From contig NZ_JAPEPB010000001.1 of assembly GCF_026340565.1 (NCBI RefSeq), positions 6,174,001 to 6,238,000 on the forward strand: a stretch of DNA of 64,000 bases. Reading direction: 5' to 3'. The position numbers and the translations under genes were made by a program. This stretch comes from Kitasatospora sp. NBC_01287 (lineage in GTDB: Bacteria > Actinomycetota > Actinomycetes > Streptomycetales > Streptomycetaceae). The notes under the pieces were generated by a model. The model was not told where the DNA came from, ran no database searches, and worked only from the letters and a program-made list of their open reading frames with translations. Positions 1 through 64,000 of this stretch are shown piece by piece (the stretch's first letter is position 1; each line of letters opens with the position of its first letter).

Positions 1-842
1 TGGCCCCCGGGGTGGCGGTGCGGGCGGGCGACGCGCTGCTCGCGGTGGACGGCCGCCCGGTCGACCCGGTCACCGGCCCGGCCCCGCTGCTGGCCGGCAC
101 CGCCGGGCAGCCGGTCGAGCTGACCGTCCGTCACGCCGACGGGACCGTGCGGTACCCGGTGGCCGTGCCGATCGCCGACGACGAGGCGCTGCGCTACCAC
201 GACTGGGTGGCCGGCCGCCGGGCCGAGGTGCGCCGGCTCTCCGCCGGACGCCTGGGCTACCTGCACATCCCGGACATGCTGAGCGGCGGCTGGGCCCAGC
301 TCCACCGCGACCTGCGGGTCGAGCTGGCCAAGGAGGGCCTGCTGGTCGACCTGCGGGAGAACCGCGGCGGCCACACCTCGCAGCTGATCATCGAGAAGCT
401 CTCCCGCCGGATCGTCGGCTGGGGTGTGGGACGAGGGCTGGCCACCGCCGAGCCCTACCCGGGCGAGGCGCCGCGCGGCCCGGTGGTCGCCCTGGCCGAC
501 GAGCACGCCGGCTCGGACGGCGACATCGTCAACGCCGCGATCCAGGCCCTGGGCATCGGCCCGGTGGTCGGCACCCGCACCTGGGGCGGGGTGATCGGGA
601 TCGACGGCAAGTACGGCCTGGTCGACGGCACCGGGGTGACCCAGCCGAAGTACGCGGTCTGGCTGGAGGGCTACGGCTGGGACCTGGAGAACCGCGGCGT
701 CACCCCGGACGTCGAGGTGGCGATCGCCCCGCACCACTGGGCGGCCGGCGAGGACCCGCAGCTCGCCGAGGGCGTGCGGATCGCGCTGGAGCGGCTGGCC
801 GCCACGCCCGCCAAGACCCCGCCGCCGCTGCCCGAGCTGTGA
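1..842 (+). CDS. Tricorn-like S41 peptidase, C-terminal part (5' truncated)
   Basis: The reading frame is open to the left edge, so only the C-terminal part of the gene is present. It starts within a PDZ-like segment (AGDALLAVDGRPV) and continues into an S41 peptidase domain. The motif HAGSDGDIVNAAIQ matches the nucleophile region of tricorn-type proteases, with Ser as the expected nucleophile, and RTWGGVIG follows as in the family. Tricorn proteases degrade peptides released by proteasomes or other proteases. An internal GTG at 12 is in frame but is probably not the start. The family assignment is firm; the full length and N-terminal beta-propeller cannot be seen. Confidence 0.9.
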   Translation, partial: APGVAVRAGDALLAVDGRPVDPVTGPAPLLAGTAGQPVELTVRHADGTVRYPVAVPIADDEALRYHDWVAGRRAEVRRLSAGRLGYLHIPDMLSGGWAQLHRDLRVELAKEGLLVDLRENRGGHTSQLIIEKLSRRIVGWGVGRGLATAEPYPGEAPRGPVVALADEHAGSDGDIVNAAIQALGIGPVVGTRTWGGVIGIDGKYGLVDGTGVTQPKYAVWLEGYGWDLENRGVTPDVEVAIAPHHWAAGEDPQLAEGVRIALERLAATPAKTPPPLPEL

Positions 843-946
843 CGCACCGACGGCTCGCCGCCTGGCGTTTCCACGCAGGCGCTAGGCTGCGAGCCGTCAG
901 ATCCCAGTACCGTCAGATCCCAGTAGCTGAGTGCGAGGAGCGTGTG

Positions 947-1300
947 ATGGCCGGCGAGCCGCAGGCGGACTGCCTGTTCTGCAAGATCGTGGCGGGCGGG
1001 ATCCCGGCCACGGTGGTCCGCAGGACCGAGCGGACCCTCGCCTTCCGGGACATCAAGCCGCAGGCCCCGACCCACGTCCTGGTCGTCCCGCACGCCCACT
1101 ACCCGAACGCCGCCGAACTGGCCGCCGCCGAGCCGCAGGTCGCCGCCGAGCTGCTGACCGAGGCCGCCGCGGTCGCCGCCGACGAGGGCATCGAGGCCTA
1201 CCGGCTGATCTTCAACACCGGCGCCGGAGCGGGCCAGACGGTCTTCCACGCGCACGTCCACGTGCTGGGCGGCAGGCCGCTGCGCGAGGGAATGGTCTGA
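947..1300 (+). CDS. HIT-family nucleotide-binding protein
   Basis: 117 residues. The histidine triad is visible at H101, H103 and H105 (FHAHVHV), and the N-terminal [13 protein letters not shown] and [17 protein letters not shown] segments are typical of HINT-like HIT proteins, which hydrolyse purine nucleoside phosphoramidates or related AMP conjugates in the cytosol. The ATG at 947 follows GAGGAG with good spacing; an upstream in-frame start would add 36 unrelated residues. The gene ends 4 bp before rnz, so the two are probably cotranscribed. Confidence 0.93.
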
Positions 1301-1304
1301 CCCG

Positions 1305-2222
1305 GTGTCACAACGCGAACTCGTCGTCCTCGGCACGGCCAGCCAGGTGCCCACCCGGCACCGCAACCACAACGGCTACCTGCTGCGCTGGGACGGCGAG
1401 GGCCTGCTCTTCGATCCGGGGGAGGGCACCCAGCGGCAGATGCAGTACGCCGGGGTCTCGGCCACCGACCTGACCCGGATCTGCGTCACCCACTTCCACG
1501 GCGACCACAGCCTGGGCCTGGCCGGGGTCATCCAGCGGATCAACCTGGACCAGGTCCCGCACCCCGTGCACGCCTACTACCCGGCCGGCGGCCAGGTCTT
1601 CTTCGAGCGGCTGAGCCAGGCCACCGCCTTCCACCAGAGCGTCGCGCTGACCGAGCACCCGATCACCGAGGCCGGGGTGCTGGCCGCCGAGGGCGCGGGA
1701 TTCACGCTGGAGGCGATGCGGCTCTCGCACCCCGTGGAGGCCTTCGGCTACCGGCTGACCGAGCCCGACGGCCGCCGCCTGCTGCCCGCCAGGCTGGCCG
1801 AGCTCGGCCTGCGCGGCCCGGCGGTGGGGCGGCTGCAGCGCGAGGGGAGCGTCGAGCTGGACGGGCGCCGGATCACCCTGGACGACGTCAGCGAGGTGCG
1901 CCGCGGGCAGCGCTTCGCCTTCGTGATGGACACCCGGCTCTGCCCCGGCGCCGAGGCGCTGGCCGAGGGCGCGGACCTGCTGGTCGCCGAGGCCACCTTC
2001 CTGGCCGCCGACGCGCACCTGGCCGAGCAGCACGGCCACCTCACCGCCGGGCAGGCCGCGCGGCTGGCCGCCGAGGCGGGCGTGCGGACGCTGGTGCTGA
2101 CCCACTTCTCCCAGCGCTACCCCGACCTGGCCGGCCACCTCGCCGAGGCCAGGGCGCACTTCGACGGCGAGCTGGTGATCGCCGAGGACCTGGCCCGCGT
2201 CCCGGTGCCACCGCGCCGGTGA
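1305..2222 (+). CDS. rnz: Ribonuclease Z (tRNA 3' endonuclease)
   Basis: 305 residues, normal length for short-form RNase Z. It is a metallo-beta-lactamase-fold enzyme that removes the 3' trailer from precursor tRNA. The zinc signature HFHGDH is at residues 63-68, with downstream ligands in VMDTR and in the late motif [11 protein letters not shown]. It begins with GTG 4 bp after the HIT gene. The order HIT-rnz-phoH-ybeY fits an RNA-metabolism block. Confidence 0.93.
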
Positions 2223-2378
2223 CGGGCCGAAATCGGGTGGCGCCCCAGGGGGAACTGGCCCACCATCGATCGGGCCGCGTCACAGCGAACACGTGCGCGG
2301 CGTACCCTGGTGACCCCGGAACCGACCGAGCGGCACCCCGAGACACGGATGGGATGAGGCAGGCCTCAGCGCCGACCC

Positions 2379-3521
2379 ATGAGCGAACCGATGAGTGACA
2401 CCGCACAGACCGGCGCCGCGGGCAGCACCCACGGCGGCAACGGCTCGACCGCCCGGATCGTGATCCCCGAGAAGCACCCGATGGTCACCCTGCTCGGTGC
2501 CACCGACTCCCTCCTGAGGGTGATCGAGCGCTCCTTCCCGGACACCGACATCCATGTCCGGGGCAACGAGGTGACCGCGACCGGCGAGAGCTCCGACATC
2601 GACCTGGTCAAGCAGCTCTTCAGCGAGATGATGCTGGTGCTGCGCACCGGCCAGCCGCTGACCGAGGACTCCGTGGAGCGGTCCATCGCGATGCTGAAGA
2701 ACGCCGCCGCCGACCCGCAGGGCCACGCCGAGAGCCCCTCGGCCGTCTTCACGGCGAGCATCCTCTCCAACCGGGGCCGCACCATCCGCCCCAAGACGGT
2801 CAACCAGAAGAACTACGTCGACGCGATCGACCGGCACACCATCACCTTCGGGATCGGCCCGGCCGGCACCGGCAAGACCTACCTGGCGATGGCCAAGGCC
2901 GTGCAGGCGCTGCAGGCCAAGGAGGTCAACCGGATCATCCTGACCCGCCCGGCGGTCGAGGCCGGCGAGCGGCTCGGGTTCCTGCCCGGCACCCTCTACG
3001 AGAAGATCGACCCGTACCTGCGCCCGCTCTACGACGCGCTGCACGACATGATGGACCCGGACTCGATCCCGCGGCTGATGGCGGCCGGCACCATCGAGGT
3101 CGCCCCGCTCGCCTACATGCGCGGACGCACCCTGAACGACGCCTTCATCATCCTGGACGAGGCGCAGAACACCTCGCCCGCGCAGATGAAGATGTTCCTG
3201 ACCCGCCTCGGCTTCAACTCCAGGGTCGTGGTCACCGGTGACACCAGCCAGATCGACCTGCCCGGCGGCACCCGCAGCGGTCTGAAGGTGGTCCAGGAGA
3301 TCCTGGCCGACGTCCCGGACATCCACTTCTCCGTCCTGACCAGCACCGATGTCGTCCGCCACAAGCTGGTCGGCCGGATCGTGGACGCCTACGAGCGCTG
3401 GGACGCCGAGAACAGCGAGGACGGCGGCGCCCCGGCCGCGGACCGGCCTCCGCGCAAGACCACCGCCCCCCGGGGCCCCCGCAGCCGCGCGCCCCGCCAA
3501 CCCCATCGCACCGAAAGCTGA
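2379..3521 (+). CDS. phoH: PhoH-like P-loop ATPase
   Basis: 380 residues. Walker A (GPAGTGKT, about 160-167) and a Walker B/DEAQN motif (IILDEAQN, about 257-264) define the PhoH ATPase domain, and the N-terminal part resembles the small KH-like region of actinobacterial PhoH. The C-terminal 45 residues are Pro/Arg-rich and probably disordered. PhoH proteins are thought to act in RNA handling, and the next gene is ybeY, a pairing that is widely conserved. Two close ATGs (2379 and 2391) are possible starts; the first is used. Confidence 0.93.
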
Positions 3522-3535
3522 GTCGACACCGCTCC

Positions 3536-4030
3536 ATGTCCATCGACATCGCCAATGAATCCGGCTGGGAGGCCGACGAGGAGTCCATCCTCGACGTCGC
3601 CCGCTTCGCCCTCGACAAGATGCGGATCCACCCGCTCTCCGAACTGTCCGTGATCCTCGTGGACGCCGAGGCGATGGAGCAGCTGCACATCCAGTGGATG
3701 GACCTGCCAGGGCCCACCGACGTGATGTCGTTCCCGATGGACGAGCTGCGCCCGGGCAAGGAGGGCGAGGAACTGCCGCAGGGACTGCTCGGGGACATCG
3801 TGCTCTGCCCCGAGGTGGCCACGGCGCAGGGCCTGGCCGCCCCCTCCAAGCACTCGATGGACGAGGAGCTGCAGCTGCTCACCGTCCACGGGGTGCTGCA
3901 CGTGCTCGGCTACGACCACGAGGAGCCGGAGGAGGAGCAGATCATGTTCGCCCTCCAGAAGCGCATCCTCGACGACTGGCGGGCCGGTCGCGGGCTCTCG
4001 GGGATCTCCCCGGCTCCCACCACCCACTGA
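3536..4030 (+). CDS. ybeY: Endoribonuclease YbeY (16S rRNA maturation)
   Basis: 164 residues. The zinc-binding signature H-x3-H-x5-H is at H118, H122 and H128 ([11 protein letters not shown]), and the conserved [10 protein letters not shown] segment precedes it. YbeY processes the 3' end of 16S rRNA and takes part in ribosome quality control. It lies 14 bp after phoH and 4 bp before the CorC-like gene, which suggests one operon. Confidence 0.95.
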
Positions 4031-4034
4031 TCCG

Positions 4035-5369
4035 ATGAGTGGTGATAGTACGAGCTTTCTGGTCGGGGCCTGCCTGCTGGTCGTGCTGGGCTGGCTGGCC
4101 GCCTGCGCCGAGGCCGGCATCTCCCGGGTCTCCCGGTTCCGGGCCGAGGAGGCCGTGCGGGCCGGTCGGCGCGGCGCGACCCGGCTGCTCACCCTGGCCA
4201 GCGACTCGATCCGCTACCTCAACCTGGCCACCCTGATCCGGGTGGCCAGCGAGATGGCGGCCGCGGTGCTGGTCACCGTGGTCTGCGTGCGCAACCTGCA
4301 CGAGACCTGGCAGGCCGTCCTGCTGGCGTTCGGCGTGATGGTGCTGGTCTCCTTCGTGGCGGTGGGCGTCTCGCCGCGCACCATCGGTCGCCAGCACCCG
4401 CTGACCACCGTCACCGCCGCCTCCTTCGTGCTGTTGCCGCTGGCCCGGATCCTCGGGCCGATCCCGCGGCTGCTGATCCTGCTGGGCAACGCGCTCACCC
4501 CGGGCAAGGGCTACCGGGAGGGTCCGTTCGCCTCCGAGGCCGAGCTGCGCGCGCTGGTCGACCTGGCGGAGAAGGACGACCTGATCGAGGACGACGAGCG
4601 CCGGATGGTGCACTCCGTCTTCGAGCTGGGCGACACCATCGTGCGCGAGGTGATGGTGCCGCGCACCGACCTGGTGATGATCGAGCGGCACAAGACGGTC
4701 CGTCAGACGCTCACCCTGGCGCTGCGCTCGGGCTTCTCGCGGATGCCGGTGGTGGGCGACAACGAGGACGACGTGGTCGGCATCGTCTACCTCAAGGACC
4801 TGGTGCGGCGCACCCACGTGAACCCCGAGGCGGAGGCCGACCAGGTCGACACCGTGATGCGCCCGGCCGTCTTCATCCCGGACAGCAAGCCGGTCGACGA
4901 CCTGCTGCGCGAGATGCAGCAGATGCGCTCGCACGTGGCGATCGTGATCGACGAGTACGGCGGCACGGCGGGCCTGGTCACCATCGAGGACATCCTGGAG
5001 GAGATCGTCGGCGAGATCACCGACGAGTACGACCGGGAGATCGCTCCCATCGAGGACCTGGGCGACGGCTCGTTCCGGATCACCGCCCGGCTGCTGGTCG
5101 AGGACCTCGGCGAGCTGTTCGGCATCGAGCTGGCGGACGAGGACGTCGAGACGGTCGGCGGCCTGCTCGCCAAGCTCCTGGGCCGGGTGCCGATCCCCGG
5201 CTCGGCCTGCGAGATCCCGGTGCCCGAGGACGGGGCGAGCGGGCTGGCGGCGATCCGGCTGACCGCCGAGAGCTCGGCGGGGCGGCGCAACCGGATCGGC
5301 ACCGTGGTGGCCGCGCCGGTCGGCTCGCGGGAGGCGCTCGAACGGGCGGAGGGCGCGGAGTCGGCCTGA
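4035..5369 (+). CDS. CNNM/CorC-type membrane protein with CBS pair
   Basis: 444 residues. The N-terminal ~150 residues are hydrophobic (DUF21/CNNM transmembrane region). Two CBS domains follow at about 200-325 (start at MVPRTDLVMIE), and the C-terminal CorC_HlyC domain is at about 345-430. Such proteins were named hemolysins and are now linked to magnesium/cobalt transport. The gene starts 4 bp after ybeY, so it is likely part of that operon. Confidence 0.9.
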   Translation: MSGDSTSFLVGACLLVVLGWLAACAEAGISRVSRFRAEEAVRAGRRGATRLLTLASDSIRYLNLATLIRVASEMAAAVLVTVVCVRNLHETWQAVLLAFGVMVLVSFVAVGVSPRTIGRQHPLTTVTAASFVLLPLARILGPIPRLLILLGNALTPGKGYREGPFASEAELRALVDLAEKDDLIEDDERRMVHSVFELGDTIVREVMVPRTDLVMIERHKTVRQTLTLALRSGFSRMPVVGDNEDDVVGIVYLKDLVRRTHVNPEAEADQVDTVMRPAVFIPDSKPVDDLLREMQQMRSHVAIVIDEYGGTAGLVTIEDILEEIVGEITDEYDREIAPIEDLGDGSFRITARLLVEDLGELFGIELADEDVETVGGLLAKLLGRVPIPGSACEIPVPEDGASGLAAIRLTAESSAGRRNRIGTVVAAPVGSREALERAEGAESA

Positions 5370-5380
5370 TCGGCCGCCAT

Positions 5381-5435
5381 CGGTCGTGCCGCGGTCGTGC
5401 CGTGGTGGTGCAGCGGTCGTGCCGTGGTCGTGCCG
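5381..5435. repeat. Five copies of an 11-bp tandem repeat
   Basis: Units CGGTCGTGCCG (5381-5391, 5392-5402, 5414-5424) with variants TGGTGGTGCAG (5403-5413) and TGGTCGTGCCG (5425-5435), in the convergent intergenic region just after the CorC-like gene. No coding role is apparent. The unit length equals that of the repeat at 18158-18210. Confidence 0.85.
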
Positions 5436-5516
5436 TGGTACCCGCAGGTCCCGCCCTCGCCCCCCAGGGGGTGAGAGCGGGACCGAGCCGGGCCGCCCAC
5501 CGTTCGCCGGTCGCTC

Positions 5517-6995
5517 TCAGTCGGCCCTGCGCCAGACCCGCAGCCCCAGTGAGACCAGCAGCGCCACCGCCGCGACCACCACGGCGTCCGTGCCCAGGCC
5601 CAGCCGGACGCCGCCCAGGGTCGCCCGGGCGAAGGAGTCGCCGGCCGCCTTGAGGCCGTCGATCCGGGATGCGGCCAGCGCGCTGAGCAGCGGGATGCCC
5701 ACCGTCAGGCCGACCTGCTGAGTGCTCGTCACCAAGCCGGTGGCCAGGCCCTGCTCGGTGTCGGCCAGGCCGGAGGTGGCGGTGATGCTGTAGGCGACGA
5801 TCGCCCACAGGTGCCCGAAGCAGCCCAGCGAGCCGAAGAGCAGCACCAGCCAGGTGCCGCCGCCCGCGCCGACCAGCACCATCGCCGCGGTGCAGGCGGA
5901 CTGGATCACCAGCCCGGCCACCAGCGTCCGGGCGGCACCGAGCCGGCCCACCACCTTGGGCGCCACCGAGCCGCCGAGCGCCGCCGCCAGCCCGATCACG
6001 CCGAAGACCAGGCCGCTGGCACCGGGGCTGAGGTCCCGCACCTGCTGCAGGTACAGGGTGGTCAGGAAGATCACCGCGCTCATCATCGAGAAGGTCACCA
6101 GACCGCCGATGTTGCCCCAGGCCACGGTGCGCCGGCGCAGCACCCGCAGCGAGACCAGCGGCTGCGCGGTGCGCGACTCGATCACCACGAAGGCGGCCAG
6201 CAGCAGCACGCCCGCACTCAGGCCGATGACCACGTCGGGGCGGCCGAAGCCGCTCTGGGCGGCGGTGGAGAGGGCGTAGATCAGGGCCAGCAGGCCGCCG
6301 GTGATGGTCACCGCGCCCGGCACGTCGATCCGCGGCCGCTCGGGCACCCGGCTCTCGGTCAGCAGCCGCGGTGCGCCCAGCAGCACGGCCGCGCCCATCA
6401 GCACGTTGAGCGCCATCGTGGAGCGCCAGCCGAAGGCCTGGGTCAGCACCCCGCCCAGCAGCATGCCGACGGTGAAGCCCAGTGACATCAGCATCCCGGA
6501 GACGCCCAGCGCACGGTCGCGCTCCGGCCCCTCCTTGAAGGTGGTGGTCAGCAGCGCCATGCCGGAGGGCACGATCATCGCCGCGCCCAGCCCCTGCAGC
6601 ACCCGGCCGACCAGGAAGGAGGTCGGATCCCAGGCGGCGGTGGCCAGCACCGAGGCGGCGGTGAAGGCGGCCAGGCCGATCAGGAAGAGCCGGCGCCGCC
6701 CGATCAGGTCGGCGATCCGGCCGAAGAGCAGCAGGAACCCGCCGGAGGGCAGCGCGAAGGCGGTGACGCCCCACTGCAGGTTGGCCTGGCTCAGCCCGAG
6801 GTCGGAACCGAGCGCGGGCAGCGCCACATTGAGGATCGAGAAGTCGAGCGCGACCGCGAACTGGGCCGCGCAGAGGACGAAGAGGACGAGCTTGGCCCGG
6901 ACGCTGAGCCCGGTCGGGGCCGGGGCCGAGGCCGGGGCCGGGGTCTGTGGCGGGGTCTGTGGTGTGGTGGTGGGTGCCGTGTCGGTGACTGCCAT
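5517..6995 (-). CDS. MFS drug efflux transporter (DHA2 type)
   Basis: 492 residues, a length and hydrophobicity pattern that fits 14-helix DHA2 drug:proton antiporters. Motif A is seen as GRIADLIGRRRLF and the antiporter motif C as GFTVGMLLGGV. The N-terminal ~30 residues are a Thr/Pro/Ala-rich cytosolic tail. The start ATG at 6995 is chosen because upstream sequence belongs to the divergent regulator. It is transcribed away from the HTH gene at 7053 with 57 bp between them, so that regulator probably controls it. The substrate is unknown. Confidence 0.9.
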   Translation of the reverse strand: MAVTDTAPTTTPQTPPQTPAPASAPAPTGLSVRAKLVLFVLCAAQFAVALDFSILNVALPALGSDLGLSQANLQWGVTAFALPSGGFLLLFGRIADLIGRRRLFLIGLAAFTAASVLATAAWDPTSFLVGRVLQGLGAAMIVPSGMALLTTTFKEGPERDRALGVSGMLMSLGFTVGMLLGGVLTQAFGWRSTMALNVLMGAAVLLGAPRLLTESRVPERPRIDVPGAVTITGGLLALIYALSTAAQSGFGRPDVVIGLSAGVLLLAAFVVIESRTAQPLVSLRVLRRRTVAWGNIGGLVTFSMMSAVIFLTTLYLQQVRDLSPGASGLVFGVIGLAAALGGSVAPKVVGRLGAARTLVAGLVIQSACTAAMVLVGAGGGTWLVLLFGSLGCFGHLWAIVAYSITATSGLADTEQGLATGLVTSTQQVGLTVGIPLLSALAASRIDGLKAAGDSFARATLGGVRLGLGTDAVVVAAVALLVSLGLRVWRRAD

Positions 6996-7052
6996 GGACC
7001 CATCCTCGGGCGGCCCTCGCTGCCGTGGAGAGTGTCTCTTTATGCTGTTGGT

Positions 7053-7952
7053 ATGACCACCAGTCAGGATGCCGCCGCCCTTCAGCCCGCCACCACCAGC
7101 AACCCGGCCACCGGCCGCCGCAGCTGTCTGCGCGAGTTCCTGATGAGCCGCCGGGCCCGGGTGACCCCCGCCGAGGCCGGCCTGCCGGACGGTGGCGGCC
7201 GGCGCCGCACCCCGGGTCTGCGCCGCGAGGAGGTGGCGGTGCTCGCCGGGGTCGGCGTCTCCTGGTACCAGTGGCTGGAGCAGGGCCGGGAGATCACCGT
7301 CTCCCCCCAGGTGCTGGACGCGGTCTCCCGGGTGCTGCGGCTGGACGAGGCCGAGCGGCGCCACCTCTACCTGCTGGCCGGCCTCAACCCGCCGCTGCCC
7401 GCCGCCGTCCAGGCCCCGGTCTCGGACGGCCTGCGGCGGCTGATCGAGGCCTGGATGCCTTTCCCCGCCCACGTGTTGGACCCGTACTGGAACACCGTGG
7501 CGTTCAACGACGCCGCCGGGATGGTCTTCGGCTACGGCGAGGCGGACACCAACTGCCTGGTCAGCTACTTCATGAGCCCGATCTACCGCGAGCGGGACGC
7601 GAACTGGCACCGCAACGCGGCCGCCGTGGTCGGCCAGTTCCGGGTGGCCGCCTCGGAGCGTCCCGGCGACCCCGGCTACCAGCTGATCGTGGACGACCTG
7701 ATGGCGCAGAGCACGGAGTTCCGCGAGATCTGGGAGCGCAACGACGTCCACGCGGCCGGCCAACTGGGCAAGGTGGTCAACCACCCGACCGCGGGCCAAC
7801 TCCACTTCGAGTCCACCCAACTGCGGGTCCCGGCCCGCTCCGACCTCACCATCGTCCTGCACACCCCGCTGCCGGACACCGGAACGGCGGAGCAACTGGA
7901 GTGGCTGGCCACCCCGGAGGGCCGCCGGACCACGATCCGCCCGGCGGTGTGA
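7053..7952 (+). CDS. HTH regulator with MmyB-type ligand-binding domain
   Basis: 299 residues. An XRE-type HTH (about 25-90) contains RRTPGLRREEVAVLAGVGVSWYQWLEQGR, a signature of the actinobacterial helix-turn-helix/MmyB-like family, followed by the PAS-like MmyB ligand-binding domain. TATGCT at 7041-7046 lies 6 bp before the ATG at 7053, which suggests a leaderless start; a GTG at 7032 is less likely. It is divergent from the MFS exporter and is a paralogue of the regulator at 33441, which has the same arrangement. Confidence 0.88.
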   Translation: MTTSQDAAALQPATTSNPATGRRSCLREFLMSRRARVTPAEAGLPDGGGRRRTPGLRREEVAVLAGVGVSWYQWLEQGREITVSPQVLDAVSRVLRLDEAERRHLYLLAGLNPPLPAAVQAPVSDGLRRLIEAWMPFPAHVLDPYWNTVAFNDAAGMVFGYGEADTNCLVSYFMSPIYRERDANWHRNAAAVVGQFRVAASERPGDPGYQLIVDDLMAQSTEFREIWERNDVHAAGQLGKVVNHPTAGQLHFESTQLRVPARSDLTIVLHTPLPDTGTAEQLEWLATPEGRRTTIRPAV

Positions 7953-7976
7953 GGGGGCGCAGGGGCGCCCGGCGGA

Positions 7977-8540
7977 TCAGTCCAGAACCATGGCGTAGAC
8001 GGCTTCACCGATCGGTCGGAAGCCACGCCGTTCCCACGCTTGCCGCAGCTTCTCCGATGCTTCCTCGTCCGGCCACCGGACCTCGGGGTCATCGGACTCG
8101 TAACTGCACACCTCCCCGGGGCCGTGCTGGAGGTGGATCGGCGCGGGATAGGTCACAGCCACCGTGCCGGGCACCGCGATGCGACGCATCGCGGTGAGCG
8201 CAAGGCTCATCCCCACGCTCTGGCCACGCCACTTCTCCTCAACTTCGACCGACTCCAGTAGCAGGAGCATCCTCGGGGCCATCGCGTCGACGGCCGGCGC
8301 GAGCCCGCCGTCCTCGGTGAAGATCACGCGGGGGATGCGGTCGAGCATTCCCGGGTCCGCCTCCAGCGCTCGGCGCGGGTCGGGGGTGGCACCTGGGATC
8401 ACTCGGGTGATCACGGCTGTGCCCACTGTCTCATCCGGCACGTAGAAGCTGATGTGCCAACGATCAGCGCGTGCGGTCCACGTCTCGTCGGCGAACTGCC
8501 GTGTCGTGTATTCGATATGGAGCCGGTCAGGGCTGACCAT
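7977..8540 (-). CDS. GNAT-like acetyltransferase family protein (substrate unknown)
   Basis: 187 residues. The segment LLLLESVEVEEKWRGQSVGMSLALTAM (given here only as a pointer to residues about 95-120) looks like GNAT motif A, with the acetyl-CoA loop as WRGQSVG; the C-terminus WERRGFRPIGEAVYAMVLD fits the last GNAT strand. The ATG is preceded by GGAGGAG, but that Shine-Dalgarno is part of a small hairpin (8548-8560) and a strong hairpin lies just upstream (8561-8593). The gene is the last in a series of minus-strand genes running from 11286. The fold is a motif-based inference. Confidence 0.65.
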   Translation of the reverse strand: MVSPDRLHIEYTTRQFADETWTARADRWHISFYVPDETVGTAVITRVIPGATPDPRRALEADPGMLDRIPRVIFTEDGGLAPAVDAMAPRMLLLLESVEVEEKWRGQSVGMSLALTAMRRIAVPGTVAVTYPAPIHLQHGPGEVCSYESDDPEVRWPDEEASEKLRQAWERRGFRPIGEAVYAMVLD

Positions 8541-8547
8541 GATCTCT

Positions 8548-8560
8548 CCTCCGAAGGAGG
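8548..8560 (-). promoter_or_regulatory. Hairpin covering the Shine-Dalgarno of the GNAT-like gene
   Basis: On the minus strand CCTCC-TTC-GGAGG precedes the ATG at 8540; the right arm contains most of the GGAGGAG ribosome binding site. Folding would hide the site, so translation may be low or conditional. The stem is short, so the effect is uncertain. Confidence 0.4.
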
Positions 8561-8593
8561 CAGGTCCCCCGCCGTAGTGCGGCGGGGGACCTG
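8561..8593 (-). terminator. Perfect 13-bp hairpin between the small-peptide gene and the GNAT-like gene
   Basis: Arms CAGGTCCCCCGCC (8561-8573) and GGCGGGGGACCTG (8581-8593) flank a 7-nt loop. It lies 18 bp beyond the stop of the 38-residue gene and just before the next start. There is no T-tract, as is common for Streptomyces terminators; it could also be an attenuator or mRNA stabiliser. Confidence 0.7.
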
Positions 8594-8611
8594 CCGCTGT
8601 ATCAGGGGCGT

Positions 8612-8728
8612 CTACTTCTGCGGGCTCGGGCCGGGGTTGGGGCTGGGGTTCTCCGGCGCGGGGTTGCCACGGTGCTTGGGCGGAGCCTTGTGGTCGCCCT
8701 TGTGCTTCATCGTGGTAAAGGTGCTCAT
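8612..8728 (-). CDS. Small 38-residue peptide, Lys/His- and Pro-rich
   Basis: A short frame starting MSTFTTMKHKGDHK and ending in Pro/Asn/Ser-rich sequence (PENPSPNPGPSPQK), with no transmembrane segment. It is supported by an excellent Shine-Dalgarno (AGGAGGAA, 7-8 nt before the ATG) and by a strong hairpin soon after its stop. It lies 130 bp downstream of the XRE/DUF5753 gene on the same strand. I do not recognise a family. The acidic-poor, basic N-half and proline-rich C-half suggest an unstructured peptide; a role as a partner of the regulator is only a guess. Confidence 0.55.
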   Translation of the reverse strand: MSTFTTMKHKGDHKAPPKHRGNPAPENPSPNPGPSPQK

Positions 8729-8858
8729 CGCTGGTTCCTCCTACTCGGTGAGGTGGTGTCGTTTCGGCGGCATCGGGCCCGGTCCCGGGGGTCGGGTGGG
8801 GCCAGGGGGCGGCATCGTCATCCCGGTAGCTCTCGACTTCCGTGGTTGGGAAGTCAAG

Positions 8859-9710
8859 TCAAGCGCTCTCGGGTCTCCGGTTCCAGGCGGTTTCTTGTTC
8901 CTTCAAGAACTCGTCCCGAATGCCTTCGATCATGTTCCGCATGGCATCTCCGACAATCGCCGACAGTTCGAAGTTGTCGAACTTCGCGCGGTACAGTTCG
9001 ATATCCTTCGGCTCGGTCGTCGTGATCTCGGCATGCGGAATCTCAACGATCACCAGACGGCTGTCGTAGACAATGAACGATGATGTTGACACCTCGCTCA
9101 TCGGTGCGGAGAGCGGCACGATCCCCAGCCACACATTTGGAAGCCTGGACAGAGTGGTCAGCCGGTCGAGCTGTACCGCCATTTCTGGCGGTGACAGCAG
9201 CCGCCAGCGGAGCACGGACTCAGTGATCAGATACCGGAAGGACCTGGTGGAGTCGAACAGTGCGGACTGCCGGTGGAGTCTCGCTGCCACCGTCCGGGTC
9301 ACTATGTCCTCGGTCAGCTCCTTGCGATCCAGAATGGCGCGGATGTACTCGGGCGTCTGGCACAGCCCGGGGATGCAGGAGGGCTGGAACACGCGTTGAA
9401 CCGTCGTATCGGATTCCACGGCGCGGATGGCGTCCTGATGGTGGTGAAGACCGGTGCGCCGGTAGGAGCGCCATGCGATCGCCTCGGTGGCTTCCCGGCG
9501 GGCTACCTCGATGAGCCCGGCCCGGACCTCGTCCGAGACGCCCAGGGCCGTCAGGATGCGGTCGGCATCCATGACGCTCGGGCTGAGCTTGCCGGTCTCG
9601 ATCCGACTCAGTTTGGACGGCGACATGGCAGCGCTGCGGGCGACTGCCTTGGCCTCTTTCCCGCTGGCCTGCCGCAGTTCCCGCAGCGTGCTGCCCATAT
9701 CGGCGGTCAC
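8859..9710 (-). CDS. XRE regulator with DUF5753 domain (WhiJ-like)
   Basis: 283 residues from a GTG whose bases overlap the TGA of the preceding DUF6879 gene (GTGA), implying translational coupling; an upstream GTG at 9731 or ATG at 9698 are alternatives. HTH_31-type helix-turn-helix is at the N-terminus (LRELRQASGKEAKAVA, SPSKLSRIETGK). The remainder is DUF5753, with the family pattern PSCIPGLCQTPEYIRAIL and later WLGIVPL. Proteins of this architecture (WhiJ-type) usually pair with a small DUF397 or DUF6879 protein and affect development and antibiotic production in Streptomyces. Here the partner is DUF6879. Confidence 0.9.
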   Translation of the reverse strand: MTADMGSTLRELRQASGKEAKAVARSAAMSPSKLSRIETGKLSPSVMDADRILTALGVSDEVRAGLIEVARREATEAIAWRSYRRTGLHHHQDAIRAVESDTTVQRVFQPSCIPGLCQTPEYIRAILDRKELTEDIVTRTVAARLHRQSALFDSTRSFRYLITESVLRWRLLSPPEMAVQLDRLTTLSRLPNVWLGIVPLSAPMSEVSTSSFIVYDSRLVIVEIPHAEITTTEPKDIELYRAKFDNFELSAIVGDAMRNMIEGIRDEFLKEQETAWNRRPESA

Positions 9711-10228
9711 GTTTTTCCGTACCGCTCCCACCAGTCGGTGAACGGCTCGGCGTGGGCCATCGCCACATCACGCCAACGCTGCCATTGTTCGAGATCAGAC
9801 TCCTGATCGGCGCCACGGAAGGAACCGCCCTCACCATACGCCATGGAGACGATCGAGGAATCATCGAACATCCAGAAATCGAGTACGCCTGCGAGCGGAT
9901 TGGATCCGTTCGTGACGTCCAGGATGAAGAATTCCTCGCCCGCTGTCTGGTTGGTCCGGTACCCCCAGTCCAGCTCGTACCTCAGGTAAGGACTGAGGGG
10001 ACGGGAGAGCACGTGCACCCGGTACATGCGCCGCCCGGCGTCCGTGTTGCGCTTCACCTGGGCCAACCACGCGGAATTGTAATCGTCCGGCTTCTGCTCG
10101 CCGGCGAGGTACGCCCGCAGGTTGTCGACGCTCGAAGAACCGGTGTAGTCATCCAGACCTTCGAGGCGGAACGCCTCCCGCTGGAAGCCGTCGAAAAGCG
10201 CTCCGAAGGCCTCAGGTGAGATATTCAC
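9707..10228 (-). CDS. DUF6879-family protein (separate chain)
   Basis: 173 residues beginning at GTG 10228. Recognised by its overall pattern: N-terminal F..LFDGFQREAFRLEGLDDY, then a helix with W..A..VKRNTDAGRRMYRVHVLSRPL, Y.R.EL.WGY..N..AGE, and a C-terminal DFWMFDDSSIVSMAYG...W....MAHAEPFTDWWERY. It overlaps the small upstream gene by 17 bp and the HTH gene by 4 bp, so three genes appear to be one translationally coupled unit. Its homologue at 10546-11286 is fused to an N-terminal domain equivalent to the small upstream gene. Biochemical function unknown. Confidence 0.8.
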   Translation of the reverse strand: MNISPEAFGALFDGFQREAFRLEGLDDYTGSSSVDNLRAYLAGEQKPDDYNSAWLAQVKRNTDAGRRMYRVHVLSRPLSPYLRYELDWGYRTNQTAGEEFFILDVTNGSNPLAGVLDFWMFDDSSIVSMAYGEGGSFRGADQESDLEQWQRWRDVAMAHAEPFTDWWERYGKT

Positions 10229-10436
10229 GCGCCACCCGCTTCAGGAGTGACAACGGGATGCGCACCGCCGTCTCCGTATCGGGGAGCCGCATCGTGTCGA
10301 GTGCGTCCGGGTCGTCCACTTTGAACCCCTGCACGATCACGTCTTCGGGTTCCGCCATCCTCGGATCCGTGTCGATGGCCCACACGGTCGGACATGGCCC
10401 GTGCTCACACTCGCTCGCCAGCTCTTTCAGCTTCAC
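10212..10436 (-). CDS. Small conserved protein preceding DUF6879 (hypothetical)
   Basis: 74 residues. GTG at 10436 follows GAGGAGA with a 6-nt spacer, which fixes the start; an ATG 11 codons upstream has no such site. It has a Cys pair (CEHGPC) and then EDVIVQGFKVDDPDALD...AVRIPLSLL. The second half closely resembles the N-terminal segment of the protein at 10546-11286 (EVLVQGEAVTDPDEV...LVIVPRELL), so the two act as separate and fused forms of the same domain. It overlaps the DUF6879 gene by 17 bp. No known function. Confidence 0.75.
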   Translation of the reverse strand: MKLKELASECEHGPCPTVWAIDTDPRMAEPEDVIVQGFKVDDPDALDTMRLPDTETAVRIPLSLLKRVAREYLT

Positions 10437-10545
10437 GCTGTTCTCCTCAAGTCGGCGTTCCGGGCCCATGCTCTCGGCTCTGGTACGCCCGGGGCAAGGC
10501 CGGTGTGTTGTGGCAACGCGAAATCGGGCGTTCGGAAGTCGGTGC

Positions 10546-11286
10546 TCACTCGCCGGATGGTGCTTCAGCTCTGAAGTCCCGGTGAGGTGCGGCGAAGTGC
10601 CAAGCTGCGTCACGGACCTGGCAGGCACGAGCCACCTGCACTGGATCCGTGATCAGCTCCACACCCGTCAGATCGTCATCGGCGTCGAAGTGGAGCAGCG
10701 CGATAACGCGCGAGTCGAACAGCCAGGCGTCTTCGTCCGGAAGGCGCAGCCGGTCGGCATCGGCACGCCAGAGGTAACGGATGTCCTCTCCGACAGCGCT
10801 GTTCCGTTCGGCGTTGTCGAGAAGGTACCGCTGCCCCATGGTCGGAGGGCTGTCCATGATCCTTACACGCTCGAATCGCTTCCCCGAGGCGGTCTGTTCG
10901 CGGCGCGAGCGGCGCCAGGCGTCGTCCAGGTCCCAGCCCGCCGGCTGACTCGCGGTGAACCGCCGGCAGATGTCGGTCCGTTCGTCGGAGCGGTGCCGGC
11001 GACGCGTCTCCAGTCGGAAGGCCGTGTGCTCGAATGTCTCGAACATGTCGTCGAACTGTTCGAAGCTGATCAGCATCGGCTCTCGATCGGCGTCGCGCGG
11101 CGGGAAGTCGGCCAGCAGCTCGCGTGGCACGATGACGAGTCCCTCCCCGGCTTTGGCGTTGTGGAGTTGGGTCACCTCATCGGGGTCGGTCACTGCTTCA
11201 CCTTGCACCAGTACTTCCCCGGCGTCGATGTCTTCGTAGTGGGCGTGTGGGGCATCCCTACTCCGAACGGGTGTACTTTCGGCCAT
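10546..11286 (-). CDS. Fused protein: small EVLVQG domain plus DUF6879
   Basis: 246 residues. Residues about 15-60 (HYEDIDAGEVLVQGEAVTD, LVIVPRELL) correspond to the 74-residue protein at 10212-10436, and residues about 70-240 are a DUF6879 domain (FEQFDDMFETFEHTAFRLETR, GKRFERVRIMDSPPTMGQRY, EDAWLFDSRVIALLHFD). The Cys pair of the separate form is absent. ATG 11286 is chosen; a TTG at 11319 is possible and neither has a clear Shine-Dalgarno. It is divergent from the HTH/DUF5753/DUF397 gene at 11416, sharing a 129-bp promoter region. Confidence 0.75.
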   Translation of the reverse strand: MAESTPVRSRDAPHAHYEDIDAGEVLVQGEAVTDPDEVTQLHNAKAGEGLVIVPRELLADFPPRDADREPMLISFEQFDDMFETFEHTAFRLETRRRHRSDERTDICRRFTASQPAGWDLDDAWRRSRREQTASGKRFERVRIMDSPPTMGQRYLLDNAERNSAVGEDIRYLWRADADRLRLPDEDAWLFDSRVIALLHFDADDDLTGVELITDPVQVARACQVRDAAWHFAAPHRDFRAEAPSGE

Positions 11287-11415
11287 CCGCTGCGCGTGGT
11301 TGTTGCGCACTGCTACCAATTGCTTGCAGTGGGTGGCGCGGTGATGAATTCCGCTTCTCCGGAGGCAGGTTGGCGTCCGCGTGCCCAGCGGATCTCATGA
11401 GCGAGAGGTACGCCC

Positions 11416-12489
11416 ATGGCGAGTCGACGTTCCACCGAGCACCTGCCGCTGACGCCCGAGGCCTTCGGCTGGCTCCTGCGGGACTGGCGGGAGTTCCGGA
11501 AGATGAAGATCGCGCCGCTGGCGCGGCTGATCCCGTGCGACGCCTCGCTGCTGTCGCGCTTCGAGGCGGCGGAGCGGTTCCCGCGCGAGGACTACGTGGT
11601 GCGGCTGGACGAACTGCTGGAGGCGGGCGGGTTCCTGCTGCGGGCGTGGCGCGATGTGGACTGGGACCGGGAGGTGGTGCACCCGGACTGGTTCAAGCTG
11701 TACGCCCGGCTGGAGGCGGCGGCGGTCCTGGTGAGGGGGTATGACGTCGAGCGGATTCGAGGCCTGCTGCAGACGCCTGAGTATGCGCGGGCGCTCTTCC
11801 GTTTCAGTCGGCCGGACGCGGACGAGCGGGAGATCGCGGCCAGCGTCGCTGCTCGAATGAGTCGACAGAAGCGCTTTCTCGTCAAGGACGGCCCGCAGTT
11901 GGTGGCCGTCCTTGACGAGGCGACGCTCTGGCGTCCCGTCGGCGGTCTGACGGTGATGCGCGAGCAGCTCCAGAACCTGCTCGACGTGGGGGAGCACTGC
12001 CCCAACGTCATCATCCAGGTCGCCCACTTCGGTATGGAGGAGCGGACCGGCATGAGCAACAGCCTGACCCTCCTGACCCTCCCGGGAGCGGAGGAGTGGG
12101 CCTATTCGGAGACCATGAGCAAGGGGTACTTCGTTACCGACTCCGAGACCCTGAAGGAGCGTTCGCGGTTCTATGATCGACTCAGGGCGGAGGCACTGTC
12201 CGCACCGGACTCCGCCCGTCTGATCCGCGCCGCGATGAGAGGGTTCTACAACGTGAGCATCCCCAGGCAGCAGCAGCCAGTTCTGTACTCGCACCGCAAG
12301 GCGGACTGGCGGACCAGCAGCTACAGCGGAGGCGACGGCGGCGAGTGTGTCGAGGTGGCGTTGAACCTCGACGGTGTCGTCCCGGTGCGGGACAGCAAGG
12401 ACCGGCAAGGGCCGGCGCTGGCGTTCGACGCCCAGGCGTGGGCGGCGTTCACCCGTGGCGTCGTGGGTGGAGAGTTCGGCGCGGCCTGA
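11416..12489 (+). CDS. XRE-DUF5753-DUF397 single-chain regulator
   Basis: 357 residues. Three parts are visible: an HTH at about 10-70 (LTPEAFGWLLRDWREFRKMKI, SLLSRFEAAERFP), DUF5753 at about 85-285 (IRGLLQTPEYARALF; VIIQVAHFG), and a C-terminal DUF397 domain at about 298-352 (DWRTSSYSGGDGGECVEVA, VPVRDSKDRQGPALAF). In most streptomycetes DUF397 is encoded by a separate small gene next to the regulator, so this looks like a fusion of regulator and partner. ATG 11416 has GAGAGG 9 nt upstream. It is divergent from the fused DUF6879 gene. Confidence 0.9.
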   Translation: MASRRSTEHLPLTPEAFGWLLRDWREFRKMKIAPLARLIPCDASLLSRFEAAERFPREDYVVRLDELLEAGGFLLRAWRDVDWDREVVHPDWFKLYARLEAAAVLVRGYDVERIRGLLQTPEYARALFRFSRPDADEREIAASVAARMSRQKRFLVKDGPQLVAVLDEATLWRPVGGLTVMREQLQNLLDVGEHCPNVIIQVAHFGMEERTGMSNSLTLLTLPGAEEWAYSETMSKGYFVTDSETLKERSRFYDRLRAEALSAPDSARLIRAAMRGFYNVSIPRQQQPVLYSHRKADWRTSSYSGGDGGECVEVALNLDGVVPVRDSKDRQGPALAFDAQAWAAFTRGVVGGEFGAA

Positions 12490-12769
12490 CGGACCGTCAG
12501 TCACGGGTTGGCGGGCGCGTCGCGGCACACCGTGCCCGATCCGACGCAGAGCTGTGGTTCGCCGGTTCGTGGCGGGAAATGACTTCAGCCGCTCGCCAGG
12601 GCCAGGACGAGCAGTGCCGCCGCCGTGGCGCGGCTGGTTCCGGTCCGCAGGTCCATCCGGTTCCCCCTGGTCGGTAGGTCGCCGCGTAGCCTCCCACGGC
12701 GGCGGCGCGCTGGTTCGGGGTGGTGGACTGCCGTGCCCCGCTCCGGCCGCCCCGCCTATGCTCGGCGGC

Positions 12770-13111
12770 ATGACTGACCTTGATCCCGAAGACCAGAAGC
12801 TGCTCACCCTCGCCCGCTCCGCCCGGGCTCGCAACGGCGTCGCGGAGGGCGCGGCCGTGCGGGACGAGACCGGGCGCACCTACGTGGCCGGGACGGTCGA
12901 GCTGGCCTCGCTGAAGCTGAGCGCGGTGCGGACGGCGGTGGCGATGGCGGTGGCCAGCGGTGCCAAGGGGCTGGAGGCGGCGGCCGTGGTGACGGCGGGG
13001 GAGAGGCCGGCCGAGGCGGACCTGGCGGCCGTGCGGGACCTGGGCGGGGCCGGCGCGCCCCTGCTGCTGGCCGGGCCGGACGGGGTGCTGCGGGTTCGCG
13101 TCGAGGCGTGA
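12770..13111 (+). CDS. Cytidine deaminase-fold protein lacking zinc ligands
   Basis: 113 residues from the ATG at 12770. The length, the segment RTYVAGTVELASLKLSAVRTAVAMAVASG and the terminal GPDGVLRVRVE resemble cytidine deaminases, but the usual zinc motif (C/H)AE is replaced by SAVRTAV and no PCxxC is present. It is therefore probably not a deaminase. Its place upstream of era is conserved in Streptomyces as far as I recall, which suggests a real but non-catalytic role. No clear Shine-Dalgarno is seen. Confidence 0.7.
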   Translation: MTDLDPEDQKLLTLARSARARNGVAEGAAVRDETGRTYVAGTVELASLKLSAVRTAVAMAVASGAKGLEAAAVVTAGERPAEADLAAVRDLGGAGAPLLLAGPDGVLRVRVEA

Positions 13112-13188
13112 GGCAGCGGCATGAGGTCCGGACACCCCGTGGCGTAAGTACGAAGAGCGGATAATCTCTCACTCCGAGGGGGTGGGCG

Positions 13189-13341
13189 ATGCTCGGGGTA
13201 CTCGGGTTCTTCGCGGCGCTGCTGGCCGTGGTGATGGGGATGGGGCGCTGGCACGAGACCGGTTCGCCCTACTGGCTGGGCGGTTCGATCGCGCTGCTGG
13301 TGTTCACCCTGATCGGCGCGCTGCAGTCGCGCCGCAAGTGA
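13189..13341 (+). CDS. Small membrane protein upstream of era
   Basis: 50 residues with two hydrophobic stretches, MLGVLGFFAALLAVVMG at the start and GGSIALLVFTLIGAL near the end, joined by a short polar loop (RWHETGSPYW) and ending in basic QSRRK. The ATG follows GAGGGGGT. Two membrane-spanning helices are likely. I recognise no family function; the location between the deaminase-fold gene and era is the only context. Confidence 0.7.
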   Translation: MLGVLGFFAALLAVVMGMGRWHETGSPYWLGGSIALLVFTLIGALQSRRK

Positions 13342-13428
13342 CGCCGGGCAAGTGGCGCGAGGCGGGTGACGCGGCTGGGGAGCGGGGGCTGTCCGGGTCC
13401 TTCCGGACGATCAGGGAGAATGGTCCCC

Positions 13429-14370
13429 ATGAGCGACACCCCCTCCTCCCCGGCAGCCCCCTACCGTTCGGGCTTCGCGTGCTTCGTCGGCCGACCCAAC
13501 GCGGGCAAGTCGACCCTGACCAACGCCCTGGTGGGAACCAAGGTCGCGATCACCTCCGACCGCCCCCAGACCACCCGGCACACCGTGCGCGGCATCGTGC
13601 ACCGCCCGGACTCCCAGCTCGTGCTGGTGGACACCCCCGGCCTGCACAAGCCGCGCACACTGCTCGGCGAGCGGCTCAACGACCTGGTCCGCAGCACCTG
13701 GGCCGAGGTGGACGTGATCGGCTTCTGCCTGCCCGCCGACCAGAAGCTCGGCCCCGGCGACAAGTTCATCGCCAAGGAACTGGCCGAGGTCAAGAAGACC
13801 CCCAAGGTGGCCCTCGTCACCAAGACCGACCTGGTCGACTCCAAGCGGCTGGCCGAGCAGCTGATCGCCGTCGCCCAGCTCGGCGCCGAGCTGGGCATCG
13901 AGTGGGCGGAGATCATCCCGGTCTCCGCCGTCGGCGACAAGCAGGTCGACCTGGTCGCCGAGCTGCTCACCAAGCTGCTCCCCAAGGGCCAGCCGCTCTA
14001 CCCGGACGGCGACCTCACCGACGAGCCCGAGCAGATCATGGTCGCCGAGCTGATCCGGGAGGCCGCCCTGGAAGGCGTGCGCGACGAGCTCCCGCACTCG
14101 CTGGCCGTGGTGGTCGAGGAGATGATCCCGCGCGAGGACCGGCCCGCCGACCGCCCGCTGCTCGACATCCACGCCAACGTCTACATCGAGCGGCAGAGCC
14201 AGAAGGCGATCGTGATCGGTGCCAAGGGCGCGCGTCTGAAGCACGTGGGGACCACGGCCCGCAAGCACATCGAGGCGCTGCTCGGCACCCCGGTCTACCT
14301 CGACCTGCACGTCAAGGTCGCCAAGGACTGGCAGCGCGACCCCAAGCAGCTCCGCAAGCTCGGTTTCTGA
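13429..14370 (+). CDS. era: GTPase Era
   Basis: 313 residues. G1 is GRPNAGKST, G3 is DTPGLH, G4 is TKTD (usually NKxD) and the C-terminal KH domain carries the AIVIGAKGARLKHVGTTAR-like segment. Era binds the 3' end of 16S rRNA and assists 30S subunit assembly. ATG 13429 is preceded by AGGGAGA. A strong bidirectional hairpin follows the stop. Confidence 0.96.
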   Translation: MSDTPSSPAAPYRSGFACFVGRPNAGKSTLTNALVGTKVAITSDRPQTTRHTVRGIVHRPDSQLVLVDTPGLHKPRTLLGERLNDLVRSTWAEVDVIGFCLPADQKLGPGDKFIAKELAEVKKTPKVALVTKTDLVDSKRLAEQLIAVAQLGAELGIEWAEIIPVSAVGDKQVDLVAELLTKLLPKGQPLYPDGDLTDEPEQIMVAELIREAALEGVRDELPHSLAVVVEEMIPREDRPADRPLLDIHANVYIERQSQKAIVIGAKGARLKHVGTTARKHIEALLGTPVYLDLHVKVAKDWQRDPKQLRKLGF

Positions 14371-14395
14371 CGGTCCGTCGGATCGAGCCGAAGCC

Positions 14396-14423
14396 AAGGC
14401 CCCCGGGTGATCCCGGGGGCCTT
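14396..14423. terminator. Bidirectional terminator hairpin after era
   Basis: Perfect 12-bp stem AAGGCCCCCGGG (14396-14407) and CCCGGGGGCCTT (14412-14423) with a TGAT loop, between the convergent era and LysR genes; no T-tract beyond TT. Confidence 0.85.
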
Positions 14424-14433
14424 CGCCGTCGCC

Positions 14434-15390
14434 TCAGGCGCCCGGGCTGATCCCGGGCGCCGGGCGGGGCTCCGGCCCGCCGCCGTCCCGGTGCCGGATC
14501 GCCGCGGCCGCGCGGTGCAGATCGGCGAGCACGGTCCGCACGGCGCTCCGCGCGGTGCGCTCGGGGCGGTGCAGCACGTCGATGTGCCGCAGGGCGTGGA
14601 CGCCGCTGAGCGGTTTGAGGACCAGCGCGGGGTGCGGGCGCGTGGTCCAGCGCGGCATCAGGGCCAGGCCGCCCCCGGCCGCGACCACTTCGGCGACCAC
14701 GGCGAACTCGTTGATGCGGTGGACGACCTCCAGCCGCCGGTTCGCGGCGATCGCGATGGCGTCGATGGTGGCCACCAGCGGGAAGCCGTCGTGCACGGCG
14801 ATCCACGGCTGATCCGCGACGTCCTGCGGGGTGAGCCGCCGCTTCGTCGCCAGCGGGTGGTCGGCCGGCATGGCGACGTCCAGGGGTTCGCGCAGCAGCG
14901 TGGTCGCGGTGACGCTGCGCGGCCACGGCGGCGCGGTGCCCAGGTGGTGGGCGAGGACGAGGTCGTACTCCCTGGTCAGCCGTGGGAAGTGGTCCTGTTC
15001 GACGTCCTCGTCGGCGAGCGAGAGCCGCGGGCCGGGCCCCGGGGCGACCCGGCTGCCGCGCAGCAGGAACGGGAAGAAGGTCGAGGCCGCGCTGTGGAAG
15101 GCCGCCACCGACACGCCCGCGTCCGGCCGGTCGACGAACTCGTCGATGGTGTGGCGCGCCCGCGCCAGCGCGGTCTCCACCTCGATCGCGGCCCCGGCCA
15201 GGGCCTGCCCGGCGTCGGTGAGCACCAGCCGCCGCCCCTCGCGCTCGGTGAGCGGGACCGCGATCGAGCGCTGCAGCAGGCGCAGTTGCTGCGAGATCGC
15301 CGAGGGCGTCATCAGCAGTGCCTCGGCGACCGCGGTGACACTGCCCAGCTCGCCGAGCTCCCGCAGGATCCGCAACTGCCGTTCGTTCAT
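14434..15390 (-). CDS. LysR-family transcriptional regulator
   Basis: 318 residues. N-terminal winged HTH: MNERQLRILRELGELGSVTAVAEALLMTPSAISQQLR pattern, followed by a LysR substrate-binding domain (PLDVAMPADHPLA, AAGGGLALMPRW). It is divergent from an EamA transporter, a common LysR target arrangement. ATG at 15390; a GTG two codons upstream is possible. Effector unknown. Confidence 0.9.
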   Translation of the reverse strand: MNERQLRILRELGELGSVTAVAEALLMTPSAISQQLRLLQRSIAVPLTEREGRRLVLTDAGQALAGAAIEVETALARARHTIDEFVDRPDAGVSVAAFHSAASTFFPFLLRGSRVAPGPGPRLSLADEDVEQDHFPRLTREYDLVLAHHLGTAPPWPRSVTATTLLREPLDVAMPADHPLATKRRLTPQDVADQPWIAVHDGFPLVATIDAIAIAANRRLEVVHRINEFAVVAEVVAAGGGLALMPRWTTRPHPALVLKPLSGVHALRHIDVLHRPERTARSAVRTVLADLHRAAAAIRHRDGGGPEPRPAPGISPGA

Positions 15391-15423
15391 CCGCACAGTG
15401 TAGGGAGAGACGGTGCAGGGATA

Positions 15424-15440
15424 CTTAAAGGTCCTTGAAG
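15424..15440. promoter_or_regulatory. Candidate LysR box between LysR and EamA genes
   Basis: CTTAAAGGTCCTTGAAG is a 17-bp imperfect palindrome containing the TT-N-AA pattern of LysR sites, placed 34 bp before the LysR start and ahead of the transporter start. A promising operator by position; not proven. Confidence 0.4.
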
Positions 15441-15485
15441 AAGCTCGCCCTTGGCTTCACTGTCCGCCTGGTGCAGCGTGGGGCC

Positions 15486-16508
15486 GTGTTCCGAACCCGC
15501 CGCACTGACGCAGTGCTCCTCCTCGTCGCCGCCGTCTGGGGCTCCAGCTACCTGGCCGCGAAGACGGCCACCCACGCGCTGCCGGTGCTGGTGGTGCTGT
15601 TCGCGCGCTACCTGCTCTCGGCGGTCGTCTGCCTCGCCCTGGTCGCCGCCCGCCGTGAGCGCGGGCGCGGGCGGGGGTGGGGGCTCCGGCGGCGGCGTGG
15701 ACGTGTACGCGGGCGCGGGCTCTACTCGCGGGACGAGATCCGGATCGGGGCGCTGCTGGGAGGCACCCAGGCGGCCGTCCTGGTGACGGAGACGTACGGC
15801 GTCGCGCACACCAGCGCGGCCAACGCCGGCCTGATCATCAGCCTCACCATCGTGCTCACGCCGCTGCTGGACCGTGCGCCGGGCGGGGACCGGCTGCCGC
15901 CGCGCTTCTTCGCCGCCGCCCTCGTGTGCCTGCTGGCCGTCGGAGTGCTGATGTCCGGCAGCGGCTTCCACGCGCTGCGGACCGGCGACCTGCTGATGCT
16001 CGCCGCCGCGGTGCTGCGCGCGGCCCACGTCGCACTCGTGGGCCGGCTGACGGACGGGCGCGCCGTGCGGCCGCTGCAACTCACCACCGTGCAGACGGTC
16101 GTCGGCGCCGCGCTCTTCGTCGGGCCCGCCGTCGGCGGACTGCCGGCCCTGGGCCGCGCCGGCGGCCCGGTCTGGGCCCAGCTGGTCTACCTCGCGCTCT
16201 TCTGCAGCGTGTTCGCGTTCCTCGCCCAGACCTGGGCGGTGCAGCGCGGCTCCGCCAGCCGGGCGAGCCTGCTGCTGGGGACCGAACCGGTCTGGGCCGT
16301 CGCTGTCGGCATCGGGCTCGGGGGTGAGCGGTTCACCGTCCTCGCCGCCCTCGGTGCGGCGCTCATGGTCGCCGGGACCTACTGGGGGCAGGCCATCGAG
16401 AGCCGCAGCCGCAGTAGTAGCCGCAGTCGTCGTCAGGGGGCAGGCGCGGCAGGCGCGGCCGCCCGGCCGCTCGCATCGGCTCTGTACGTGCCGGGGGAGC
16501 AGAGCTGA
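15486..16508 (+). CDS. EamA/DMT-family transporter
   Basis: 340 residues with two EamA halves (first beginning DAVLLLVAAVWGSSYLAAKTA; second at LTTVQTVVGAALFVGPAVGG), about ten membrane segments, typical of inner-membrane metabolite exporters. Between the early helices is an unusual Arg/Gly-rich cytoplasmic loop (RERGRGRGWGLRRRRGRVR). The C-terminal tail is Ser/Arg- then Ala-rich. The start is uncertain: GTG 15486 is used, GTG 15471 and TTG 15435 are in frame, but the last lies inside the palindrome at 15424-15440. Confidence 0.85.
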   Translation: MFRTRRTDAVLLLVAAVWGSSYLAAKTATHALPVLVVLFARYLLSAVVCLALVAARRERGRGRGWGLRRRRGRVRGRGLYSRDEIRIGALLGGTQAAVLVTETYGVAHTSAANAGLIISLTIVLTPLLDRAPGGDRLPPRFFAAALVCLLAVGVLMSGSGFHALRTGDLLMLAAAVLRAAHVALVGRLTDGRAVRPLQLTTVQTVVGAALFVGPAVGGLPALGRAGGPVWAQLVYLALFCSVFAFLAQTWAVQRGSASRASLLLGTEPVWAVAVGIGLGGERFTVLAALGAALMVAGTYWGQAIESRSRSSSRSRRQGAGAAGAAARPLASALYVPGEQS

Positions 16509-16575
16509 CACACCGCCAGGCAGCCGCGTCGGACGGCCGCCCGGGCGGTCCGGAGGGACGGACGGCCGCGCGTGG

Positions 16576-16620
16576 GCGGCCGCGGGCTCATCCCTGGCCC
16601 CGCGGCCGCAGTTATTTTTA
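16576..16620 (+). terminator. Rho-independent-type terminator after the EamA gene
   Basis: Perfect 11-bp arms GCGGCCGCGGG (16576-16586) and CCCGCGGCCGC (16599-16609) are followed by AGTTATTTTTA, an unusually clear T-tract for this genome. Confidence 0.85.
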
Positions 16621-16648
16621 CCCCCCTTGACCAACTCTTGGCAAGGAT

Positions 16649-16676
16649 TTGACGAAAGTTAAGGAGTTCATATCAT
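16649..16676 (+). promoter_or_regulatory. Vegetative-type promoter for the M16 gene (leaderless)
   Basis: TTGACG (16649-16654), 16-bp spacer, TATCAT (16671-16676). The GTG start at 16683 is 7 bp beyond the -10 box, so the transcript probably begins at the start codon. The surrounding ~70 bp are markedly AT-richer than the neighbourhood. Confidence 0.65.
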
Positions 16677-16682
16677 CATCGA

Positions 16683-18152
16683 GTGCAGCGCAATGTGATC
16701 GACGGCGTCCCCGTCTACTGGTCCGAGCAGCCCGGCCCGCTCGAAGCGGCCCTCGTCTTCGGATGCGGGGTGCGCGACGAGACCTTCCGGACGCTCGGCG
16801 TGACCCACCTGGTCGAGCACCTGGCGATGAGCACCCTGCCCAGGCTGCACCACGAGCACAACGCCTCGGTCGACCTGGAGGTCACCGACTTCACCTGCAC
16901 CGGCCGCCCCGAGCAGGTGACCGCCTTCCTGGAGCGGGTCTGCCTGGCCCTGGCCGACCTGCCCACCGACCGGCTGGCGCAGGAGGCCGGTGTGCTCGCC
17001 GCCGAGGGCAGTGCGGCGGCGCATCCCACCGTCGGCGCGCTGCTCAGTCACCGCTACGGGATCCAGGGGCCGGGGCTGGCCCCCTACGTCGGGCCGGGCC
17101 CGGACCGGATCCCGCTCGACGCGCTGCACGAGCACGTGCGCCGCTTCTTCCACGCGGGCAACGCCGCCCTGGTGCTGAGCGGCCCGCCGCCCGCCGGGCT
17201 GCGCCTGCCGCTGCCCGGCGGGGTCCGCCCGGAGCGGAGCGCGTTCCGGGCGCTGCCTGTCGCCACCCCCTCCTGGCGACAGGACGAAGCGCCTTCGGTC
17301 GGACTCTCGGTCCACGTCGGACTGGGCGACCAGGCGGCGCAGTTGGCGCTGGCCGTGCTGGCCGAGCGGCTGCGCCGGGCGGCCCGGCACGATCAGGGGC
17401 TCAGCTACGAGGTGAGCATCGACGCGGTGCTCACCGGAGTGGATGTGGGCGACCGGGTGATCCACCTGGACGCGCGGGAGGGCGAGGAGGCGCGGGTCGC
17501 CGAACTGCTCTGGACCGAGGCGCGCCGCCTGGCCGCCGACGGCCCGACCCCCGCCGAACTGCTGGAGGAACTCACCGCGCTGCGCGAGCTCTTCGCGGAC
17601 CCCCGGGCCGAGCTGGGGGCGGTGGGCGGTCGGGCCACCGCCGAGCTGCTCGACTACACCTTCCGCGGCGGAGCGGAAGTGCTGGCCACCGTCGAGGAGC
17701 TGACGGTCGGTCAGATCGCCGCTGCGTTCGGCCGGGCGTTGCGGACCGCCCTGCTGGTCGTCCCCCGCGACACCGAACTCGATCTGGCGCAGGCCGGGTT
17801 GCCCGCGCACCGGTGCGACCAGAGCCTTCCGCTGCCGCGCGGTGTCCGGGCGTTGCGGCCGAGCCGGCTGGACCGGCTGCTCAACAGGAGGGCCCGCGTC
17901 ATGCGGCTCTGGGGCGGCGAGGGCGGCCTGCTGCTGCGCGATCCGGACGGCGAACTGCACGCGGTGGACTACCGCGACGTGGTCGGCGTCGAGGAGCGCG
18001 GGGCCGGGCGGGTGGTGTACGGCGTGCAGGGCTGCGTGATCGGGGTGCTGCCGGAGTACTTCCCCGGGCTGGCCCCGGTGGCGCGGGCGGTGGACGCGGC
18101 GGTCCCGGCGGTGCTGCGCTACCCGTCGAGCGCGTTCCACTCGGCGGACTGA
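16683..18152 (+). CDS. M16-family zinc peptidase (lone gene)
   Basis: 489 residues. The inverted zinc motif HxxEH is at H42-H46 (HLVEH), followed by Glu-rich [10 protein letters not shown] near 101-110, where the third ligand is expected. The protein covers one M16 half pair and has a ~70-residue C-terminal extension (WGGEGGLLLRDPDGELHAVDYRDV...). M16 peptidases cleave peptides inside a closed chamber, usually as two halves or two subunits; no second M16 gene is nearby. GTG start; leaderless promoter upstream. Substrate unknown. Confidence 0.8.
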   Translation: MQRNVIDGVPVYWSEQPGPLEAALVFGCGVRDETFRTLGVTHLVEHLAMSTLPRLHHEHNASVDLEVTDFTCTGRPEQVTAFLERVCLALADLPTDRLAQEAGVLAAEGSAAAHPTVGALLSHRYGIQGPGLAPYVGPGPDRIPLDALHEHVRRFFHAGNAALVLSGPPPAGLRLPLPGGVRPERSAFRALPVATPSWRQDEAPSVGLSVHVGLGDQAAQLALAVLAERLRRAARHDQGLSYEVSIDAVLTGVDVGDRVIHLDAREGEEARVAELLWTEARRLAADGPTPAELLEELTALRELFADPRAELGAVGGRATAELLDYTFRGGAEVLATVEELTVGQIAAAFGRALRTALLVVPRDTELDLAQAGLPAHRCDQSLPLPRGVRALRPSRLDRLLNRRARVMRLWGGEGGLLLRDPDGELHAVDYRDVVGVEERGAGRVVYGVQGCVIGVLPEYFPGLAPVARAVDAAVPAVLRYPSSAFHSAD

Positions 18153-18157
18153 CCGAC

Positions 18158-18210
18158 GCCGGAGCGCTGCCGGAGCGCTGCCGGGCCGCTGCCGGGCCGC
18201 CGCCGGGCCG
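18158..18210. repeat. 11-bp tandem repeats after the M16 gene
   Basis: Units GCCGGAGCGCT (two copies), GCCGGGCCGCT, GCCGGGCCGCC and a partial GCCGGGCCG, starting 6 bp after the M16 stop codon. Confidence 0.8.
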
Positions 18211-18241
18211 TCCGTGCGCCGGGCGGACCCCGCCGGCCCGC

Positions 18242-18547
18242 TCACCCCGGTGAGGCGACCCAACCGCTCTCGGGCGGCAGGGCGGTGCCCTGGTGCAGGA
18301 TCAGCGAGACCAGCTCGCGCTGCGAGTCGGTCAGCCGGGGATCGGCGCAGTACACGGTGCGGCCGTCCACGGTGATCGCGTAGTGGTAGCCGTCCGGCAC
18401 CCCGTACCCGGGGGCCCGGGCGGCGCCGGCCACCGCCTCGCGGGCCAGCGCGTGCACGTGCGGCGCGTCGATCCGGGCGGCGGTGTCCAGCTCGGCCCGC
18501 AGGGTCTGACCGCTGAAGCCGCCGCTCCTGGTCACCTGTATACGCAT
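18242..18547 (-). CDS. Emfourin-type protealysin inhibitor
   Basis: 101 residues. The pattern MRIQVTRSGGFSGQTLRAELDTA, and the late DGYHYAITVDGRTV..ADPRLTDSQRELV, fits the emfourin family, small proteins that inhibit M4 protealysin-like proteases. The gene follows the M4 protease on the same strand with 149 bp between, containing a strong hairpin. The genomic pairing supports the assignment. Confidence 0.8.
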   Translation of the reverse strand: MRIQVTRSGGFSGQTLRAELDTAARIDAPHVHALAREAVAGAARAPGYGVPDGYHYAITVDGRTVYCADPRLTDSQRELVSLILHQGTALPPESGWVASPG

Positions 18548-18667
18548 GGTCGCCAGTGTGCTACTCAGCGGTTCCCCATGCTGGGATTTTCCTGAGAACG
18601 CCTCAGCTGCGTGTCGTCGCACGGGAAGTCGCCCGCCCGGCTGCCCTGGCCCGGCTGCCCTGGCCCG

Positions 18668-18692
18668 GCCCGCCCGCGCCCCGCGGGCGGGC
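18668..18692 (-). terminator. GC hairpin between the M4 protease and its inhibitor
   Basis: Arms GCCCGCCCGCG (18668-18678) and CGCGGGCGGGC (18682-18692), 4 bp beyond the protease stop codon. It may partly terminate transcription before the inhibitor gene. Confidence 0.6.
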
Positions 18693-18696
18693 CCGG

Positions 18697-19746
18697 TCAG
18701 CCCACCGGCAGCCCCACCCGCTTCCAGGCCCCGGCCACCGCCTCCGGCACCGGCCCCTCGCCGAACCTGGCCCGGGCGGCGGCCAGGGTGGCCCGGGCGA
18801 AGTCGGCGAAGCCGGCGTCCGGGCGCAACTCGGGTCCGGTCAGCGCGTCGTACCAGATCCGCCCGGCCCGCTCCCAGGCCGCGCCGCCGAGGTCGACCGC
18901 GAGCAGCTGGAACGCCCGGTTGGGGATGCCGGAGTTGATGTGCACCCCGCCCTGGTCCTCGGCCGTCTCCACATAGCCGTCCATCGAGCCCGGCTGCGGA
19001 TCGCGTCCGAGCCTGGGGTCGTCGTAGGCGGTGCCGGGCGCCTTCAGCGAGCGCAGCGCCACCGCGCGCACCCCGGGGGCGAAGAGTCCGGCGCCGATCA
19101 ACCAGTCGGCGTCCGCGGCCTGCTGACCCAGCGCGTACTGCTTGGCCAGGGTGCCGAAGACGTCGGCCACCGACTCGTTGAGCGCGCCGGACTGGCCGTG
19201 GTAGGCGAGCCGCGCGCTGTACTGGACCAGCCCGTGGGCCAGTTCGTGGCCGATCACGTCCGGGCAGCCGGTGAAGTCGCCGAAGACGGTGCCGTCGCCG
19301 TCGCCGAAGACCATCCGGCGACCGTCCCAGAAGGCGTTGTCGTAGCCGGTGCCGTAGTGCACGGTGGCGTGCAGCGGCAGGCCGGCGCCGTCCACCGAGC
19401 GGCGGCCGTAGACCTCCAGGAGCAGCGCGAGGGTGGCGCCGAGGCCTTCGTAGGCGCGGTTGACGGCCGGGTCGGCGGTCGGCGGGCCGCCCTCGGTGCG
19501 CACCGTGTGCCCCGGCAGCCGCTCGGCGTGCCCGGCGTCGGCGATGGTCCGCCCCGGCCGCCCGCTCGCCTCGGCCGCTCCCGCCGTCGCCCCCGGTGCG
19601 CCGGGCGGGGGGAGGGCGGCCCGGGCCGTGCGCAGCGCGGCGTCCACCGCCCGCGAGCGAAGGGCGCCTTCGTCGCCGAGGTCGGCCAGCCGGTCGAGCA
19701 GGTAGGGCGGCACGATCGAGCAGAGGGGTGCGGTGAGCTGGGTCAT
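18697..19746 (-). CDS. M4-family metalloprotease (protealysin-like)
   Basis: 349 residues. Zinc motif HELAH at 167-171 and the downstream glutamate in ALNESVADVFG (E191) are present, as is the catalytic HINSGIPNRAF segment. The N-terminal SIVPPYLLDRLA resembles the short protealysin propeptide with its PPY/L motif; no signal peptide is seen, so it is probably cytosolic or exported by a non-classical route. Next to an emfourin-type inhibitor gene. ATG 19746 is chosen over a start 12 codons upstream. Confidence 0.88.
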   Translation of the reverse strand: MTQLTAPLCSIVPPYLLDRLADLGDEGALRSRAVDAALRTARAALPPPGAPGATAGAAEASGRPGRTIADAGHAERLPGHTVRTEGGPPTADPAVNRAYEGLGATLALLLEVYGRRSVDGAGLPLHATVHYGTGYDNAFWDGRRMVFGDGDGTVFGDFTGCPDVIGHELAHGLVQYSARLAYHGQSGALNESVADVFGTLAKQYALGQQAADADWLIGAGLFAPGVRAVALRSLKAPGTAYDDPRLGRDPQPGSMDGYVETAEDQGGVHINSGIPNRAFQLLAVDLGGAAWERAGRIWYDALTGPELRPDAGFADFARATLAAARARFGEGPVPEAVAGAWKRVGLPVG

Positions 19747-19811
19747 GGCACCCAGGGTGATCAGTGCCGGACCCACTGTCACGCAGGCGCCGTCTCAAGG
19801 GGTGGAAATGT

Positions 19812-19835
19812 CGCGATGCCCGCTTCGGCATCGCG
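19812..19835. promoter_or_regulatory. 9-bp palindrome upstream of the leuA leader
   Basis: CGCGATGCC (19812-19820) and GGCATCGCG (19827-19835) with a 6-nt loop lie between the divergent M4 protease and leuA leader, about where the leuA -35 region would be. Candidate operator or a hairpin. Confidence 0.45.
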
Positions 19836-19862
19836 GGGGCCTCGGTTACTCTGGTCCACATC

Positions 19863-19910
19863 ATGCGTTACGGGCTGCTTCTTCTTAGCTGCCGCGGCGA
19901 GGGCCTGTAA
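19863..19910 (+). CDS. leuL: leuA leader peptide (attenuation)
   Basis: 15-residue frame MRYGLLLLSCRGEGL with four consecutive leucine codons (CTG CTT CTT CTT). CTT is rare in this GC-rich genome, which strengthens the ribosome-stalling interpretation. It ends just after the first arm of a terminator-like hairpin and 140 bp before leuA. This matches known leucine-controlled attenuators of actinobacterial leuA genes. Confidence 0.85.
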   Translation: MRYGLLLLSCRGEGL

Positions 19911-19940
19911 GACCATCGGAGGCCGGCTCCCTCGCCGCGG
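19892..19940 (+). terminator. Attenuator hairpin of leuA
   Basis: Perfect 12-bp arms CCGCGGCGAGGG (19892-19903) and CCCTCGCCGCGG (19929-19940). The first arm is inside the leader peptide frame, so ribosome position decides whether the hairpin forms; AGTCTGTGTTGTG follows. Expected to stop transcription when leucyl-tRNA is plentiful. Confidence 0.8.
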
Positions 19941-19972
19941 AGTCTGTGTTGTGCGCATGCGTGGATCGCTGA

Positions 19973-21841
<1,869 letters not shown>

Positions 21842-21923
21842 CTCATTCCTTCGTGGCCTGTCGTCCGTACCGGGCGGCAGGCCGCTGCCGTAGGGTGGCC
21901 GGGGCCCACTCCAGGAGGACCGG

Positions 21924-22283
21924 ATGACCACACAGCCCGAGCACTTCGCCGGCGAGCGGATCCCGCGGCCCGAGAAGACGCCGGACGCGCTGCGGATCGC
22001 TCTGGCCAGGTTGGCGCCGCACCGCCTGGCCGAGATGGAGAAGCAGAAGAACGAGGCCTTCGCCCTCGCCACGCAGTACGACACCCTCGGCCCGCTGCAC
22101 GGTTGGCTCACCATCTGGGCCGGCGAGGTCGAGATCGAGCGGCGCCCCGACCTCTACGAGCGCCGCCGCCGTGCGGAGGAGAGCGTCCAGCACACCTCGG
22201 GCAAGGACGATCCGCATTTCCGGAAGGGCATGGACGAACTGCTGGCCGTCCTCGACGAGGCCCGGCGGGCGGTGGAGGAGTGA
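21924..22283 (+). CDS. DUF6247-like small protein (possible antitoxin)
   Basis: 119 residues, strongly charged. The pattern TPDALRIALARLAPHRLAEMEKQKNEAFALA, then L.GWLTIWAGEVEIERRPDLYER, is like DUF6247 proteins, which are common in actinomycetes beside small partner genes. Shine-Dalgarno AGGAGG stands 6 nt before the ATG. Its stop overlaps the start of the next gene (GTGA), a tight coupling typical of two-component modules. The antitoxin role is an inference. Confidence 0.65.
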   Translation: MTTQPEHFAGERIPRPEKTPDALRIALARLAPHRLAEMEKQKNEAFALATQYDTLGPLHGWLTIWAGEVEIERRPDLYERRRRAEESVQHTSGKDDPHFRKGMDELLAVLDEARRAVEE

Positions 22284-22531
22284 GCTGGGCCTGGGAGTAC
22301 GACCCCAGCATGGAGTACGTGGCGGCCGGGGCGCCGTCAGCCCTGCTCAAGGAGGTTGAGAAGCTGGCCGACGAACTGGTGCGGGCAGCCTCGGCGTTCT
22401 ACCTCGACGGGACCGGCTATCAGGGCGATGGCCCGAAGGGCCAGGACGCTCTGCTGCCGGGCGGGATGTTCGTCTATCTGATCGTTCCTCGGCACGAGCG
22501 CCTCTACATCCGCCAGATCACCGCGTGGTAG
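22280..22531 (+). CDS. Small partner protein of the DUF6247-like gene (possible toxin)
   Basis: 83 residues, GTG start overlapping the previous stop by 4 bp. It begins MSWAWEYDPSMEYVAAG and ends MFVYLIVPRHERLYIRQITAW; the last part, with a final strand rich in Tyr/Ile/Arg, recalls the end of RelE/ParE-like toxins, but I cannot identify catalytic residues. The length and coupling to a DUF6247-like gene suggest a toxin-antitoxin-like pair. Confidence 0.5.
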   Translation: MSWAWEYDPSMEYVAAGAPSALLKEVEKLADELVRAASAFYLDGTGYQGDGPKGQDALLPGGMFVYLIVPRHERLYIRQITAW

Positions 22532-22728
22532 TTCGACCCGCTGGGAACTGATGTGTCCTGGGCCACATTTTTTCCCTTCGGCACCCGTTCGAGGTGCTGA
22601 CACCGCCCGGCAACCGTGGCACCATCGACGAACCGGAAACGGGGGTCGGTGGGACGGCCGCCGCCTCCGGTCGCGTGACCTGCTCGTTGTCGTGCAGGCC
22701 GCCTTGCCAGGTCTGGGGAGTTGGCGCC

Positions 22729-23391
22729 GTGACACGGTTGTGGGGTGTTCGCCCTCGGTGGCGGACGGATGTGCTCGGTGACTTCTTCTGCCCGGGCTGC
22801 GGCGGAGACCGCAACTACCGCCGGCAGCACGGTCGACGGTGGCTGCGGTTGCTCGGCTCCCCCGTACTGCCGCTCGGCCCGGTGCTGGCCGGCGTGCAGT
22901 GCACCAACTGCCTTGGCAGGTACGGCCTGGAGAGCCTTGAGCAGCTCACCAGCGGGCGGCTGACCGCGCTGCTGCGGGACGCCCAGTACACCATCGCGCT
23001 CGCCCTGCTCGCGGCGGGCGGGACCAGCTCGGCGGCGGCCCGCGCCGAGGCCGGCGAACTCGTCCGGGCCGCCGGCTTCGAGGACGGCGGCGAGGCCCAA
23101 CTGCTCGCCGCGCTGGCCGCGCTGCTCGGCGTCGACGCCGGTGAGCCGCTCGACCTGGGTGCCACCGACGGGCTGCTGGTCGAACTGCACGCCGCGCTGG
23201 AGCCGTTGGCCCCGCACCTGGCCCAGCAGGGCCGTGAGCGGCTGCTGCTGCAGGGCGCCAGGATCGCGCTGGCCGACGGCCGCTACCTGCCGCAGGAGCG
23301 TGCCGCCCTGGCCGCGGCGGGCGGCTGCCTGCGGCTCTCCGCGACCGTGGTGGACCAGCTGCTGGAGGCGGCCACCCGCACCGCGCACTGA
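22729..23391 (+). CDS. TerB-like protein with N-terminal zinc ribbon
   Basis: 220 residues. The N-terminus carries two Cys pairs (FFCPGCGGDRNYRR and VQCTNCLGRYG) forming a zinc ribbon; the C-terminal helical region (AQYTIALALLAAGG..., ARIALADGRYLPQERAALAA) looks like a TerB domain with its acidic/Asp-Gly calcium-type motif. TerB is linked to tellurite resistance and stress, though in actinobacteria this gene next to recO has no known role. GTG 22729 is preceded by GGGGAG; upstream starts look non-coding. Confidence 0.75.
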   Translation: MTRLWGVRPRWRTDVLGDFFCPGCGGDRNYRRQHGRRWLRLLGSPVLPLGPVLAGVQCTNCLGRYGLESLEQLTSGRLTALLRDAQYTIALALLAAGGTSSAAARAEAGELVRAAGFEDGGEAQLLAALAALLGVDAGEPLDLGATDGLLVELHAALEPLAPHLAQQGRERLLLQGARIALADGRYLPQERAALAAAGGCLRLSATVVDQLLEAATRTAH

Positions 23392-23423
23392 CCACCAGCA
23401 CTGACCACCAGCACTGACCACCC
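23385..23423. repeat. Three copies of a 13-bp tandem repeat
   Basis: GCACTGACCACCA at 23385-23397 and 23398-23410, then GCACTGACCACCC at 23411-23423. The first copy spans the stop codon of the TerB-like gene. Confidence 0.8.
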
Positions 23424-23641
23424 CCGCACTGCCCGCCCGCGCCGCGCGCACCGACCCACCGCACCCCTGAGCCGGGCCCGGCTCGCCCTCCTCGGCCGTC
23501 GGCCGGGAGGCTCCCCCCACCCCCGGGCCCGCCGCGTCCCGCACCGGCTCCCCCCTGTACCCGGTGCGGGCACACGGCTGCCCGCGGCCCGGGAGACCGC
23601 CCGCGGGCCGGAGCGCCCGCCCGGTGCGGGACAATGGGGGA

Positions 23642-24388
23642 ATGAGTCTGATCCGCGACGACGGCGTCGTGCTGCGCGCCCAGAAGCTCGGTGAGGCCGA
23701 CCGGATCATCACCCTGCTCACCCGTCAGCACGGCAAGGTCAGGGCGGTGGCGCGCGGGGTCCGCAAGACCAAGTCCAAGTTCGGCGCCCGGCTCGAACCC
23801 TTCTCCCATGTCGACGTGCAGTTCTTCAGCCGGGGGAGTGAGCTGATCGGCCGCTCGCTGCCGCTCTGCACCCAGGTGGAGACCATCGCCCCCTACGGCG
23901 GGGGCATCGTCACCGACTACGGCCGCTACACGGCCGGCACCGCCATGCTGGAGACGGCGGAACGTTTCGCCGAGAACGAGGGCGAGCCCGCGGTCCAGCA
24001 GTACCTGCTGCTGATCGGCGCGCTGCGCACGCTGGCCGCCGGGGCGCACCAGTCGCACCTGGTGCTCGACGCCTTCCTGCTGCGCTCGCTGGCGGTCAAC
24101 GGTTACGGCGCCAGCTTCACCGACTGCGCCAAATGCGGCCTGGACGGCCCCAACCGGTTCTTCTCGCTCCAGGCCGGCGGTGTGCTCTGCGCGGACTGCC
24201 GAGTGCCCGGTTGTGCCGTACCCTCCCCTGAGACGCTGGTACTGCTCGGCGCCCTGCTGTCCGGAGACTGGCGGACGGCGGACGCGTGCGAACCCAGGTA
24301 CTGGCGGGAGGGCAGCGGGCTGGTCGCCGCCTACTTGCAGTGGCACCTGGAGCGGGGCATCCGCTCGATGAGATACGTGGAGAAGTGA
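23642..24388 (+). CDS. recO: DNA repair protein RecO
   Basis: 248 residues. OB-fold N-terminus ([24 protein letters not shown]), central [13 protein letters not shown], and a zinc finger CAKCG...CADCRVPGC. RecO anneals single strands and loads RecA with RecR. ATG 23642 is taken because the 26 codons upstream do not resemble RecO. It is followed 2 bp later by uppS. Confidence 0.95.
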
Positions 24389-24390
24389 GC

Positions 24391-25230
24391 ATGGCAGCGC
24401 GACGGCTCTTCGGTGGCAGCAAGCAGCGGGTGTACCGCACCCCGGACCCGCACCCGAGCGGTGCCCGCCCGCCGAAGATTCCGGGCGAACTGGTGCCCGA
24501 GCACGTCGCCATCGTGATGGACGGCAACGGCCGCTGGGCCAAGGAGCGCGGCCTGCCCCGCACCGAGGGCCACAAGGTCGGCGAGAGCGTGGTGCTCGAC
24601 GTGCTGAAGGGCGCCATCGAGATGGGCGTCAAGAACATCTCGCTGTACGCCTTCTCCACCGAGAACTGGAAGCGCTCGCCGGACGAGGTGAAGTTCCTGA
24701 TGAACTTCAACCGGGACGTCATCCGCCGCCGCCGCGACGAGCTGGACGAGCTGGGCGTGCGGATCCGCTGGGCCGGCCGGATGCCCAAGCTCTGGAAGAG
24801 CGTGGTCCAGGAGCTCAAGGTGGCCGAGGAGCAGACCAAGGGCAATGACCTGGTCACCCTCTACATGTGCGTCAACTACGGCGGCCGGGCCGAGCTCACG
24901 GATGCCATGGCCGCGATCGCCGCCGACGTGGCGGCCGGCAAGCTGGACCCGAAGAAGGTCAACGAGAAGACCATCTCGAAGTACATGTATCACCCCGACA
25001 TGCCGGACGTGGACCTGTTCCTGCGCCCCAGCGGCGAGCAGCGAACCTCCAACTTCTGGCTCTGGCAGTCGGCTTACGCGGAGTTCGTGTTCCAGGACGT
25101 GCTCTGGCCCGACTTCGACCGGCGCGACCTGTGGCGGGCCTGCGAGCAGTTCGCGATGCGCGACCGACGCTTCGGCGGCGCGCTGCCCAACGAGGTCCCG
25201 CCCGCGGCCGAGCTGCCCACCCAGCGCTGA
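24391..25230 (+). CDS. uppS: Isoprenyl diphosphate synthase (UppS family)
   Basis: 279 residues, cis-prenyltransferase. Motifs [20 protein letters not shown] (pyrophosphate site and catalytic Asp), [13 protein letters not shown], and the C-terminal [22 protein letters not shown] are all present. It makes long-chain polyprenyl diphosphate for the lipid carrier in cell-wall synthesis. ATG 24391 lies 2 bp after the recO stop, implying cotranscription. Confidence 0.95.
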
Positions 25231-25316
25231 GCCGCGGCCTACCCGGCCACCCTCGCCCACGTGGTGGCGGCGCGGGCGGGGAGCCGGGGCGGAACGCCGT
25301 ACGACTGCTGCGGCAC

Positions 25317-25763
25317 CTACACCTGCCGCGACTCCTGCTGCTGCGTGGCGGCCAGCTGCTTGGCGGTGCAGTCGGCGCAGGTGCCGAAGATCTCCAGGGT
25401 GTGCGCGATGTCGGTGAAGCCGTGCTCCGCCGCCACCGTGTTGGCCCAGCGCTCCACCGCGGGACCCTCGACCTCCACCGTGCTGCCGCAGCGGCGGCAG
25501 ACCAGGTGGTGGTGGTGCCCGCTGCTGCAGCGGCGGTAGACCGCCTCGCCGTCGGCGGTGCGCAGCACGTCCACCTCGCCGGCGTCGGCGAGGGACTGCA
25601 GCGTGCGGTAGACGGTGGTGAGGCCCACCGAGTCGCCCCGGTGCTTGAGCATGTCGTGCAGTTCCTGCGCGCTGCGGAAGTCCTCGATCTCGTCCAGCGC
25701 CGCGGAGACGGCGGCGCGCTGCCTGGTCGAGCGGGCGCGTGGCGACGGGCCTGCGGTGGTCAC
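25317..25763 (-). CDS. zur: Zinc uptake repressor Zur (Fur family)
   Basis: 148 residues. Winged helix with QRAAVSAALDEIEDFRSAQELH and VGLTTVYRTLQSLADAGEVD; metal-site region GHHHHLVCRRCG; C-terminal structural zinc pair CADC. GTG 25763 follows AGGAGGAGC. The neighbouring zinc transporter genes on the same strand identify it as Zur and not Fur. It represses genes when zinc is sufficient; two candidate boxes are upstream of znuA. Confidence 0.92.
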   Translation of the reverse strand: MTTAGPSPRARSTRQRAAVSAALDEIEDFRSAQELHDMLKHRGDSVGLTTVYRTLQSLADAGEVDVLRTADGEAVYRRCSSGHHHHLVCRRCGSTVEVEGPAVERWANTVAAEHGFTDIAHTLEIFGTCADCTAKQLAATQQQESRQV

Positions 25764-25798
25764 CGGTGCTCCTCCTGGGGATCGGGGCGGGTCACCCC

Positions 25799-26707
25799 TC
25801 ATTGTGCCAGCCTCGCACTGTCGAGCGGGTCCTCCTGACGGGTCGCCCGCGTGGGCCCGGGCCTGCCGCGGTGCCGCCGCCGGGCCAGCGGCGCGGCCAG
25901 GGCGCCGAGGACGGCGAAGACGGCGATCGCGAGCAGCACGATCGCGGAACCTGGCGGCACGTCAGCCCGGTACGCCGTGGCCACCCCGCCGAGCGAGACC
26001 AGCACGCCCAGCCCGATCGCGAGCAGCTGGGTGGCCAGGAAGGAGCGGGCCAGCAGCTGCGCCGCCGCCACCGGCAGCACCATCAGCGCGCTCACCAGCA
26101 GCAGCCCCACCACCCGCATCGCCACCGTCACGGTGACCGCCGCCAGCACCGCGAGCAGCAGGTTGAGCAGTCGCACCGGCACTCCGGTGACCTTGGCGAA
26201 CTCCTCGTCCTGGCAGAGCGCGAAGAGCGGGCGGCGCAGTCCCAGGGTGACCGCGAGGACCAGCGCGCCGAGCGCGGCGATGGTCAGCAGGTCGCCCGCG
26301 TCCACCGCCAGGATCGAGCCCCAGAGGTAGCTGTCCAGGCTGCCCGTCGAGCCGCCCGCCGCGGGTGCCTTGCTGATCAGTAGCCGGCCGCAGGCCATCC
26401 CGCCGTAGAAGAGCGTGGCCAGCGCGATGTCGCCGCGCTGGTTGCCGCGGGCCCGCACCAGCTCCATGGCGACGGCGGCCAGCACGCAGACCAGCACCGC
26501 CATCCAGACCGGGCTGGTCTGGAAGACCAGCCCGAGGCCGACCCCGGTCAGCGCCACGTGGCCGATGCCGTCCCCCATCAGCGCCTGCCGGCGCTGCACC
26601 AGGTAGGTGCCGACGGCCGGGGCGACGGCGCCGACCAGCAGGGCGGCGAGCAGGGCGCGGCGCATGAAGTCGAAGGTGAGGAGGTCGAAGGCGAGGAGGT
26701 CGGTCAT
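25799..26707 (-). CDS. znuB: Zinc ABC transporter permease ZnuB
   Basis: 302 residues, about eight hydrophobic segments. Typical ABC-3 permease motifs: GTYLVQRRQALMGDGIGHVALTGVGLG, and GLLLVSALMVLPVAAAQLL. Overlaps the end of znuC by 4 bp (ATGA) so the two are translationally coupled. The basic tail (ARRRHRGRPGPTR) is cytosolic. Followed 35 bp later by zur. Confidence 0.93.
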   Translation of the reverse strand: MTDLLAFDLLTFDFMRRALLAALLVGAVAPAVGTYLVQRRQALMGDGIGHVALTGVGLGLVFQTSPVWMAVLVCVLAAVAMELVRARGNQRGDIALATLFYGGMACGRLLISKAPAAGGSTGSLDSYLWGSILAVDAGDLLTIAALGALVLAVTLGLRRPLFALCQDEEFAKVTGVPVRLLNLLLAVLAAVTVTVAMRVVGLLLVSALMVLPVAAAQLLARSFLATQLLAIGLGVLVSLGGVATAYRADVPPGSAIVLLAIAVFAVLGALAAPLARRRHRGRPGPTRATRQEDPLDSARLAQ

Positions 26708-27414
26708 GTCAGCAGTCCTGAGCGGTTCTCGTGGTCGGCGGGCGTCTCCTGGCCGGCCACCCGGCCCTCGCGCAGCGGCACCGCGCGGTCGATCAGCGGG
26801 GCCAGCGGCCCGAGTTCGTGCAGCACCAGCAGCACGGCGGTGCCGCGGGCCGCCTCCCGCCGCAGGGTCTCGGCCAGCACCTGCTGGCTCGCCAGGTCCA
26901 CCCCGGCCGTCGGCTCGTCCATCACCAGCAGTTCCGGCGCACCGGCGAGCGCGCGGGCGATCAGCACCCGCCGCCGCTGCCCGCCGGACAGCTCGGCCAC
27001 CGGGTCGCCGGCCAGCGGCAGCAGGCCGACCGCCTCCAGCGCCGCCGCCACCGCGGCCTTGTCGCGGCGCCGCGGCGGCCGCAGCCCGTGCCGTGCCAGC
27101 CGCCCGGTGGCGACCACCTCGCGCACGGTGGCCGGCACCCCGCCGGCCGCCGTGCCGCACTGCGGCACGTAGCCGAGCCGGTGCCAGGCGCGGAACCGCG
27201 CCCCCGGGACGCCGAACAGCTCGCGCTCGCCGCTCCGCAGCGGCACCGTGCCCACCACCGCGCGCACGGTGGTCGACTTGCCCGACCCGTTCGGCCCGAG
27301 CAGCGCGACCACCTCGCCCGCCGCCACGCTCAGGTCCAGCCCGCGCAGCACCGGGCGGCCGCCCAGGGCGGCGTGCGCGGCGCGCAGGCGGACGGCCGGA
27401 GTCCCGCTCGTCAT
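26704..27414 (-). CDS. znuC: Zinc ABC transporter ATP-binding protein ZnuC
   Basis: 236 residues. Walker A LLGPNGSGKST, signature ELSGGQRRRV, Walker B LLVMDEPTAGVD, and switch His in LVLHELG. ATG 27414 follows znuA by 13 bp. The downstream overlap with znuB completes a znuA-znuC-znuB-zur order on the minus strand. Confidence 0.93.
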   Translation of the reverse strand: MTSGTPAVRLRAAHAALGGRPVLRGLDLSVAAGEVVALLGPNGSGKSTTVRAVVGTVPLRSGERELFGVPGARFRAWHRLGYVPQCGTAAGGVPATVREVVATGRLARHGLRPPRRRDKAAVAAALEAVGLLPLAGDPVAELSGGQRRRVLIARALAGAPELLVMDEPTAGVDLASQQVLAETLRREAARGTAVLLVLHELGPLAPLIDRAVPLREGRVAGQETPADHENRSGLLT

Positions 27415-27427
27415 CGCTGGTCTCCCC

Positions 27428-28465
27428 TCAGCTCGCGCGGCCGAGGGCCGCGCGCAGGTGGTCCAGGTTCTGCCGCATGACCGAGAAGTAGTCGTCCGCA
27501 CCGTCGGCGCCGCTCTGCCCGGTGCCGCCGTCCTCGGTGCGGCCGTCCTCGGTACCGCCGCCCCTGACACTCCCGCCCTTGACACTCCCGCCCTTGACGC
27601 TTTCGAGCGGGTCGAGCACCGAGGTCCTGAGGTTCAGGTCCTTGGCCACGCTCGCCGCGAGCCGGGGGCCGGCCTGCGGCTCGAAGAAGACCGTGGTGGC
27701 GCCCTCGGCCGTGGCGGTCCGCTGGATCCGGGCCAGTTCGGCCGGGGTCGGCTCGGCGGCCGGATCGATGCCGCTGATGGCGATCTGCCGCAGGTGGTAG
27801 CGGTCGGCGAGGTGGCCGAAGGCGGCGTGGCTGGTCACGAAGGACCGGTCGGCGCAGTCGCGCAGGCCCTCGCGGTACTCCTGGTCCAGTGCGCCGAGGC
27901 GGGCCGTGAGGTCGTCGGTGCGCTGCTGGTAGCCGGCCGCGCCCGCCGGGTCGGCCTTGGCCAACTCGGCGCCGACCCCTTGGGCGACGGCGGCGTAGCG
28001 GGTCGGGTCCAGCCAGAGGTGGGGGTCGGTGACGTGGTCGTGGCCGTGCTCGTCGTGGTCGCCGCCGGGCTCGCCGTCGGGCGAGGTGAGCGGGGAGAAC
28101 GCGGTCGCGTCCACGACGTGCGCGCTGCGCGACCGGGCGACCGCCTTGTCGACGGTGGGCTGCAGGCCCTTGAGGTAGAGGACGGCGTCGGCCCGCTGGA
28201 CGGTGCCCACCTGCTTGGCGGTGAGCTCCAGCTCGTGCGGCTCGGCGCCGGGCGCCGTGAGGTCGGTGACGGTGACCCGCTCCCCGCCGATCTGCTCGGC
28301 CAGGTACCGCATCGGATAGAAGGAGGCGACCACCTCCAGCCGGTCCGTGCCGTCCGCGCTCGTGGCGCCGCCATTGCCGCCACCGCTACCGCCGCCGCAG
28401 GCGGTCAGCAGCGCGGTGCCGGTCGCGGCCAGGGTCAGGGGGAGGAGCGCACGTCGGAGCATCAT
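27428..28465 (-). CDS. znuA: Zinc-binding lipoprotein ZnuA
   Basis: 345 residues. Lipoprotein signal with LLTACG lipobox (Cys about residue 23), metal-binding clefts around VVASFYPMRYLAEQIGG, a His/Asp/Glu-rich loop (GGDHDEHGHDHVTDPHLW), TSHAAFGHLADRY and VFFEPQAG. A short repeated tract (KGGSVKGGSVRGG, TEDGRTEDGG) near the C-terminus is unusual. ATG 28465 is chosen because it lies 7 bp after the -10 box of the promoter at 28473-28502; ATG 28474 (+3 codons) and 28462 are possible. Repression by Zur is expected. Confidence 0.9.
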   Translation of the reverse strand: MMLRRALLPLTLAATGTALLTACGGGSGGGNGGATSADGTDRLEVVASFYPMRYLAEQIGGERVTVTDLTAPGAEPHELELTAKQVGTVQRADAVLYLKGLQPTVDKAVARSRSAHVVDATAFSPLTSPDGEPGGDHDEHGHDHVTDPHLWLDPTRYAAVAQGVGAELAKADPAGAAGYQQRTDDLTARLGALDQEYREGLRDCADRSFVTSHAAFGHLADRYHLRQIAISGIDPAAEPTPAELARIQRTATAEGATTVFFEPQAGPRLAASVAKDLNLRTSVLDPLESVKGGSVKGGSVRGGGTEDGRTEDGGTGQSGADGADDYFSVMRQNLDHLRAALGRAS

Positions 28466-28501
28466 GAAAATCATTGTCGTCTTTACTGGAAATGATTGTC
28501 A
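28465..28501. promoter_or_regulatory. Two Zur-box-like sites and the znuA promoter
   Basis: TGGAAATGATTGTCA (28487-28501) and TGAAAATCATTGTCG (28465-28479) resemble the TG..AATGATT..CA pattern of Streptomyces Zur boxes and are 22 bp apart, two helical turns. On the minus strand TTGACA (28497-28502), an 18-bp spacer and GACAAT (28473-28478) form a promoter covered by both sites. The divergent glyS could also sense the site but starts 200 bp away. Confidence 0.75.
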
Positions 28502-28695
28502 AACTCCATCGATCGGCGGTGCCCCGGTGGGCCGCCGTCCGCCCGCCGTTGTTCGCCGCCTCGAACGCGCGCGGACATTATCGATTTGAACCCCCGGCCC
28601 ACCTCCCCGGTAACCTGAGGTATTCGGGTGCGTGCAACCAGCCGCGCCTTGACCGTGCCGCCGCACCCAGTGCGGCGTCGTCCGAAGAGAGCAAT

Positions 28696-30078
28696 GTGGC
28701 CGCCGACAAGATCGACACGATCGTCAGCCTGAGCAAGCGCCGTGGCTTCGTCTACCCCTGCAGCGAGATCTACGGCGGCACCAAGGCCGCCTGGGACTAC
28801 GGGCCGCTGGGCGTCGAGCTCAAGGAGAACATCAAGCGCCAGTGGTGGCGTGCGATGGTGCAGGCTCGGGAGGACGTGGTCGGACTCGACTCGTCGGTGA
28901 TCCTGGCCCGCGAGGTCTGGGAGGCCTCGGGCCACGTCGCCACCTTCAACGACCCGCTGACCGAGTGCACCTCCTGTCACAAGCGCTACCGCGCCGACCA
29001 CCTGGAGGAGGCCTACGAGGCCAAGCACGGCAAGCTGCCGGCCAACGGCCTGGCCGACATCAACTGCCCGCACTGCGGCACCAAGGGCGCCTTCACGGAG
29101 CCCAAGGAGTTCTCGGGCATGCTGAAGACCCACCTGGGTGTCACCGAGGACGCGAGCGGCCTGGCCTACCTGCGCCCGGAGACGGCGCAGGGCATCTTCA
29201 CCAACTTCAAGGCCGTGCAGACCACCTCGCGCCGCAAGCCGCCGTTCGGCATCGCCCAGGTCGGCAAGAGCTTCCGCAACGAGATCACCCCCGGCAACTT
29301 CATCTTCCGGACCCGCGAGTTCGAGCAGATGGAGATGGAGTTCTTCGTCAAGCCCGGCGACGACGAGACCTGGCACGAGTACTGGCTCCAGCAGCGCTGG
29401 GACTGGTACACCGACCTGGGCCTGCGCACCGAGAACATGCGCTTCTTCGAGCACCCGAAGGAGAAGCTCTCCCACTACGCCAAGCGCACGGTGGACATCG
29501 AGTACCGCTTCAACTTCGGCGGCACCGAGTACTCCGAGCTGGAGGGCATCGCCAACCGCACCGACTACGACCTGACGGTGCACAGCGAGCGGTCCGGCCA
29601 GGACCTCAAGTACTTCGACCAGGAGTCCGGCGAGCGGTACTTCCCGTACGTCATCGAGCCGGCAGCGGGCCTCAACCGCGCGATGCTGGCCTTCCTGCTC
29701 GACGCCTACTTCGAGGACGAGGCGCCGAACGCCAAGGGCGTCATGGAGAAGCGCGTCGGCATGCGGCTCGACCCGCGGCTCGCCCCGGTCAAGGTCGCGG
29801 TCCTGCCGCTGTCGCGCAACTCCGACCTCTCCCCGAAGGCCCGCGGCCTGGCCGCCGACCTGCGCACCGCGTGGAACGTCGAGTTCGACGACGCCGGCGC
29901 GATCGGCAAGCGCTACCGCCGCCAGGACGAGATCGGCACGCCGTTCTGCGTCACGGTCGACTTCGACACCCTGGAGGACAACGCGGTGACCATCCGCGAG
30001 CGCGACACCATGGCGCAGGAACGGGTCTCGCTCGACCAGGTGAAGGCGTACCTGGGCGCGCGGCTGATCGGCTGCTGA
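28696..30078 (+). CDS. glyS: Glycyl-tRNA synthetase (class II, alpha2 type)
   Basis: 460 residues. Class II core with [39 protein letters not shown] and motif 3 [13 protein letters not shown]; zinc-like Cys pairs CTSCHKRY and CPHCGT in the insertion; anticodon-binding domain from about 360. Charges tRNA-Gly in the cytosol. GTG 28696 with GAAGAGAGC upstream; a perfect 15-bp hairpin follows the gene. Confidence 0.95.
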
Positions 30079-30098
30079 GCCAGCTGTTCTGATTGACC

Positions 30099-30136
30099 GT
30101 CAGGGCCCGTGCCGCTCCGGTGGCACGGGCCCTGAC
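30099..30136. terminator. Bidirectional hairpin between glyS and the NADAR gene
   Basis: Perfect 15-bp arms GTCAGGGCCCGTGCC (30099-30113) and its complement (30122-30136) with an 8-nt loop, between convergent genes. Confidence 0.85.
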
Positions 30137-30142
30137 GCGTGC

Positions 30143-30706
30143 TCAGTCGCCGAGTCGCTCGCGCGCGGCCATCAGCGCGAAGCCGAGCAGGTTGAGCCCG
30201 CGCCAGCGGGCCGGGTCGGCCGCGGCCTCGTCCTGGGCGGCCAACCCGATGCCCCAGACCCGGTCCAGCGGGCTCGCCTCGACCAGCACCCGGTTCGCGG
30301 TGCCCAGCAGGTACTCGCGAAGGGCCTGGTCCTGGCCGAACTTGGCGAGGTTGCCGGTCAGCACGAAGCCGAACCGCTCGGCGGCCCAGCGCTCCTCGTC
30401 GAAGCCCTGGACCAGTCGGCCGAGCTTCTTCGCCTCGGCGGGGGTGCGGGCGGCGAGGATCCGCCGCTCGGTCTGCGGGTCCTCGAAGAGCCGGGCCTTC
30501 TGCGCCATCATCCAGTGCTCGGCGCTGGGATAGCCGAGCCCGTCGACGGTGAAGCGGCACGGCCACCACTGGCTCAGCGCCCCGGGGCCGATCCGTCCGT
30601 CCCGCTCCGGCCGGTGGCCCCAGAAGAACAGGTACTTGGGGCGGGCGCCGGCCGCGACCAGCGTGGCGAGATCGTGGCGGGTCCGGGTCTCGGCGGGGTG
30701 CGTCAT
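30143..30706 (-). CDS. NADAR-family protein (YbiA-like)
   Basis: 187 residues. Family landmarks: LFFWGHRPERDGRIG, QWWPCRFTVDGLGYPSAEHWMMAQKARLF, GNLAKFGQDQALREYLL and LVEASPLDRVWGIGL. NADAR proteins act on riboflavin intermediates or remove ADP-ribose from modified bases; which applies here cannot be told. It ends 7 bp from a terminator hairpin shared with glyS. Confidence 0.9.
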   Translation of the reverse strand: MTHPAETRTRHDLATLVAAGARPKYLFFWGHRPERDGRIGPGALSQWWPCRFTVDGLGYPSAEHWMMAQKARLFEDPQTERRILAARTPAEAKKLGRLVQGFDEERWAAERFGFVLTGNLAKFGQDQALREYLLGTANRVLVEASPLDRVWGIGLAAQDEAAADPARWRGLNLLGFALMAARERLGD

Positions 30707-30797
30707 GCGGGCATCGTGCCAGGCCGGGACGGCGCCGGGCGAGCGGGATTCGACTGCCGCCCCGGCGCCACTGGGCCCGGGGCTGGGGCCGGCGCGG

Positions 30798-31493
30798 TCA
30801 GGCCCGCCGTGCGCGGACCAGCAGCGAGACGCCGGGCAGCGCCTGCACCGGCAGGTAGCGCTCGGCGGCGATGACCGCGCTCAGCGCGCGGTTGGTGAGC
30901 GGTGGCACCTCGTCCAGGTCGCTGCCGGTGCTCCTCTTGCGGTGCCAGGCGGCGGCCGGCCGCAGCAGGACGTTCCAGCTCTTCAGCGACTCGATCCTGA
31001 AGCCGCCGCCGGTGATGACGGCCTGCAGGCTGTCCCGGGTGTAGCGGCGGACGTGGCCGACGGCCTCGTCGTGTGCCGACCAGAGCCGCATGTCGCAGGG
31101 CACGGCTATCAGAGCCACGCCGCCGGGGCGGGTGACGCGGCCGATCTCGGCCATCGCCGCGTCGTCCTCGGTGATGTGCTCCAGCACGTCGAAGGCGACC
31201 ACCAGGTCGATCGAGTTGTCGGCGACGGGCAGTTGGCGGGCGTCGGCCCGCAGCACGTTCAACCCGCGGTCGCGGGCCACCTCCGCGCCCTCCGCGCCGT
31301 ACTCGATCGCGATGGGTGTCCAGCCGTGGGACCGCAGGACCCGGGTGTTGCCGCCCCCGGCCGCGCCGATGTCCAAGGCGGTGCCGGCCCGCTCGATCCT
31401 CGCGAGCTCGCGGGCGAGCAGCACCCGGCGTTCGCGATACCACCAGTGGCGGTCTTCGAGTTCGGCGAGCTTTCGGACTTCGGTACCTTCCAA
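30798..31493 (-). CDS. Class I SAM-dependent methyltransferase
   Basis: 231 residues. Glycine motif I ALDIGAAGGGNTRVL, acidic motif II IEYGAEG, and motif LPVADNSIDLVVAFDVLEHI, followed by RPGGVALIAVPC. Methyltransf_11/type with LWSAHDEAVGHVRRYT later, as in O-methyltransferases acting on lipids or quinones, but substrate is unknown. The start is TTG 31493 with GGGAGG 4-5 nt upstream; no ATG/GTG fits. Confidence 0.85.
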   Translation of the reverse strand: MEGTEVRKLAELEDRHWWYRERRVLLARELARIERAGTALDIGAAGGGNTRVLRSHGWTPIAIEYGAEGAEVARDRGLNVLRADARQLPVADNSIDLVVAFDVLEHITEDDAAMAEIGRVTRPGGVALIAVPCDMRLWSAHDEAVGHVRRYTRDSLQAVITGGGFRIESLKSWNVLLRPAAAWHRKRSTGSDLDEVPPLTNRALSAVIAAERYLPVQALPGVSLLVRARRA

Positions 31494-31858
31494 GGGTCCT
31501 CCCGGACCTCAGGGCTCCACGGACGCCGCGCAACCTATCACTGTAGTAAGAGGAATATATGAATATCCTGGGAGCCCCTGCTCCGGCCTGACGGTGCGGC
31601 GTCCGGCGGGCTCGGTGGCGGAGCCGCCCAGCTCGGTGGGGCCCGGGCGGCCACGGAGGGCCGCTCGGTGGTCGCGCCGATGTCCGCGCCGGTGTTCGTG
31701 TCCGCGTCGGTGTCCGCGTCCGCGCCGGGTGTCCGCCGCCTCGTCGCCGCCGTGCGCGAAGCCCTCGTCCCTGGTGCCAGGCACCAGGGACGAGGGCTTC
31801 GGGTTGATCGGCCGGGCGGCTCGCCCCGGGCTGAGGCGCCCCGGCTGAGGCGGGCCGC
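31494..31858. other. 365-bp gene-free region
   Basis: Between the methyltransferase and the MFS gene, both on the minus strand. It contains an AT-rich stretch at 31540-31572, a run of GTCCGCG-type short repeats at 31678-31740, and a perfect 21-bp inverted repeat at 31758-31800. No convincing coding frame. Confidence 0.6.
31758..31800 (-). terminator. Perfect 21-bp inverted repeat after the MFS gene
   Basis: Positions 31758-31778 are the exact complement of 31780-31800, leaving one central base (a folded hairpin would leave a ~7-nt loop). It is 58 bp downstream of the MFS stop (minus strand), with TTC beyond the stem. Most likely a transcription terminator. Confidence 0.7.
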
Positions 31859-33328
31859 TCACCCCATGCTGCGCGGCAGCCGGGTGCTGAGGTAGGCGAC
31901 CAGTGCGGCGCCGATCAGCTCGGTGCCGAGGATCACCGCCAGCGCGTGGCCCATGCCCAGGCTCGGCACCAGCGAGAGGTAGAGGGTGCCCAGCGTCGCC
32001 ACGCCCAGCGCCAGGCTGGACTGCTGCGTGGTGGCCAGCACGCCGCTGCCCACGCCGGCCCGGTCGCCGGGGACCTTGGAGAGCACCACCCGGAACAGCG
32101 GGGTGCCGACCAGGCCGTTGCCGAGGCCGACCAGGGCCATGCCGGGGAGCAGGGTGAGGCCGTTCAGTCCCTGGAAGTCGGTCAGCACGGTGACCAGCAG
32201 CACCACGGTGCCCAGCGGCTTGATCAGCGCGCCGGCCGTGATCACCCGGCTGCCGAAGCGGCCGATCAGCCGCGGGCCGGCCAGCGAGGAGGTGAAGTAG
32301 CCGACGGCCAGCGGCACCAGGGCCCAGCCGGCTGCCACGGGGCTGAGCTTCAGGCCCTGCTGCAGGGTGATCGCGATGATGAACATGAAGGCGCCGAAGT
32401 TGGCGAAGTACGGCACCGCGATGCCCAGGCCGCGGCGCATGTCGGGGATCCGCAGCAGCGAGAGCGGCACCAGCGGGCTGCCCCCGTCGCGCTCGGTGCG
32501 CCGCTCCACCACCACGAACGCCCAGGCGGCGAAGGGGAAGACGGCCAGCGCCAGCCAGGTCCACAGCGGCCAGCCCACCGCCCGGCCCTCCATCAGCGGC
32601 ACGAAGAGGCTCAGCAGCGCGACGCTCAGCAGCAGGGTGCCGGCGACGTCGACCCGGCTCGGGGTGGCCGAACGGTTCTCGGGGACGAAGCGCAGCGCCA
32701 GCAGCACGGTGACCACCGCGAACGGCACGTTGAGCAGGAAGATCGAACGCCAGCTGGTGCCGAACAGGTCGGCCTGGACCAGCATGCCGCCGAGCACCTG
32801 GCCGACCACCACGCTGATCCCGGCCACGGCGCCGTAGACGCTCAGCGCACGGGCGCGCTTGGCGCCCTCGGTGGTGGCGGTGATGATGGCGAGCACCTGC
32901 GGGGCGAGCAGCGCGGCCGAGGCGCCCTGGGCGACCCGGGCGGCGACCAGGGTCCAGGCGGTGGGGGCCAGGCCGCAGGCCAGCGAGGTGAGGGCGAAGG
33001 CGGCGATCCCGATCAGGAACAGCTTGCGGCGGCCCAGGCTGTCCCCGAGCCGGCCGCCGAGGACCAGCAGCACGGCGAACGCGATGCCGTAGCCGGCGGC
33101 GATCAGCTCCAGCACGGCGGGGCCGGCGAGAAGTTGCTGGTCGATGGTGGGCAGTGCGACGTTGACGACGAAGAAGTCGAGCATCGGCAGGAAGGCGCCG
33201 AGCAGGACGGTGACCAGGCCCGCGGTGGTCAGGCTCCCGGGGGTGTGGGAGGCACCGGCGGAGACGGCGGCGGTCGGGTGCGATGAGCGGGTGGGGCGGG
33301 CCTGTGGGCGTTCCAGTTGCTGAGTCAC
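31859..33328 (-). CDS. MFS drug efflux transporter
   Basis: 489 residues, probably 14 helices. Motif A GGRLGDSLGRRKLF and motif C-like GISVVVGQVLGGM are visible. GTG 33328 is used since sequence further up overlaps the intergenic operator. Divergent from an MmyB-type regulator with a large palindrome between them. Substrate unknown; a paralogue of the arrangement at 5517-7952. Confidence 0.88.
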   Translation of the reverse strand: MTQQLERPQARPTRSSHPTAAVSAGASHTPGSLTTAGLVTVLLGAFLPMLDFFVVNVALPTIDQQLLAGPAVLELIAAGYGIAFAVLLVLGGRLGDSLGRRKLFLIGIAAFALTSLACGLAPTAWTLVAARVAQGASAALLAPQVLAIITATTEGAKRARALSVYGAVAGISVVVGQVLGGMLVQADLFGTSWRSIFLLNVPFAVVTVLLALRFVPENRSATPSRVDVAGTLLLSVALLSLFVPLMEGRAVGWPLWTWLALAVFPFAAWAFVVVERRTERDGGSPLVPLSLLRIPDMRRGLGIAVPYFANFGAFMFIIAITLQQGLKLSPVAAGWALVPLAVGYFTSSLAGPRLIGRFGSRVITAGALIKPLGTVVLLVTVLTDFQGLNGLTLLPGMALVGLGNGLVGTPLFRVVLSKVPGDRAGVGSGVLATTQQSSLALGVATLGTLYLSLVPSLGMGHALAVILGTELIGAALVAYLSTRLPRSMG

Positions 33329-33354
33329 GAGGAAGACGATCCGCCTTTTCTTAC

Positions 33355-33404
33355 CCTGGTACCAGAGTCTCGTTATCCTGTTATAACGACTACCAGGAAC
33401 CAGG
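33355..33404. promoter_or_regulatory. 50-bp symmetric operator between MFS and HTH genes
   Basis: Dyad centred at 33379/33380: inner arms TCGTTAT (33370-33376) and ATAACGA (33383-33389), and outer arms CCTGGT (33355-33360) and ACCAGG (33399-33404) at exactly symmetric positions. It covers both divergent promoter regions and is AT-rich. Probable binding site of the adjacent HTH protein. Confidence 0.65.
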
Positions 33405-33440
33405 GTCGCCCGTTGGGAGCGGTGCGGGCATGCTGGGGGC

Positions 33441-34391
33441 ATGCGACTCGCGAACTCCTCCTCCACCGCCCCTGCCGCTTCCGCTCCCGTCGCCCCTGCC
33501 GCTCCCGCTCCCGCTCCCGCTGCTCCCGCTCCCGCCCCGGCGCGGGTCGTCGCCGCCGCGGCCCCCAGCGCACCCGATGTGCGCCGCCAGGAGCTGGCCG
33601 CCTTCCTGCGCAGCCGCCGGGAGCGGATCTCGCCCGAGCAGGTCGGCCTGCCGAGCACCGGGCGCCGCCGCACCCCGGGGCTGCGCCGCGAGGAGGTCGC
33701 GCAGCTCGCCGCCGTCGGGGTCACCTGGTACACGTGGCTGGAGCAGGGGCGGGACATCCAGGTCTCGGCGCAGGTCCTGGAGTCGGTCTCCCGGGCCCTG
33801 CTGCTCGATCACAACGAGCGTACCCACCTCTACATCCTGGCCGGCGCCGGTGACCCCGAGCCGACCGGTGAGTGCGCGGTGGTCACGCCGGCGGTGCGGG
33901 TGATCCTCGACCAGCTGTTCCCGCTGCCCGCCTGGGTGCTCAACAACCGCTACGACGTGCTGGCCCACAACGACATGTCCACCCGGCTGTTCGGCAGCTT
34001 CGCGGAGCTGCCGGCCGAGGAGCGCAACCTGCTCTGGCTGATCCACGTCGACCCGGACTACCAGCGGCGCTGGTTGGACCTGGACGGCGCCCGCGCCCAG
34101 ATGACGGCACGGCTGCGGGCGGCGATGGCCGACCATGTGGCCGATCCGGCCTGGAAGTCGCTGGTGGCGCGGTTGCGCCAGGCCTCGCCGGATTTCGAGG
34201 AGCGCTGGCAGCGGCACGAGGTGATGGGCCGGGAGAACGGCACAAAGGGCTTCGTGCACCCCGAAGTCGGCGTGCTGAGGCTGGAGTTCACCAACATGTG
34301 GCTCGGTCCGCAGCGCAGCTCGCGACTGGTCACCTACACCCCGATGGACGAGGAGAGCCGGGCCCGGCTGGCGCTGCTCGCCGCGAAGTGA
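33441..34391 (+). CDS. HTH regulator with MmyB-type ligand-binding domain
   Basis: 316 residues. The first 45 residues are an Ala/Pro-rich low-complexity tail encoded by GCTCCC repeats. The HTH follows with RRTPGLRREEVAQLAAVGVTWYTWLEQGR, then a MmyB-type PAS-like domain (PLPAWVLNNRYDVLAHNDM, LGPQRSSRLVTYTP). It probably represses the divergent MFS exporter and itself. ATG at 33441; a start inside the repeat would also leave the domains intact. Confidence 0.87.
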   Translation: MRLANSSSTAPAASAPVAPAAPAPAPAAPAPAPARVVAAAAPSAPDVRRQELAAFLRSRRERISPEQVGLPSTGRRRTPGLRREEVAQLAAVGVTWYTWLEQGRDIQVSAQVLESVSRALLLDHNERTHLYILAGAGDPEPTGECAVVTPAVRVILDQLFPLPAWVLNNRYDVLAHNDMSTRLFGSFAELPAEERNLLWLIHVDPDYQRRWLDLDGARAQMTARLRAAMADHVADPAWKSLVARLRQASPDFEERWQRHEVMGRENGTKGFVHPEVGVLRLEFTNMWLGPQRSSRLVTYTPMDEESRARLALLAAK

Positions 34392-34434
34392 GGTGTGGGG
34401 GAGCGGGGGTTGGGGGCCCGCGCCCCCGTCGGCC

Positions 34435-35913
34435 TCAGCTCTCGGTCCGGCGGAACAGGGCCCAGCCGAGCAGGAACTGCAGGCCGGTGCCGGCGCTCAT
34501 CGAGAGCCAGACCCCCTGGACGCCGAGCGCCGGCACCGTGCTCAGCCCGTAGGCCAGCGGCAGTTGGACCGCCGCGCCCAGCAGGGTGACGCAGAACATC
34601 GCACCGCTGCGCCCGCCGCCGACGAAGACGCCGCTGAGCCCGACCGTGCCGCCCAGCAGGGCCAGGTAGGGCAGCAGGAACCAGAGCAGGGTCCGCCCGG
34701 CGGCCAGCACGCCCGGGGCGTCGGTGAAGCCGTGCAGCAGCAGCGGTCCCGCCAGAGCGAAGGCGAGGCCGCCGCCCGCGCCCACCGCCGTGCCGAGCAG
34801 CACGCTCTGCCGGCCGATCACCCCGGCGGCGCGCTGCCCGGCTCCCCGGGCGCGGGCGAGCAGGATGCCGGCCGCCTGGCGGACGGCGTAGCAGGCCATG
34901 GTGGCGAAGAGGATCACCTTGACGTCGATCCCGTAGGCCGCCAACTGGTCCTCGCCGAACCGGGCCACCAGGCCGACCAGGGTCGCCGCGACGCCCATCC
35001 GCAGGACGAAGTCCCCGGCGGCCGGCAGGCCCGTGCCCAGCAGTCGGCGCAGCGCGGTGGACCAGCGGAGGTCGTCCGCCGGCGTCGCGTACCGGCCGGT
35101 CGGGCCGGGTGAACGACCTGCGGGGGGAAGGTCGTCGAGTGGGCGGCCCAGCCGCTTGCGGCGGAGCAGCACCAGGCTGACCGCCAGCGCGACGGCTCGG
35201 CCGATCACCATGCCGAGCGCGGCGCCCGCCACACCCAGGCGCGGCAGCGGGCCCGGACCGTAGATCAGCAGCGGGTCGAGCACCAGCACGAGGACGTTGG
35301 CCAGGATCGCCATCCGCATCGGGGTCCGTGTGTCGCCGGTGCCCTTCAGGATGCCGTCCACCACGTTCTGCGCGAAGAAGACCGCGATGCCGGGGAAGGA
35401 GACGGCGAGGAACCGGACGGCGAGCCGGTGGACGTCCCCGTCCGGCCCGGCCAGCAGGCTCGCGACCTCCTCCCGGCAGAGGAACCCGCCGATCGCCACC
35501 ACCGGCGCGATCGCCAGCCAGAGGATGCCCACCGCCCGCATGATGACGGGCAGTTCGCCCCGGCGGCCGCCGCCGGTGGCGTCGGCGATCAGCACGGTGG
35601 CGCCGATGTTGGCCGTCAGGATCACGCCGAGCAGCACGTTCTCGACGGTGGTGGCCACCGCGACCGCGCCGACCGCGGCCTCGCCCACCCGGGAGAGCCA
35701 GAGCGTGTCGATCAGCCCGGTGACCACGCCGGAGAGCAACTCCAGGTAGACGGGGACCCCGAGGGCGAGCAGGGCGCGGCGGGTCGCGGCGGGCGGCGGT
35801 GCGGGGGGCGGTGCGTGCGGCGGTGCGGTGGGTGGTGCGGTGGGTGGTGCGGTGGGTGGTGCGGGGGCGGCTGGGACGGTCGTGACGCGCGAGGACGGTT
35901 CGGTGGTGGGCAC
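34435..35913 (-). CDS. MATE-family efflux protein
   Basis: 492 residues with two MatE halves and about 12 hydrophobic segments: DTLWLSRVGEAAVGAVAVATT early, then GDTRTPMRMAILANVLVLVLDPLLIYG. The ~45-residue N-terminal tail is Pro/Ala/Thr-rich and made of 12-bp repeat units (region 35800-35880), unusual for a MATE protein. GTG 35913 with AAGGAAA upstream. Divergent from a PadR regulator across a long palindrome; drug or metabolite:cation antiport is likely. Confidence 0.9.
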   Translation of the reverse strand: MPTTEPSSRVTTVPAAPAPPTAPPTAPPTAPPHAPPPAPPPAATRRALLALGVPVYLELLSGVVTGLIDTLWLSRVGEAAVGAVAVATTVENVLLGVILTANIGATVLIADATGGGRRGELPVIMRAVGILWLAIAPVVAIGGFLCREEVASLLAGPDGDVHRLAVRFLAVSFPGIAVFFAQNVVDGILKGTGDTRTPMRMAILANVLVLVLDPLLIYGPGPLPRLGVAGAALGMVIGRAVALAVSLVLLRRKRLGRPLDDLPPAGRSPGPTGRYATPADDLRWSTALRRLLGTGLPAAGDFVLRMGVAATLVGLVARFGEDQLAAYGIDVKVILFATMACYAVRQAAGILLARARGAGQRAAGVIGRQSVLLGTAVGAGGGLAFALAGPLLLHGFTDAPGVLAAGRTLLWFLLPYLALLGGTVGLSGVFVGGGRSGAMFCVTLLGAAVQLPLAYGLSTVPALGVQGVWLSMSAGTGLQFLLGWALFRRTES

Positions 35914-35956
35914 GGCGGTTTCCTTCCGGCACGGGGAGTGGCGGGGCCGCGAGCGA

Positions 35957-35993
35957 CAGTACCTCTAATCGAGTGACTCGGATAGAGGTACTG
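35957..35993. promoter_or_regulatory. 37-bp palindrome between MATE and PadR genes
   Basis: CAGTACCTCTA (35957-35967) is matched by TAGAGGTACTG (35983-35993), and an inner CGAGT-G-ACTCG is centred at 35975. PadR proteins bind such dyads; the site is placed to block both promoters. Confidence 0.65.
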
Positions 35994-36034
35994 TTGGATT
36001 GCTCGTACAGTGGTCACGACACCTGAGGAGAACC

Positions 36035-36589
36035 GTGCTGACTCTCGCGATCCTCGGCTTCCTGGCCGAACGCCCCATGCACGCCTACGAACTGCGGCGC
36101 CACATCTCGGAGTTGATCGGCCACAACCGGCCGGTGAGCGACGGTGCGCTCTATCCGGCGATCAACCGGCTGAGCCAGGCCGGGCACCTGGAGAAGCAGG
36201 CCGAGCCGGGCGATGGTGCCCCCGCGCGTCAGGTGCTGCGCCTGACCGGGAGCGGGCGGGCCGAGCTGGTCCGCCGCCTGGCCGAGCCCAAGCAGAGCGA
36301 GATCACCAGCGGCGCGGAGTTCTTCACCCTGCTCGCGTTCCTCAGCCACCTGCCGGGGGCCGACCGGCAGGCCGAACTGCTGCGCCGGCGGCTTGAGTTC
36401 CTCACGCAGCCCGCGAGCTTCTTCAGCGGGGACAGCGGGCCGGTGCGGATCAGCGAGGCCGCGGACCGCTACCGCCGGGGCATGCTGGTGATGGCCAGGG
36501 CCACCCGGCGGGCGGAGGTGGCCTGGCTGGAGGAGACGCTGGGCGAGCTGCGGGCGGAGGGTGAGGCCGAGGGCGAGGCTGACGCCTGA
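36035..36589 (+). CDS. PadR-family transcriptional regulator
   Basis: 184 residues. Winged helix: LTLAILGFLAERPMHAYELRRHI, then VSDGALYPAINRLSQAGHLEKQ, typical of PadR. The C-terminal helical part is a Vir_act_alpha_C-like dimerisation region. GTG 36035 with GAGGAGAACC upstream. It ends in a run of CTGACGC repeats (about 36579-36600). Divergent from and probably controls the MATE exporter. Confidence 0.92.
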   Translation: MLTLAILGFLAERPMHAYELRRHISELIGHNRPVSDGALYPAINRLSQAGHLEKQAEPGDGAPARQVLRLTGSGRAELVRRLAEPKQSEITSGAEFFTLLAFLSHLPGADRQAELLRRRLEFLTQPASFFSGDSGPVRISEAADRYRRGMLVMARATRRAEVAWLEETLGELRAEGEAEGEADA

Positions 36590-36622
36590 CGCCTGACGCC
36601 TGGTGCTCGCGCGGCGGTCGGT

Positions 36623-37711
36623 TCAGGCCTCGGACGCCGGCGCCCGCCGTGCGGCGCCCGCCTTCGCGGCGGCCAGCTTCGCGGCGGCGATCCGGCGGAT
36701 GTCCGCGCGCTCCATCGTGTCCCCGGCCAGCGCCGTCAGCCGCTCGACCGTGCGGCGAGCCACCGGCACCGTGCGCACGGCGATCAGTCGGACCTCGCTC
36801 TCGCAGTCCCACAGGCTGTGCCAGAGCGCCCGTCGGCTGCCGTGCGGGTCGAGCGCCAGTCGCGCCCGCAGCAGCGCGGCCCGCTCGAAGGAGTGCGGGG
36901 TCCAGACGAACAGGTCGCGCAGCAGCGGCAGCGCGGTGGTCGCCTCGGCGCCGTGCCGGGCCAGTTCGTCGGCGAGCGGAGCGAAACCGGTCCACTCGCC
37001 TTCCGTGCGCAACTCCACGGCGGTGGCGATCAGTTGCGGCACATCCCGTAGGTCGCCCGGCTCCTCCTCGGGCTCCGCCGCCACTTCCCTCTCCGCCTCC
37101 TCCTCGTTCGAGGTGTGCCGCCGCCAGGTGCGCCACGGTTCGGCGCTCGGCCGCAGCTCCGCGAACCGGCTCGCCGGCCCCTTCGCCGATTCCTGCTCCG
37201 CCTCCGCCGCGAGCTCCCGGGTCAGGCGCCTGCGGACGAGCGGGCGCAGCTGATTCCACCGGTCCGCGGGATAGTCGGCCGCGATCCGCTGCAGCACGGA
37301 GATCCAGCGGGTGCCGTCGTCGAGGTAGTGCGCCAGCCCGAGCGCCGCCTCGCGGTCACCGCCCCGGGCGAGCGCCACCAGCACCCCGGTTGCCAGCTCG
37401 AAGGAGTTGTCCCGCTCGGCGCGCGGCACGTGCTCGGTCTCCCGCAGCCGCGCGAGGACCGGCGCGCTGCCCAGGCCCAGGTCGCGGACCAGGCGCGCCA
37501 GGTAGACCTCGCGCTCGTCGAGGTGCCACCACCAGCGGTGGTCGCGGCGGACGCAGGCGCGGACCAGCTCGGCCGCCGCGTCCGGATCGCGCCGCGCCCG
37601 CAGCGCCCCGACGCCCCGCCCGCGCTGCAGGGCGCCGGCCAGGGTGCGGGGATCGTCGTAGTACCAGACGGGTTCGGCGTCGCCCTCGGTCGTCGTCATC
37701 GCGTTCACCAT
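36623..37711 (-). CDS. HEAT-repeat-like protein of unknown function
   Basis: 362 residues, helical, rich in Arg, Ala, Leu and Trp; units such as DPDAAAELVRACVRRDHRWWWHLDEREVYLARLV and CESEVRLIAVRTVPVARRTVERLTALAGD resemble HEAT-type repeats. A Glu-rich linker (EEEAEREVAAEPEEEPG) is near residue 210. No enzyme motif is seen. ATG 37711 is used; ATG 37699 is an alternative and neither has a strong ribosome site. Confidence 0.7.
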   Translation of the reverse strand: MVNAMTTTEGDAEPVWYYDDPRTLAGALQRGRGVGALRARRDPDAAAELVRACVRRDHRWWWHLDEREVYLARLVRDLGLGSAPVLARLRETEHVPRAERDNSFELATGVLVALARGGDREAALGLAHYLDDGTRWISVLQRIAADYPADRWNQLRPLVRRRLTRELAAEAEQESAKGPASRFAELRPSAEPWRTWRRHTSNEEEAEREVAAEPEEEPGDLRDVPQLIATAVELRTEGEWTGFAPLADELARHGAEATTALPLLRDLFVWTPHSFERAALLRARLALDPHGSRRALWHSLWDCESEVRLIAVRTVPVARRTVERLTALAGDTMERADIRRIAAAKLAAAKAGAARRAPASEA

Positions 37712-37829
37712 GGAGCATCGGGGCTGCCCGGTGCCAGCGATATCCGCGCGGATCCGGTAGCGCTGCTTACCGGATGGGTGTAGAGATCTTCGCTGGTGCT
37801 GAACGGTCGTGCCGGTCGATCCTGGTGCC

Positions 37830-38474
37830 ATGGTCGGAACGAACGCGCTCCTCAGTGTCCTGCTGGTCTCGCTCGGCATGGTGCTCACGCCCGGCCCCAA
37901 CATGATGTACCTGGTCTCGCGCAGCATCACCCAGGGTCGGCGTGCCGGGGTGATCTCACTGGCCGGTGTCGCCGTGGGCTTCCTGGTCTACCTCAGTGCC
38001 GCCAACCTCGGCCTCTCGGTGCTCTTCGTCGCCGTCCCGCCGCTGTACGTCGCGGTGAAGCTGGCCGGCGCCGGCTACCTGCTCCGGCTCGCCTGGAAGG
38101 CGTTGCGGCCAGGCGGGGTGTCGGTCTTCACGCCGCAGCAGCTGGCGCCCGACTCGCCGCGTCGCCTCTTCACGATGGGGCTCTTCACCAACCTGCTCAA
38201 CCCCAAGGCGGCCGTCCTCTACCTCTCGCTGATCCCACAGTTCATCGACACCCGGGCCGGGCACGTGCTGCTCCAGGGCTTCGAACTGGGCGGGGCACAG
38301 ATCGCGGTCAGCCTGCTGGTCAACCTGCTGATCGTCGCAGCCGCCGGGACCATCGCGGTCTTCCTCGCCCGCCGTCCGGGCTGGCTGCGGGCGCAGCGCT
38401 ACCTGATGGGCACCGTGCTGGGCGCGTTGGCCGTCAAGCTCGCCACCGAGAGCGCGCCCAAGGCGATTGCCTGA
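37830..38474 (+). CDS. LysE-family amino acid exporter
   Basis: 214 residues, six hydrophobic segments. LysE/RhtB pattern: LVSLGMVLTPGPNMMYLVSRSITQGRRAGV and the central LFTMGLFTNLLNPKAAVLYLSLIPQF. Likely exports an amino acid or related solute. ATG 37830 starts the conserved part; GTG 37809 is possible. It stands alone; the following DUF397 gene is unrelated. Confidence 0.9.
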   Translation: MVGTNALLSVLLVSLGMVLTPGPNMMYLVSRSITQGRRAGVISLAGVAVGFLVYLSAANLGLSVLFVAVPPLYVAVKLAGAGYLLRLAWKALRPGGVSVFTPQQLAPDSPRRLFTMGLFTNLLNPKAAVLYLSLIPQFIDTRAGHVLLQGFELGGAQIAVSLLVNLLIVAAAGTIAVFLARRPGWLRAQRYLMGTVLGALAVKLATESAPKAIA

Positions 38475-38506
38475 CGGCGACTTTCGGTCACCGGCGGCGC
38501 GGGTCC

Positions 38507-38550
38507 GGTGGAGCGGTGGAGCGGCGGAGCGGTGGAGCGGTGGAGGTGGC
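38507..38550. repeat. 9-bp tandem repeat before the DUF397 gene
   Basis: Repeated GGTGGAGCG/GGCGGAGCG units between the LysE stop and the DUF397 start. Confidence 0.65.
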
Positions 38551-38568
38551 CGGGCAGCGGGGGCAGCG

Positions 38569-38763
38569 GTGACTCCAGCCTGGCGCAAGAGCAGCTACAG
38601 CGGCAGTAACGGTGGGGATTGCGTCGAGGTGGTCCACGGGATCACCGGTGTCACCCCCGTCCGCGACAGCAAGGACCCGCACGGCCCCGCTCTCCTCTTC
38701 CCGGCCCCCGCCTTCGCCGCGTTCCTCGCCGAGCTCAAGGCCGGCCGTCTCCGGGACTCCTGA
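38569..38763 (+). CDS. Orphan DUF397 protein
   Basis: 64 residues, essentially one DUF397 domain: WRKSSYSGSNGGDCVEVVHG, VTPVRDSKDPHGPALLF. GTG 38569 is chosen as it gives the family's usual N-terminus; a TTG 34 codons upstream would add a repeat-encoded tail. DUF397 proteins normally lie beside an XRE/DUF5753 regulator, but here none is adjacent, so its partner may be elsewhere, for example the regulators at 8859 or 11416. Confidence 0.85.
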   Translation: MTPAWRKSSYSGSNGGDCVEVVHGITGVTPVRDSKDPHGPALLFPAPAFAAFLAELKAGRLRDS

Positions 38764-38859
38764 CCGCCGTCCGCCGGGCCGGAGCGCGAAGGCAAGCGTT
38801 AGGAAACGACCATCCTGTCCTAAGACTGCTCAAAGCCGCGCTCCCTAGCGTCATCCAGC

Positions 38860-39843
38860 ATGTCGATGCGAAGCATCAGCCTGGCGAGGATGCTGACACC
38901 TGCCGCCGTCCTCGCAGCCGTGGCGATCATCTCCGTACTGCTGCAAGGGCACTTCGGCGTCGCCGGGAGGCACGCGAGAGTTGCCGCCGTGGCTGACGCG
39001 GCCTCCTCCATCGCGCCCGCTGCCGCGCCTTCGACCGGACAGCCGGCCCAACCCTCGGTAAGCGCCTCGCCCAGTCCGACCCCCACTCCCACGCCCACGC
39101 CCACGCCCACTCCCACTCCCACTCCCACCCCCACCCCCGACGCCGCGTTGCGCGACGCCGTCGCCCAGGCCGGCAGCGGGGTCTCCGTCTCGGTCTCGGT
39201 CACCGACCTGACCACGGGGCAGTCGCTTACCGACGGCGCGTCCGGGCACGGCTTCGCGACCGCCAGCATCGTCAAGGTCGACATCCTGTCCACGCTGCTG
39301 CTCCAGGCCCAGGACAAGGGCAGCACGCTGACCGCGGCGCAGCAGAGCCTCGCCACCGCGATGATCGAGAACAGCGACAACGACTCCGCGACGGCCCTGT
39401 GGAACGAGATCGGTCAGGACGGCGGCCTGAACGCCGCCAACAAGCGGTTCGGGCTGACCGCCACCTCGGGCGGCACGGACGGCTACTGGGGTCTCACCTC
39501 GACCACCGCCGCCGACCAGGTGCAGTTGCTGCGCCAGGTCTTCACCGGCGACTCGCTGCTCTCGGCCGCCTCGCGCGGCTACTTCACGGGGTTGCTCGGC
39601 CAGGTGGAGAGCGACCAGCGCTGGGGGGTGAGCGCGGCGGCGAGCGGCGGCGACTACGCGGTGAAGGACGGCTGGCTGCCGCGGTCGGCGACCGGCCTCT
39701 GGGTGATCAACAGCATCGGGATGGTCGAGCGGGACGGGCACGAGCTGCTGATCGCGGCGGTCTCGGACGGCAATCCCAGCGAGTCCGGTGGGATCTCGCT
39801 GGTGCAGTCGGTGGCCCAGGCGGCCGCAGGTTCGGTGAACTGA
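38860..39843 (+). CDS. Secreted serine hydrolase, class A beta-lactamase fold
   Basis: 327 residues. N-terminal signal/anchor helix (PAAVLAAVAIISVLL, about 14-28), then a Thr-Pro repeat linker of about 20 residues, then the hydrolase domain. SxxK is S136-K139 (ASIVK), SDN is 172-174, and KDG occurs late (YAVKDGW). These are the class A active-site boxes, but the overall sequence is of the secreted actinobacterial type that may act on peptidoglycan peptides and need not confer resistance. Linker DNA is a CCCACT/G hexanucleotide repeat. A TAGCGT -10 box is near 38848. Confidence 0.85.
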   Translation: MSMRSISLARMLTPAAVLAAVAIISVLLQGHFGVAGRHARVAAVADAASSIAPAAAPSTGQPAQPSVSASPSPTPTPTPTPTPTPTPTPTPTPDAALRDAVAQAGSGVSVSVSVTDLTTGQSLTDGASGHGFATASIVKVDILSTLLLQAQDKGSTLTAAQQSLATAMIENSDNDSATALWNEIGQDGGLNAANKRFGLTATSGGTDGYWGLTSTTAADQVQLLRQVFTGDSLLSAASRGYFTGLLGQVESDQRWGVSAAASGGDYAVKDGWLPRSATGLWVINSIGMVERDGHELLIAAVSDGNPSESGGISLVQSVAQAAAGSVN

Positions 39844-39898
39844 AGGGGGGTTGAGGCTCGGGGGGCGTACTGATCCCTCGCACACAGCCTGCCGTCGC

Positions 39899-39934
39899 TT
39901 GACATCGACGCCGAGCGGAATGAATATTCATTCC
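39899..39934 (+). promoter_or_regulatory. TetR promoter and 18-bp palindromic operator
   Basis: TTGACA (39899-39904), 17-bp spacer, GAATAT (39922-39927), then the GTG at 39935. The perfect palindrome GGAATGAATATTCATTCC (39917-39934) overlaps the -10 box and ends at the start codon, as expected for autorepression. Confidence 0.75.
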
Positions 39935-40534
39935 GTGCCCCGACACCCCGATACCCCCCAACTCCTCCTCGACGCCGCGATCGCCCTCTTCGCCGAGCGC
40001 ACCTACGAGGGCACCCAGATGCCCGCCGTCGCGGCGCGGGCCGGGGTCGGGGTCGGCAGCATCTACCGGTACTTCCCCAGCAAGGAGGCGCTCGGCAACG
40101 CGGCGTTCCAGGACGCCAAGCGCGACCTGCTCGACCACCTCGCCGAGGCCACGGCCGGGCCCGCCGACTCGATCAGGGCGGAGTTCGGACAGTTCTGGGC
40201 GGGGTTCACCGGCTTCGCGGGCAGCCGGTCGGCCGCCTTCGCCTTCCTGGAGCACCAGCAGCACGACACCTTCCTGGACCAGGAGAGCCGCACCCTGGCG
40301 GCCGAACTCGACCAACTGGCAGCCGACTTCATCGAACGCGGCCAGCAGGCCGGGGCGATCCGCGACGGTGAGCCGCAGTTCCTGGTGGCGCTCGCGCTCG
40401 GCGCCTTCGCCGGGCTGCTGCGGGCGATCCGGCCCGCGGCCGTCACCGACCTGCCCCAGGCCGAACGCGACCGGGCCGAGCAGGCCGTCTGGTCCCTCCT
40501 CAGCGCATCCCCCCTCAGCTCGAAGGACTCCTGA
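39935..40534 (+). CDS. TetR-family transcriptional regulator
   Basis: 199 residues. HTH: LLLDAAIALFAERTYEGTQMPAVAARAGVGVGSIYRYFPSKEAL. The C-terminal domain holds the ligand pocket. GTG 39935 is chosen as a leaderless start; ATG 39920 lies inside the palindrome. The SDR gene begins 1 bp after the stop, so regulator and enzyme are one transcript and the enzyme is probably autoregulated. Confidence 0.9.
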   Translation: MPRHPDTPQLLLDAAIALFAERTYEGTQMPAVAARAGVGVGSIYRYFPSKEALGNAAFQDAKRDLLDHLAEATAGPADSIRAEFGQFWAGFTGFAGSRSAAFAFLEHQQHDTFLDQESRTLAAELDQLAADFIERGQQAGAIRDGEPQFLVALALGAFAGLLRAIRPAAVTDLPQAERDRAEQAVWSLLSASPLSSKDS

Positions 40535-40535
40535 G

Positions 40536-41417
40536 ATGACCGCCAAGACCGTTCTGATCACCGGCTGCTCCTCCGGCATGGGCCGGCAGACCGCGCTGGC
40601 CCTGCACGGCCTGGGCCACCGGGTGTTCGCGACCGCGCGCCGCCCGGAGTCGATCGCCGACCTGGCCGCCCAGGGCCTGGCCACCCTCCCGCTGGACGTC
40701 ACGGACGAGGCCTCGATGGCCGCCGCCGTCCAGGAGATCGAGCGGCAGCACGGCGCGATCGACCTGCTGGTCAACAACGCCGCGTACGGCCTGCACCAGC
40801 CCGTCGAGTCGGCGGACCCGGCCGAGGTGCGGGCCCAGTTCGACACCAACGTCTTCGGTGTGGTCCGGCTGACCCAGCTGGTGCTGCCGGGCATGCGGGC
40901 GGCCGGGCGCGGCCGGATCGTCAACATCTCCTCGATGGCCGGCCGCTTCTCGCCGCCCGGCGGGGCCTTCTACCACGCCAGCAAGCACGCGCTGGAGGCG
41001 ATCAGCGACTCGCTGCGCCTGGAGGTGGCGCCGTTCGGCATCGAGGTCGTGGTGGTCCAACCCGGCCCCACCATCACCGAGTTCGCGGGCACGGCGGTGG
41101 ACACCATGGCCGCGCCGCCGGCCGCGGACGACCCGTACGGGACCTTCCGCGCCGAACTCGCCGACCTGTACGCCCACAAGAGCTTCACCCGGCGCAACGG
41201 CGCGGTCCCGGCCAAGGTGGCCACCCGGGTCATCGTGCGCGCCGCCACCACCGCCCGGCCGCGGGCCCGCTACGCCATCGGCGGGCTCTCCCGGGTGGTG
41301 ATGACGGCTCGCCGACTGCTGCCGGACGCCGCGTTCGACGCGGTGATGCGCCGCAGCTTCCCGCTCCCGAAGCCGCTCCCGAATCCGCTCGCGCAGCCTG
41401 CGACTTCCGTCCGCTGA
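40536..41417 (+). CDS. Short-chain dehydrogenase/reductase
   Basis: 293 residues. Cofactor motif TGCSSGMG near residue 10, NNAAYG near 88, and catalytic SxnYxxxK seen as ISSMAG...YHASK. The pattern matches classical SDRs that oxidise alcohols or reduce ketones with NAD(P). Located directly after a TetR gene (GAG between stop and start). Substrate cannot be inferred. Confidence 0.92.
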   Translation: MTAKTVLITGCSSGMGRQTALALHGLGHRVFATARRPESIADLAAQGLATLPLDVTDEASMAAAVQEIERQHGAIDLLVNNAAYGLHQPVESADPAEVRAQFDTNVFGVVRLTQLVLPGMRAAGRGRIVNISSMAGRFSPPGGAFYHASKHALEAISDSLRLEVAPFGIEVVVVQPGPTITEFAGTAVDTMAAPPAADDPYGTFRAELADLYAHKSFTRRNGAVPAKVATRVIVRAATTARPRARYAIGGLSRVVMTARRLLPDAAFDAVMRRSFPLPKPLPNPLAQPATSVR

Positions 41418-41445
41418 CGCTGCCCGGAAGGCCGCCTGGCGCCGC

Positions 41446-41930
41446 TCAGGCGGTCGCGCGGCCCTGCTCCCGCCCGTCCCGCCGGCGCAGCAGCAGCATG
41501 CCCAACAGCGCGCCGATCAGCACCCCGGCGGTGTTGTTGCCCCGGTCCAGGTACTGGCAGGAGCGCACCGGGTCGAGCGTCTGCGACAGTTCGACCCCGG
41601 CCCAGGTGCCGAGGCGAGCGCGGTGACCAGCACCGGGCCGCGGCGGGTGAGGGTGCCGAAGAGGCCCAGCGGGATCCAGATCGGCACGTTGACCGCGTCG
41701 TGCGCGGCGCCGCCCTCCAGGGTGCGGACCCAGTGGTCGGCCAGGCAGGCGGCGAGGCGGTGGGCGCTGCCCGGCACGATCTGGTCGGGGAGGGTGGACC
41801 CGAGCAGCAGGGCCGCGCTCACCGGCAGTCCGGCGGTGGCGCCGCCCGGCCGGCCGGTGCGGCGAACTGCGACCGCAGTGACAGCTATTGACGCAGCCGG
41901 TCCCACGGTGTGACTGTTGCACCAGCACAC
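41446..41930 (-). pseudogene. VanZ-like gene with a frameshift
   Basis: The N-terminal part is in one minus frame (to about 41612): GSTLPDQIVPGSAHRLAACLADHWVR, NVPIWIPLGLFGTLTRRGPVLVTALA. The C-terminal part is in another: LGTWAGVELSQTLDPVRSCQYLDRGNNTAGVLIGALLGMLLL. Joined, they make a VanZ-like membrane protein. A single-base deletion near 41612 explains the break; a sequencing error is equally possible. Start is GTG 41930 or 41906. Confidence 0.65.
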
Positions 41931-41990
41931 TGCTCATGCACACATCAAACTTGACCCATGCGCTGCGTACGGCCCCTGGGGGAGAACGCT

Positions 41991-42007
41991 TCTGACAGTG
42001 AGTCAGA
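41991..42007. promoter_or_regulatory. 17-bp palindrome upstream of the S53 peptidase
   Basis: TCTGAC-AGTGA-GTCAGA, perfect 6-bp arms, 145 bp before the chosen start. Possible operator; nothing else supports it. Confidence 0.35.
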
Positions 42008-42151
42008 CGGCGGTGTCAGTGCGGGGTCGGTATGGCGCGCATGCGCGAGGGCAGTATTGACATGCCCACGTCATCAGGTTCGAGCTTGCGCACCAGCGCC
42101 CCGGCCGCGGTACCGGGTCGGCCCGCCGTGCGCCCGGTGAGAGGAACCCCT

Positions 42152-43480
42152 TTGCTGAACTTCCGTAAGGCCGCCGTGGCGGCACTGGCGGTCGGCGCGC
42201 TGGCCGCCGCACCGACCGTGCTGCCGGCCGGTGCGGCGCAGGCCCAGGGCCTGGCGAGCCCGCGGATCGGCTCGGCGGCGAGCCTGCCCAGCCCGCAACT
42301 CGCCGGCCGGGGCACGACCCAGGTCTGCGCCGGCATCGCGCACAACCGGTGCATGGCCCAGTTGGTCACCGTGGCGCCCGGCTCGACCAAGGCGCTGGCG
42401 ACCAGCAACCCGGCCGGTTACGGGCCGGCGGACTTCGCCGCCGCCTACAACCTGCCGGCCGGCAACGCCGGGCCCGCCAACACCATCGCGATCCTCGACG
42501 AGGGCGCCTTCCCGACGCTGGAGGCCAACCTCAACGCCTACCGCACGCAGTACGGGCTGCCCGCCTGCACCGCGGCCAACGGCTGCTTCAAGCAGGTCAA
42601 CGAGCACGGCGGAGCACCGCTGGCCCCGGGCACGACCCCGGACGAGAAGGACTTCGACGAGCAGGTCGGTGTCGAGACCACGCTGGACGTCGACATGGCC
42701 TCCGCCGCCTGCCCGAGCTGCCGCATCCTGGAGATCACCGTCAACCGGGACATGACCACCAGCGAGGACCAGGCGGCCGAGGACTTCGGCGTCGCGATGA
42801 ACACGGCGGCGAAGCTCGGCGCGTCGTCGGCCAGTGTCAGCTACCAGTTCGGCCCGGACGCGACGCTCGACCTCGGGCAGGCGGCCCGCGACTTCTACCA
42901 CCCGGGCATGGCGATCACCGCCTCCTCCGGTGACGGCGGCTACGAGGGCACGCCCTCCGGCTGGCCGCAGAACCTGCCCACCGTCACCTCCGTCGGCGGC
43001 ACCGCGCTCTACCGGACGCCGGGCGCCGGGCACAACGGCTACACCGAGGTCGCCTGGGACGGCTCGGGCAGCGGCTGCGCGGCCGAACTGCCGCCCGCGC
43101 TCGGGCAGCCCACCAGCGCCTCGGCCAACTGCGGCGGCCACCGCGCCGACGCGGACGTCTCCGCCGACGCCGACCCGACCACCGGCGCGGCCGTCTACGA
43201 CGACTACACCCCCTTCTCCGGCCAGCAGCAGTCCTGGCTGGCGGTGGGCGGCACCAGCCAGTCCAGCCCATACATCGCCGGCGTCTACGCCCGTGGCGGT
43301 CACCTGACCAACGTCGAGGGGCCCAACACCCTCTACGCCGCCGCGCCCTCGGCGTTCAACGACGTCACGCTCGGCCAGAACGCCCCGGCGAACAGCGGCT
43401 GCACCGTGCTGTGCGTCTCGGGCACCGGCTGGGACGGCCCGACCGGCCTGGGCACGCCCAACGGCCTGGCCGGCTTCTAG
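42152..43480 (+). CDS. Secreted S53 (sedolisin-like) peptidase
   Basis: 442 residues from TTG 42152, which has GAGAGGA 6-7 nt upstream and gives a clean signal peptide (RKAAVAALAVGALAAAPTVLPAGAAQA); ATG 42062 would add 30 residues. Catalytic elements: Glu and Asp in EQVGVETTLDVDMA, oxyanion Asp in ASSGDGGYEG, and nucleophile Ser in VGGTSQSSPYIAGV. Enzymes of this type work at acidic pH outside the cell. Two Cys pairs (ACPSC, CTAANGC) are consistent with secretion. A hairpin follows at 43572-43600. Confidence 0.87.
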   Translation: MLNFRKAAVAALAVGALAAAPTVLPAGAAQAQGLASPRIGSAASLPSPQLAGRGTTQVCAGIAHNRCMAQLVTVAPGSTKALATSNPAGYGPADFAAAYNLPAGNAGPANTIAILDEGAFPTLEANLNAYRTQYGLPACTAANGCFKQVNEHGGAPLAPGTTPDEKDFDEQVGVETTLDVDMASAACPSCRILEITVNRDMTTSEDQAAEDFGVAMNTAAKLGASSASVSYQFGPDATLDLGQAARDFYHPGMAITASSGDGGYEGTPSGWPQNLPTVTSVGGTALYRTPGAGHNGYTEVAWDGSGSGCAAELPPALGQPTSASANCGGHRADADVSADADPTTGAAVYDDYTPFSGQQQSWLAVGGTSQSSPYIAGVYARGGHLTNVEGPNTLYAAAPSAFNDVTLGQNAPANSGCTVLCVSGTGWDGPTGLGTPNGLAGF

Positions 43481-43571
43481 CGTCACCATCACTCCGGCAG
43501 GTCCTCGGCGTTCCACCTGTTCAGCCTGTTCAGCGGCCGCACCGGCGAGTGCGGTGAGCCGATGCCCGATC

Positions 43572-43600
43572 AGGGGCGGTCTCCTCGGGGGACCGCCCCT
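43572..43600 (+). terminator. Hairpin after the S53 peptidase
   Basis: Arms AGGGGCGGTC (43572-43581) and GACCGCCCCT (43591-43600), 9-nt loop, flanked by CGATC/CGATCG; no T-tract. Confidence 0.75.
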
Positions 43601-43648
43601 CGATCGTGCCCGGCCCGCGTCGGTGATGGCGAACGGCGGGCGGCGCGC

Positions 43649-43679
43649 TTGACCCTCACGTGGCGTGATGCCGCATTGT
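43649..43679 (+). promoter_or_regulatory. MerR-type promoter with a long spacer
   Basis: TTGACC (43649-43654), 19-bp spacer containing CCTCACG-TGG-CGTGATG (one mismatch dyad), CATTGT (43674-43679), and GTG 43687 eight bases on. The long spacer with internal dyad is the hallmark of MerR-controlled promoters, so the gene is probably autoregulated and leaderless. Confidence 0.6.
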
Positions 43680-43686
43680 CAGGGGT

Positions 43687-44802
43687 GTGGAAGAACACCT
43701 GACCGTGGGGCGTGTGGCCGAACTGGCCGGCGTGAGCGTCCGCACACTGCATCACTACGACGAGATCGGCCTCGTGCAGGCGTCCGCGCGGACCGCTTCC
43801 GGCTACCGGGCCTACTCACCGGATGACGTGGAGCGGCTGCGGGAGGTGCTCGCCTACCGGCGGTTGGGCTTCGGACTGCGCGAGGTCGCGGATCTGGTCG
43901 ACGACCCGACCACCGACGCGGTCGCGCACCTGCACCGGCTGCGCGGCCTGCTGGTGGAACAGCGCGAGCGCGCCGCTGCCATGGTGACGGCCATAGACAG
44001 AGAACTGGAAGGACGCGCAATGGGGATCAGGACGACGCCCGAGGACCAACTGAAGGTGTTCGGCGCACAGTTGTACGAAGAGATCGGGTCCGCCTACCCG
44101 GCGACGCGGCGCACCGACCCGCGGATCGCCGCGCAGGTCTGGGATGCCCTCGGGGACGCCCGGACGGTACTGAACGTCGGGGCCGGCACCGGCTCCTACG
44201 AGCCGACCGACCGCGAGGTCACGGCGGTGGAGCCGTCGGCGGTCATGCGGGCGCAGCGTCCCGCGGGCGCGGCGCCGTGCGTGGCCGCCACCGCGGAGCG
44301 CCTTCCGTTCGCGGACCAGTCCTTCGACGCCGCGATGGCCTTCAGCACCATCCATCACTGGCACGACCCGATCGCCGGGCTGCGCGAGATGCGGCGGGTG
44401 GCCCGGCGCGTGGTGGTGTTCACGCACGACTCCAGTGACACCGGCTGGCTCAACCGGTTCTGGCTCAGTCGCGACTACCTGCCCGAGGTCGGCGGCCTGG
44501 TCGTCGGCCGGCCCTCGATCGACGAGCTGGCCGGCGCGATCGGGGCCCGCCTGGAGCCGGTGCTCATCCCGTGGGACTGCGCCGACGGCTTCTTCGAGGC
44601 GTACTGGCGTCGGCCTGAGGCGTACCTGGAGGAGCAGGTGCGCCGCGCGGTGTCGGTCTGGACCAGGGTCGGGCCGCAGGCCGAGCAGCGGGCGGTGAGC
44701 GCGCTGCGCGACGACCTCGCCTCGGGCCGGTGGGCCGAGCGCAACCGCGAGCTCGTCGGCCTCGACGCGGCAGAGCTCGGCCTGCGCCTCCTGGTGGCCT
44801 GA
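43687..44802 (+). CDS. MerR regulator fused to a SAM-dependent methyltransferase
   Basis: 371 residues. N-terminal MerR domain (about 1-75) with TVGRVAELAGVSVRTLHHYDEIGL and YSPDDVERLREVLAYRRLGFGLREVADLV, coiled coil to about 110, a TipA-like junction (TTPEDQLKVFGAQ) and then a class I methyltransferase: VLNVGAGTGSYEP (motif I), TAVEPSAVM, and LPFADQSFDAAMAFSTIHHW. An enzyme as the effector domain of a MerR protein is uncommon. GTG start; see the promoter just upstream. Methyl acceptor unknown. Confidence 0.88.
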   Translation: MEEHLTVGRVAELAGVSVRTLHHYDEIGLVQASARTASGYRAYSPDDVERLREVLAYRRLGFGLREVADLVDDPTTDAVAHLHRLRGLLVEQRERAAAMVTAIDRELEGRAMGIRTTPEDQLKVFGAQLYEEIGSAYPATRRTDPRIAAQVWDALGDARTVLNVGAGTGSYEPTDREVTAVEPSAVMRAQRPAGAAPCVAATAERLPFADQSFDAAMAFSTIHHWHDPIAGLREMRRVARRVVVFTHDSSDTGWLNRFWLSRDYLPEVGGLVVGRPSIDELAGAIGARLEPVLIPWDCADGFFEAYWRRPEAYLEEQVRRAVSVWTRVGPQAEQRAVSALRDDLASGRWAERNRELVGLDAAELGLRLLVA

Positions 44803-44837
44803 GCCACCGAGCGCGAGAAGGCCCGCGCGGCAGGCCG

Positions 44838-45125
44838 TCAGACCAGCCGCCGGTAGCTGGCGCCGTCCCTGGTCCGCTCCAGCAGGCGCCCCTCGACCAG
44901 GTACCGGCGCAGCGCCGAGTAGTCCGCGTGCACGCTCAGCAGCGCCTCGTTGACGTCGCGCTCGGTGTAGCTGCGGTCCGGGGCGAAGAGGGAGCGGGCC
45001 AGGAGGCGCAGCAGCTGCTCGCGGCGGGCGGGCTTGCGCGGGATCGCGGTCAGCCGCCCCTGCGAGAAGAAGGCGCGGAGTTCGGGGGCTGCGTCCGCGG
45101 AGGCGGGGGAGTCGAGGTCGGCCAT
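44838..45125 (-). CDS. DUF2087 (winged-helix-like) small protein
   Basis: 95 residues. The pattern GRLTAIPRKPARREQLLRLLARSLFAPDRSYTERDVNEALLSVHADYSALRRYLVEG..LERT fits DUF2087, seen alone or attached to ArsR-type regulators. ATG 45125 without a clear ribosome site. It may be a DNA-binding or protein-binding module; nothing nearby assigns a role. Confidence 0.8.
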   Translation of the reverse strand: MADLDSPASADAAPELRAFFSQGRLTAIPRKPARREQLLRLLARSLFAPDRSYTERDVNEALLSVHADYSALRRYLVEGRLLERTRDGASYRRLV

Positions 45126-45208
45126 GCCCGGAACGGTGCCGCAAAGCACCGCAGCCGGGCAACGCGTTTTCCGGCCCCGCGACCACCGCCTTCCGCTCGC
45201 CACCCCGG

Positions 45209-47161
45209 CTACTGCCCCAGCGGCCGGCAGAGCAGCGCGTCCGGCACCCCTTCCTGCACCCACTTCCAGGTGTACGCGACCCCCGCGAGGTACTCGCCGT
45301 CCGCGCACTGGCCCTTGTAGTCCCCGGACGCCCAGTCGCCGGCGCCGGACCCGCCGCTGCCCGGGCGGTTGTCCCCGTGGTCGAACCAGACGTCGCGGCC
45401 GCCGCCCGGCAGTGCCCGCGCCGCCGGAGCGCAGAGCAGCGAGGACATCGCGCCGCCGCGCACGCCGTACCCGAGGGCGAAGGAGTTCGCCGGGCACTGC
45501 AGCTTGTTGTAGCCCACCGCCCAGTCGCCGTCGGTGACGTACCGCTCGTCCGTCACCACCACGTACGGCGCACCGCTGCCGGCCGGCTCGCCCGCGTCCG
45601 TGCAGAGCCCGCGGCTGCTGCTGCGCCCGAGGCCCACCAGCCGTTCGCTGTCGGGGCAGGCGCCCTTGCGGGCACCGGGATCCCAGTCGGGTCGCGCGAG
45701 CATGGCGGCCGAGACGTCGTAGTCGGTGTGGTCGAGGTCGAGCATGTTCCAGCGGGTGGCGACCGGCACCGGGCCGGTCAGGCTCGGCGCGGCGAGCAGC
45801 TTGTCCCAGTCGGCGGCCCGCCAGTCGCCCGGGTCCTCGACGCTCAGCTGCCGGCCGCTCGCGTCGTACGAGAGCATGGCCCAATTGTCCATCGGCGCAC
45901 CGGTGCTGTCGGTCCAGCCGACCAGCGGCCAGATCGCGAAGTCGGTGTCGTCGGCGGCGAGGATACTGGTGAAGGCGTCGAACCAGCTGACCTCCTTGGG
46001 GTCGCTCTCCCCGCGGCCGGCCGCGCCGAACTCACTGACCCAGACCGGCGCGGTGAAGTGCTGCCCGGACTGCGTGACGAAGAGCGCCTCCTGGTCGACC
46101 GCCTGGGCGAGCTGGGCCGGCGTGAAGTCCTCGTAGCGCGGGTCGCTGGTGGCGCCCAGGCCGCTGCCCGCACCGGAGTTGGCGGGGCCGGTGTAGGAGT
46201 AGAAGTGCGCCGAGTAGACCAGCTTGTCCGACTCGATCAGCGTGTTGGAGAGGGTCGACACCGGGGTCAGCATCGGCCGCCCGTGCGGCAGTCCGGCCAG
46301 CGGGATGCCCTGCCAGTTGATGCCCTCCATGATGATCAGCATGTCGGGGTCGGCCTGCAGGATCTGGTTCCCCGCCTCCTCGAAGGCGGCGTTCTCGTCA
46401 TGTGCGTCGCCCAGGCCCCAGTTGGGATCGTCGGTGACGTCGCGGCGCACCTCGTTGCGCAGATCGGCTCCCACCACGCGCTTGTCGCCCTGGTAGCGCC
46501 GTACCATGAAGAGCCAGTCGGCCTCCCACTGCTGGGTACTCTGCCCGCTGTTCCAGCGCTCGTTGCCGTCCAGCCCGCAGCACCAACGGGACGTGGTGGT
46601 GTGGTTGTTGAGGATCACCGCGAAGCCGTCCCCGGTGAGCGCGGCCACCACGGCGTCGTACACCTGCAGCGGGGTGTCGCCGCGTAGTCGGGGGTTGGCG
46701 GCGACGGAGCCGTCGGGCACCGGCGTGGTGTCGTGGATCAGCGCGTTGGAGAACGGCAGCCGGATGCTGTTGATCCCCAGGCTGTGGAACCCGGCCAGGA
46801 TGCTGCCGATCGGCGCCCGGTCCAGCCCCAGCGGCATGTCGTTCGAGGGCTCCCCGTGCGCGTTCTGCGCCGGGTCGGCCGGATCTCCGCTGCCGGTCCA
46901 AGTGCCCTGTGCACCCTCCCAGTTGCCGGATTCCAGCTTGAACCGCTGCCCGGTCGCGTCCACCACGTACCGGCCGCGCGTGCTGAGCGGCCCGGTCCAG
47001 GAGGCCGCGAGCTGGGTGCCCGTCAGCACGCGCGGCCGGGTGGCCGCGGCCGGGGCGGTGGCGGCGGACGGCGCGGTGGCCGCGCCGGTGCCGGCCGAGC
47101 AGGTCAGCAGGGAGAGCAGGGCGGCGCCGGCCGCGATCGCGCGGATCGTGATTCTCTTCAT
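45209..47161 (-). CDS. Secreted GH5-like glycoside hydrolase with C-terminal triple repeat
   Basis: 650 residues. Signal peptide (KRITIRAIAAGAALLSLLTCS), catalytic domain about 50-450 with SIRLPFSNAL, ADLRNEVRRDV (acid/base Glu; the usual NEP is NEV here) and VWVSEFGAAG (nucleophile Glu), like family 5 cellulases/mannanases. The last ~150 residues hold three related Cys-containing units (KGACPDSERLVGLG, LQCPANSFALGYG, GQCADGEYLAGVAY, each ending in LC), probably a binding module. ATG 47161; start supported by the signal peptide. Confidence 0.85.
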   Translation of the reverse strand: MKRITIRAIAAGAALLSLLTCSAGTGAATAPSAATAPAAATRPRVLTGTQLAASWTGPLSTRGRYVVDATGQRFKLESGNWEGAQGTWTGSGDPADPAQNAHGEPSNDMPLGLDRAPIGSILAGFHSLGINSIRLPFSNALIHDTTPVPDGSVAANPRLRGDTPLQVYDAVVAALTGDGFAVILNNHTTTSRWCCGLDGNERWNSGQSTQQWEADWLFMVRRYQGDKRVVGADLRNEVRRDVTDDPNWGLGDAHDENAAFEEAGNQILQADPDMLIIMEGINWQGIPLAGLPHGRPMLTPVSTLSNTLIESDKLVYSAHFYSYTGPANSGAGSGLGATSDPRYEDFTPAQLAQAVDQEALFVTQSGQHFTAPVWVSEFGAAGRGESDPKEVSWFDAFTSILAADDTDFAIWPLVGWTDSTGAPMDNWAMLSYDASGRQLSVEDPGDWRAADWDKLLAAPSLTGPVPVATRWNMLDLDHTDYDVSAAMLARPDWDPGARKGACPDSERLVGLGRSSSRGLCTDAGEPAGSGAPYVVVTDERYVTDGDWAVGYNKLQCPANSFALGYGVRGGAMSSLLCAPAARALPGGGRDVWFDHGDNRPGSGGSGAGDWASGDYKGQCADGEYLAGVAYTWKWVQEGVPDALLCRPLGQ

Positions 47162-47402
47162 CACCGGTCCAGGAGTGGTGGGAGCGAGGCCGCGTGCGGT
47201 CGGTCCAAGGACGGCGATGCCGTCGGCCCATGATGGCGGGCCGGTGTCGTGAGCGGAACAACTACGGCAGGCGATCGGATGACCATTCAGTAACATTGCA
47301 CCGAGTCGGACCGGCGCCACCGCCCGATCGTGGCCGAGGCCCCGTCTTCCTCCGGGTCGCCGTCTGTCGATCCGGCCGGGACGGTCGAAGGCGCAGCGGC
47401 CT

Positions 47403-48335
47403 TCAGCGCGGAATCGCCCAGCCCGGCACCCAGGTCCCGGCGTCGTGGCCGGGCGCCGTGGCGGCGAGGTGGGCGCGCAGGGTGGCCAGTGCCGGGTGGG
47501 GGTTGTCGCGGTGCCACAGGAGCGAGTGCGGGTAGAGGGGTGTCGGGTCGGTCACCGGAATGCGGCGCAGGCCGTGGTCGGCGGGCCAGATGAGGCGGGT
47601 GTGCTCGCCCATGAAGGTGGCCAGGGCCGGAGTGTCGGCGATGGTGTCCAGGAGCGCGTCGGAGCCGAAGTTGGGGCCGGTCACCTCGATGGTGAGGCAG
47701 AACTCGGCGACGAGGTCGTCGTAGTAGGCGCCCCACTCGCTGCCGGGGACGATGCCGGGCATCCAGATCCGGTGCCCGGCGAGCTGGGCGAGGGTCACCG
47801 ACCGGGCTCCCGCCAACACGTGGGCGGGACCGGTGAGGAGCTGGAGCGGCTCGTCGAGCACCCGGACGGACTCGATCTCCTCGGGCAGGGGTCGACCGGG
47901 CGCGGCGACTGCGCGGAAGGACGCGTCGATCGCACCGGAGCGGATGGCGGTGACGGCCGTCTCGATGTCGAGCAGCATCAGCACGTCGAGGTCGATCTCC
48001 GGGTGGACGCGGTGGAAGCCGCGCATCAGGCCGGACTGCGCGCCACGCGAGGCGATCACGTCGACGCGCAGCGGACGGCTGCCGGGGCGCACGGAGGTGA
48101 CCGCGCGCTCGGCGGCACGCAGCAGTTCGCGCGCGTGGGGCAGGAACGCCTGCCCGTCGATGGTGAGCTCGGCGCCGCGCGGCGTGCGGGCGAACAGCTG
48201 TACGCCGAGGTCGCTCTCCAGCGTGGCGACGCGCTTGGAGACGGCCTGCTGGGTGATCGACAGGTCGGTGGCGGCTTTCTGGAACTGGCCCGCTTCCGCG
48301 ACGGCGGCGAAGGTGCGTACGGCTTCGAGGTCCAT
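47403..48335 (-). CDS. LysR-family transcriptional regulator
   Basis: 310 residues. Winged HTH MDLEAVRTFAAVAEAGQFQKAATDLSITQQAVSKRVATLE followed by a substrate-binding domain (RPLRVDVIASRG, LDVLMLLDIETAV). Divergent from an MFS exporter with 138 bp between. ATG 48335 gives the standard N-terminus. It probably controls the exporter. Confidence 0.92.
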   Translation of the reverse strand: MDLEAVRTFAAVAEAGQFQKAATDLSITQQAVSKRVATLESDLGVQLFARTPRGAELTIDGQAFLPHARELLRAAERAVTSVRPGSRPLRVDVIASRGAQSGLMRGFHRVHPEIDLDVLMLLDIETAVTAIRSGAIDASFRAVAAPGRPLPEEIESVRVLDEPLQLLTGPAHVLAGARSVTLAQLAGHRIWMPGIVPGSEWGAYYDDLVAEFCLTIEVTGPNFGSDALLDTIADTPALATFMGEHTRLIWPADHGLRRIPVTDPTPLYPHSLLWHRDNPHPALATLRAHLAATAPGHDAGTWVPGWAIPR

Positions 48336-48353
48336 GCCGGCCCACCTTAGTGA

Positions 48354-48368
48354 ACAACGGATGGTTGT
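48354..48368. promoter_or_regulatory. Candidate LysR box
   Basis: ACAAC-GGATG-GTTGT, a 15-bp dyad 19 bp upstream of the LysR start in the divergent promoter region, of the size LysR proteins bind. Confidence 0.4.
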
Positions 48369-48473
48369 GATGAGACGGCAGGGCGGTTGTTTGACCTGCG
48401 ATTGTGCTGCTCGCTTAGCTTTCACCGGTCAACGTCGGCTTGTTCGAGTGGGACGTCAAGGGGTGCGCTGAGC

Positions 48474-49718
48474 ATGATGGGCAGGAGAGCGCTGGGCCGG
48501 CGGTTCGGCTGGTTGTGGGCGGCGTACGCGGTGAGCGCGTACGGCTCCGGACTGGGGTTCGGGGCACTGCCGCTGATCGCCGTGCTGGCGCTGCACGCCG
48601 GCCCCGCCGAGGTGTCCGCGCTCTCCGCGGTGGGGCCGGCGGTGGGCGCGCTGATCGCGCTGCCACTCGCGCCGTGGGTGGAGTTCCGGCGCAAGCGCCC
48701 GGTCATGATCGCGATGGACCTGACCCGGTTCGCGGCCATGGCGACGATCCCGGTCGCCTACGCCTTCGGCCGGCTCGGTCTCGTCCAACTGCTCGTGGTC
48801 TCGGCCGTGGTCGCCGCGGCCAAGATCGCGTTCAACGCGGCCAGTGGCGCCTACCTCAAGGCCCTCGTCCGGCCGGAGGACCTGCTCGTGGCCAACACGC
48901 GCTTCGAGTCCACGAACTGGAGCTCCATCGCGGTCGGGCCGCCGCTGGGCGGGGCGGCGATCGGCCTGTTCGGGCCGGTCACCACCGTGGTGGCCGACGC
49001 GCTCAGCTACCTGCTCTCCGCGCTGGGCATCACCGCGATCCGCGGCCAGGAGGAACCGCCGCCAGCGAGCGACAAGAGCCCGATCCGGGCGGGCGCACTG
49101 ATCGAGGGCTGGCGGCACATCACGGGCGATCCCGGTCTGCGGGCGCTCTACCTCAACAACATGCTCGTCGCCGGCCTGATCATGGCCACCGAGCCGCTGC
49201 TCGCCGTGCTCCTCCTGCGCCAGCTCGGCTTCCCGCCCTGGCAGTACGCCCTCGCCTTCGCCGCCCCCTGTTTCGGCGGGCTCATCGGCTCCCGGCTGGC
49301 CCACCGCGTCGTGGCCCGCCACGGACGGCACCGGGTCTTCCGGATCGTCGGGACCCTGCGCGCCGTCTGGCTGATCGGCCTGGTCCTCGTCCGCCCTGGC
49401 GTCGTCGGCCTGGTCACCGTGATGGCCGTCGAGCTGGCGATCATCATCAACATGAGCCTGTACACCCCGGTGCTCGCCACCTACCGGCTCGAACGCACGC
49501 CCGGGCACCTCGTCGCCCGCACCCTGACGGCCTGGTCGATCGGCCAGCAGGCGTCCATCGCCCTCTGCACCGCGCTCGGCGGGCTGCTCGCCGACGTGAC
49601 CAGCCCACGCACCGCTCTCACGGCCGCGGGACTGCTCATCCTGGCCACCCCGCTCCTGCTTCCCCGGCGCGAACAGACACCGCAGCACGAACCGGAACCG
49701 TCCCTGAGCCACGCATGA
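48474..49718 (+). CDS. MFS transporter (12-helix, exporter type)
   Basis: 414 residues, about 12 hydrophobic segments. Early region GLGFGALPLIAVLAL and the cytosolic loop EFRRKRPVMIAMDLTRFAAM resemble MFS exporters of the siderophore/macrolide group; a second basic loop is AHRVVARHGRHRVFR. ATG 48474 follows AAGGGG at a distance of ~10 nt. Divergent LysR gene is the likely regulator. Confidence 0.87.
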   Translation: MMGRRALGRRFGWLWAAYAVSAYGSGLGFGALPLIAVLALHAGPAEVSALSAVGPAVGALIALPLAPWVEFRRKRPVMIAMDLTRFAAMATIPVAYAFGRLGLVQLLVVSAVVAAAKIAFNAASGAYLKALVRPEDLLVANTRFESTNWSSIAVGPPLGGAAIGLFGPVTTVVADALSYLLSALGITAIRGQEEPPPASDKSPIRAGALIEGWRHITGDPGLRALYLNNMLVAGLIMATEPLLAVLLLRQLGFPPWQYALAFAAPCFGGLIGSRLAHRVVARHGRHRVFRIVGTLRAVWLIGLVLVRPGVVGLVTVMAVELAIIINMSLYTPVLATYRLERTPGHLVARTLTAWSIGQQASIALCTALGGLLADVTSPRTALTAAGLLILATPLLLPRREQTPQHEPEPSLSHA

Positions 49719-49728
49719 CACACCGCGT

Positions 49729-49768
49729 CAGCCCCTCAGCCCCTCAGCCCGTCAGCCCGTCAGCCCGT
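49729..49768. repeat. Five copies of an 8-bp tandem repeat
   Basis: CAGCCCCT (twice) and CAGCCCGT (three times), starting 10 bp after the MFS stop codon. Confidence 0.85.
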
Positions 49769-49793
49769 CAGCGTGCCACGCCGGCTCGTCACG

Positions 49794-50246
49794 TCAGTTC
49801 GGCCGGCCCGGGCGCAGCCGCTCGGTCCGGCCGTCCGCCCGGTGGACCACCGCCTCGGCGATCGGTCCTGGCGCCCAGGCCAGCCAGAAGCCGCCGTCCA
49901 CCTTCAGCACCTCCGCGGCCCGCCGCGATGGGCGCAGCCAGCCGCTGGTGAAGTCGACGACGGGGACCTCGCCGCCCTCGGCCACCCGGCCCCAGGCCAG
50001 GCCGCCCGGCGGCAGCCCGGCGGTGCTGCGCCGGGTGCCGCGCAGCAGTTCGCCGCTGAGCGTGCTGGCCACCAGGACGTCGATCAGCAGGCCGTGCTCG
50101 TAGACCTCCAGCGCCGGGCGCCCGCCATGGCTGACCGTCAGCCGGATCGACCACGGGCCGTCGGCCGGCCAGACCGCGCCGACCGGCGTCTCCCCTGCCG
50201 GCTCCAGGGCCTCACGTGCCGAGTCCATCCGTGCCACCCCGTTCAT
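49794..50246 (-). CDS. Conserved hypothetical protein
   Basis: 150 residues. PWSIRLTVSHGGRPALEVYEHGLLIDVLVASTLSGELL suggests a beta-rich fold, followed by GLPPGGLAWGRVAEGGEVPVVDF and GGFWLAWAPGPIAEAVVHRADG. No family recognised, no signal peptide or membrane segment. ATG 50246 (GGTGGG upstream) or ATG 50228. It is divergent from the histidine kinase gene; a long palindrome lies between. Confidence 0.65.
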   Translation of the reverse strand: MNGVARMDSAREALEPAGETPVGAVWPADGPWSIRLTVSHGGRPALEVYEHGLLIDVLVASTLSGELLRGTRRSTAGLPPGGLAWGRVAEGGEVPVVDFTSGWLRPSRRAAEVLKVDGGFWLAWAPGPIAEAVVHRADGRTERLRPGRPN

Positions 50247-50333
50247 CACGCCCACCGCCTGGCTCGCCACCGTCCGACTTCCGACAGACTCCAGCCTGCC
50301 GTTCCGGCACGCTCCCGTCTTTGGCGTGAGGTC

Positions 50334-50371
50334 CCGTCTTGGGGGTGTAGCCAGGTACACCCCCAAGACGG
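50334..50371. promoter_or_regulatory. Perfect 16-bp inverted repeat upstream of the sensor kinase
   Basis: CCGTCTTGGGGGTGTA (50334-50349) and its exact complement (50356-50371), 6-bp centre. Placed 50 bp before the kinase GTG and ahead of its TAAGCT -10-like box (50408-50413). Likely operator, perhaps for the response regulator. Confidence 0.6.
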
Positions 50372-50420
50372 CACCCAGCCGCACAGACCGGTCGGCGGGC
50401 AGCCCCCTAAGCTGTCCGAC

Positions 50421-52043
50421 GTGATCGGGACCAGCGGGCTGCGCCGCGTGCGGGAGGGGATCCGCCGGGGGCGGGCGCACCCCAGCCTTTCCTGGCTCTC
50501 CGACCACGACGCCGAGCACCTGGGCGGCCACCTGGGCGGGCACGGCCCGGAGCATCCCGACGAGGGCCACAGCCGTGACCAGAGCCGTGACGACAGCCGT
50601 GACCAGAGCCGTGACCAGAGCCGTGACCGGAGCCGTGACGACAGCCGTGACCACGTCGGGGGCGACGCCGGCGACCGCAGCGGCGACCACGCCGAAGGCC
50701 GCAGCGCCGGGCGGAGCACCGGCGGCATACCCGGCGGCGGCTCCGGTGCCGCCGATCACCCCGCCGATCACCCCACCGATCACCCCACCGATCACCGCAC
50801 CGTTCACCCCACCGATCACCACCACTCCCGCCGCCCGCACGCCGCACCCTGGTCCTCCGTGGCCGTGCGCGAAGTGCGCCTGGTCGCGGCGGGCCTGCCG
50901 TTCCTGCTGCCGTTGCTGATCCTGGTCACCCTCACCAAGCTGACGGCGACGGTCATCGTCCTGCTGCTGCTCTCCGTCTCCGCGCTGACCCAGGCCCAGC
51001 GCAGCCGCTTCCGCTCGCTCGGCGAGCTGGAGATCCCCGCGCACCCGCCGCTGACGCCGCCCGGCACCCCGGCCCCGAGCCGTCTGCTGGCCTGGCTCGG
51101 CGCGGAGTCCACCTGGCGCCAGGTCGGCTACCACGTGCTGATCGGCCCGACCCTGGCGCTCTTCGGCCTCTTCTCGCTGCTGGCCTTCGGCGCCGGCGGT
51201 GTGATGTCCACCGTCTTCGCCTGGCACGCGCTGATGCCCCGCGGCAGCCTGATCCGGGGCAGCGCCGGTACCTCGGTGCTCGACGTGCTGATCACCGCGG
51301 CGGGCGTGACACTGCTCTTCGCCGGGCCCTGGCTGGCCGTCCGGGTGGCCCGGATCGATCGCCGGGCCGCCTGGGGGCTGCTCGGCCCCAGCCGGGCCCG
51401 GGAGTTGCAGCGCCGGGTCGAGGACCTCGCCGAGAGCCGCGCCGGGGTGGTGGACGCCGCCGACGCCGAGCGCCGCCGGATCGAGCGCGACCTGCACGAC
51501 GGCGCCCAGCAGCGGCTGGTCTCGCTCGCGATGAACCTGGGGCTGGCCCGCAAGACGCTCAAGGACGTCTCCCCGGAGGCGATGCGGGTGATCGTCGAGG
51601 CGCACGAGGAGGCCCAGGCGGCCATCGCCGAGCTGCGCGACCTGGTCCGCGGCCTGCACCCGGTGGTGCTGGAGGACCGCGGCCTGGACGCGGCGCTCTC
51701 CGGGATCGCCGCCCGCGCCCCGCTGCCGGTGCGGTTGGACGTCAGCCTGCCGGGCCGGGTGGCGCCCACGGTCGAGGCGGTGGCCTACTTCGTGGTCTCC
51801 GAGGCGCTGGCCAACGTGGCCAAGCACGCCCGGGCCTCCCGGGCCGATCTGTCGGTGCGCCGACTGGGTCCGCTGCTGCGGATCGTGATCGCCGACAACG
51901 GCGTGGGCGGCGCCGACGCCGCCCGGGGGACCGGTCTGACGGGGCTGCGCAAGCGCGCCGCCTCGGTGGACGGCACCCTCGCCATCAGCAGCCCCATCGG
52001 GGGCCCGACCGTCATCACTGTGGAGTTGCCGTGCGAGCTGTGA
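50421..52043 (+). CDS. Sensor histidine kinase (NarL/DesK type) with repeat-rich N-terminus
   Basis: 540 residues. The first ~145 are low complexity: seven SRD[QDR] units from a 12-bp repeat (50571-50654) and HPTD units from another (50754-50825). Then about four membrane segments (residues ~152-315), a HisKA_3 box RRRIERDLHDGAQQRLVSLAMNL with the phospho-acceptor His, and an HATPase domain (NVAKHARASRADL; IADNGVGG; GTGLTGLRKR). GTG 50421 fits a leaderless start 8 nt after TAAGCT; GTG 50861 would skip the repeats. Partner is the overlapping response regulator. Signal unknown. Confidence 0.85.
   Translation: MIGTSGLRRVREGIRRGRAHPSLSWLSDHDAEHLGGHLGGHGPEHPDEGHSRDQSRDDSRDQSRDQSRDRSRDDSRDHVGGDAGDRSGDHAEGRSAGRSTGGIPGGGSGAADHPADHPTDHPTDHRTVHPTDHHHSRRPHAAPWSSVAVREVRLVAAGLPFLLPLLILVTLTKLTATVIVLLLLSVSALTQAQRSRFRSLGELEIPAHPPLTPPGTPAPSRLLAWLGAESTWRQVGYHVLIGPTLALFGLFSLLAFGAGGVMSTVFAWHALMPRGSLIRGSAGTSVLDVLITAAGVTLLFAGPWLAVRVARIDRRAAWGLLGPSRARELQRRVEDLAESRAGVVDAADAERRRIERDLHDGAQQRLVSLAMNLGLARKTLKDVSPEAMRVIVEAHEEAQAAIAELRDLVRGLHPVVLEDRGLDAALSGIAARAPLPVRLDVSLPGRVAPTVEAVAYFVVSEALANVAKHARASRADLSVRRLGPLLRIVIADNGVGGADAARGTGLTGLRKRAASVDGTLAISSPIGGPTVITVELPCEL
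50571..50654 (+). repeat. Seven 12-bp repeats inside the kinase N-terminus
   Basis: Units AGCCGTGACCAG with third/last-triplet variants (CAG, GAC, CGG, CAC) encode SRDQ, SRDD, SRDR, SRDH. In frame, so length changes would not break the gene. Confidence 0.85.
50754..50825 (+). repeat. Six 12-bp repeats, second tract of the kinase N-terminus
   Basis: Units GATCACCCCACC and variants encode DHPT/DHPA/DHRT/VHPT, giving a His/Asp/Pro-rich stretch that could bind metal but has no known role. Confidence 0.8.
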
Positions 52044-52675
52044 TCGCCGAGGACTCGGTCCTGCTGCGAGTGGGCCTGGTCAAGGTACTGGAGGCGGTGG
52101 GGTTCGAGGTGGTGGCGGCGGTCGGCGACGCGCAGGCGCTGCTCGCCGCCGTCGAGGAGCACCGGCCGAGGGTGGTGGTGACCGACGTGCGGATGCCACC
52201 GGGCTTCACCGACGAGGGCGTGCGGGCCGCGCTGCTGATCCGGCGGCAGTGGCCCGAGGTCGCGGTGCTGCTGCTCTCCCAGTACGTCGAGGAGCGGTAC
52301 GCCGCCGACCTGCTCGCCACCAACACCAGCGGGGTCGGCTACCTGCTCAAGGAGCGGGTGGCCAACGTCGACGACTTCGTGGACGCGCTGCAGCGGGTGG
52401 CCGCCGGGGGCACCGCGCTGGACCCGGAGGTGGTCGCCCAGCTGCTGGTGCGCCGGCACCGCGACCCGCTGGAGCGGCTGACCCCGCGCGAGCGCGACGT
52501 GCTGGCGCTGATGGCGGAGGGCCACTCCAACGCCGCGATAGCCGAGTCGCTGGTGGTCAGCGACAGCGCGGTGGCCAAGCACATCAGCAGCATCTTCAGC
52601 AAGCTCGACCTGCCGGCCGCCGACGCCACCCATCGGCGGGTGCTGGCGGTGCTGCGCTTCCTCGGGGAGGGCTAG
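52031..52675 (+). CDS. Response regulator, NarL/LuxR family
   Basis: 214 residues. Receiver domain: acidic pair AEDSV, phospho-acceptor Asp in VVVTDVRMPP, Lys in GYLLKERV; C-terminal LuxR HTH: LTPRERDVLALMAEGHSNAAIAESLVVSDSAVAKHISSIFSKL. GTG 52031 overlaps the kinase gene by 13 bp, indicating coupled translation. Probably binds the palindrome at 50334 or other sites and controls the DUF4097 gene that follows. Confidence 0.93.
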   Translation: MRAVIAEDSVLLRVGLVKVLEAVGFEVVAAVGDAQALLAAVEEHRPRVVVTDVRMPPGFTDEGVRAALLIRRQWPEVAVLLLSQYVEERYAADLLATNTSGVGYLLKERVANVDDFVDALQRVAAGGTALDPEVVAQLLVRRHRDPLERLTPRERDVLALMAEGHSNAAIAESLVVSDSAVAKHISSIFSKLDLPAADATHRRVLAVLRFLGEG

Positions 52676-53472
52676 TGATCCGGCGGGAGTCCGCCGGGCC
52701 GGGCCCGCGCGAGCGCCAGGTCTGGCGGCAGGTGGGGACGCTGGCCGGGGCGGTCGTGGTGCTGCTCGGCGCCGGGCAGACCTGGACCAGCCTGGTGCGG
52801 CAGGCCGCGGTGCGTCCCGACCCGTACCCGAGCTCGATCACCGCGCTGGAGCTGGACCTTCAGGACTCGACCGCCAACATCGACGCGACCACCCAGGGCC
52901 ATGTCGCGGTCCGCGAGACCGAGCACTGGACGGTCAGCCGCCCGCAGGTCACCCGCACCATCACCGACCACACCCTGCGGATCTCGGCCCGCTGCCCGCA
53001 ACTGCTCGGCGTCAGCGAGCCCGCCTGCTCGGTGGACCTGGACATCGCGGCCCCGCCCGGCACCGCCGTCGCGATCCGGAGCAACTCCGGCGCCACCCGG
53101 ATCCGCGGCCTGAGCGGCGCTCTGAGCCTGCGCACCAACTCCGGCTCGATCGAGCTGGACGGGATCTCGGGACGGGTCGACGCCCAGCTGACCAGCGGCT
53201 CGATCAACGGCCAGCGGCTGGCCTCGGCCGAGGTGCAGGCCGCGGTCACCTCGGGCTCGATGGACCTGGGGTTCGCCGCGGCGCCGCGCACCCTGGCGCT
53301 GGCCTGCACCTCGGGCTCGATCAACGTGGGCCTGCCGCCGGGCAGCACCTACCGCCTCAACACCTCGGGGTCGGCGGACACCGACCCCGCGCTGATCGAC
53401 CCGGCCTCCTCGAACTCGATCACCGCGGTCAGCGGCTCCGGGCACACCAGCCTCGGGTACGCCACCGGCTGA
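52675..53472 (+). CDS. DUF4097-family beta-strand repeat protein, membrane-anchored
   Basis: 265 residues. One N-terminal hydrophobic segment (VGTLAGAVVVLLGAGQTW) as a signal anchor, then a repetitive beta-helix with units such as IRSNSGATRIRGL, LRTNSGSIELDGI, LTSGSINGQ, VTSGSMDLG, CTSGSINVGL. The start GTG shares one base with the preceding TAG. DUF4097 proteins are often the target of the adjacent two-component pair and may work at the cell envelope. Confidence 0.88.
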   Translation: MIRRESAGPGPRERQVWRQVGTLAGAVVVLLGAGQTWTSLVRQAAVRPDPYPSSITALELDLQDSTANIDATTQGHVAVRETEHWTVSRPQVTRTITDHTLRISARCPQLLGVSEPACSVDLDIAAPPGTAVAIRSNSGATRIRGLSGALSLRTNSGSIELDGISGRVDAQLTSGSINGQRLASAEVQAAVTSGSMDLGFAAAPRTLALACTSGSINVGLPPGSTYRLNTSGSADTDPALIDPASSNSITAVSGSGHTSLGYATG

Positions 53473-53553
53473 GGGCGGCCCGGCGGGGCCCGCGCGGCGG
53501 TGGGGGACAATGGAGAGTCCCGTCCACCCGCTCCCGCCGAGGACCGCCCGCGC

Positions 53554-54738
53554 ATGACCGCCACGCCCGAAGCCCCCGCAGCCGCCCCCGAAGCCCCCGC
53601 CGGCGAGTTCGCGCCGCTGTCGATCGGCCCGCTCCAGGTCTGGCCGCCGGTGGTGCTCGCGCCGATGGCGGGGATCACCAACGCCCCGTTCCGCACCCTC
53701 TGTCGCGAGCAGTCCGGCGGCAAGGGCCTGTTCGTCAGCGAGATGATCACCACCCGGGCCCTGGTCGAGCGCAACGCCAAGACCATGCAGCTGATCCACT
53801 TCGACCCGAGCGAGCAGCCGCGCTCGATCCAGCTCTACGGGGTGGACCCGGCCACCGTCGGCAAGGCCGCCCGCATGATCGCGGACGAGGGCCTGGCCGA
53901 CCACATCGACCTCAACTTCGGCTGCCCGGTGCCCAAGGTGACCCGCAAGGGCGGTGGCTCGGCGCTGCCGTACAAGCGCAACCTGCTGCGCGAGCTGCTG
54001 CGCGAGGCGGTGGCCGGCGCGGGCGGGCTGCCGGTCACCATGAAGATGCGCAAGGGCATCGACGACGACCACCTGACCTACCTGGACGCCGGCCGGATCG
54101 GCGCCGAGGAGGGTGTCTCGGCGATCGCCCTGCACGGGCGCACCGCCTCCCAGCACTACGGCGGCACCGCCGACTGGTCGGCGATCGCCCGGCTGCGCGA
54201 GGCGGTCCCGGGGCACGTCCCGGTGCTCGGCAACGGCGACATCTGGTCGGCACCGGACGCGCTGCGGATGATGCGCGAGACCGGCTGCGACGGCGTGGTG
54301 GTCGGCCGCGGCTGCCTGGGCCGGCCGTGGCTCTTCAAGGACCTGGTCGCGGTCTTCGAGGGTGTCACCGACCCCGTCCGCCCGAGCTTCGCCGAGGTCG
54401 CGGCCGCCATGCTGCGTCACGCCGAGCTGCTGGGGCAGTGGATGAAGGACGAGCAGCGCGGCGTGGTCGACTTCCGCAAGCACGTGGCCTGGTACACCAA
54501 GGGCTTCTCGGTCGGCTCTCAGCTGCGGGTCAAGCTGGCCACGGCATCCTCGCTCGGCGAGCTGTCAGAGCTGCTCGCCGAGGTGGACCAGGAGCAGCGC
54601 TGGCCGGCCGGCGCGGACGGCCCGCGCGGGCGCACCAGCGGCAACGGCCGGGTGGTCCTGCCGGAGGGCTGGTTGGACGATCCGTACGACTGCGCCGTGC
54701 CGAGCGTTGACGCCGAATCGGACAGCTCCGGCGGATGA
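53554..54738 (+). CDS. dusB: tRNA-dihydrouridine synthase (DusB type)
   Basis: 394 residues. FMN-binding TIM barrel: VVLAPMAGITNAPFRTLCRE, catalytic Cys in LNFGCPVPKVTRKGGGSAL, HGRTASQHYGGTADW, NGDIWSAPDA and the C-terminal FRKHVAWYTKGF helical domain. Reduces uridines of tRNA using NADPH. The first ~25 residues are Ala/Pro/Glu-rich. ATG 53554 is used; a start 18 codons up is in frame. A classical terminator follows. Confidence 0.95.
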   Translation: MTATPEAPAAAPEAPAGEFAPLSIGPLQVWPPVVLAPMAGITNAPFRTLCREQSGGKGLFVSEMITTRALVERNAKTMQLIHFDPSEQPRSIQLYGVDPATVGKAARMIADEGLADHIDLNFGCPVPKVTRKGGGSALPYKRNLLRELLREAVAGAGGLPVTMKMRKGIDDDHLTYLDAGRIGAEEGVSAIALHGRTASQHYGGTADWSAIARLREAVPGHVPVLGNGDIWSAPDALRMMRETGCDGVVVGRGCLGRPWLFKDLVAVFEGVTDPVRPSFAEVAAAMLRHAELLGQWMKDEQRGVVDFRKHVAWYTKGFSVGSQLRVKLATASSLGELSELLAEVDQEQRWPAGADGPRGRTSGNGRVVLPEGWLDDPYDCAVPSVDAESDSSGG

Positions 54739-54790
54739 TCTAGCCGAAACGTCAAAAACGCCCTCGCGGAGCTCTGGGACGCGCTGGCGG

Positions 54791-54828
54791 AGCCCTCTTG
54801 GCCGATCTGGCCAAGAGGGCTCCTTTTT
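54791..54828 (+). terminator. Rho-independent terminator of dusB
   Basis: Perfect 13-bp arms AGCCCTCTTGGCC (54791-54803) and GGCCAAGAGGGCT (54809-54821), GATCT loop, followed by CCTTTTT. Confidence 0.92.
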
Positions 54829-55119
54829 GGCAGATCGTCCCTACGCTCCGCGCACGGAACGGCGCGTTGGGCGACGGATTGACCAGTTCCGATACGTACG
54901 ATGAGCGAGTCGCGTCCGTGACGCTTGCCACACCGAAGGGCGGCTGACGGCGCGTCAGGGGTCCGGAACGTGCCGTGTTGTCCAACTGGGCGCCAAATCG
55001 CTTCCCGAACGGGCATCCGAGCCGATCCGCCCCTTGGCTGCAGGAAATCAAGCCGGGGAAACATGGCGGACCACCCGCCGCTACCCTCCGTCCGGTCTGG
55101 GTGATCTTCACGTATCCAT

Positions 55120-55138
55120 GTGTTCAATACTTGAACAC
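55120..55138 (+). promoter_or_regulatory. Palindrome in the ppdK promoter region
   Basis: GTGTTCAA-TAC-TTGAACAC, perfect 8-bp arms, overlapping the expected -35 region upstream of TAGCGT. Likely operator for a regulator not encoded nearby. Confidence 0.5.
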
Positions 55139-55312
55139 TCGCTAGCGTCAGCCGGACGATTTCAGCAACAGAGGTGAACGCCTTCACAAGCTTTTGATCT
55201 CATGGGTCGTCAGCGGCTCCCGGGATCGGACGGCCTATCGACGGCGCGCAACAGCCTTCGAAATGGGTATGTTCTCCGGCGTCAGGGCAACCCCGTGCGA
55301 GGAGACCGACCC

Positions 55313-58021
<2,709 letters not shown>

Positions 58022-58206
58022 CCGCGCCCCCTCCAGCGGGGAGGGGCGGCCGGCGGTGCTCGGCGCAGGAGAACCGCCGGACGTACAGGGGCCGGGGCGG
58101 GAGAGGACAACGGCGTCCTCTCCCGCCCCGGCCCACGCGTTCGCGGCCCGTGTCCCGCGCCCCCGGATGCGGCCCCGCGACCGGGAGGGACGGCAAGCTG
58201 GAGTCC

Positions 58207-58584
58207 ATGACCAGTCGCCTCCGCCTGCTCGTCGTCGCCGCGCTGCTCGTCTGCGCGGTGGCGGGCGCCGCCGTCTACGCGATGGACCGGCACAAGCCCG
58301 CCTCCCGGTACGTCTGCCGGACCCGGCTGCCCGGCCAGGCGCGGGACACACTGGCGCTGATCGGCCGCGGCGGCCCGTTCCCCTACCGCACCGACGGCGT
58401 GGTCTTCGACAACCGCGAGCGGCGCCTGCCGAGCGAGCCCAGCGGCTACTACCACGAGTACACCGTGCGGACCCCGGGCTCGGCGGACCGCGGCGCCCGA
58501 CGGATCGTCATCGGGCAGGCCGGCGAGGAGTACTGGACGGCGGACCACTACGGCACCTTCCAGCGGATCGACACCGGCTGCTGA
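58207..58584 (+). CDS. Secreted guanyl-specific ribonuclease (RNase Sa type)
   Basis: 125 residues: signal peptide (RLRLLVVAALLVCAVAGAAVYA) followed by a mature part closely like RNase Sa: DTLALIGRGGPFPYRTDGVVFDNRE, YYHEYTV with catalytic Glu, GARRIVIG with Arg, and ADHYGTFQRID with catalytic His. Terminal Cys and CRTRL Cys would form the family's disulfide. No barstar-type inhibitor gene is adjacent. ATG 58207. Confidence 0.93.
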   Translation: MTSRLRLLVVAALLVCAVAGAAVYAMDRHKPASRYVCRTRLPGQARDTLALIGRGGPFPYRTDGVVFDNRERRLPSEPSGYYHEYTVRTPGSADRGARRIVIGQAGEEYWTADHYGTFQRIDTGC

Positions 58585-58692
58585 GTTCGCTCTTTCCCGA
58601 CCGCCGGCCCGCACGGGCTCTACCACCGGCCGCCCTGCGCCGGCCGGCCGAGGTCGCCACCGCCGCGGGCGCCGCCTCGCGGGACGCCGCGG

Positions 58693-58713
58693 CCCCTGAC
58701 TCGAAGTCAGGGG
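58693..58713. terminator. Hairpin between the RNase and the AbiEi-like gene
   Basis: CCCCTGACT-CGA-AGTCAGGGG, perfect 9-bp stem in a convergent intergenic region. No T-tract. Confidence 0.6.
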
Positions 58714-58796
58714 GCGGCCTCCGCACCCGTACGGCTCCCGCAACCGCTCCCGCAACCGCCCCTGCGTCCGCCCGTGCGTCCGTGCGTCCGTACGGC

Positions 58797-59801
58797 CTAG
58801 CCCATCCGCTGCCTGGTCCAGGTCAGCCGGTGGTAGGGCCCGTGCGGGCCGGTGGCCAGCAGGGTGCGCAGCTCGCCCAGCACGGTGGCCGCGTCGGTCC
58901 GCAGCTGGTGCGGGGTGGCCCGGACCACCGGGAGCCGGGCCGCCGTCAGGCGGTTGCCCCGGGTCAGGGTCCGCTCGTAGTCCGCGGGGCGCAGGTGCCA
59001 GGCCCGGGAGTCGATCTCCAGCGCCACGCAGGCCTGCGGCCAGAACGCGTCCGGGATCGCCAGGAAGCGGCCGTCCAGCAGCAGCGTCGGGTTCCACAGC
59101 GGCTCCGGCAGCCCGCCGCGCCGCAGCAACTCGCGCGCCTCGCTCTCCGCGATCGAGTAGATCCCGCAGGTCAGCTCGTCCGCGACCTGCTGCACGTGCG
59201 GCAGCGCCAGGGTCGCGGCGGGGCTCGCCAGCAGCTTGGTCAGCAGGTCGGCGCGCTCGCACAGCCGCCCCTGCACCGCCTCCGCGCAGAGCGTCCGGAA
59301 CTGCCGGGTGCTCGTCAGATGCGGTGCCGCGTCGGCCAGCGCGCGCCCGACGTCGACGCTCCACAGGCCGTCGTCCCGCTCGAAGCCGGCCGGCTGCCCG
59401 CTGGTTCTGGCCGGTGCCCGGTGCACCCGGACGAAGTCCCGGCTGGCCACCCGCCGCCCCGCCGGGATCAGGACGTCGACCACGTCGACGTCCGAGGGGT
59501 GTCCCGCGCTGGTCAGTCCGGCCTCGGCCAGCACGGCGAGCCCGGTGAGCAGGACGGAGCCCGGTCGCGGGCGCTCGCCCTTGGGGGCGGCGTAGCTGAG
59601 GGCCGCGCGCAGCCGCTGATGCGCGGTCAGCCGTCCGCTCTGCAGGCAGATCACCCGGGGCAGCACCCGCTGCCAGGGGCCGCCGGGGCGCAGCCGATGC
59701 GCGATGGTCCCGGATGGGACACCGTGCTCGATCAGCTGTGCGCGGGTGACGATGTGCTGCTGGTCGGCGCCGAGCAGCCGGACGGAATCGAGGGGACTCA
59801 T
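58797..59801 (-). CDS. AbiEi-antitoxin-like/DUF559-like fusion protein
   Basis: 334 residues. The N-terminus (LLGADQQHIVTRAQLIEHGVPSGTIAHRLRPGGPWQRVLPRVI) is the winged helix found in AbiEi-type antitoxins. The C-terminus (LLLDGRFLAIPDAFWPQACVALEIDSRAWHLRPADYERTLTRGNRLTAARLPVVRATPHQL) resembles the endonuclease-like VSR/DUF559 fold with Asp and Glu in D-x(n)-ExD-like spacing. Such fused proteins are common in actinobacteria and no AbiEii toxin gene is next to it. Function unknown. Confidence 0.8.
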   Translation of the reverse strand: MSPLDSVRLLGADQQHIVTRAQLIEHGVPSGTIAHRLRPGGPWQRVLPRVICLQSGRLTAHQRLRAALSYAAPKGERPRPGSVLLTGLAVLAEAGLTSAGHPSDVDVVDVLIPAGRRVASRDFVRVHRAPARTSGQPAGFERDDGLWSVDVGRALADAAPHLTSTRQFRTLCAEAVQGRLCERADLLTKLLASPAATLALPHVQQVADELTCGIYSIAESEARELLRRGGLPEPLWNPTLLLDGRFLAIPDAFWPQACVALEIDSRAWHLRPADYERTLTRGNRLTAARLPVVRATPHQLRTDAATVLGELRTLLATGPHGPYHRLTWTRQRMG

Positions 59802-59906
59802 GGCGGGGTGGTGCCCAGCGAAACCGTAGGTATGCGAAATATCCCCCTCATGGGGTCATCCGCCCCGCGCGTTGACGCGCCCTCCGGCCTGCCCGACCCG
59901 CCCCCG

Positions 59907-59980
59907 ACCCGAGCCCGAGCCCGAGCCGAGCCCGAGCCGCCCCGCAGCAGGGCTTCGGAGCGGCTCGGGTCGGGCTCGGG
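59907..59980. terminator. Long GC-rich inverted repeat
   Basis: Repeats of CCCGAGCC on one side and GGCTCGGG on the other form an imperfect ~20-bp stem just downstream of the GNAT gene (minus strand). Probable terminator. Confidence 0.5.
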
Positions 59981-59984
59981 CGGA

Positions 59985-60728
59985 TCAGGCGGGGATCAGC
60001 GAGCCGGCGTGTCTGACACACTCCTGGTCGAGTTCGCGCCCCATGCCGCGGTCGAGCCGCCGCTCCGGCGCGCTGGGCGCGATCGCCGCCGCGATCCGCA
60101 GCTCGATGATGTCCCGCACGGCCGGCCACTCCTCGGCCAGGATCGAGTAGAACGCGGTGCTGCGCACCACCCCGTCCAGCCCCCTGCTGTGGGCCCGCCG
60201 CACCCCTTCCGAGGTGGCCCCCAGCCGCTCGATCGCCGCGCGCGAGCGCAGGTTGCGGGCGTCGGCGCGCAGCGAGATCCGCTGCACGCCCCAGGCCTCG
60301 AAGGCGTGCCGGAGCATCAGCAGCTTGGCCTCGGTGTTGATGCCGGTGCCCTGGGCGAGCGCGGAGAGCCAGGTGCGGCCGATCTCGGCGGCGTCGGGGA
60401 CGGCGGTGGCCGGGTCGCCGACCGGGCCCGAGGGCAGCGGCGGCCAGACCACCGGGCCCTGCCAGTAGTCCAGTTCCAGGAACCGGGTGGACCCGACCAC
60501 CAGGCCGTCCGCCGCCCGCACGGTGGCGAAGACCAGCGATCGGCCGGCCGCCATGTCGGCCTGCGCGGTGGCGATGAACTCGCGGGTGGCCGCCAGGTCC
60601 TGGGGAACGGCGGTGAAGGCGTACGACGCGCGGTCCGCGGCGGCGGCCGCGACCAGCCCTTCGGCGTGCTGCTCGCCGAGGGGCTCCAGCCGAACGGTGC
60701 GGCCGGTGAGGGTGACAGGTGCTGGCAC
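59985..60728 (-). CDS. GNAT acetyltransferase (RimJ/RimL type)
   Basis: 247 residues. Pattern VTLTGRTVRLEPLGEQHAEGL, GSTRFLELD, EIGRTWLSALAQGTGINTEAKLLMLRHAFEAWGVQRISLRADARNLRSRAAIERLGATSEGVRR is typical of N-terminal acetyltransferases, with acetyl-CoA loop QGTGIN in place of QGxGxG/A. GTG 60728 with GAAGG upstream. Target unknown. Confidence 0.9.
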   Translation of the reverse strand: MPAPVTLTGRTVRLEPLGEQHAEGLVAAAAADRASYAFTAVPQDLAATREFIATAQADMAAGRSLVFATVRAADGLVVGSTRFLELDYWQGPVVWPPLPSGPVGDPATAVPDAAEIGRTWLSALAQGTGINTEAKLLMLRHAFEAWGVQRISLRADARNLRSRAAIERLGATSEGVRRAHSRGLDGVVRSTAFYSILAEEWPAVRDIIELRIAAAIAPSAPERRLDRGMGRELDQECVRHAGSLIPA

Positions 60729-61395
60729 GGAACCTTCGGTCCTTCGGCGATCGGAGGGACCCTCGCGCCCAGGGTGCGGGCGTCCGGGAGGGGCAGTCGC
60801 CCCGCCGGGGTGCTCCGCCGCCCCCCGGGTACGCCGGAGCTCGGCGGTACGGCGGGGGAGGGGCGGCCCCGAACGGGCAGCGCGGTGCCGGAGCGGGCAC
60901 GGTTCGCATGGACCGGTCCGGCGGGAGGTGCGGGGGGACAGTGTGCGTCCGCGAGATGGCCGAAGAAGGAACGAGAGCGCGAAGGGAAGCGGGCGGCCAG
61001 GTGAAGGCAAGGGGGGAGTCAGGTGGCTGACCGCACATGGGTCGGGCCGCGGCCCACGGCGTGACAGACGACGTGGCGACGACGCGATGATGCGAGGCAG
61101 CGAGAGGACGATACCCGGCTTGGCCCCGTGCGTCACTTCGCGGCACGCGGGTCGGGGGCGCCAGTGTGCCGATGCTACCCCCGGCGGCTGCCCTCGGTCT
61201 GCCCCTGTGACCTGGGCGGCCGTGCTGACCTGCGCCGATGGCCTGGTTCTCGAGTCGCCGCCGAGGTGGGAGGTGAGAAGATTCCAGTGCGTTCCGGCAG
61301 CGGGGAATGTCAGTGCCACGCGGCACGCTGGTGCTGTTGCCGGACCGGTACGGCCGGACAGGTAGGACCGACGACGAGAAACGGTTGGGTGCGCG
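60729..61395. other. 667-bp gene-free region
   Basis: Between the divergent GNAT and PAC2 genes. Frames here are short, Arg/Gly-rich and carry no motif; no tRNA or clear hairpin was found. It holds the two divergent promoters and possibly an unknown RNA. Confidence 0.5.
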
Positions 61396-62343
61396 GTGCG
61401 TGATCCCGAGGCGCTGTACGAGCTTGAACCGCAGGGTGTGGCAGCGGTGGCGGCTGCGAACGCGGCCGTGACCTCCGTGGCCGAGGGCGGCTTGGTCCTG
61501 CTCTACCACCTTGAGGGCTTCATGGACGCGGGCGAGGCGGGCGGCCAGGTGATGGCGCACCTGCTGGCCGAGGGCAGCCCGCAGGTGGTGGCCAGGTTCG
61601 ACCACGACCGCCTGGTGGACTACCGCGCCCGGCGCCCCGCGATGACCTTCGACCGGGAGAGCTGGGTCTCCTACGAGCCGCCGGAGATCCTGCTCCAACT
61701 GGTCCAGGACTCCACCGGCACCGCGTTCCTGGTGCTCACCGGCCCCGAGCCGGACGTCGAGTGGGAGGCCTTCGCGGCCGCCGTCGGCCGGCTGGCCGAG
61801 GAGTTGGGAGTGCGCCTGGCGGTGGACTTCCACGGCATCCCGATGGGCGTGCCGCACACCCGCCCGGTCGGCCTGACCCCGCACGGCAACCGGCTCGACC
61901 TGGCCGCCGGGTACCCGCAGTGGTTCGAGAAGGCGCAGGTGCCGGGCAGCGCCCAGGCGCTGGTCGAGTACCGGCTCGCCGAGGCCGGCCACGACGTGCT
62001 CGGCTTCGCGGTGCACGTGCCCCACTACGTGGCGCGTTCGGCCTACCCGGCCGCCGCCGTGCTGATCCTGGAGGCCGTCCAGTCCGCCACCGGCCTGGTG
62101 CTGCCCGGGCAGGCGCTACGCGAGCGGGTCGGCGAGGTCTACGCCGACATCGAGGAGCAACTTTCCCAGGGCGATGACGAGCTGCGCTCGGCGATCCGCG
62201 GCATGGAGGGCCAGTACGACGCGGTGGCGGGTGCCGAGAGCCGCGAGAGCCTGCTCGCCGAGGCCGCCGAGCTCCCCTCCGCCGAGGAGTTGGGCCGCCG
62301 CTTCGAGGAGTTCCTCGCCGAGCACGAGCGCGGCGCGGAGTAG
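61396..62343 (+). CDS. PAC2-family protein (proteasome assembly chaperone-like)
   Basis: 315 residues. The family signature is [24 protein letters not shown] near the N-terminus, then [30 protein letters not shown], and [18 protein letters not shown]. It is widespread in actinobacteria, where a role with the proteasome is assumed but not shown. The C-terminal ~80 residues are helical and acidic. GTG 61396 has no clear ribosome site. Confidence 0.9.
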
Positions 62344-62367
62344 CGTGTCCACCGGGGGGTGGGGTGG

Positions 62368-63363
62368 ATGCGTGGACTGACCGGCGTCGCCGGGCTGGTG
62401 GCGCTGCTGGTGCTGGCCGGCTGTTCGGGCTCCGGTGCCGGGCCGGCGGGGCAGCGGCAGCCGGTCCGCTCGACCGCGCCGACCGGGGCCGGCGCTCCGA
62501 GCGGGCCCAGCACTCCTAGCCGGCCCAGCACCCCGAGCGGGCCGTACGTGGCGCTCGGGGACTCCTACACCGCCGGCTTGCAGGTCGCCCCGGCCGGCGG
62601 CGGGCCCAAGGGCTGCGGGCGTTCTGCCGTCGACTATCCCGCGCTGGTGGCCGCCGGTCTGAAGCTGGCCCCGGGCCAGTTCGCCGATGTCAGCTGCTCC
62701 AGCGCCACCACCGCCGATCTGACGGCCGCCCAGTCGGTCACCGGCGGCCCCAATCCGCCGCAGCTGGACGCACTGAGTGCCGACACCCGCCTGGTCACGG
62801 TCGGGATCGGCGGCAACGACGCGGACTTCATGAGCGTGGTGAAGAAGTGCGCCGAGGACGGGCTGATGAACGCGGCGGCCAAGCTGGTCGACCCGCGCGC
62901 GGCCAGGAGCGCCCCCTGCCAGGCCGCGTACACCGCCGCCGACGGCAGCGACAAGCTGGCCGGGGTGCTGGACACCGTCGGGCAGCGGCTGGCCGGGGTG
63001 CTGGGCGAGATCGCGCGGCGCGCGCCGCGGGCCAAGGTGTACGTGGTCGGCTATCCGGCGCTGCTGCCCGCCGACCCCGCCTCCTGCGCGCCGGTGCTGG
63101 GCGGCACGGTGACCGCGGGCGACCTGGCCTTCCTCGACACCCAGGAGCAGCGGCTCAACGCGGTGCTGCGCGAGCGGGCCGCGGCTGCCGGCGCGGGCTT
63201 CGTGGACACCTACACGCCCTCGCTCGGGCACGACATGTGCGCAGGCGGCCCCGACCGCTGGATCGAGCCGCCGCTCGCGGCCCCCGGCCGTGCTCCGCTG
63301 CACCCGAACGCGGCCGGCCAGCAGGGCATGGCGGCGGCGGTGCTGCGCAGCGTCGAGGGCTGA
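62368..63363 (+). CDS. SGNH/GDSL hydrolase, lipoprotein
   Basis: 331 residues. Lipobox VLAGC at about 17-21 after a short signal, a Ser/Pro-rich linker, then the hydrolase: block I YVALGDSYTAG (nucleophile Ser), block III GIGGNDADF, and block V PLHPNAAGQQGMA (Asp/His pair). Cys pairs suggest disulfides outside the membrane. ATG 62368 is used; GTG 62359 is 3 codons upstream. Probably an esterase or lipase of unknown substrate. Confidence 0.92.
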   Translation: MRGLTGVAGLVALLVLAGCSGSGAGPAGQRQPVRSTAPTGAGAPSGPSTPSRPSTPSGPYVALGDSYTAGLQVAPAGGGPKGCGRSAVDYPALVAAGLKLAPGQFADVSCSSATTADLTAAQSVTGGPNPPQLDALSADTRLVTVGIGGNDADFMSVVKKCAEDGLMNAAAKLVDPRAARSAPCQAAYTAADGSDKLAGVLDTVGQRLAGVLGEIARRAPRAKVYVVGYPALLPADPASCAPVLGGTVTAGDLAFLDTQEQRLNAVLRERAAAAGAGFVDTYTPSLGHDMCAGGPDRWIEPPLAAPGRAPLHPNAAGQQGMAAAVLRSVEG

Positions 63364-63398
63364 GCCGGCCGGGCGCCGCTCCGCCGGAGCCCGCGTCC

Positions 63399-63460
63399 GC
63401 TCAGGCGGGGCCGCGTGCGCTCAGCCGGGGCTCGCGTCCGCTCAGCCGGGGCTCGCGTCC
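63399..63460. repeat. Tandem 21-bp repeats after the SGNH gene
   Basis: Unit GCTCAGCCGGGGCTCGCGTCC at 63419-63439 and 63440-63460, preceded by an imperfect copy at 63399-63418. Confidence 0.75.
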
Positions 63461-63462
63461 GC

Positions 63463-64000
63463 TCAGGCGGCGGCGCGGCAGACCGCCTCGGCCAACTCGG
63501 CCGCGTAGGCGTCGGTGAGCCGGCCGGGCCCGAAGAGCAGCCCGTACCAGAGCGGCGCGTAGACCAGATCGATCAGGAAGGCGTCGTCCGGGTGCCCGAC
63601 CTCGCCGCGCGTCCGGCCGCGGGCCAGTAGCTCGCCGACCACCGCGCGGCGGGGCGCGATGAGCTCCTCCCACATCCGGCGGGTGAACTCCTCGTCCTGC
63701 AGCGCCTCGGCGGCCAGCGCCCGGTTCAGCGTCCCGGCCACGCCCTGCGCGCTGCGGAAGGTCGCGGTCAGCAGCTCGCCCAGGTCGCCGCGGAGGCTGC
63801 CGGTGTCGGGGGCCGGCAACTCGACGGCGGCGAAACCGACCTGCACCTCCAGCACCACCTCGCCCTTGCCGCGGTAGCGCCGGTAGACGGTCTGCTTGGA
63901 GACACCGCTGCGAGCGGCGATGCCCTCCATGCTCAGGCCGCGGTAGCCGTTCTCGTCGACGAGCTCGACGGCCGCCCGGCGGATGGCGTCATCGACTGCG
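63463..64000 (-). CDS. TetR-family regulator (5' end cut by the window)
   Basis: The frame stays open to the right edge. It carries DDAIRRAAVELVDENGYRGLSMEGIAARSGVSKQTVYRRYRGKGE, a standard TetR HTH, and a C-terminal domain with YAPLWYGLLFGPGRLTDAYAAELAEAV, as in TetR_C_33 proteins. About 10-20 N-terminal residues are probably missing. The regulated gene is outside the window. Confidence 0.9.
   Translation of the reverse strand, partial: AVDDAIRRAAVELVDENGYRGLSMEGIAARSGVSKQTVYRRYRGKGEVVLEVQVGFAAVELPAPDTGSLRGDLGELLTATFRSAQGVAGTLNRALAAEALQDEEFTRRMWEELIAPRRAVVGELLARGRTRGEVGHPDDAFLIDLVYAPLWYGLLFGPGRLTDAYAAELAEAVCRAAA

Follow-up and report, generated by a model that had tools for sequence, protein, structure and literature searches.

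A possible WhiJ/BldB switch variant built from SMALL, DUF6879 and an XRE regulator, encoded beside short-peptide genes in Kitasatospora

WhiJ/BldB-type cassettes, which steer development and antibiotic production, combine an XRE-DUF5753 regulator with a small DUF397 protein, for example WhiJ9-BldB9 with its target iosA. The available text of one study gives a median of 19 bldB paralogues per genome and reports 129 BldB-WhiJ fusions (PMC10294661). Imiditide/pamtide clusters comprise a short precursor and a PIMT-type methyltransferase; in the accessible part of PMC13001092, imiditide clusters consist of nothing more than precursor and methyltransferase, and the modification was observed in E. 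coli. The two imiditide/pamtide publications checked name no regulator in their main text, and the literature searched yielded neither a co-mention of "pamtide" and "XRE" nor a paper combining "WhiJ" and "phospholipase D" (PLD). The archaeal regulators TrmB and TrmBL2 join an HTH to a PLD-like domain on one chain, and sugar binding by TrmB is named in the title of entry 2f5t.

The locus described here resembles WhiJ/BldB cassettes in its regulator family, its small partner, its place beside a likely target, and the occurrence of both fused and split versions. Whereas DUF397 lies downstream of the regulator in those cassettes, here a small domain (SMALL) and DUF6879 lie upstream and DUF397 is missing; unlike in WhiJ/BldB, the partner adds a second, predicted PLD-like domain. 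A predicted PLD-like domain in a transcriptional regulator is also shared with TrmB/TrmBL2, but the module has an additional PLD-like subunit that lacks an HTH. We analysed a window (the whole stretch of 64,000 nucleotides) of Kitasatospora sp. NBC_01287, which contains the following features.

10546..11286, minus strand: P0003, fused small domain and DUF6879 (E 1.6e-49), no XRE gene of its own, probably decaying
10508..10526, minus strand: candidate operator upstream of P0002, CGATTTCGCGTTGCCACAA, matching 15 of 19 letters of the clade motif
10212..10436, minus strand: P0002, the small domain (SMALL) as a separate 74-aa protein, with a Shine-Dalgarno site and homologues directly upstream of DUF6879
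9707..10228, minus strand: P0001, DUF6879 (Pfam E 2.6e-44), predicted PLD-like subunit without the HKD motif
8859..9731, minus strand: P0004, XRE-HTH and DUF5753 regulator (HTH_31 8.6e-17, DUF5753 1.4e-34), likely partner of P0001/P0002
8741..8821, minus strand: candidate peptide 1, a Pro/Gly-rich unannotated ORF of 26 aa without a clear ribosome-binding site
8612..8728, minus strand: candidate peptide 2, 38 aa, unannotated, with a KHKG..K.PPKH motif and an AGGAGG site
8559..8595, minus strand: hairpin (16-bp stem) separating peptide 2 from the GNAT-like gene
7977..8540, minus strand: p187, GNAT-like protein, whose homologues reach GNAT families weakly
11416..12489, plus strand: P0005, divergent XRE-DUF5753-DUF397 fusion of the known WhiJ-BldB type (Pfam)

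P0001, P0002 and P0003 were found at the coordinates first annotated, and the 17-bp overlap of P0001 and P0002 is confirmed; it is robust because the open frame of P0001 (9710-10240) starts merely four codons before its GTG. P0002 has a good Shine-Dalgarno site (GAGGAGAAC), and P0004, if it starts at its first GTG, shares 25 bp with the end of P0001.

The first-pass annotation knew of no function for this unit, yet one can be proposed. We consider it probable (roughly 60%) that SMALL, DUF6879 and XRE-DUF5753 form a single device, a variant WhiJ/BldB switch, for the control of peptide clusters. The XRE protein would bind an operator ahead of its own operon and ahead of a neighbouring short-peptide operon. 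PLD-type domains often pair, and the predicted PLD-like DUF5753 domain would likewise pair with the related DUF6879 subunit, while SMALL would sit on the sensor in the place taken by BldB-like DUF397 proteins in known pairs. The complex would change in response to a signal, perhaps a metabolite or the peptide, and thereby release or activate the promoters; the likely target in the window is the operon of the two short peptides and p187. The computed basis comprises module anatomy, fusion and fission, a partner-specific regulator clade, DUF6879-DUF5753 homology, a shared predicted fold, linkage to peptide clusters, and, at some loci, shared motifs; complex formation, DNA binding, the signal, and the direction of control are what we infer.

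Judged by sequence, P0002 and P0001 are the split form and P0003 the fused form of one module, as originally annotated: both parts match. P0001 and P0003 belong to DUF6879 (PF21806; 151.1 and 168.1 bits, cut-off 23.9) and are 28% identical over 167 aa (E 4e-14). P0002 aligns only weakly with the N-terminus of P0003 (37% over 35 aa, E 0.011), and we accept this homology because relatives confirm it. As a query, P0002 matches the N-termini of fused or near-fused relatives (E 3.6e-4 in G002, 7.6e-4 in G027, 5.1e-6 in G022, and 0.007 in its own genome) as well as small ORFs just 5' of DUF6879 in many genomes, and 30 of 61 genomes have a P0002 match at E 0.01. The profile search suggested at first pass finds no Pfam or NCBIfam family for P0002; a profile iterated over the fetched loci, fed in part by the very sequences it scored, recovers the small domain in split and fused forms, including P0003 (6e-12) and eleven other fused loci (2e-15 to 6e-23). 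Two segment pairs had been matched between the forms: the first is the small domain, but the second (FEQFDDMFETF... with FGALFDGFQRE...) aligns DUF6879 with DUF6879.

Of 78 DUF6879 rows, L158 duplicates L042 and was left out. In the remaining 77, the small domain is fused to DUF6879 in 19, encoded immediately upstream in 46, and missing in 12; these counts give no prevalence, since the rows are a biased set picked from matches of P0001, P0002, and P0003. Alignment A1 includes 110 of its 115 listed rows. Fusion state changes at least five times on the DUF6879 tree, where a single fused clade is rejected (p-AU 0.0028), and pairwise distances of the small domain and DUF6879 are correlated across 50 trios (Spearman 0.675; 0 of 2,000 permutations as high).

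Gene order, fusion and fission, and this distance correlation agree with the earlier proposal that the parts act as one unit, but the unit has three parts, not two: SMALL, DUF6879, and an XRE-HTH/DUF5753 regulator, which in the window is P0004. In 57 of the 77 rows, SMALL precedes and XRE follows DUF6879 in the same orientation, with no further copy of either within 400 bp. Both neighbours accompany DUF6879 in 58 rows, SMALL only in 7, XRE only in 1, and neither in 11 (one truncated), a co-occurrence of SMALL and XRE with a Fisher p of 5e-8. DUF6879 and XRE distances are also correlated (0.785, 50 trios). On a tree of 76 XRE rows, a branch with 100/99 support separates all 54 regulators with DUF6879 upstream from all 17 with DUF397 downstream; none of the 76 has both partners, and P0004 groups with the DUF6879-paired regulators, a branch that this phylogeny separates from the known XRE-DUF397 (WhiJ/BldB) pairs. 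P0004 thus has the XRE HTH and DUF5753 of a WhiJ/BldB pair but not the DUF397 partner, which has no match in P0001-P0003 and is carried by the adjacent P0005. SMALL was also compared with DUF397 as a candidate homologue by hhalign (65 and 53 sequences), and this relationship was rejected, as nothing rose above shuffles and 11 of 60 shuffles scored as high. The models of the two are alike only in strand order and the final helix, a weak likeness, and SMALL has only chance-level sequence matches in the PDB.

Profile comparison indicates that DUF6879 is related to DUF5753, the sensor domain of its partner: hhalign scores 45 (E 1.3e-6), whereas the best of 60 column shuffles reaches 22 and an unrelated methyltransferase 16.7. 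Sequence searches of the PDB with either domain gave nothing convincing, but predicted models place both near the PLD-like fold. The fold of P0001 was taken from the model of the homologous P0003, that of DUF5753 from the P0005 model, which is middling (pTM 0.54). DUF6879 and DUF5753 resemble SauUSI (7clg; Z 11.6, rmsd 3.7, 144 aligned versus 11.3, 3.0, 142), NucT (6ehi; 10.9, 3.5, 128 versus 9.8, 2.8, 128), FAM83B (5lzk; 10.5, 3.6, 134 versus 9.7, 3.2, 133), and TrmBL2 (5box; 10.3, 4.2, 128 versus 9.6, 3.1, 121). The highest Z-scores of these models against PLD-like folds are 11.6 and 11.4, respectively; for the P0005 model, Foldseek alone found no match below E 0.001. The VIA-align rows, confined to residues 67-243 of the P0003 model, hardly probe the fold of the small domain. 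FAM83 DUF1669, a pseudo-PLD scaffold, is not known to have phospholipase activity and binds proteins; it has the PLD-like fold in common with both domains but, unlike the module, is an animal protein with no link to a transcription cassette. Together with the natural fusions, the shared predicted fold offers concrete complexes that are open to testing.

In relatives, the module often adjoins imiditide-type clusters. Among the matches listed (150 DUF6879 and 141 methyltransferase places), an imiditide-type peptide methyltransferase lies within 5 kb of 49 DUF6879 places and is absent from that range at the other 101; 0.75 would be expected under uniform placement, which ignores clustering in chromosome arms. 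DUF397 is a better control: in five genomes the methyltransferase lies by 16 of 34 DUF6879 but by 6 of 150 DUF397 (listed of 174 matches; p 2e-9). Of 56 related trio loci, 22 contain the enzyme. In relatives, short Gly- and Asp-rich ORFs precede it. Most rows of one clade carry a word, GAATATTCGAGAATC or TTTCCCGTTCCCGCAA-like, whose position ahead of the module hardly varies; this clade word precedes both the module and the methyltransferase operon in L106, L146, L151, L152, L128, and L129, a partly circular fit, as the words were derived from these same loci. When upstream regions of module and cargo were compared in 22 loci (mean score between different loci 12.0), only L106, L151, L116, L129, and L128 reached at least 14.6 free of artefact; L146 and L152 scored 12.8 yet match the clade word, and the remaining loci showed nothing clear. 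The shared motif of L113 was discarded as an artefact of a divergent locus in which both regions are the same DNA, and those of L136 and L120 resemble coding matches between paralogues. No direct or inverted repeat common to the single upstream regions was seen by eye.

This linkage suggests one switch for peptide making and offers a candidate regulator for imiditide-type clusters. Close linkage to peptide and methyltransferase pairs, and to peptide and GNAT-like genes, would equally suit DUF6879 and SMALL as maturation accessories that bind or chaperone the precursor, with only XRE regulating. We hold this unlikely: the three parts stay together beside either of two cargo enzymes and also at many loci where both are absent, DUF6879 is homologous to the sensor domain that the regulator carries, and PMC13001092 gives precursor and methyltransferase as the sole components of imiditide clusters, with modification observed in E. 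coli.

Small overlapping genes with an XRE partner, and a patchy, multi-copy spread (this genome has 12 DUF6879 matches above the cut-off, and 14 of 296 genomes sampled from the phylum have matches) that extends to plasmids (83 of 72,556 records), recall toxin-antitoxin systems, which the available part of PMC2701414 proposes for DUF397 pairs. We think it quite unlikely that the module is one, since fourteen S. coelicolor XRE-DUF397 pairs did not act as such when overexpressed (available text of PMC10364602), DUF6879 stands without SMALL and XRE in the 11 rows noted above, no toxin-like active site is seen, and in PADLOC the matches of P0004 are all generic HTH ones (best 4.3e-7) and P0001 matches JetB over a short stretch.

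Fused and split versions standing side by side had been taken as an argument for a complex; this adjacency carries little weight because P0003 falls in a different DUF6879 clade from P0001 and has apparently decayed. P0003 is no sister of its split neighbour and, by its position in the tree, comes from another old lineage, not from a recent fusion of that neighbour. In relatives of roughly 80% identity the alignment begins at residue 14 or beyond, and its conserved CPT motif lies in another frame, which points to a frame-shifted start. P0003 has neither a Shine-Dalgarno-like site nor the clade operator, and a remnant of its own XRE, sought between P0003 and P0002, reached E 0.13 at best. A conserved N-terminus, a ribosome-binding site, an operator, and an XRE are all absent from P0003, which could mean that it is a dead copy and the locus mostly relic, with its other genes no longer selected as a unit. 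The module's GC3 (0.76-0.81 versus 0.88 in P0005) might be read the same way, but may mark recent arrival and not decay. This account is distinctly unlikely: P0002, P0001, P0004, both peptides, and p187 all have open frames and coupled starts, Shine-Dalgarno sites precede P0002, peptide 2, and p187, and a 74% identical P0001 stands in a complete trio in Yinghuangia seranimata (L239).

Enzymatic activity of DUF6879 as a PLD-type nuclease or lipase, perhaps for defence, is very improbable: its predicted fold is near the nucleases Nuc, NucT, and SauUSI, but the catalytic pattern HxKx4D (HKD motif) occurs in 1 of 77 DUF6879 domains and is discounted there because residue 47 is far from the expected site at the DFW motif (106), no phage record matches P0001, and the JetB match of P0001 in PADLOC covers 29 residues (E 0.006).

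The candidate operator of P0002 lies at 179-190 in the 300 bp upstream, a placement shared with 10 of 12 related rows, and its 16-letter core has no other match in the window at up to three mismatches, although at least one match arises in 19 of 100 whole-window shuffles. In some related loci a candidate operator precedes the module as well as the peptide operon; within the window, the clade motif is found only upstream of P0002 and not before the peptides. A profile search of ORFs in 3001-18000 found no imiditide-type methyltransferase; a GNAT-like gene and Lys/His/Pro-rich peptides stand in place of the PIMT-type enzyme. p187 has no Pfam match of its own and no plasmid match, but two homologues reach GNAT families weakly (E 0.017-0.23), and homologues lie beside DUF6879 modules elsewhere; it is a candidate peptide-modifying or immunity enzyme. 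Peptides were sought at all nine p187 matches but the partial and the weakest, and in 7 of 7 loci, the window included, a counterpart of peptide 2 lies before the GNAT-like gene; an ORF like peptide 1 occupies the same place in L231, L235, and L237. These two short unannotated peptides and the GNAT-like gene, which are conserved elsewhere, appear to be the cargo in the window. We regard it as possible, at somewhat less than even odds, that the window holds an undescribed ribosomal-peptide cluster, made up of the two peptides, p187, and a three-part regulator in which an HTH-less PLD-like DUF6879 pairs with the regulator's PLD-like sensor, and that the same cassette controls imiditide-type clusters elsewhere. 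If so, actinomycetes would use it generally as a pathway-specific switch for small modified peptides. Such peptide and GNAT-like pairs would give genome mining a handle on new peptide classes. The region 8541-8611 around the hairpin folds at an MFE of -45.8 kcal/mol (shuffle mean -26.5; 0 of 200 as low), and the hairpin may be an attenuator or a processing site.

P0001 and P0002 belong to a predicted regulatory module of three proteins. The module is read as a variation on the WhiJ/BldB switch (XRE-DUF5753 regulators paired with DUF397 proteins) that includes an extra PLD-like subunit, and its predicted role is most probably to serve clusters of short modified peptides. In the window, which lies within a 9.5-Mb genome (G000:C1:6174001-6238000), P0003, P0002, P0001, and P0004 are consecutive in this order on the minus strand, and P0005 is divergent from the module:

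11286-10546, minus strand: P0003, fused form, carries DUF6879
10436-10212, minus strand: P0002, separate small domain, with a strong ribosome-binding site
10228-9707, minus strand: P0001, carries DUF6879
9731-8859, minus strand: P0004, XRE helix-turn-helix plus DUF5753
8821-8741, minus strand: peptide 1 ORF, 26 aa, Pro/Gly-rich, unannotated, downstream of P0004
8728-8612, minus strand: peptide 2 ORF, 38 aa, unannotated, with an AGGAGG site
8540-7977, minus strand: p187, GNAT-like, after a hairpin
11416-12489, plus strand: P0005, XRE-DUF5753-DUF397 in a single chain

P0002 and P0001 overlap by 17 bp, and P0001 and P0004 by 25 bp, provided that P0004 starts at its first GTG; no clear ribosome-binding site was found for P0001 or P0004, as would be expected of coupled starts. 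Relatives of P0005 in other genomes are up to 80% identical, with the match spanning both parts.

The first-pass annotation had read P0002 plus P0001 and P0003 as split and fused versions of the same module, which proved right and general. P0001 and P0003 share 28% identity across 167 residues (E 4e-14). The direct comparison of P0002 with the small domain of P0003 is weak (E 0.011); as sole query, P0002 matches in relatives both fused N-termini and small genes that precede DUF6879, and a small-domain profile matches both forms. Their common pattern, read off alignment A1 (0 invariant columns), is C/S-P-T-(L/V)-(Y/W)...(V/I)VQG...DP...E..V.(V/I)P..LL. The small domain is fused to 19 of the 77 DUF6879 domains collected, is encoded separately beside 46, and is missing from 12; a frame shift or sequencing error may account for a few of the split cases (e.g., L154). 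In a 72-domain DUF6879 tree, the fused or split state requires at least five changes, and a single fused clade is rejected (p-AU 0.0028). P0001 and P0003 fall into different well-supported groups, which makes them paralogues of old standing rather than a recently formed pair.

The claim that P0001 and P0002 form one unit held insofar as both belong to a common module, but that module has three proteins, the XRE regulator included. For 57 of the 77 DUF6879 domains, both partners lie on the same strand, the small domain upstream and the XRE downstream, with no further copy of either within 400 bp; exceptions in XRE placement are one domain with it on both sides and one with it upstream only. Counting presence at the expected place, 58 have both partners, seven only the small domain (P0003 among them), one only the XRE, and 11 neither, one of these being truncated. 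Occurrence of one partner is strongly associated with that of the other (Fisher p 5e-8; 77 domains selected from hits). Pairwise distances across 50 complete trios correlate for all three member pairs (0.675, 0.785, and 0.544), with 0 of 2000 permutations as high for each pair, species descent being uncorrected and many members being within-genome paralogues. There are 83 matching plasmid records, 75 of them Streptomyces, and no mention of DUF6879 was found in the literature searched. One locus (L131:3080-4095) has the small domain directly before the XRE regulator and no DUF6879; another (L153:1531-3135) has three tandem DUF6879 domains of different clades and also a peptide-type methyltransferase.

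A branch with 100/99 support divides a tree of 76 regulators. One side holds each of the 54 with an upstream DUF6879, together with the one paired with the small domain only and two with no partner seen. All 17 with a downstream DUF397, which are only those lying by chance in loci fetched for DUF6879, lie on the opposite side, and none of the 76 has both partners. According to PMC10294661, WhiJ9 binds direct repeats ahead of its target iosA, BldB, when examined, did not bind DNA, and 129 BldB-WhiJ fusions are known; PMC10364602 describes 14 XRE-DUF397 pairs as regulators, not toxin-antitoxin systems.

Relative to WhiJ/BldB, the module has an additional, predicted PLD-like subunit. The P0003 model (pLDDT 88.1, pTM 0.79) scores 91-98 in ten-residue blocks across most of DUF6879 and 52-84 where it covers the small domain and the linker, and both Foldseek and VIA-align group its DUF6879 with PLD-like proteins. 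For P0005, the model is of lower quality (pLDDT 80.2, pTM 0.54): Foldseek alone gave nothing below E 0.001, the best PLD-like hit being Zucchini (0.032), and in VIA-align its DUF5753 region matches the PLD-like chains that DUF6879 also matches. Independently of structure, DUF6879 aligns in one register with its partner's DUF5753 (score 45, E 1.3e-6, 0 of 60 shuffles) and also matches DUF397-paired DUF5753 (score 22.4, E 0.0086, 0 of 60 shuffles). The HKD motif is missing from DUF6879. Taken together, the PLD-like models, the DUF5753 alignment, and the missing HKD point to DUF6879 as a probable relative, without an HTH, of the sensor carried by the regulator itself. At the sequence level, the small domain showed no detectable relation to DUF397.

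P0003 itself is best seen as a decaying orphan. A Shine-Dalgarno-like start followed by RRL..(I/V)GS...C(P/S)TLY(E/D)D, or close to it, occurs in 16 of the 18 other fused forms; none was found for P0003, whose CPT letters lie in another frame, behind a stop. All 18 have their own XRE and P0003 has none, and the operator of its clade has 0 matches in the window with up to three mismatches allowed.

A PIMT-type methyltransferase of the peptide kind is present in 22 of 56 trio loci (best NCBIfam match TIGR04188, E 3.7e-102, 342 bits, under the model cut-off of 380; Pfam PCMT). Of the 150 DUF6879 places listed, 49 have such a methyltransferase within 5 kb, against 0.75 expected if placement were uniform. 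In five genomes selected because they carry many methyltransferases, 16 of 34 DUF6879 and 6 of 150 DUF397 have such a neighbour among the matches listed, and five of these six DUF397 lie within 8 kb of a DUF6879. In 13 of 24 loci, a short ORF that meets a simple Gly/Asp criterion lies ahead of the methyltransferase, and eight of the 13 share ...GGGGS(D/S)EGGN(T/S)SDG.... Imiditide precursors are described as having a high content of Gly, Pro, Asp, and Lys, and each imiditide cluster as consisting of a precursor and a PIMT homologue (PMC13001092); DUF397/DUF5753 pairs were seen near graspetides (PMC13097080), and DUF5753 regulators were noted in PMC8939145. Three contigs of the window's own genome (G000:C1:8495070, C2:849136, and C3:46546) carry the same methyltransferase match with identical scores, possibly a terminal repeat common to chromosome and linear plasmids. 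An HATPase_c-type (AbaA-like) gene lies near some modules (L124:3895-4401 and an ORF cluster in eight loci), with one member checked in Pfam (HATPase_c_2, 1.8e-8) and the rest assigned by BLAST linkage only.

In the window, the module adjoins two short peptides and p187. The hairpin between peptide 2 and p187 has a 16-bp stem, and 0 of 200 shuffles fold as well. Counterparts of the 38-aa peptide precede p187 homologues at all seven loci checked, window included, with KHKG, K, PPKH, and PAP invariant; peptide 1 has counterparts in L231, L235, and L237. p187 is 63-74% identical to six homologues, two of which weakly touch GNAT families (E 0.017-0.23, below cut-offs). A search of 61 genomes gave nine p187 matches in five genomes, and at least six of the nine listed have a DUF6879 gene no more than about 5 kb away. 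From the p187 and methyltransferase linkage, the module thus recurs beside two different peptide and enzyme pairs.

Candidate operators emerged from a locus-by-locus comparison, in 22 loci, of the sequence upstream of the module with that upstream of the methyltransferase; the mean of this comparison is inflated by the divergent L113 and by apparent coding matches in L136 and L120. A first word, GAATATTCGAGAATC or close, precedes both with a high score in L106 and L151, near background in L146 and L152, yet matching the clade word, and weakly in L111 and L150. A second, CGGTTTCCCGTTCCCGCAA or close, was found in L129 and L128 and weakly in L126 and L138; L116 has another common word, and the remaining loci gave nothing clear. 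Before the module, 12 of the 19 fused forms match the first word at 13 or more of its 15 letters, 10 of them at positions 188-193 within the 300 bp that precede the domain. The second matches at 15 or more of 19 letters in 10 of 13 members of the P0004 clade, window included (letter-shuffled stretches, 11-13); in 11 of the 13, the best match falls at 179-190 and keeps the same strand. The fit is partly circular because some of these loci supplied the words; the constant place is not. Since the clade operator is seen in the window before P0002 only, and not before the peptides, control of the peptides and p187 by the module is a prediction. A perfect dyad, GACTTCC-N7-GGAAGTC, lies at 8835-8855, between the P0004 stop and peptide 1, and was not found ahead of the other six peptide loci; CGACTTCCG also occurs before P0002.
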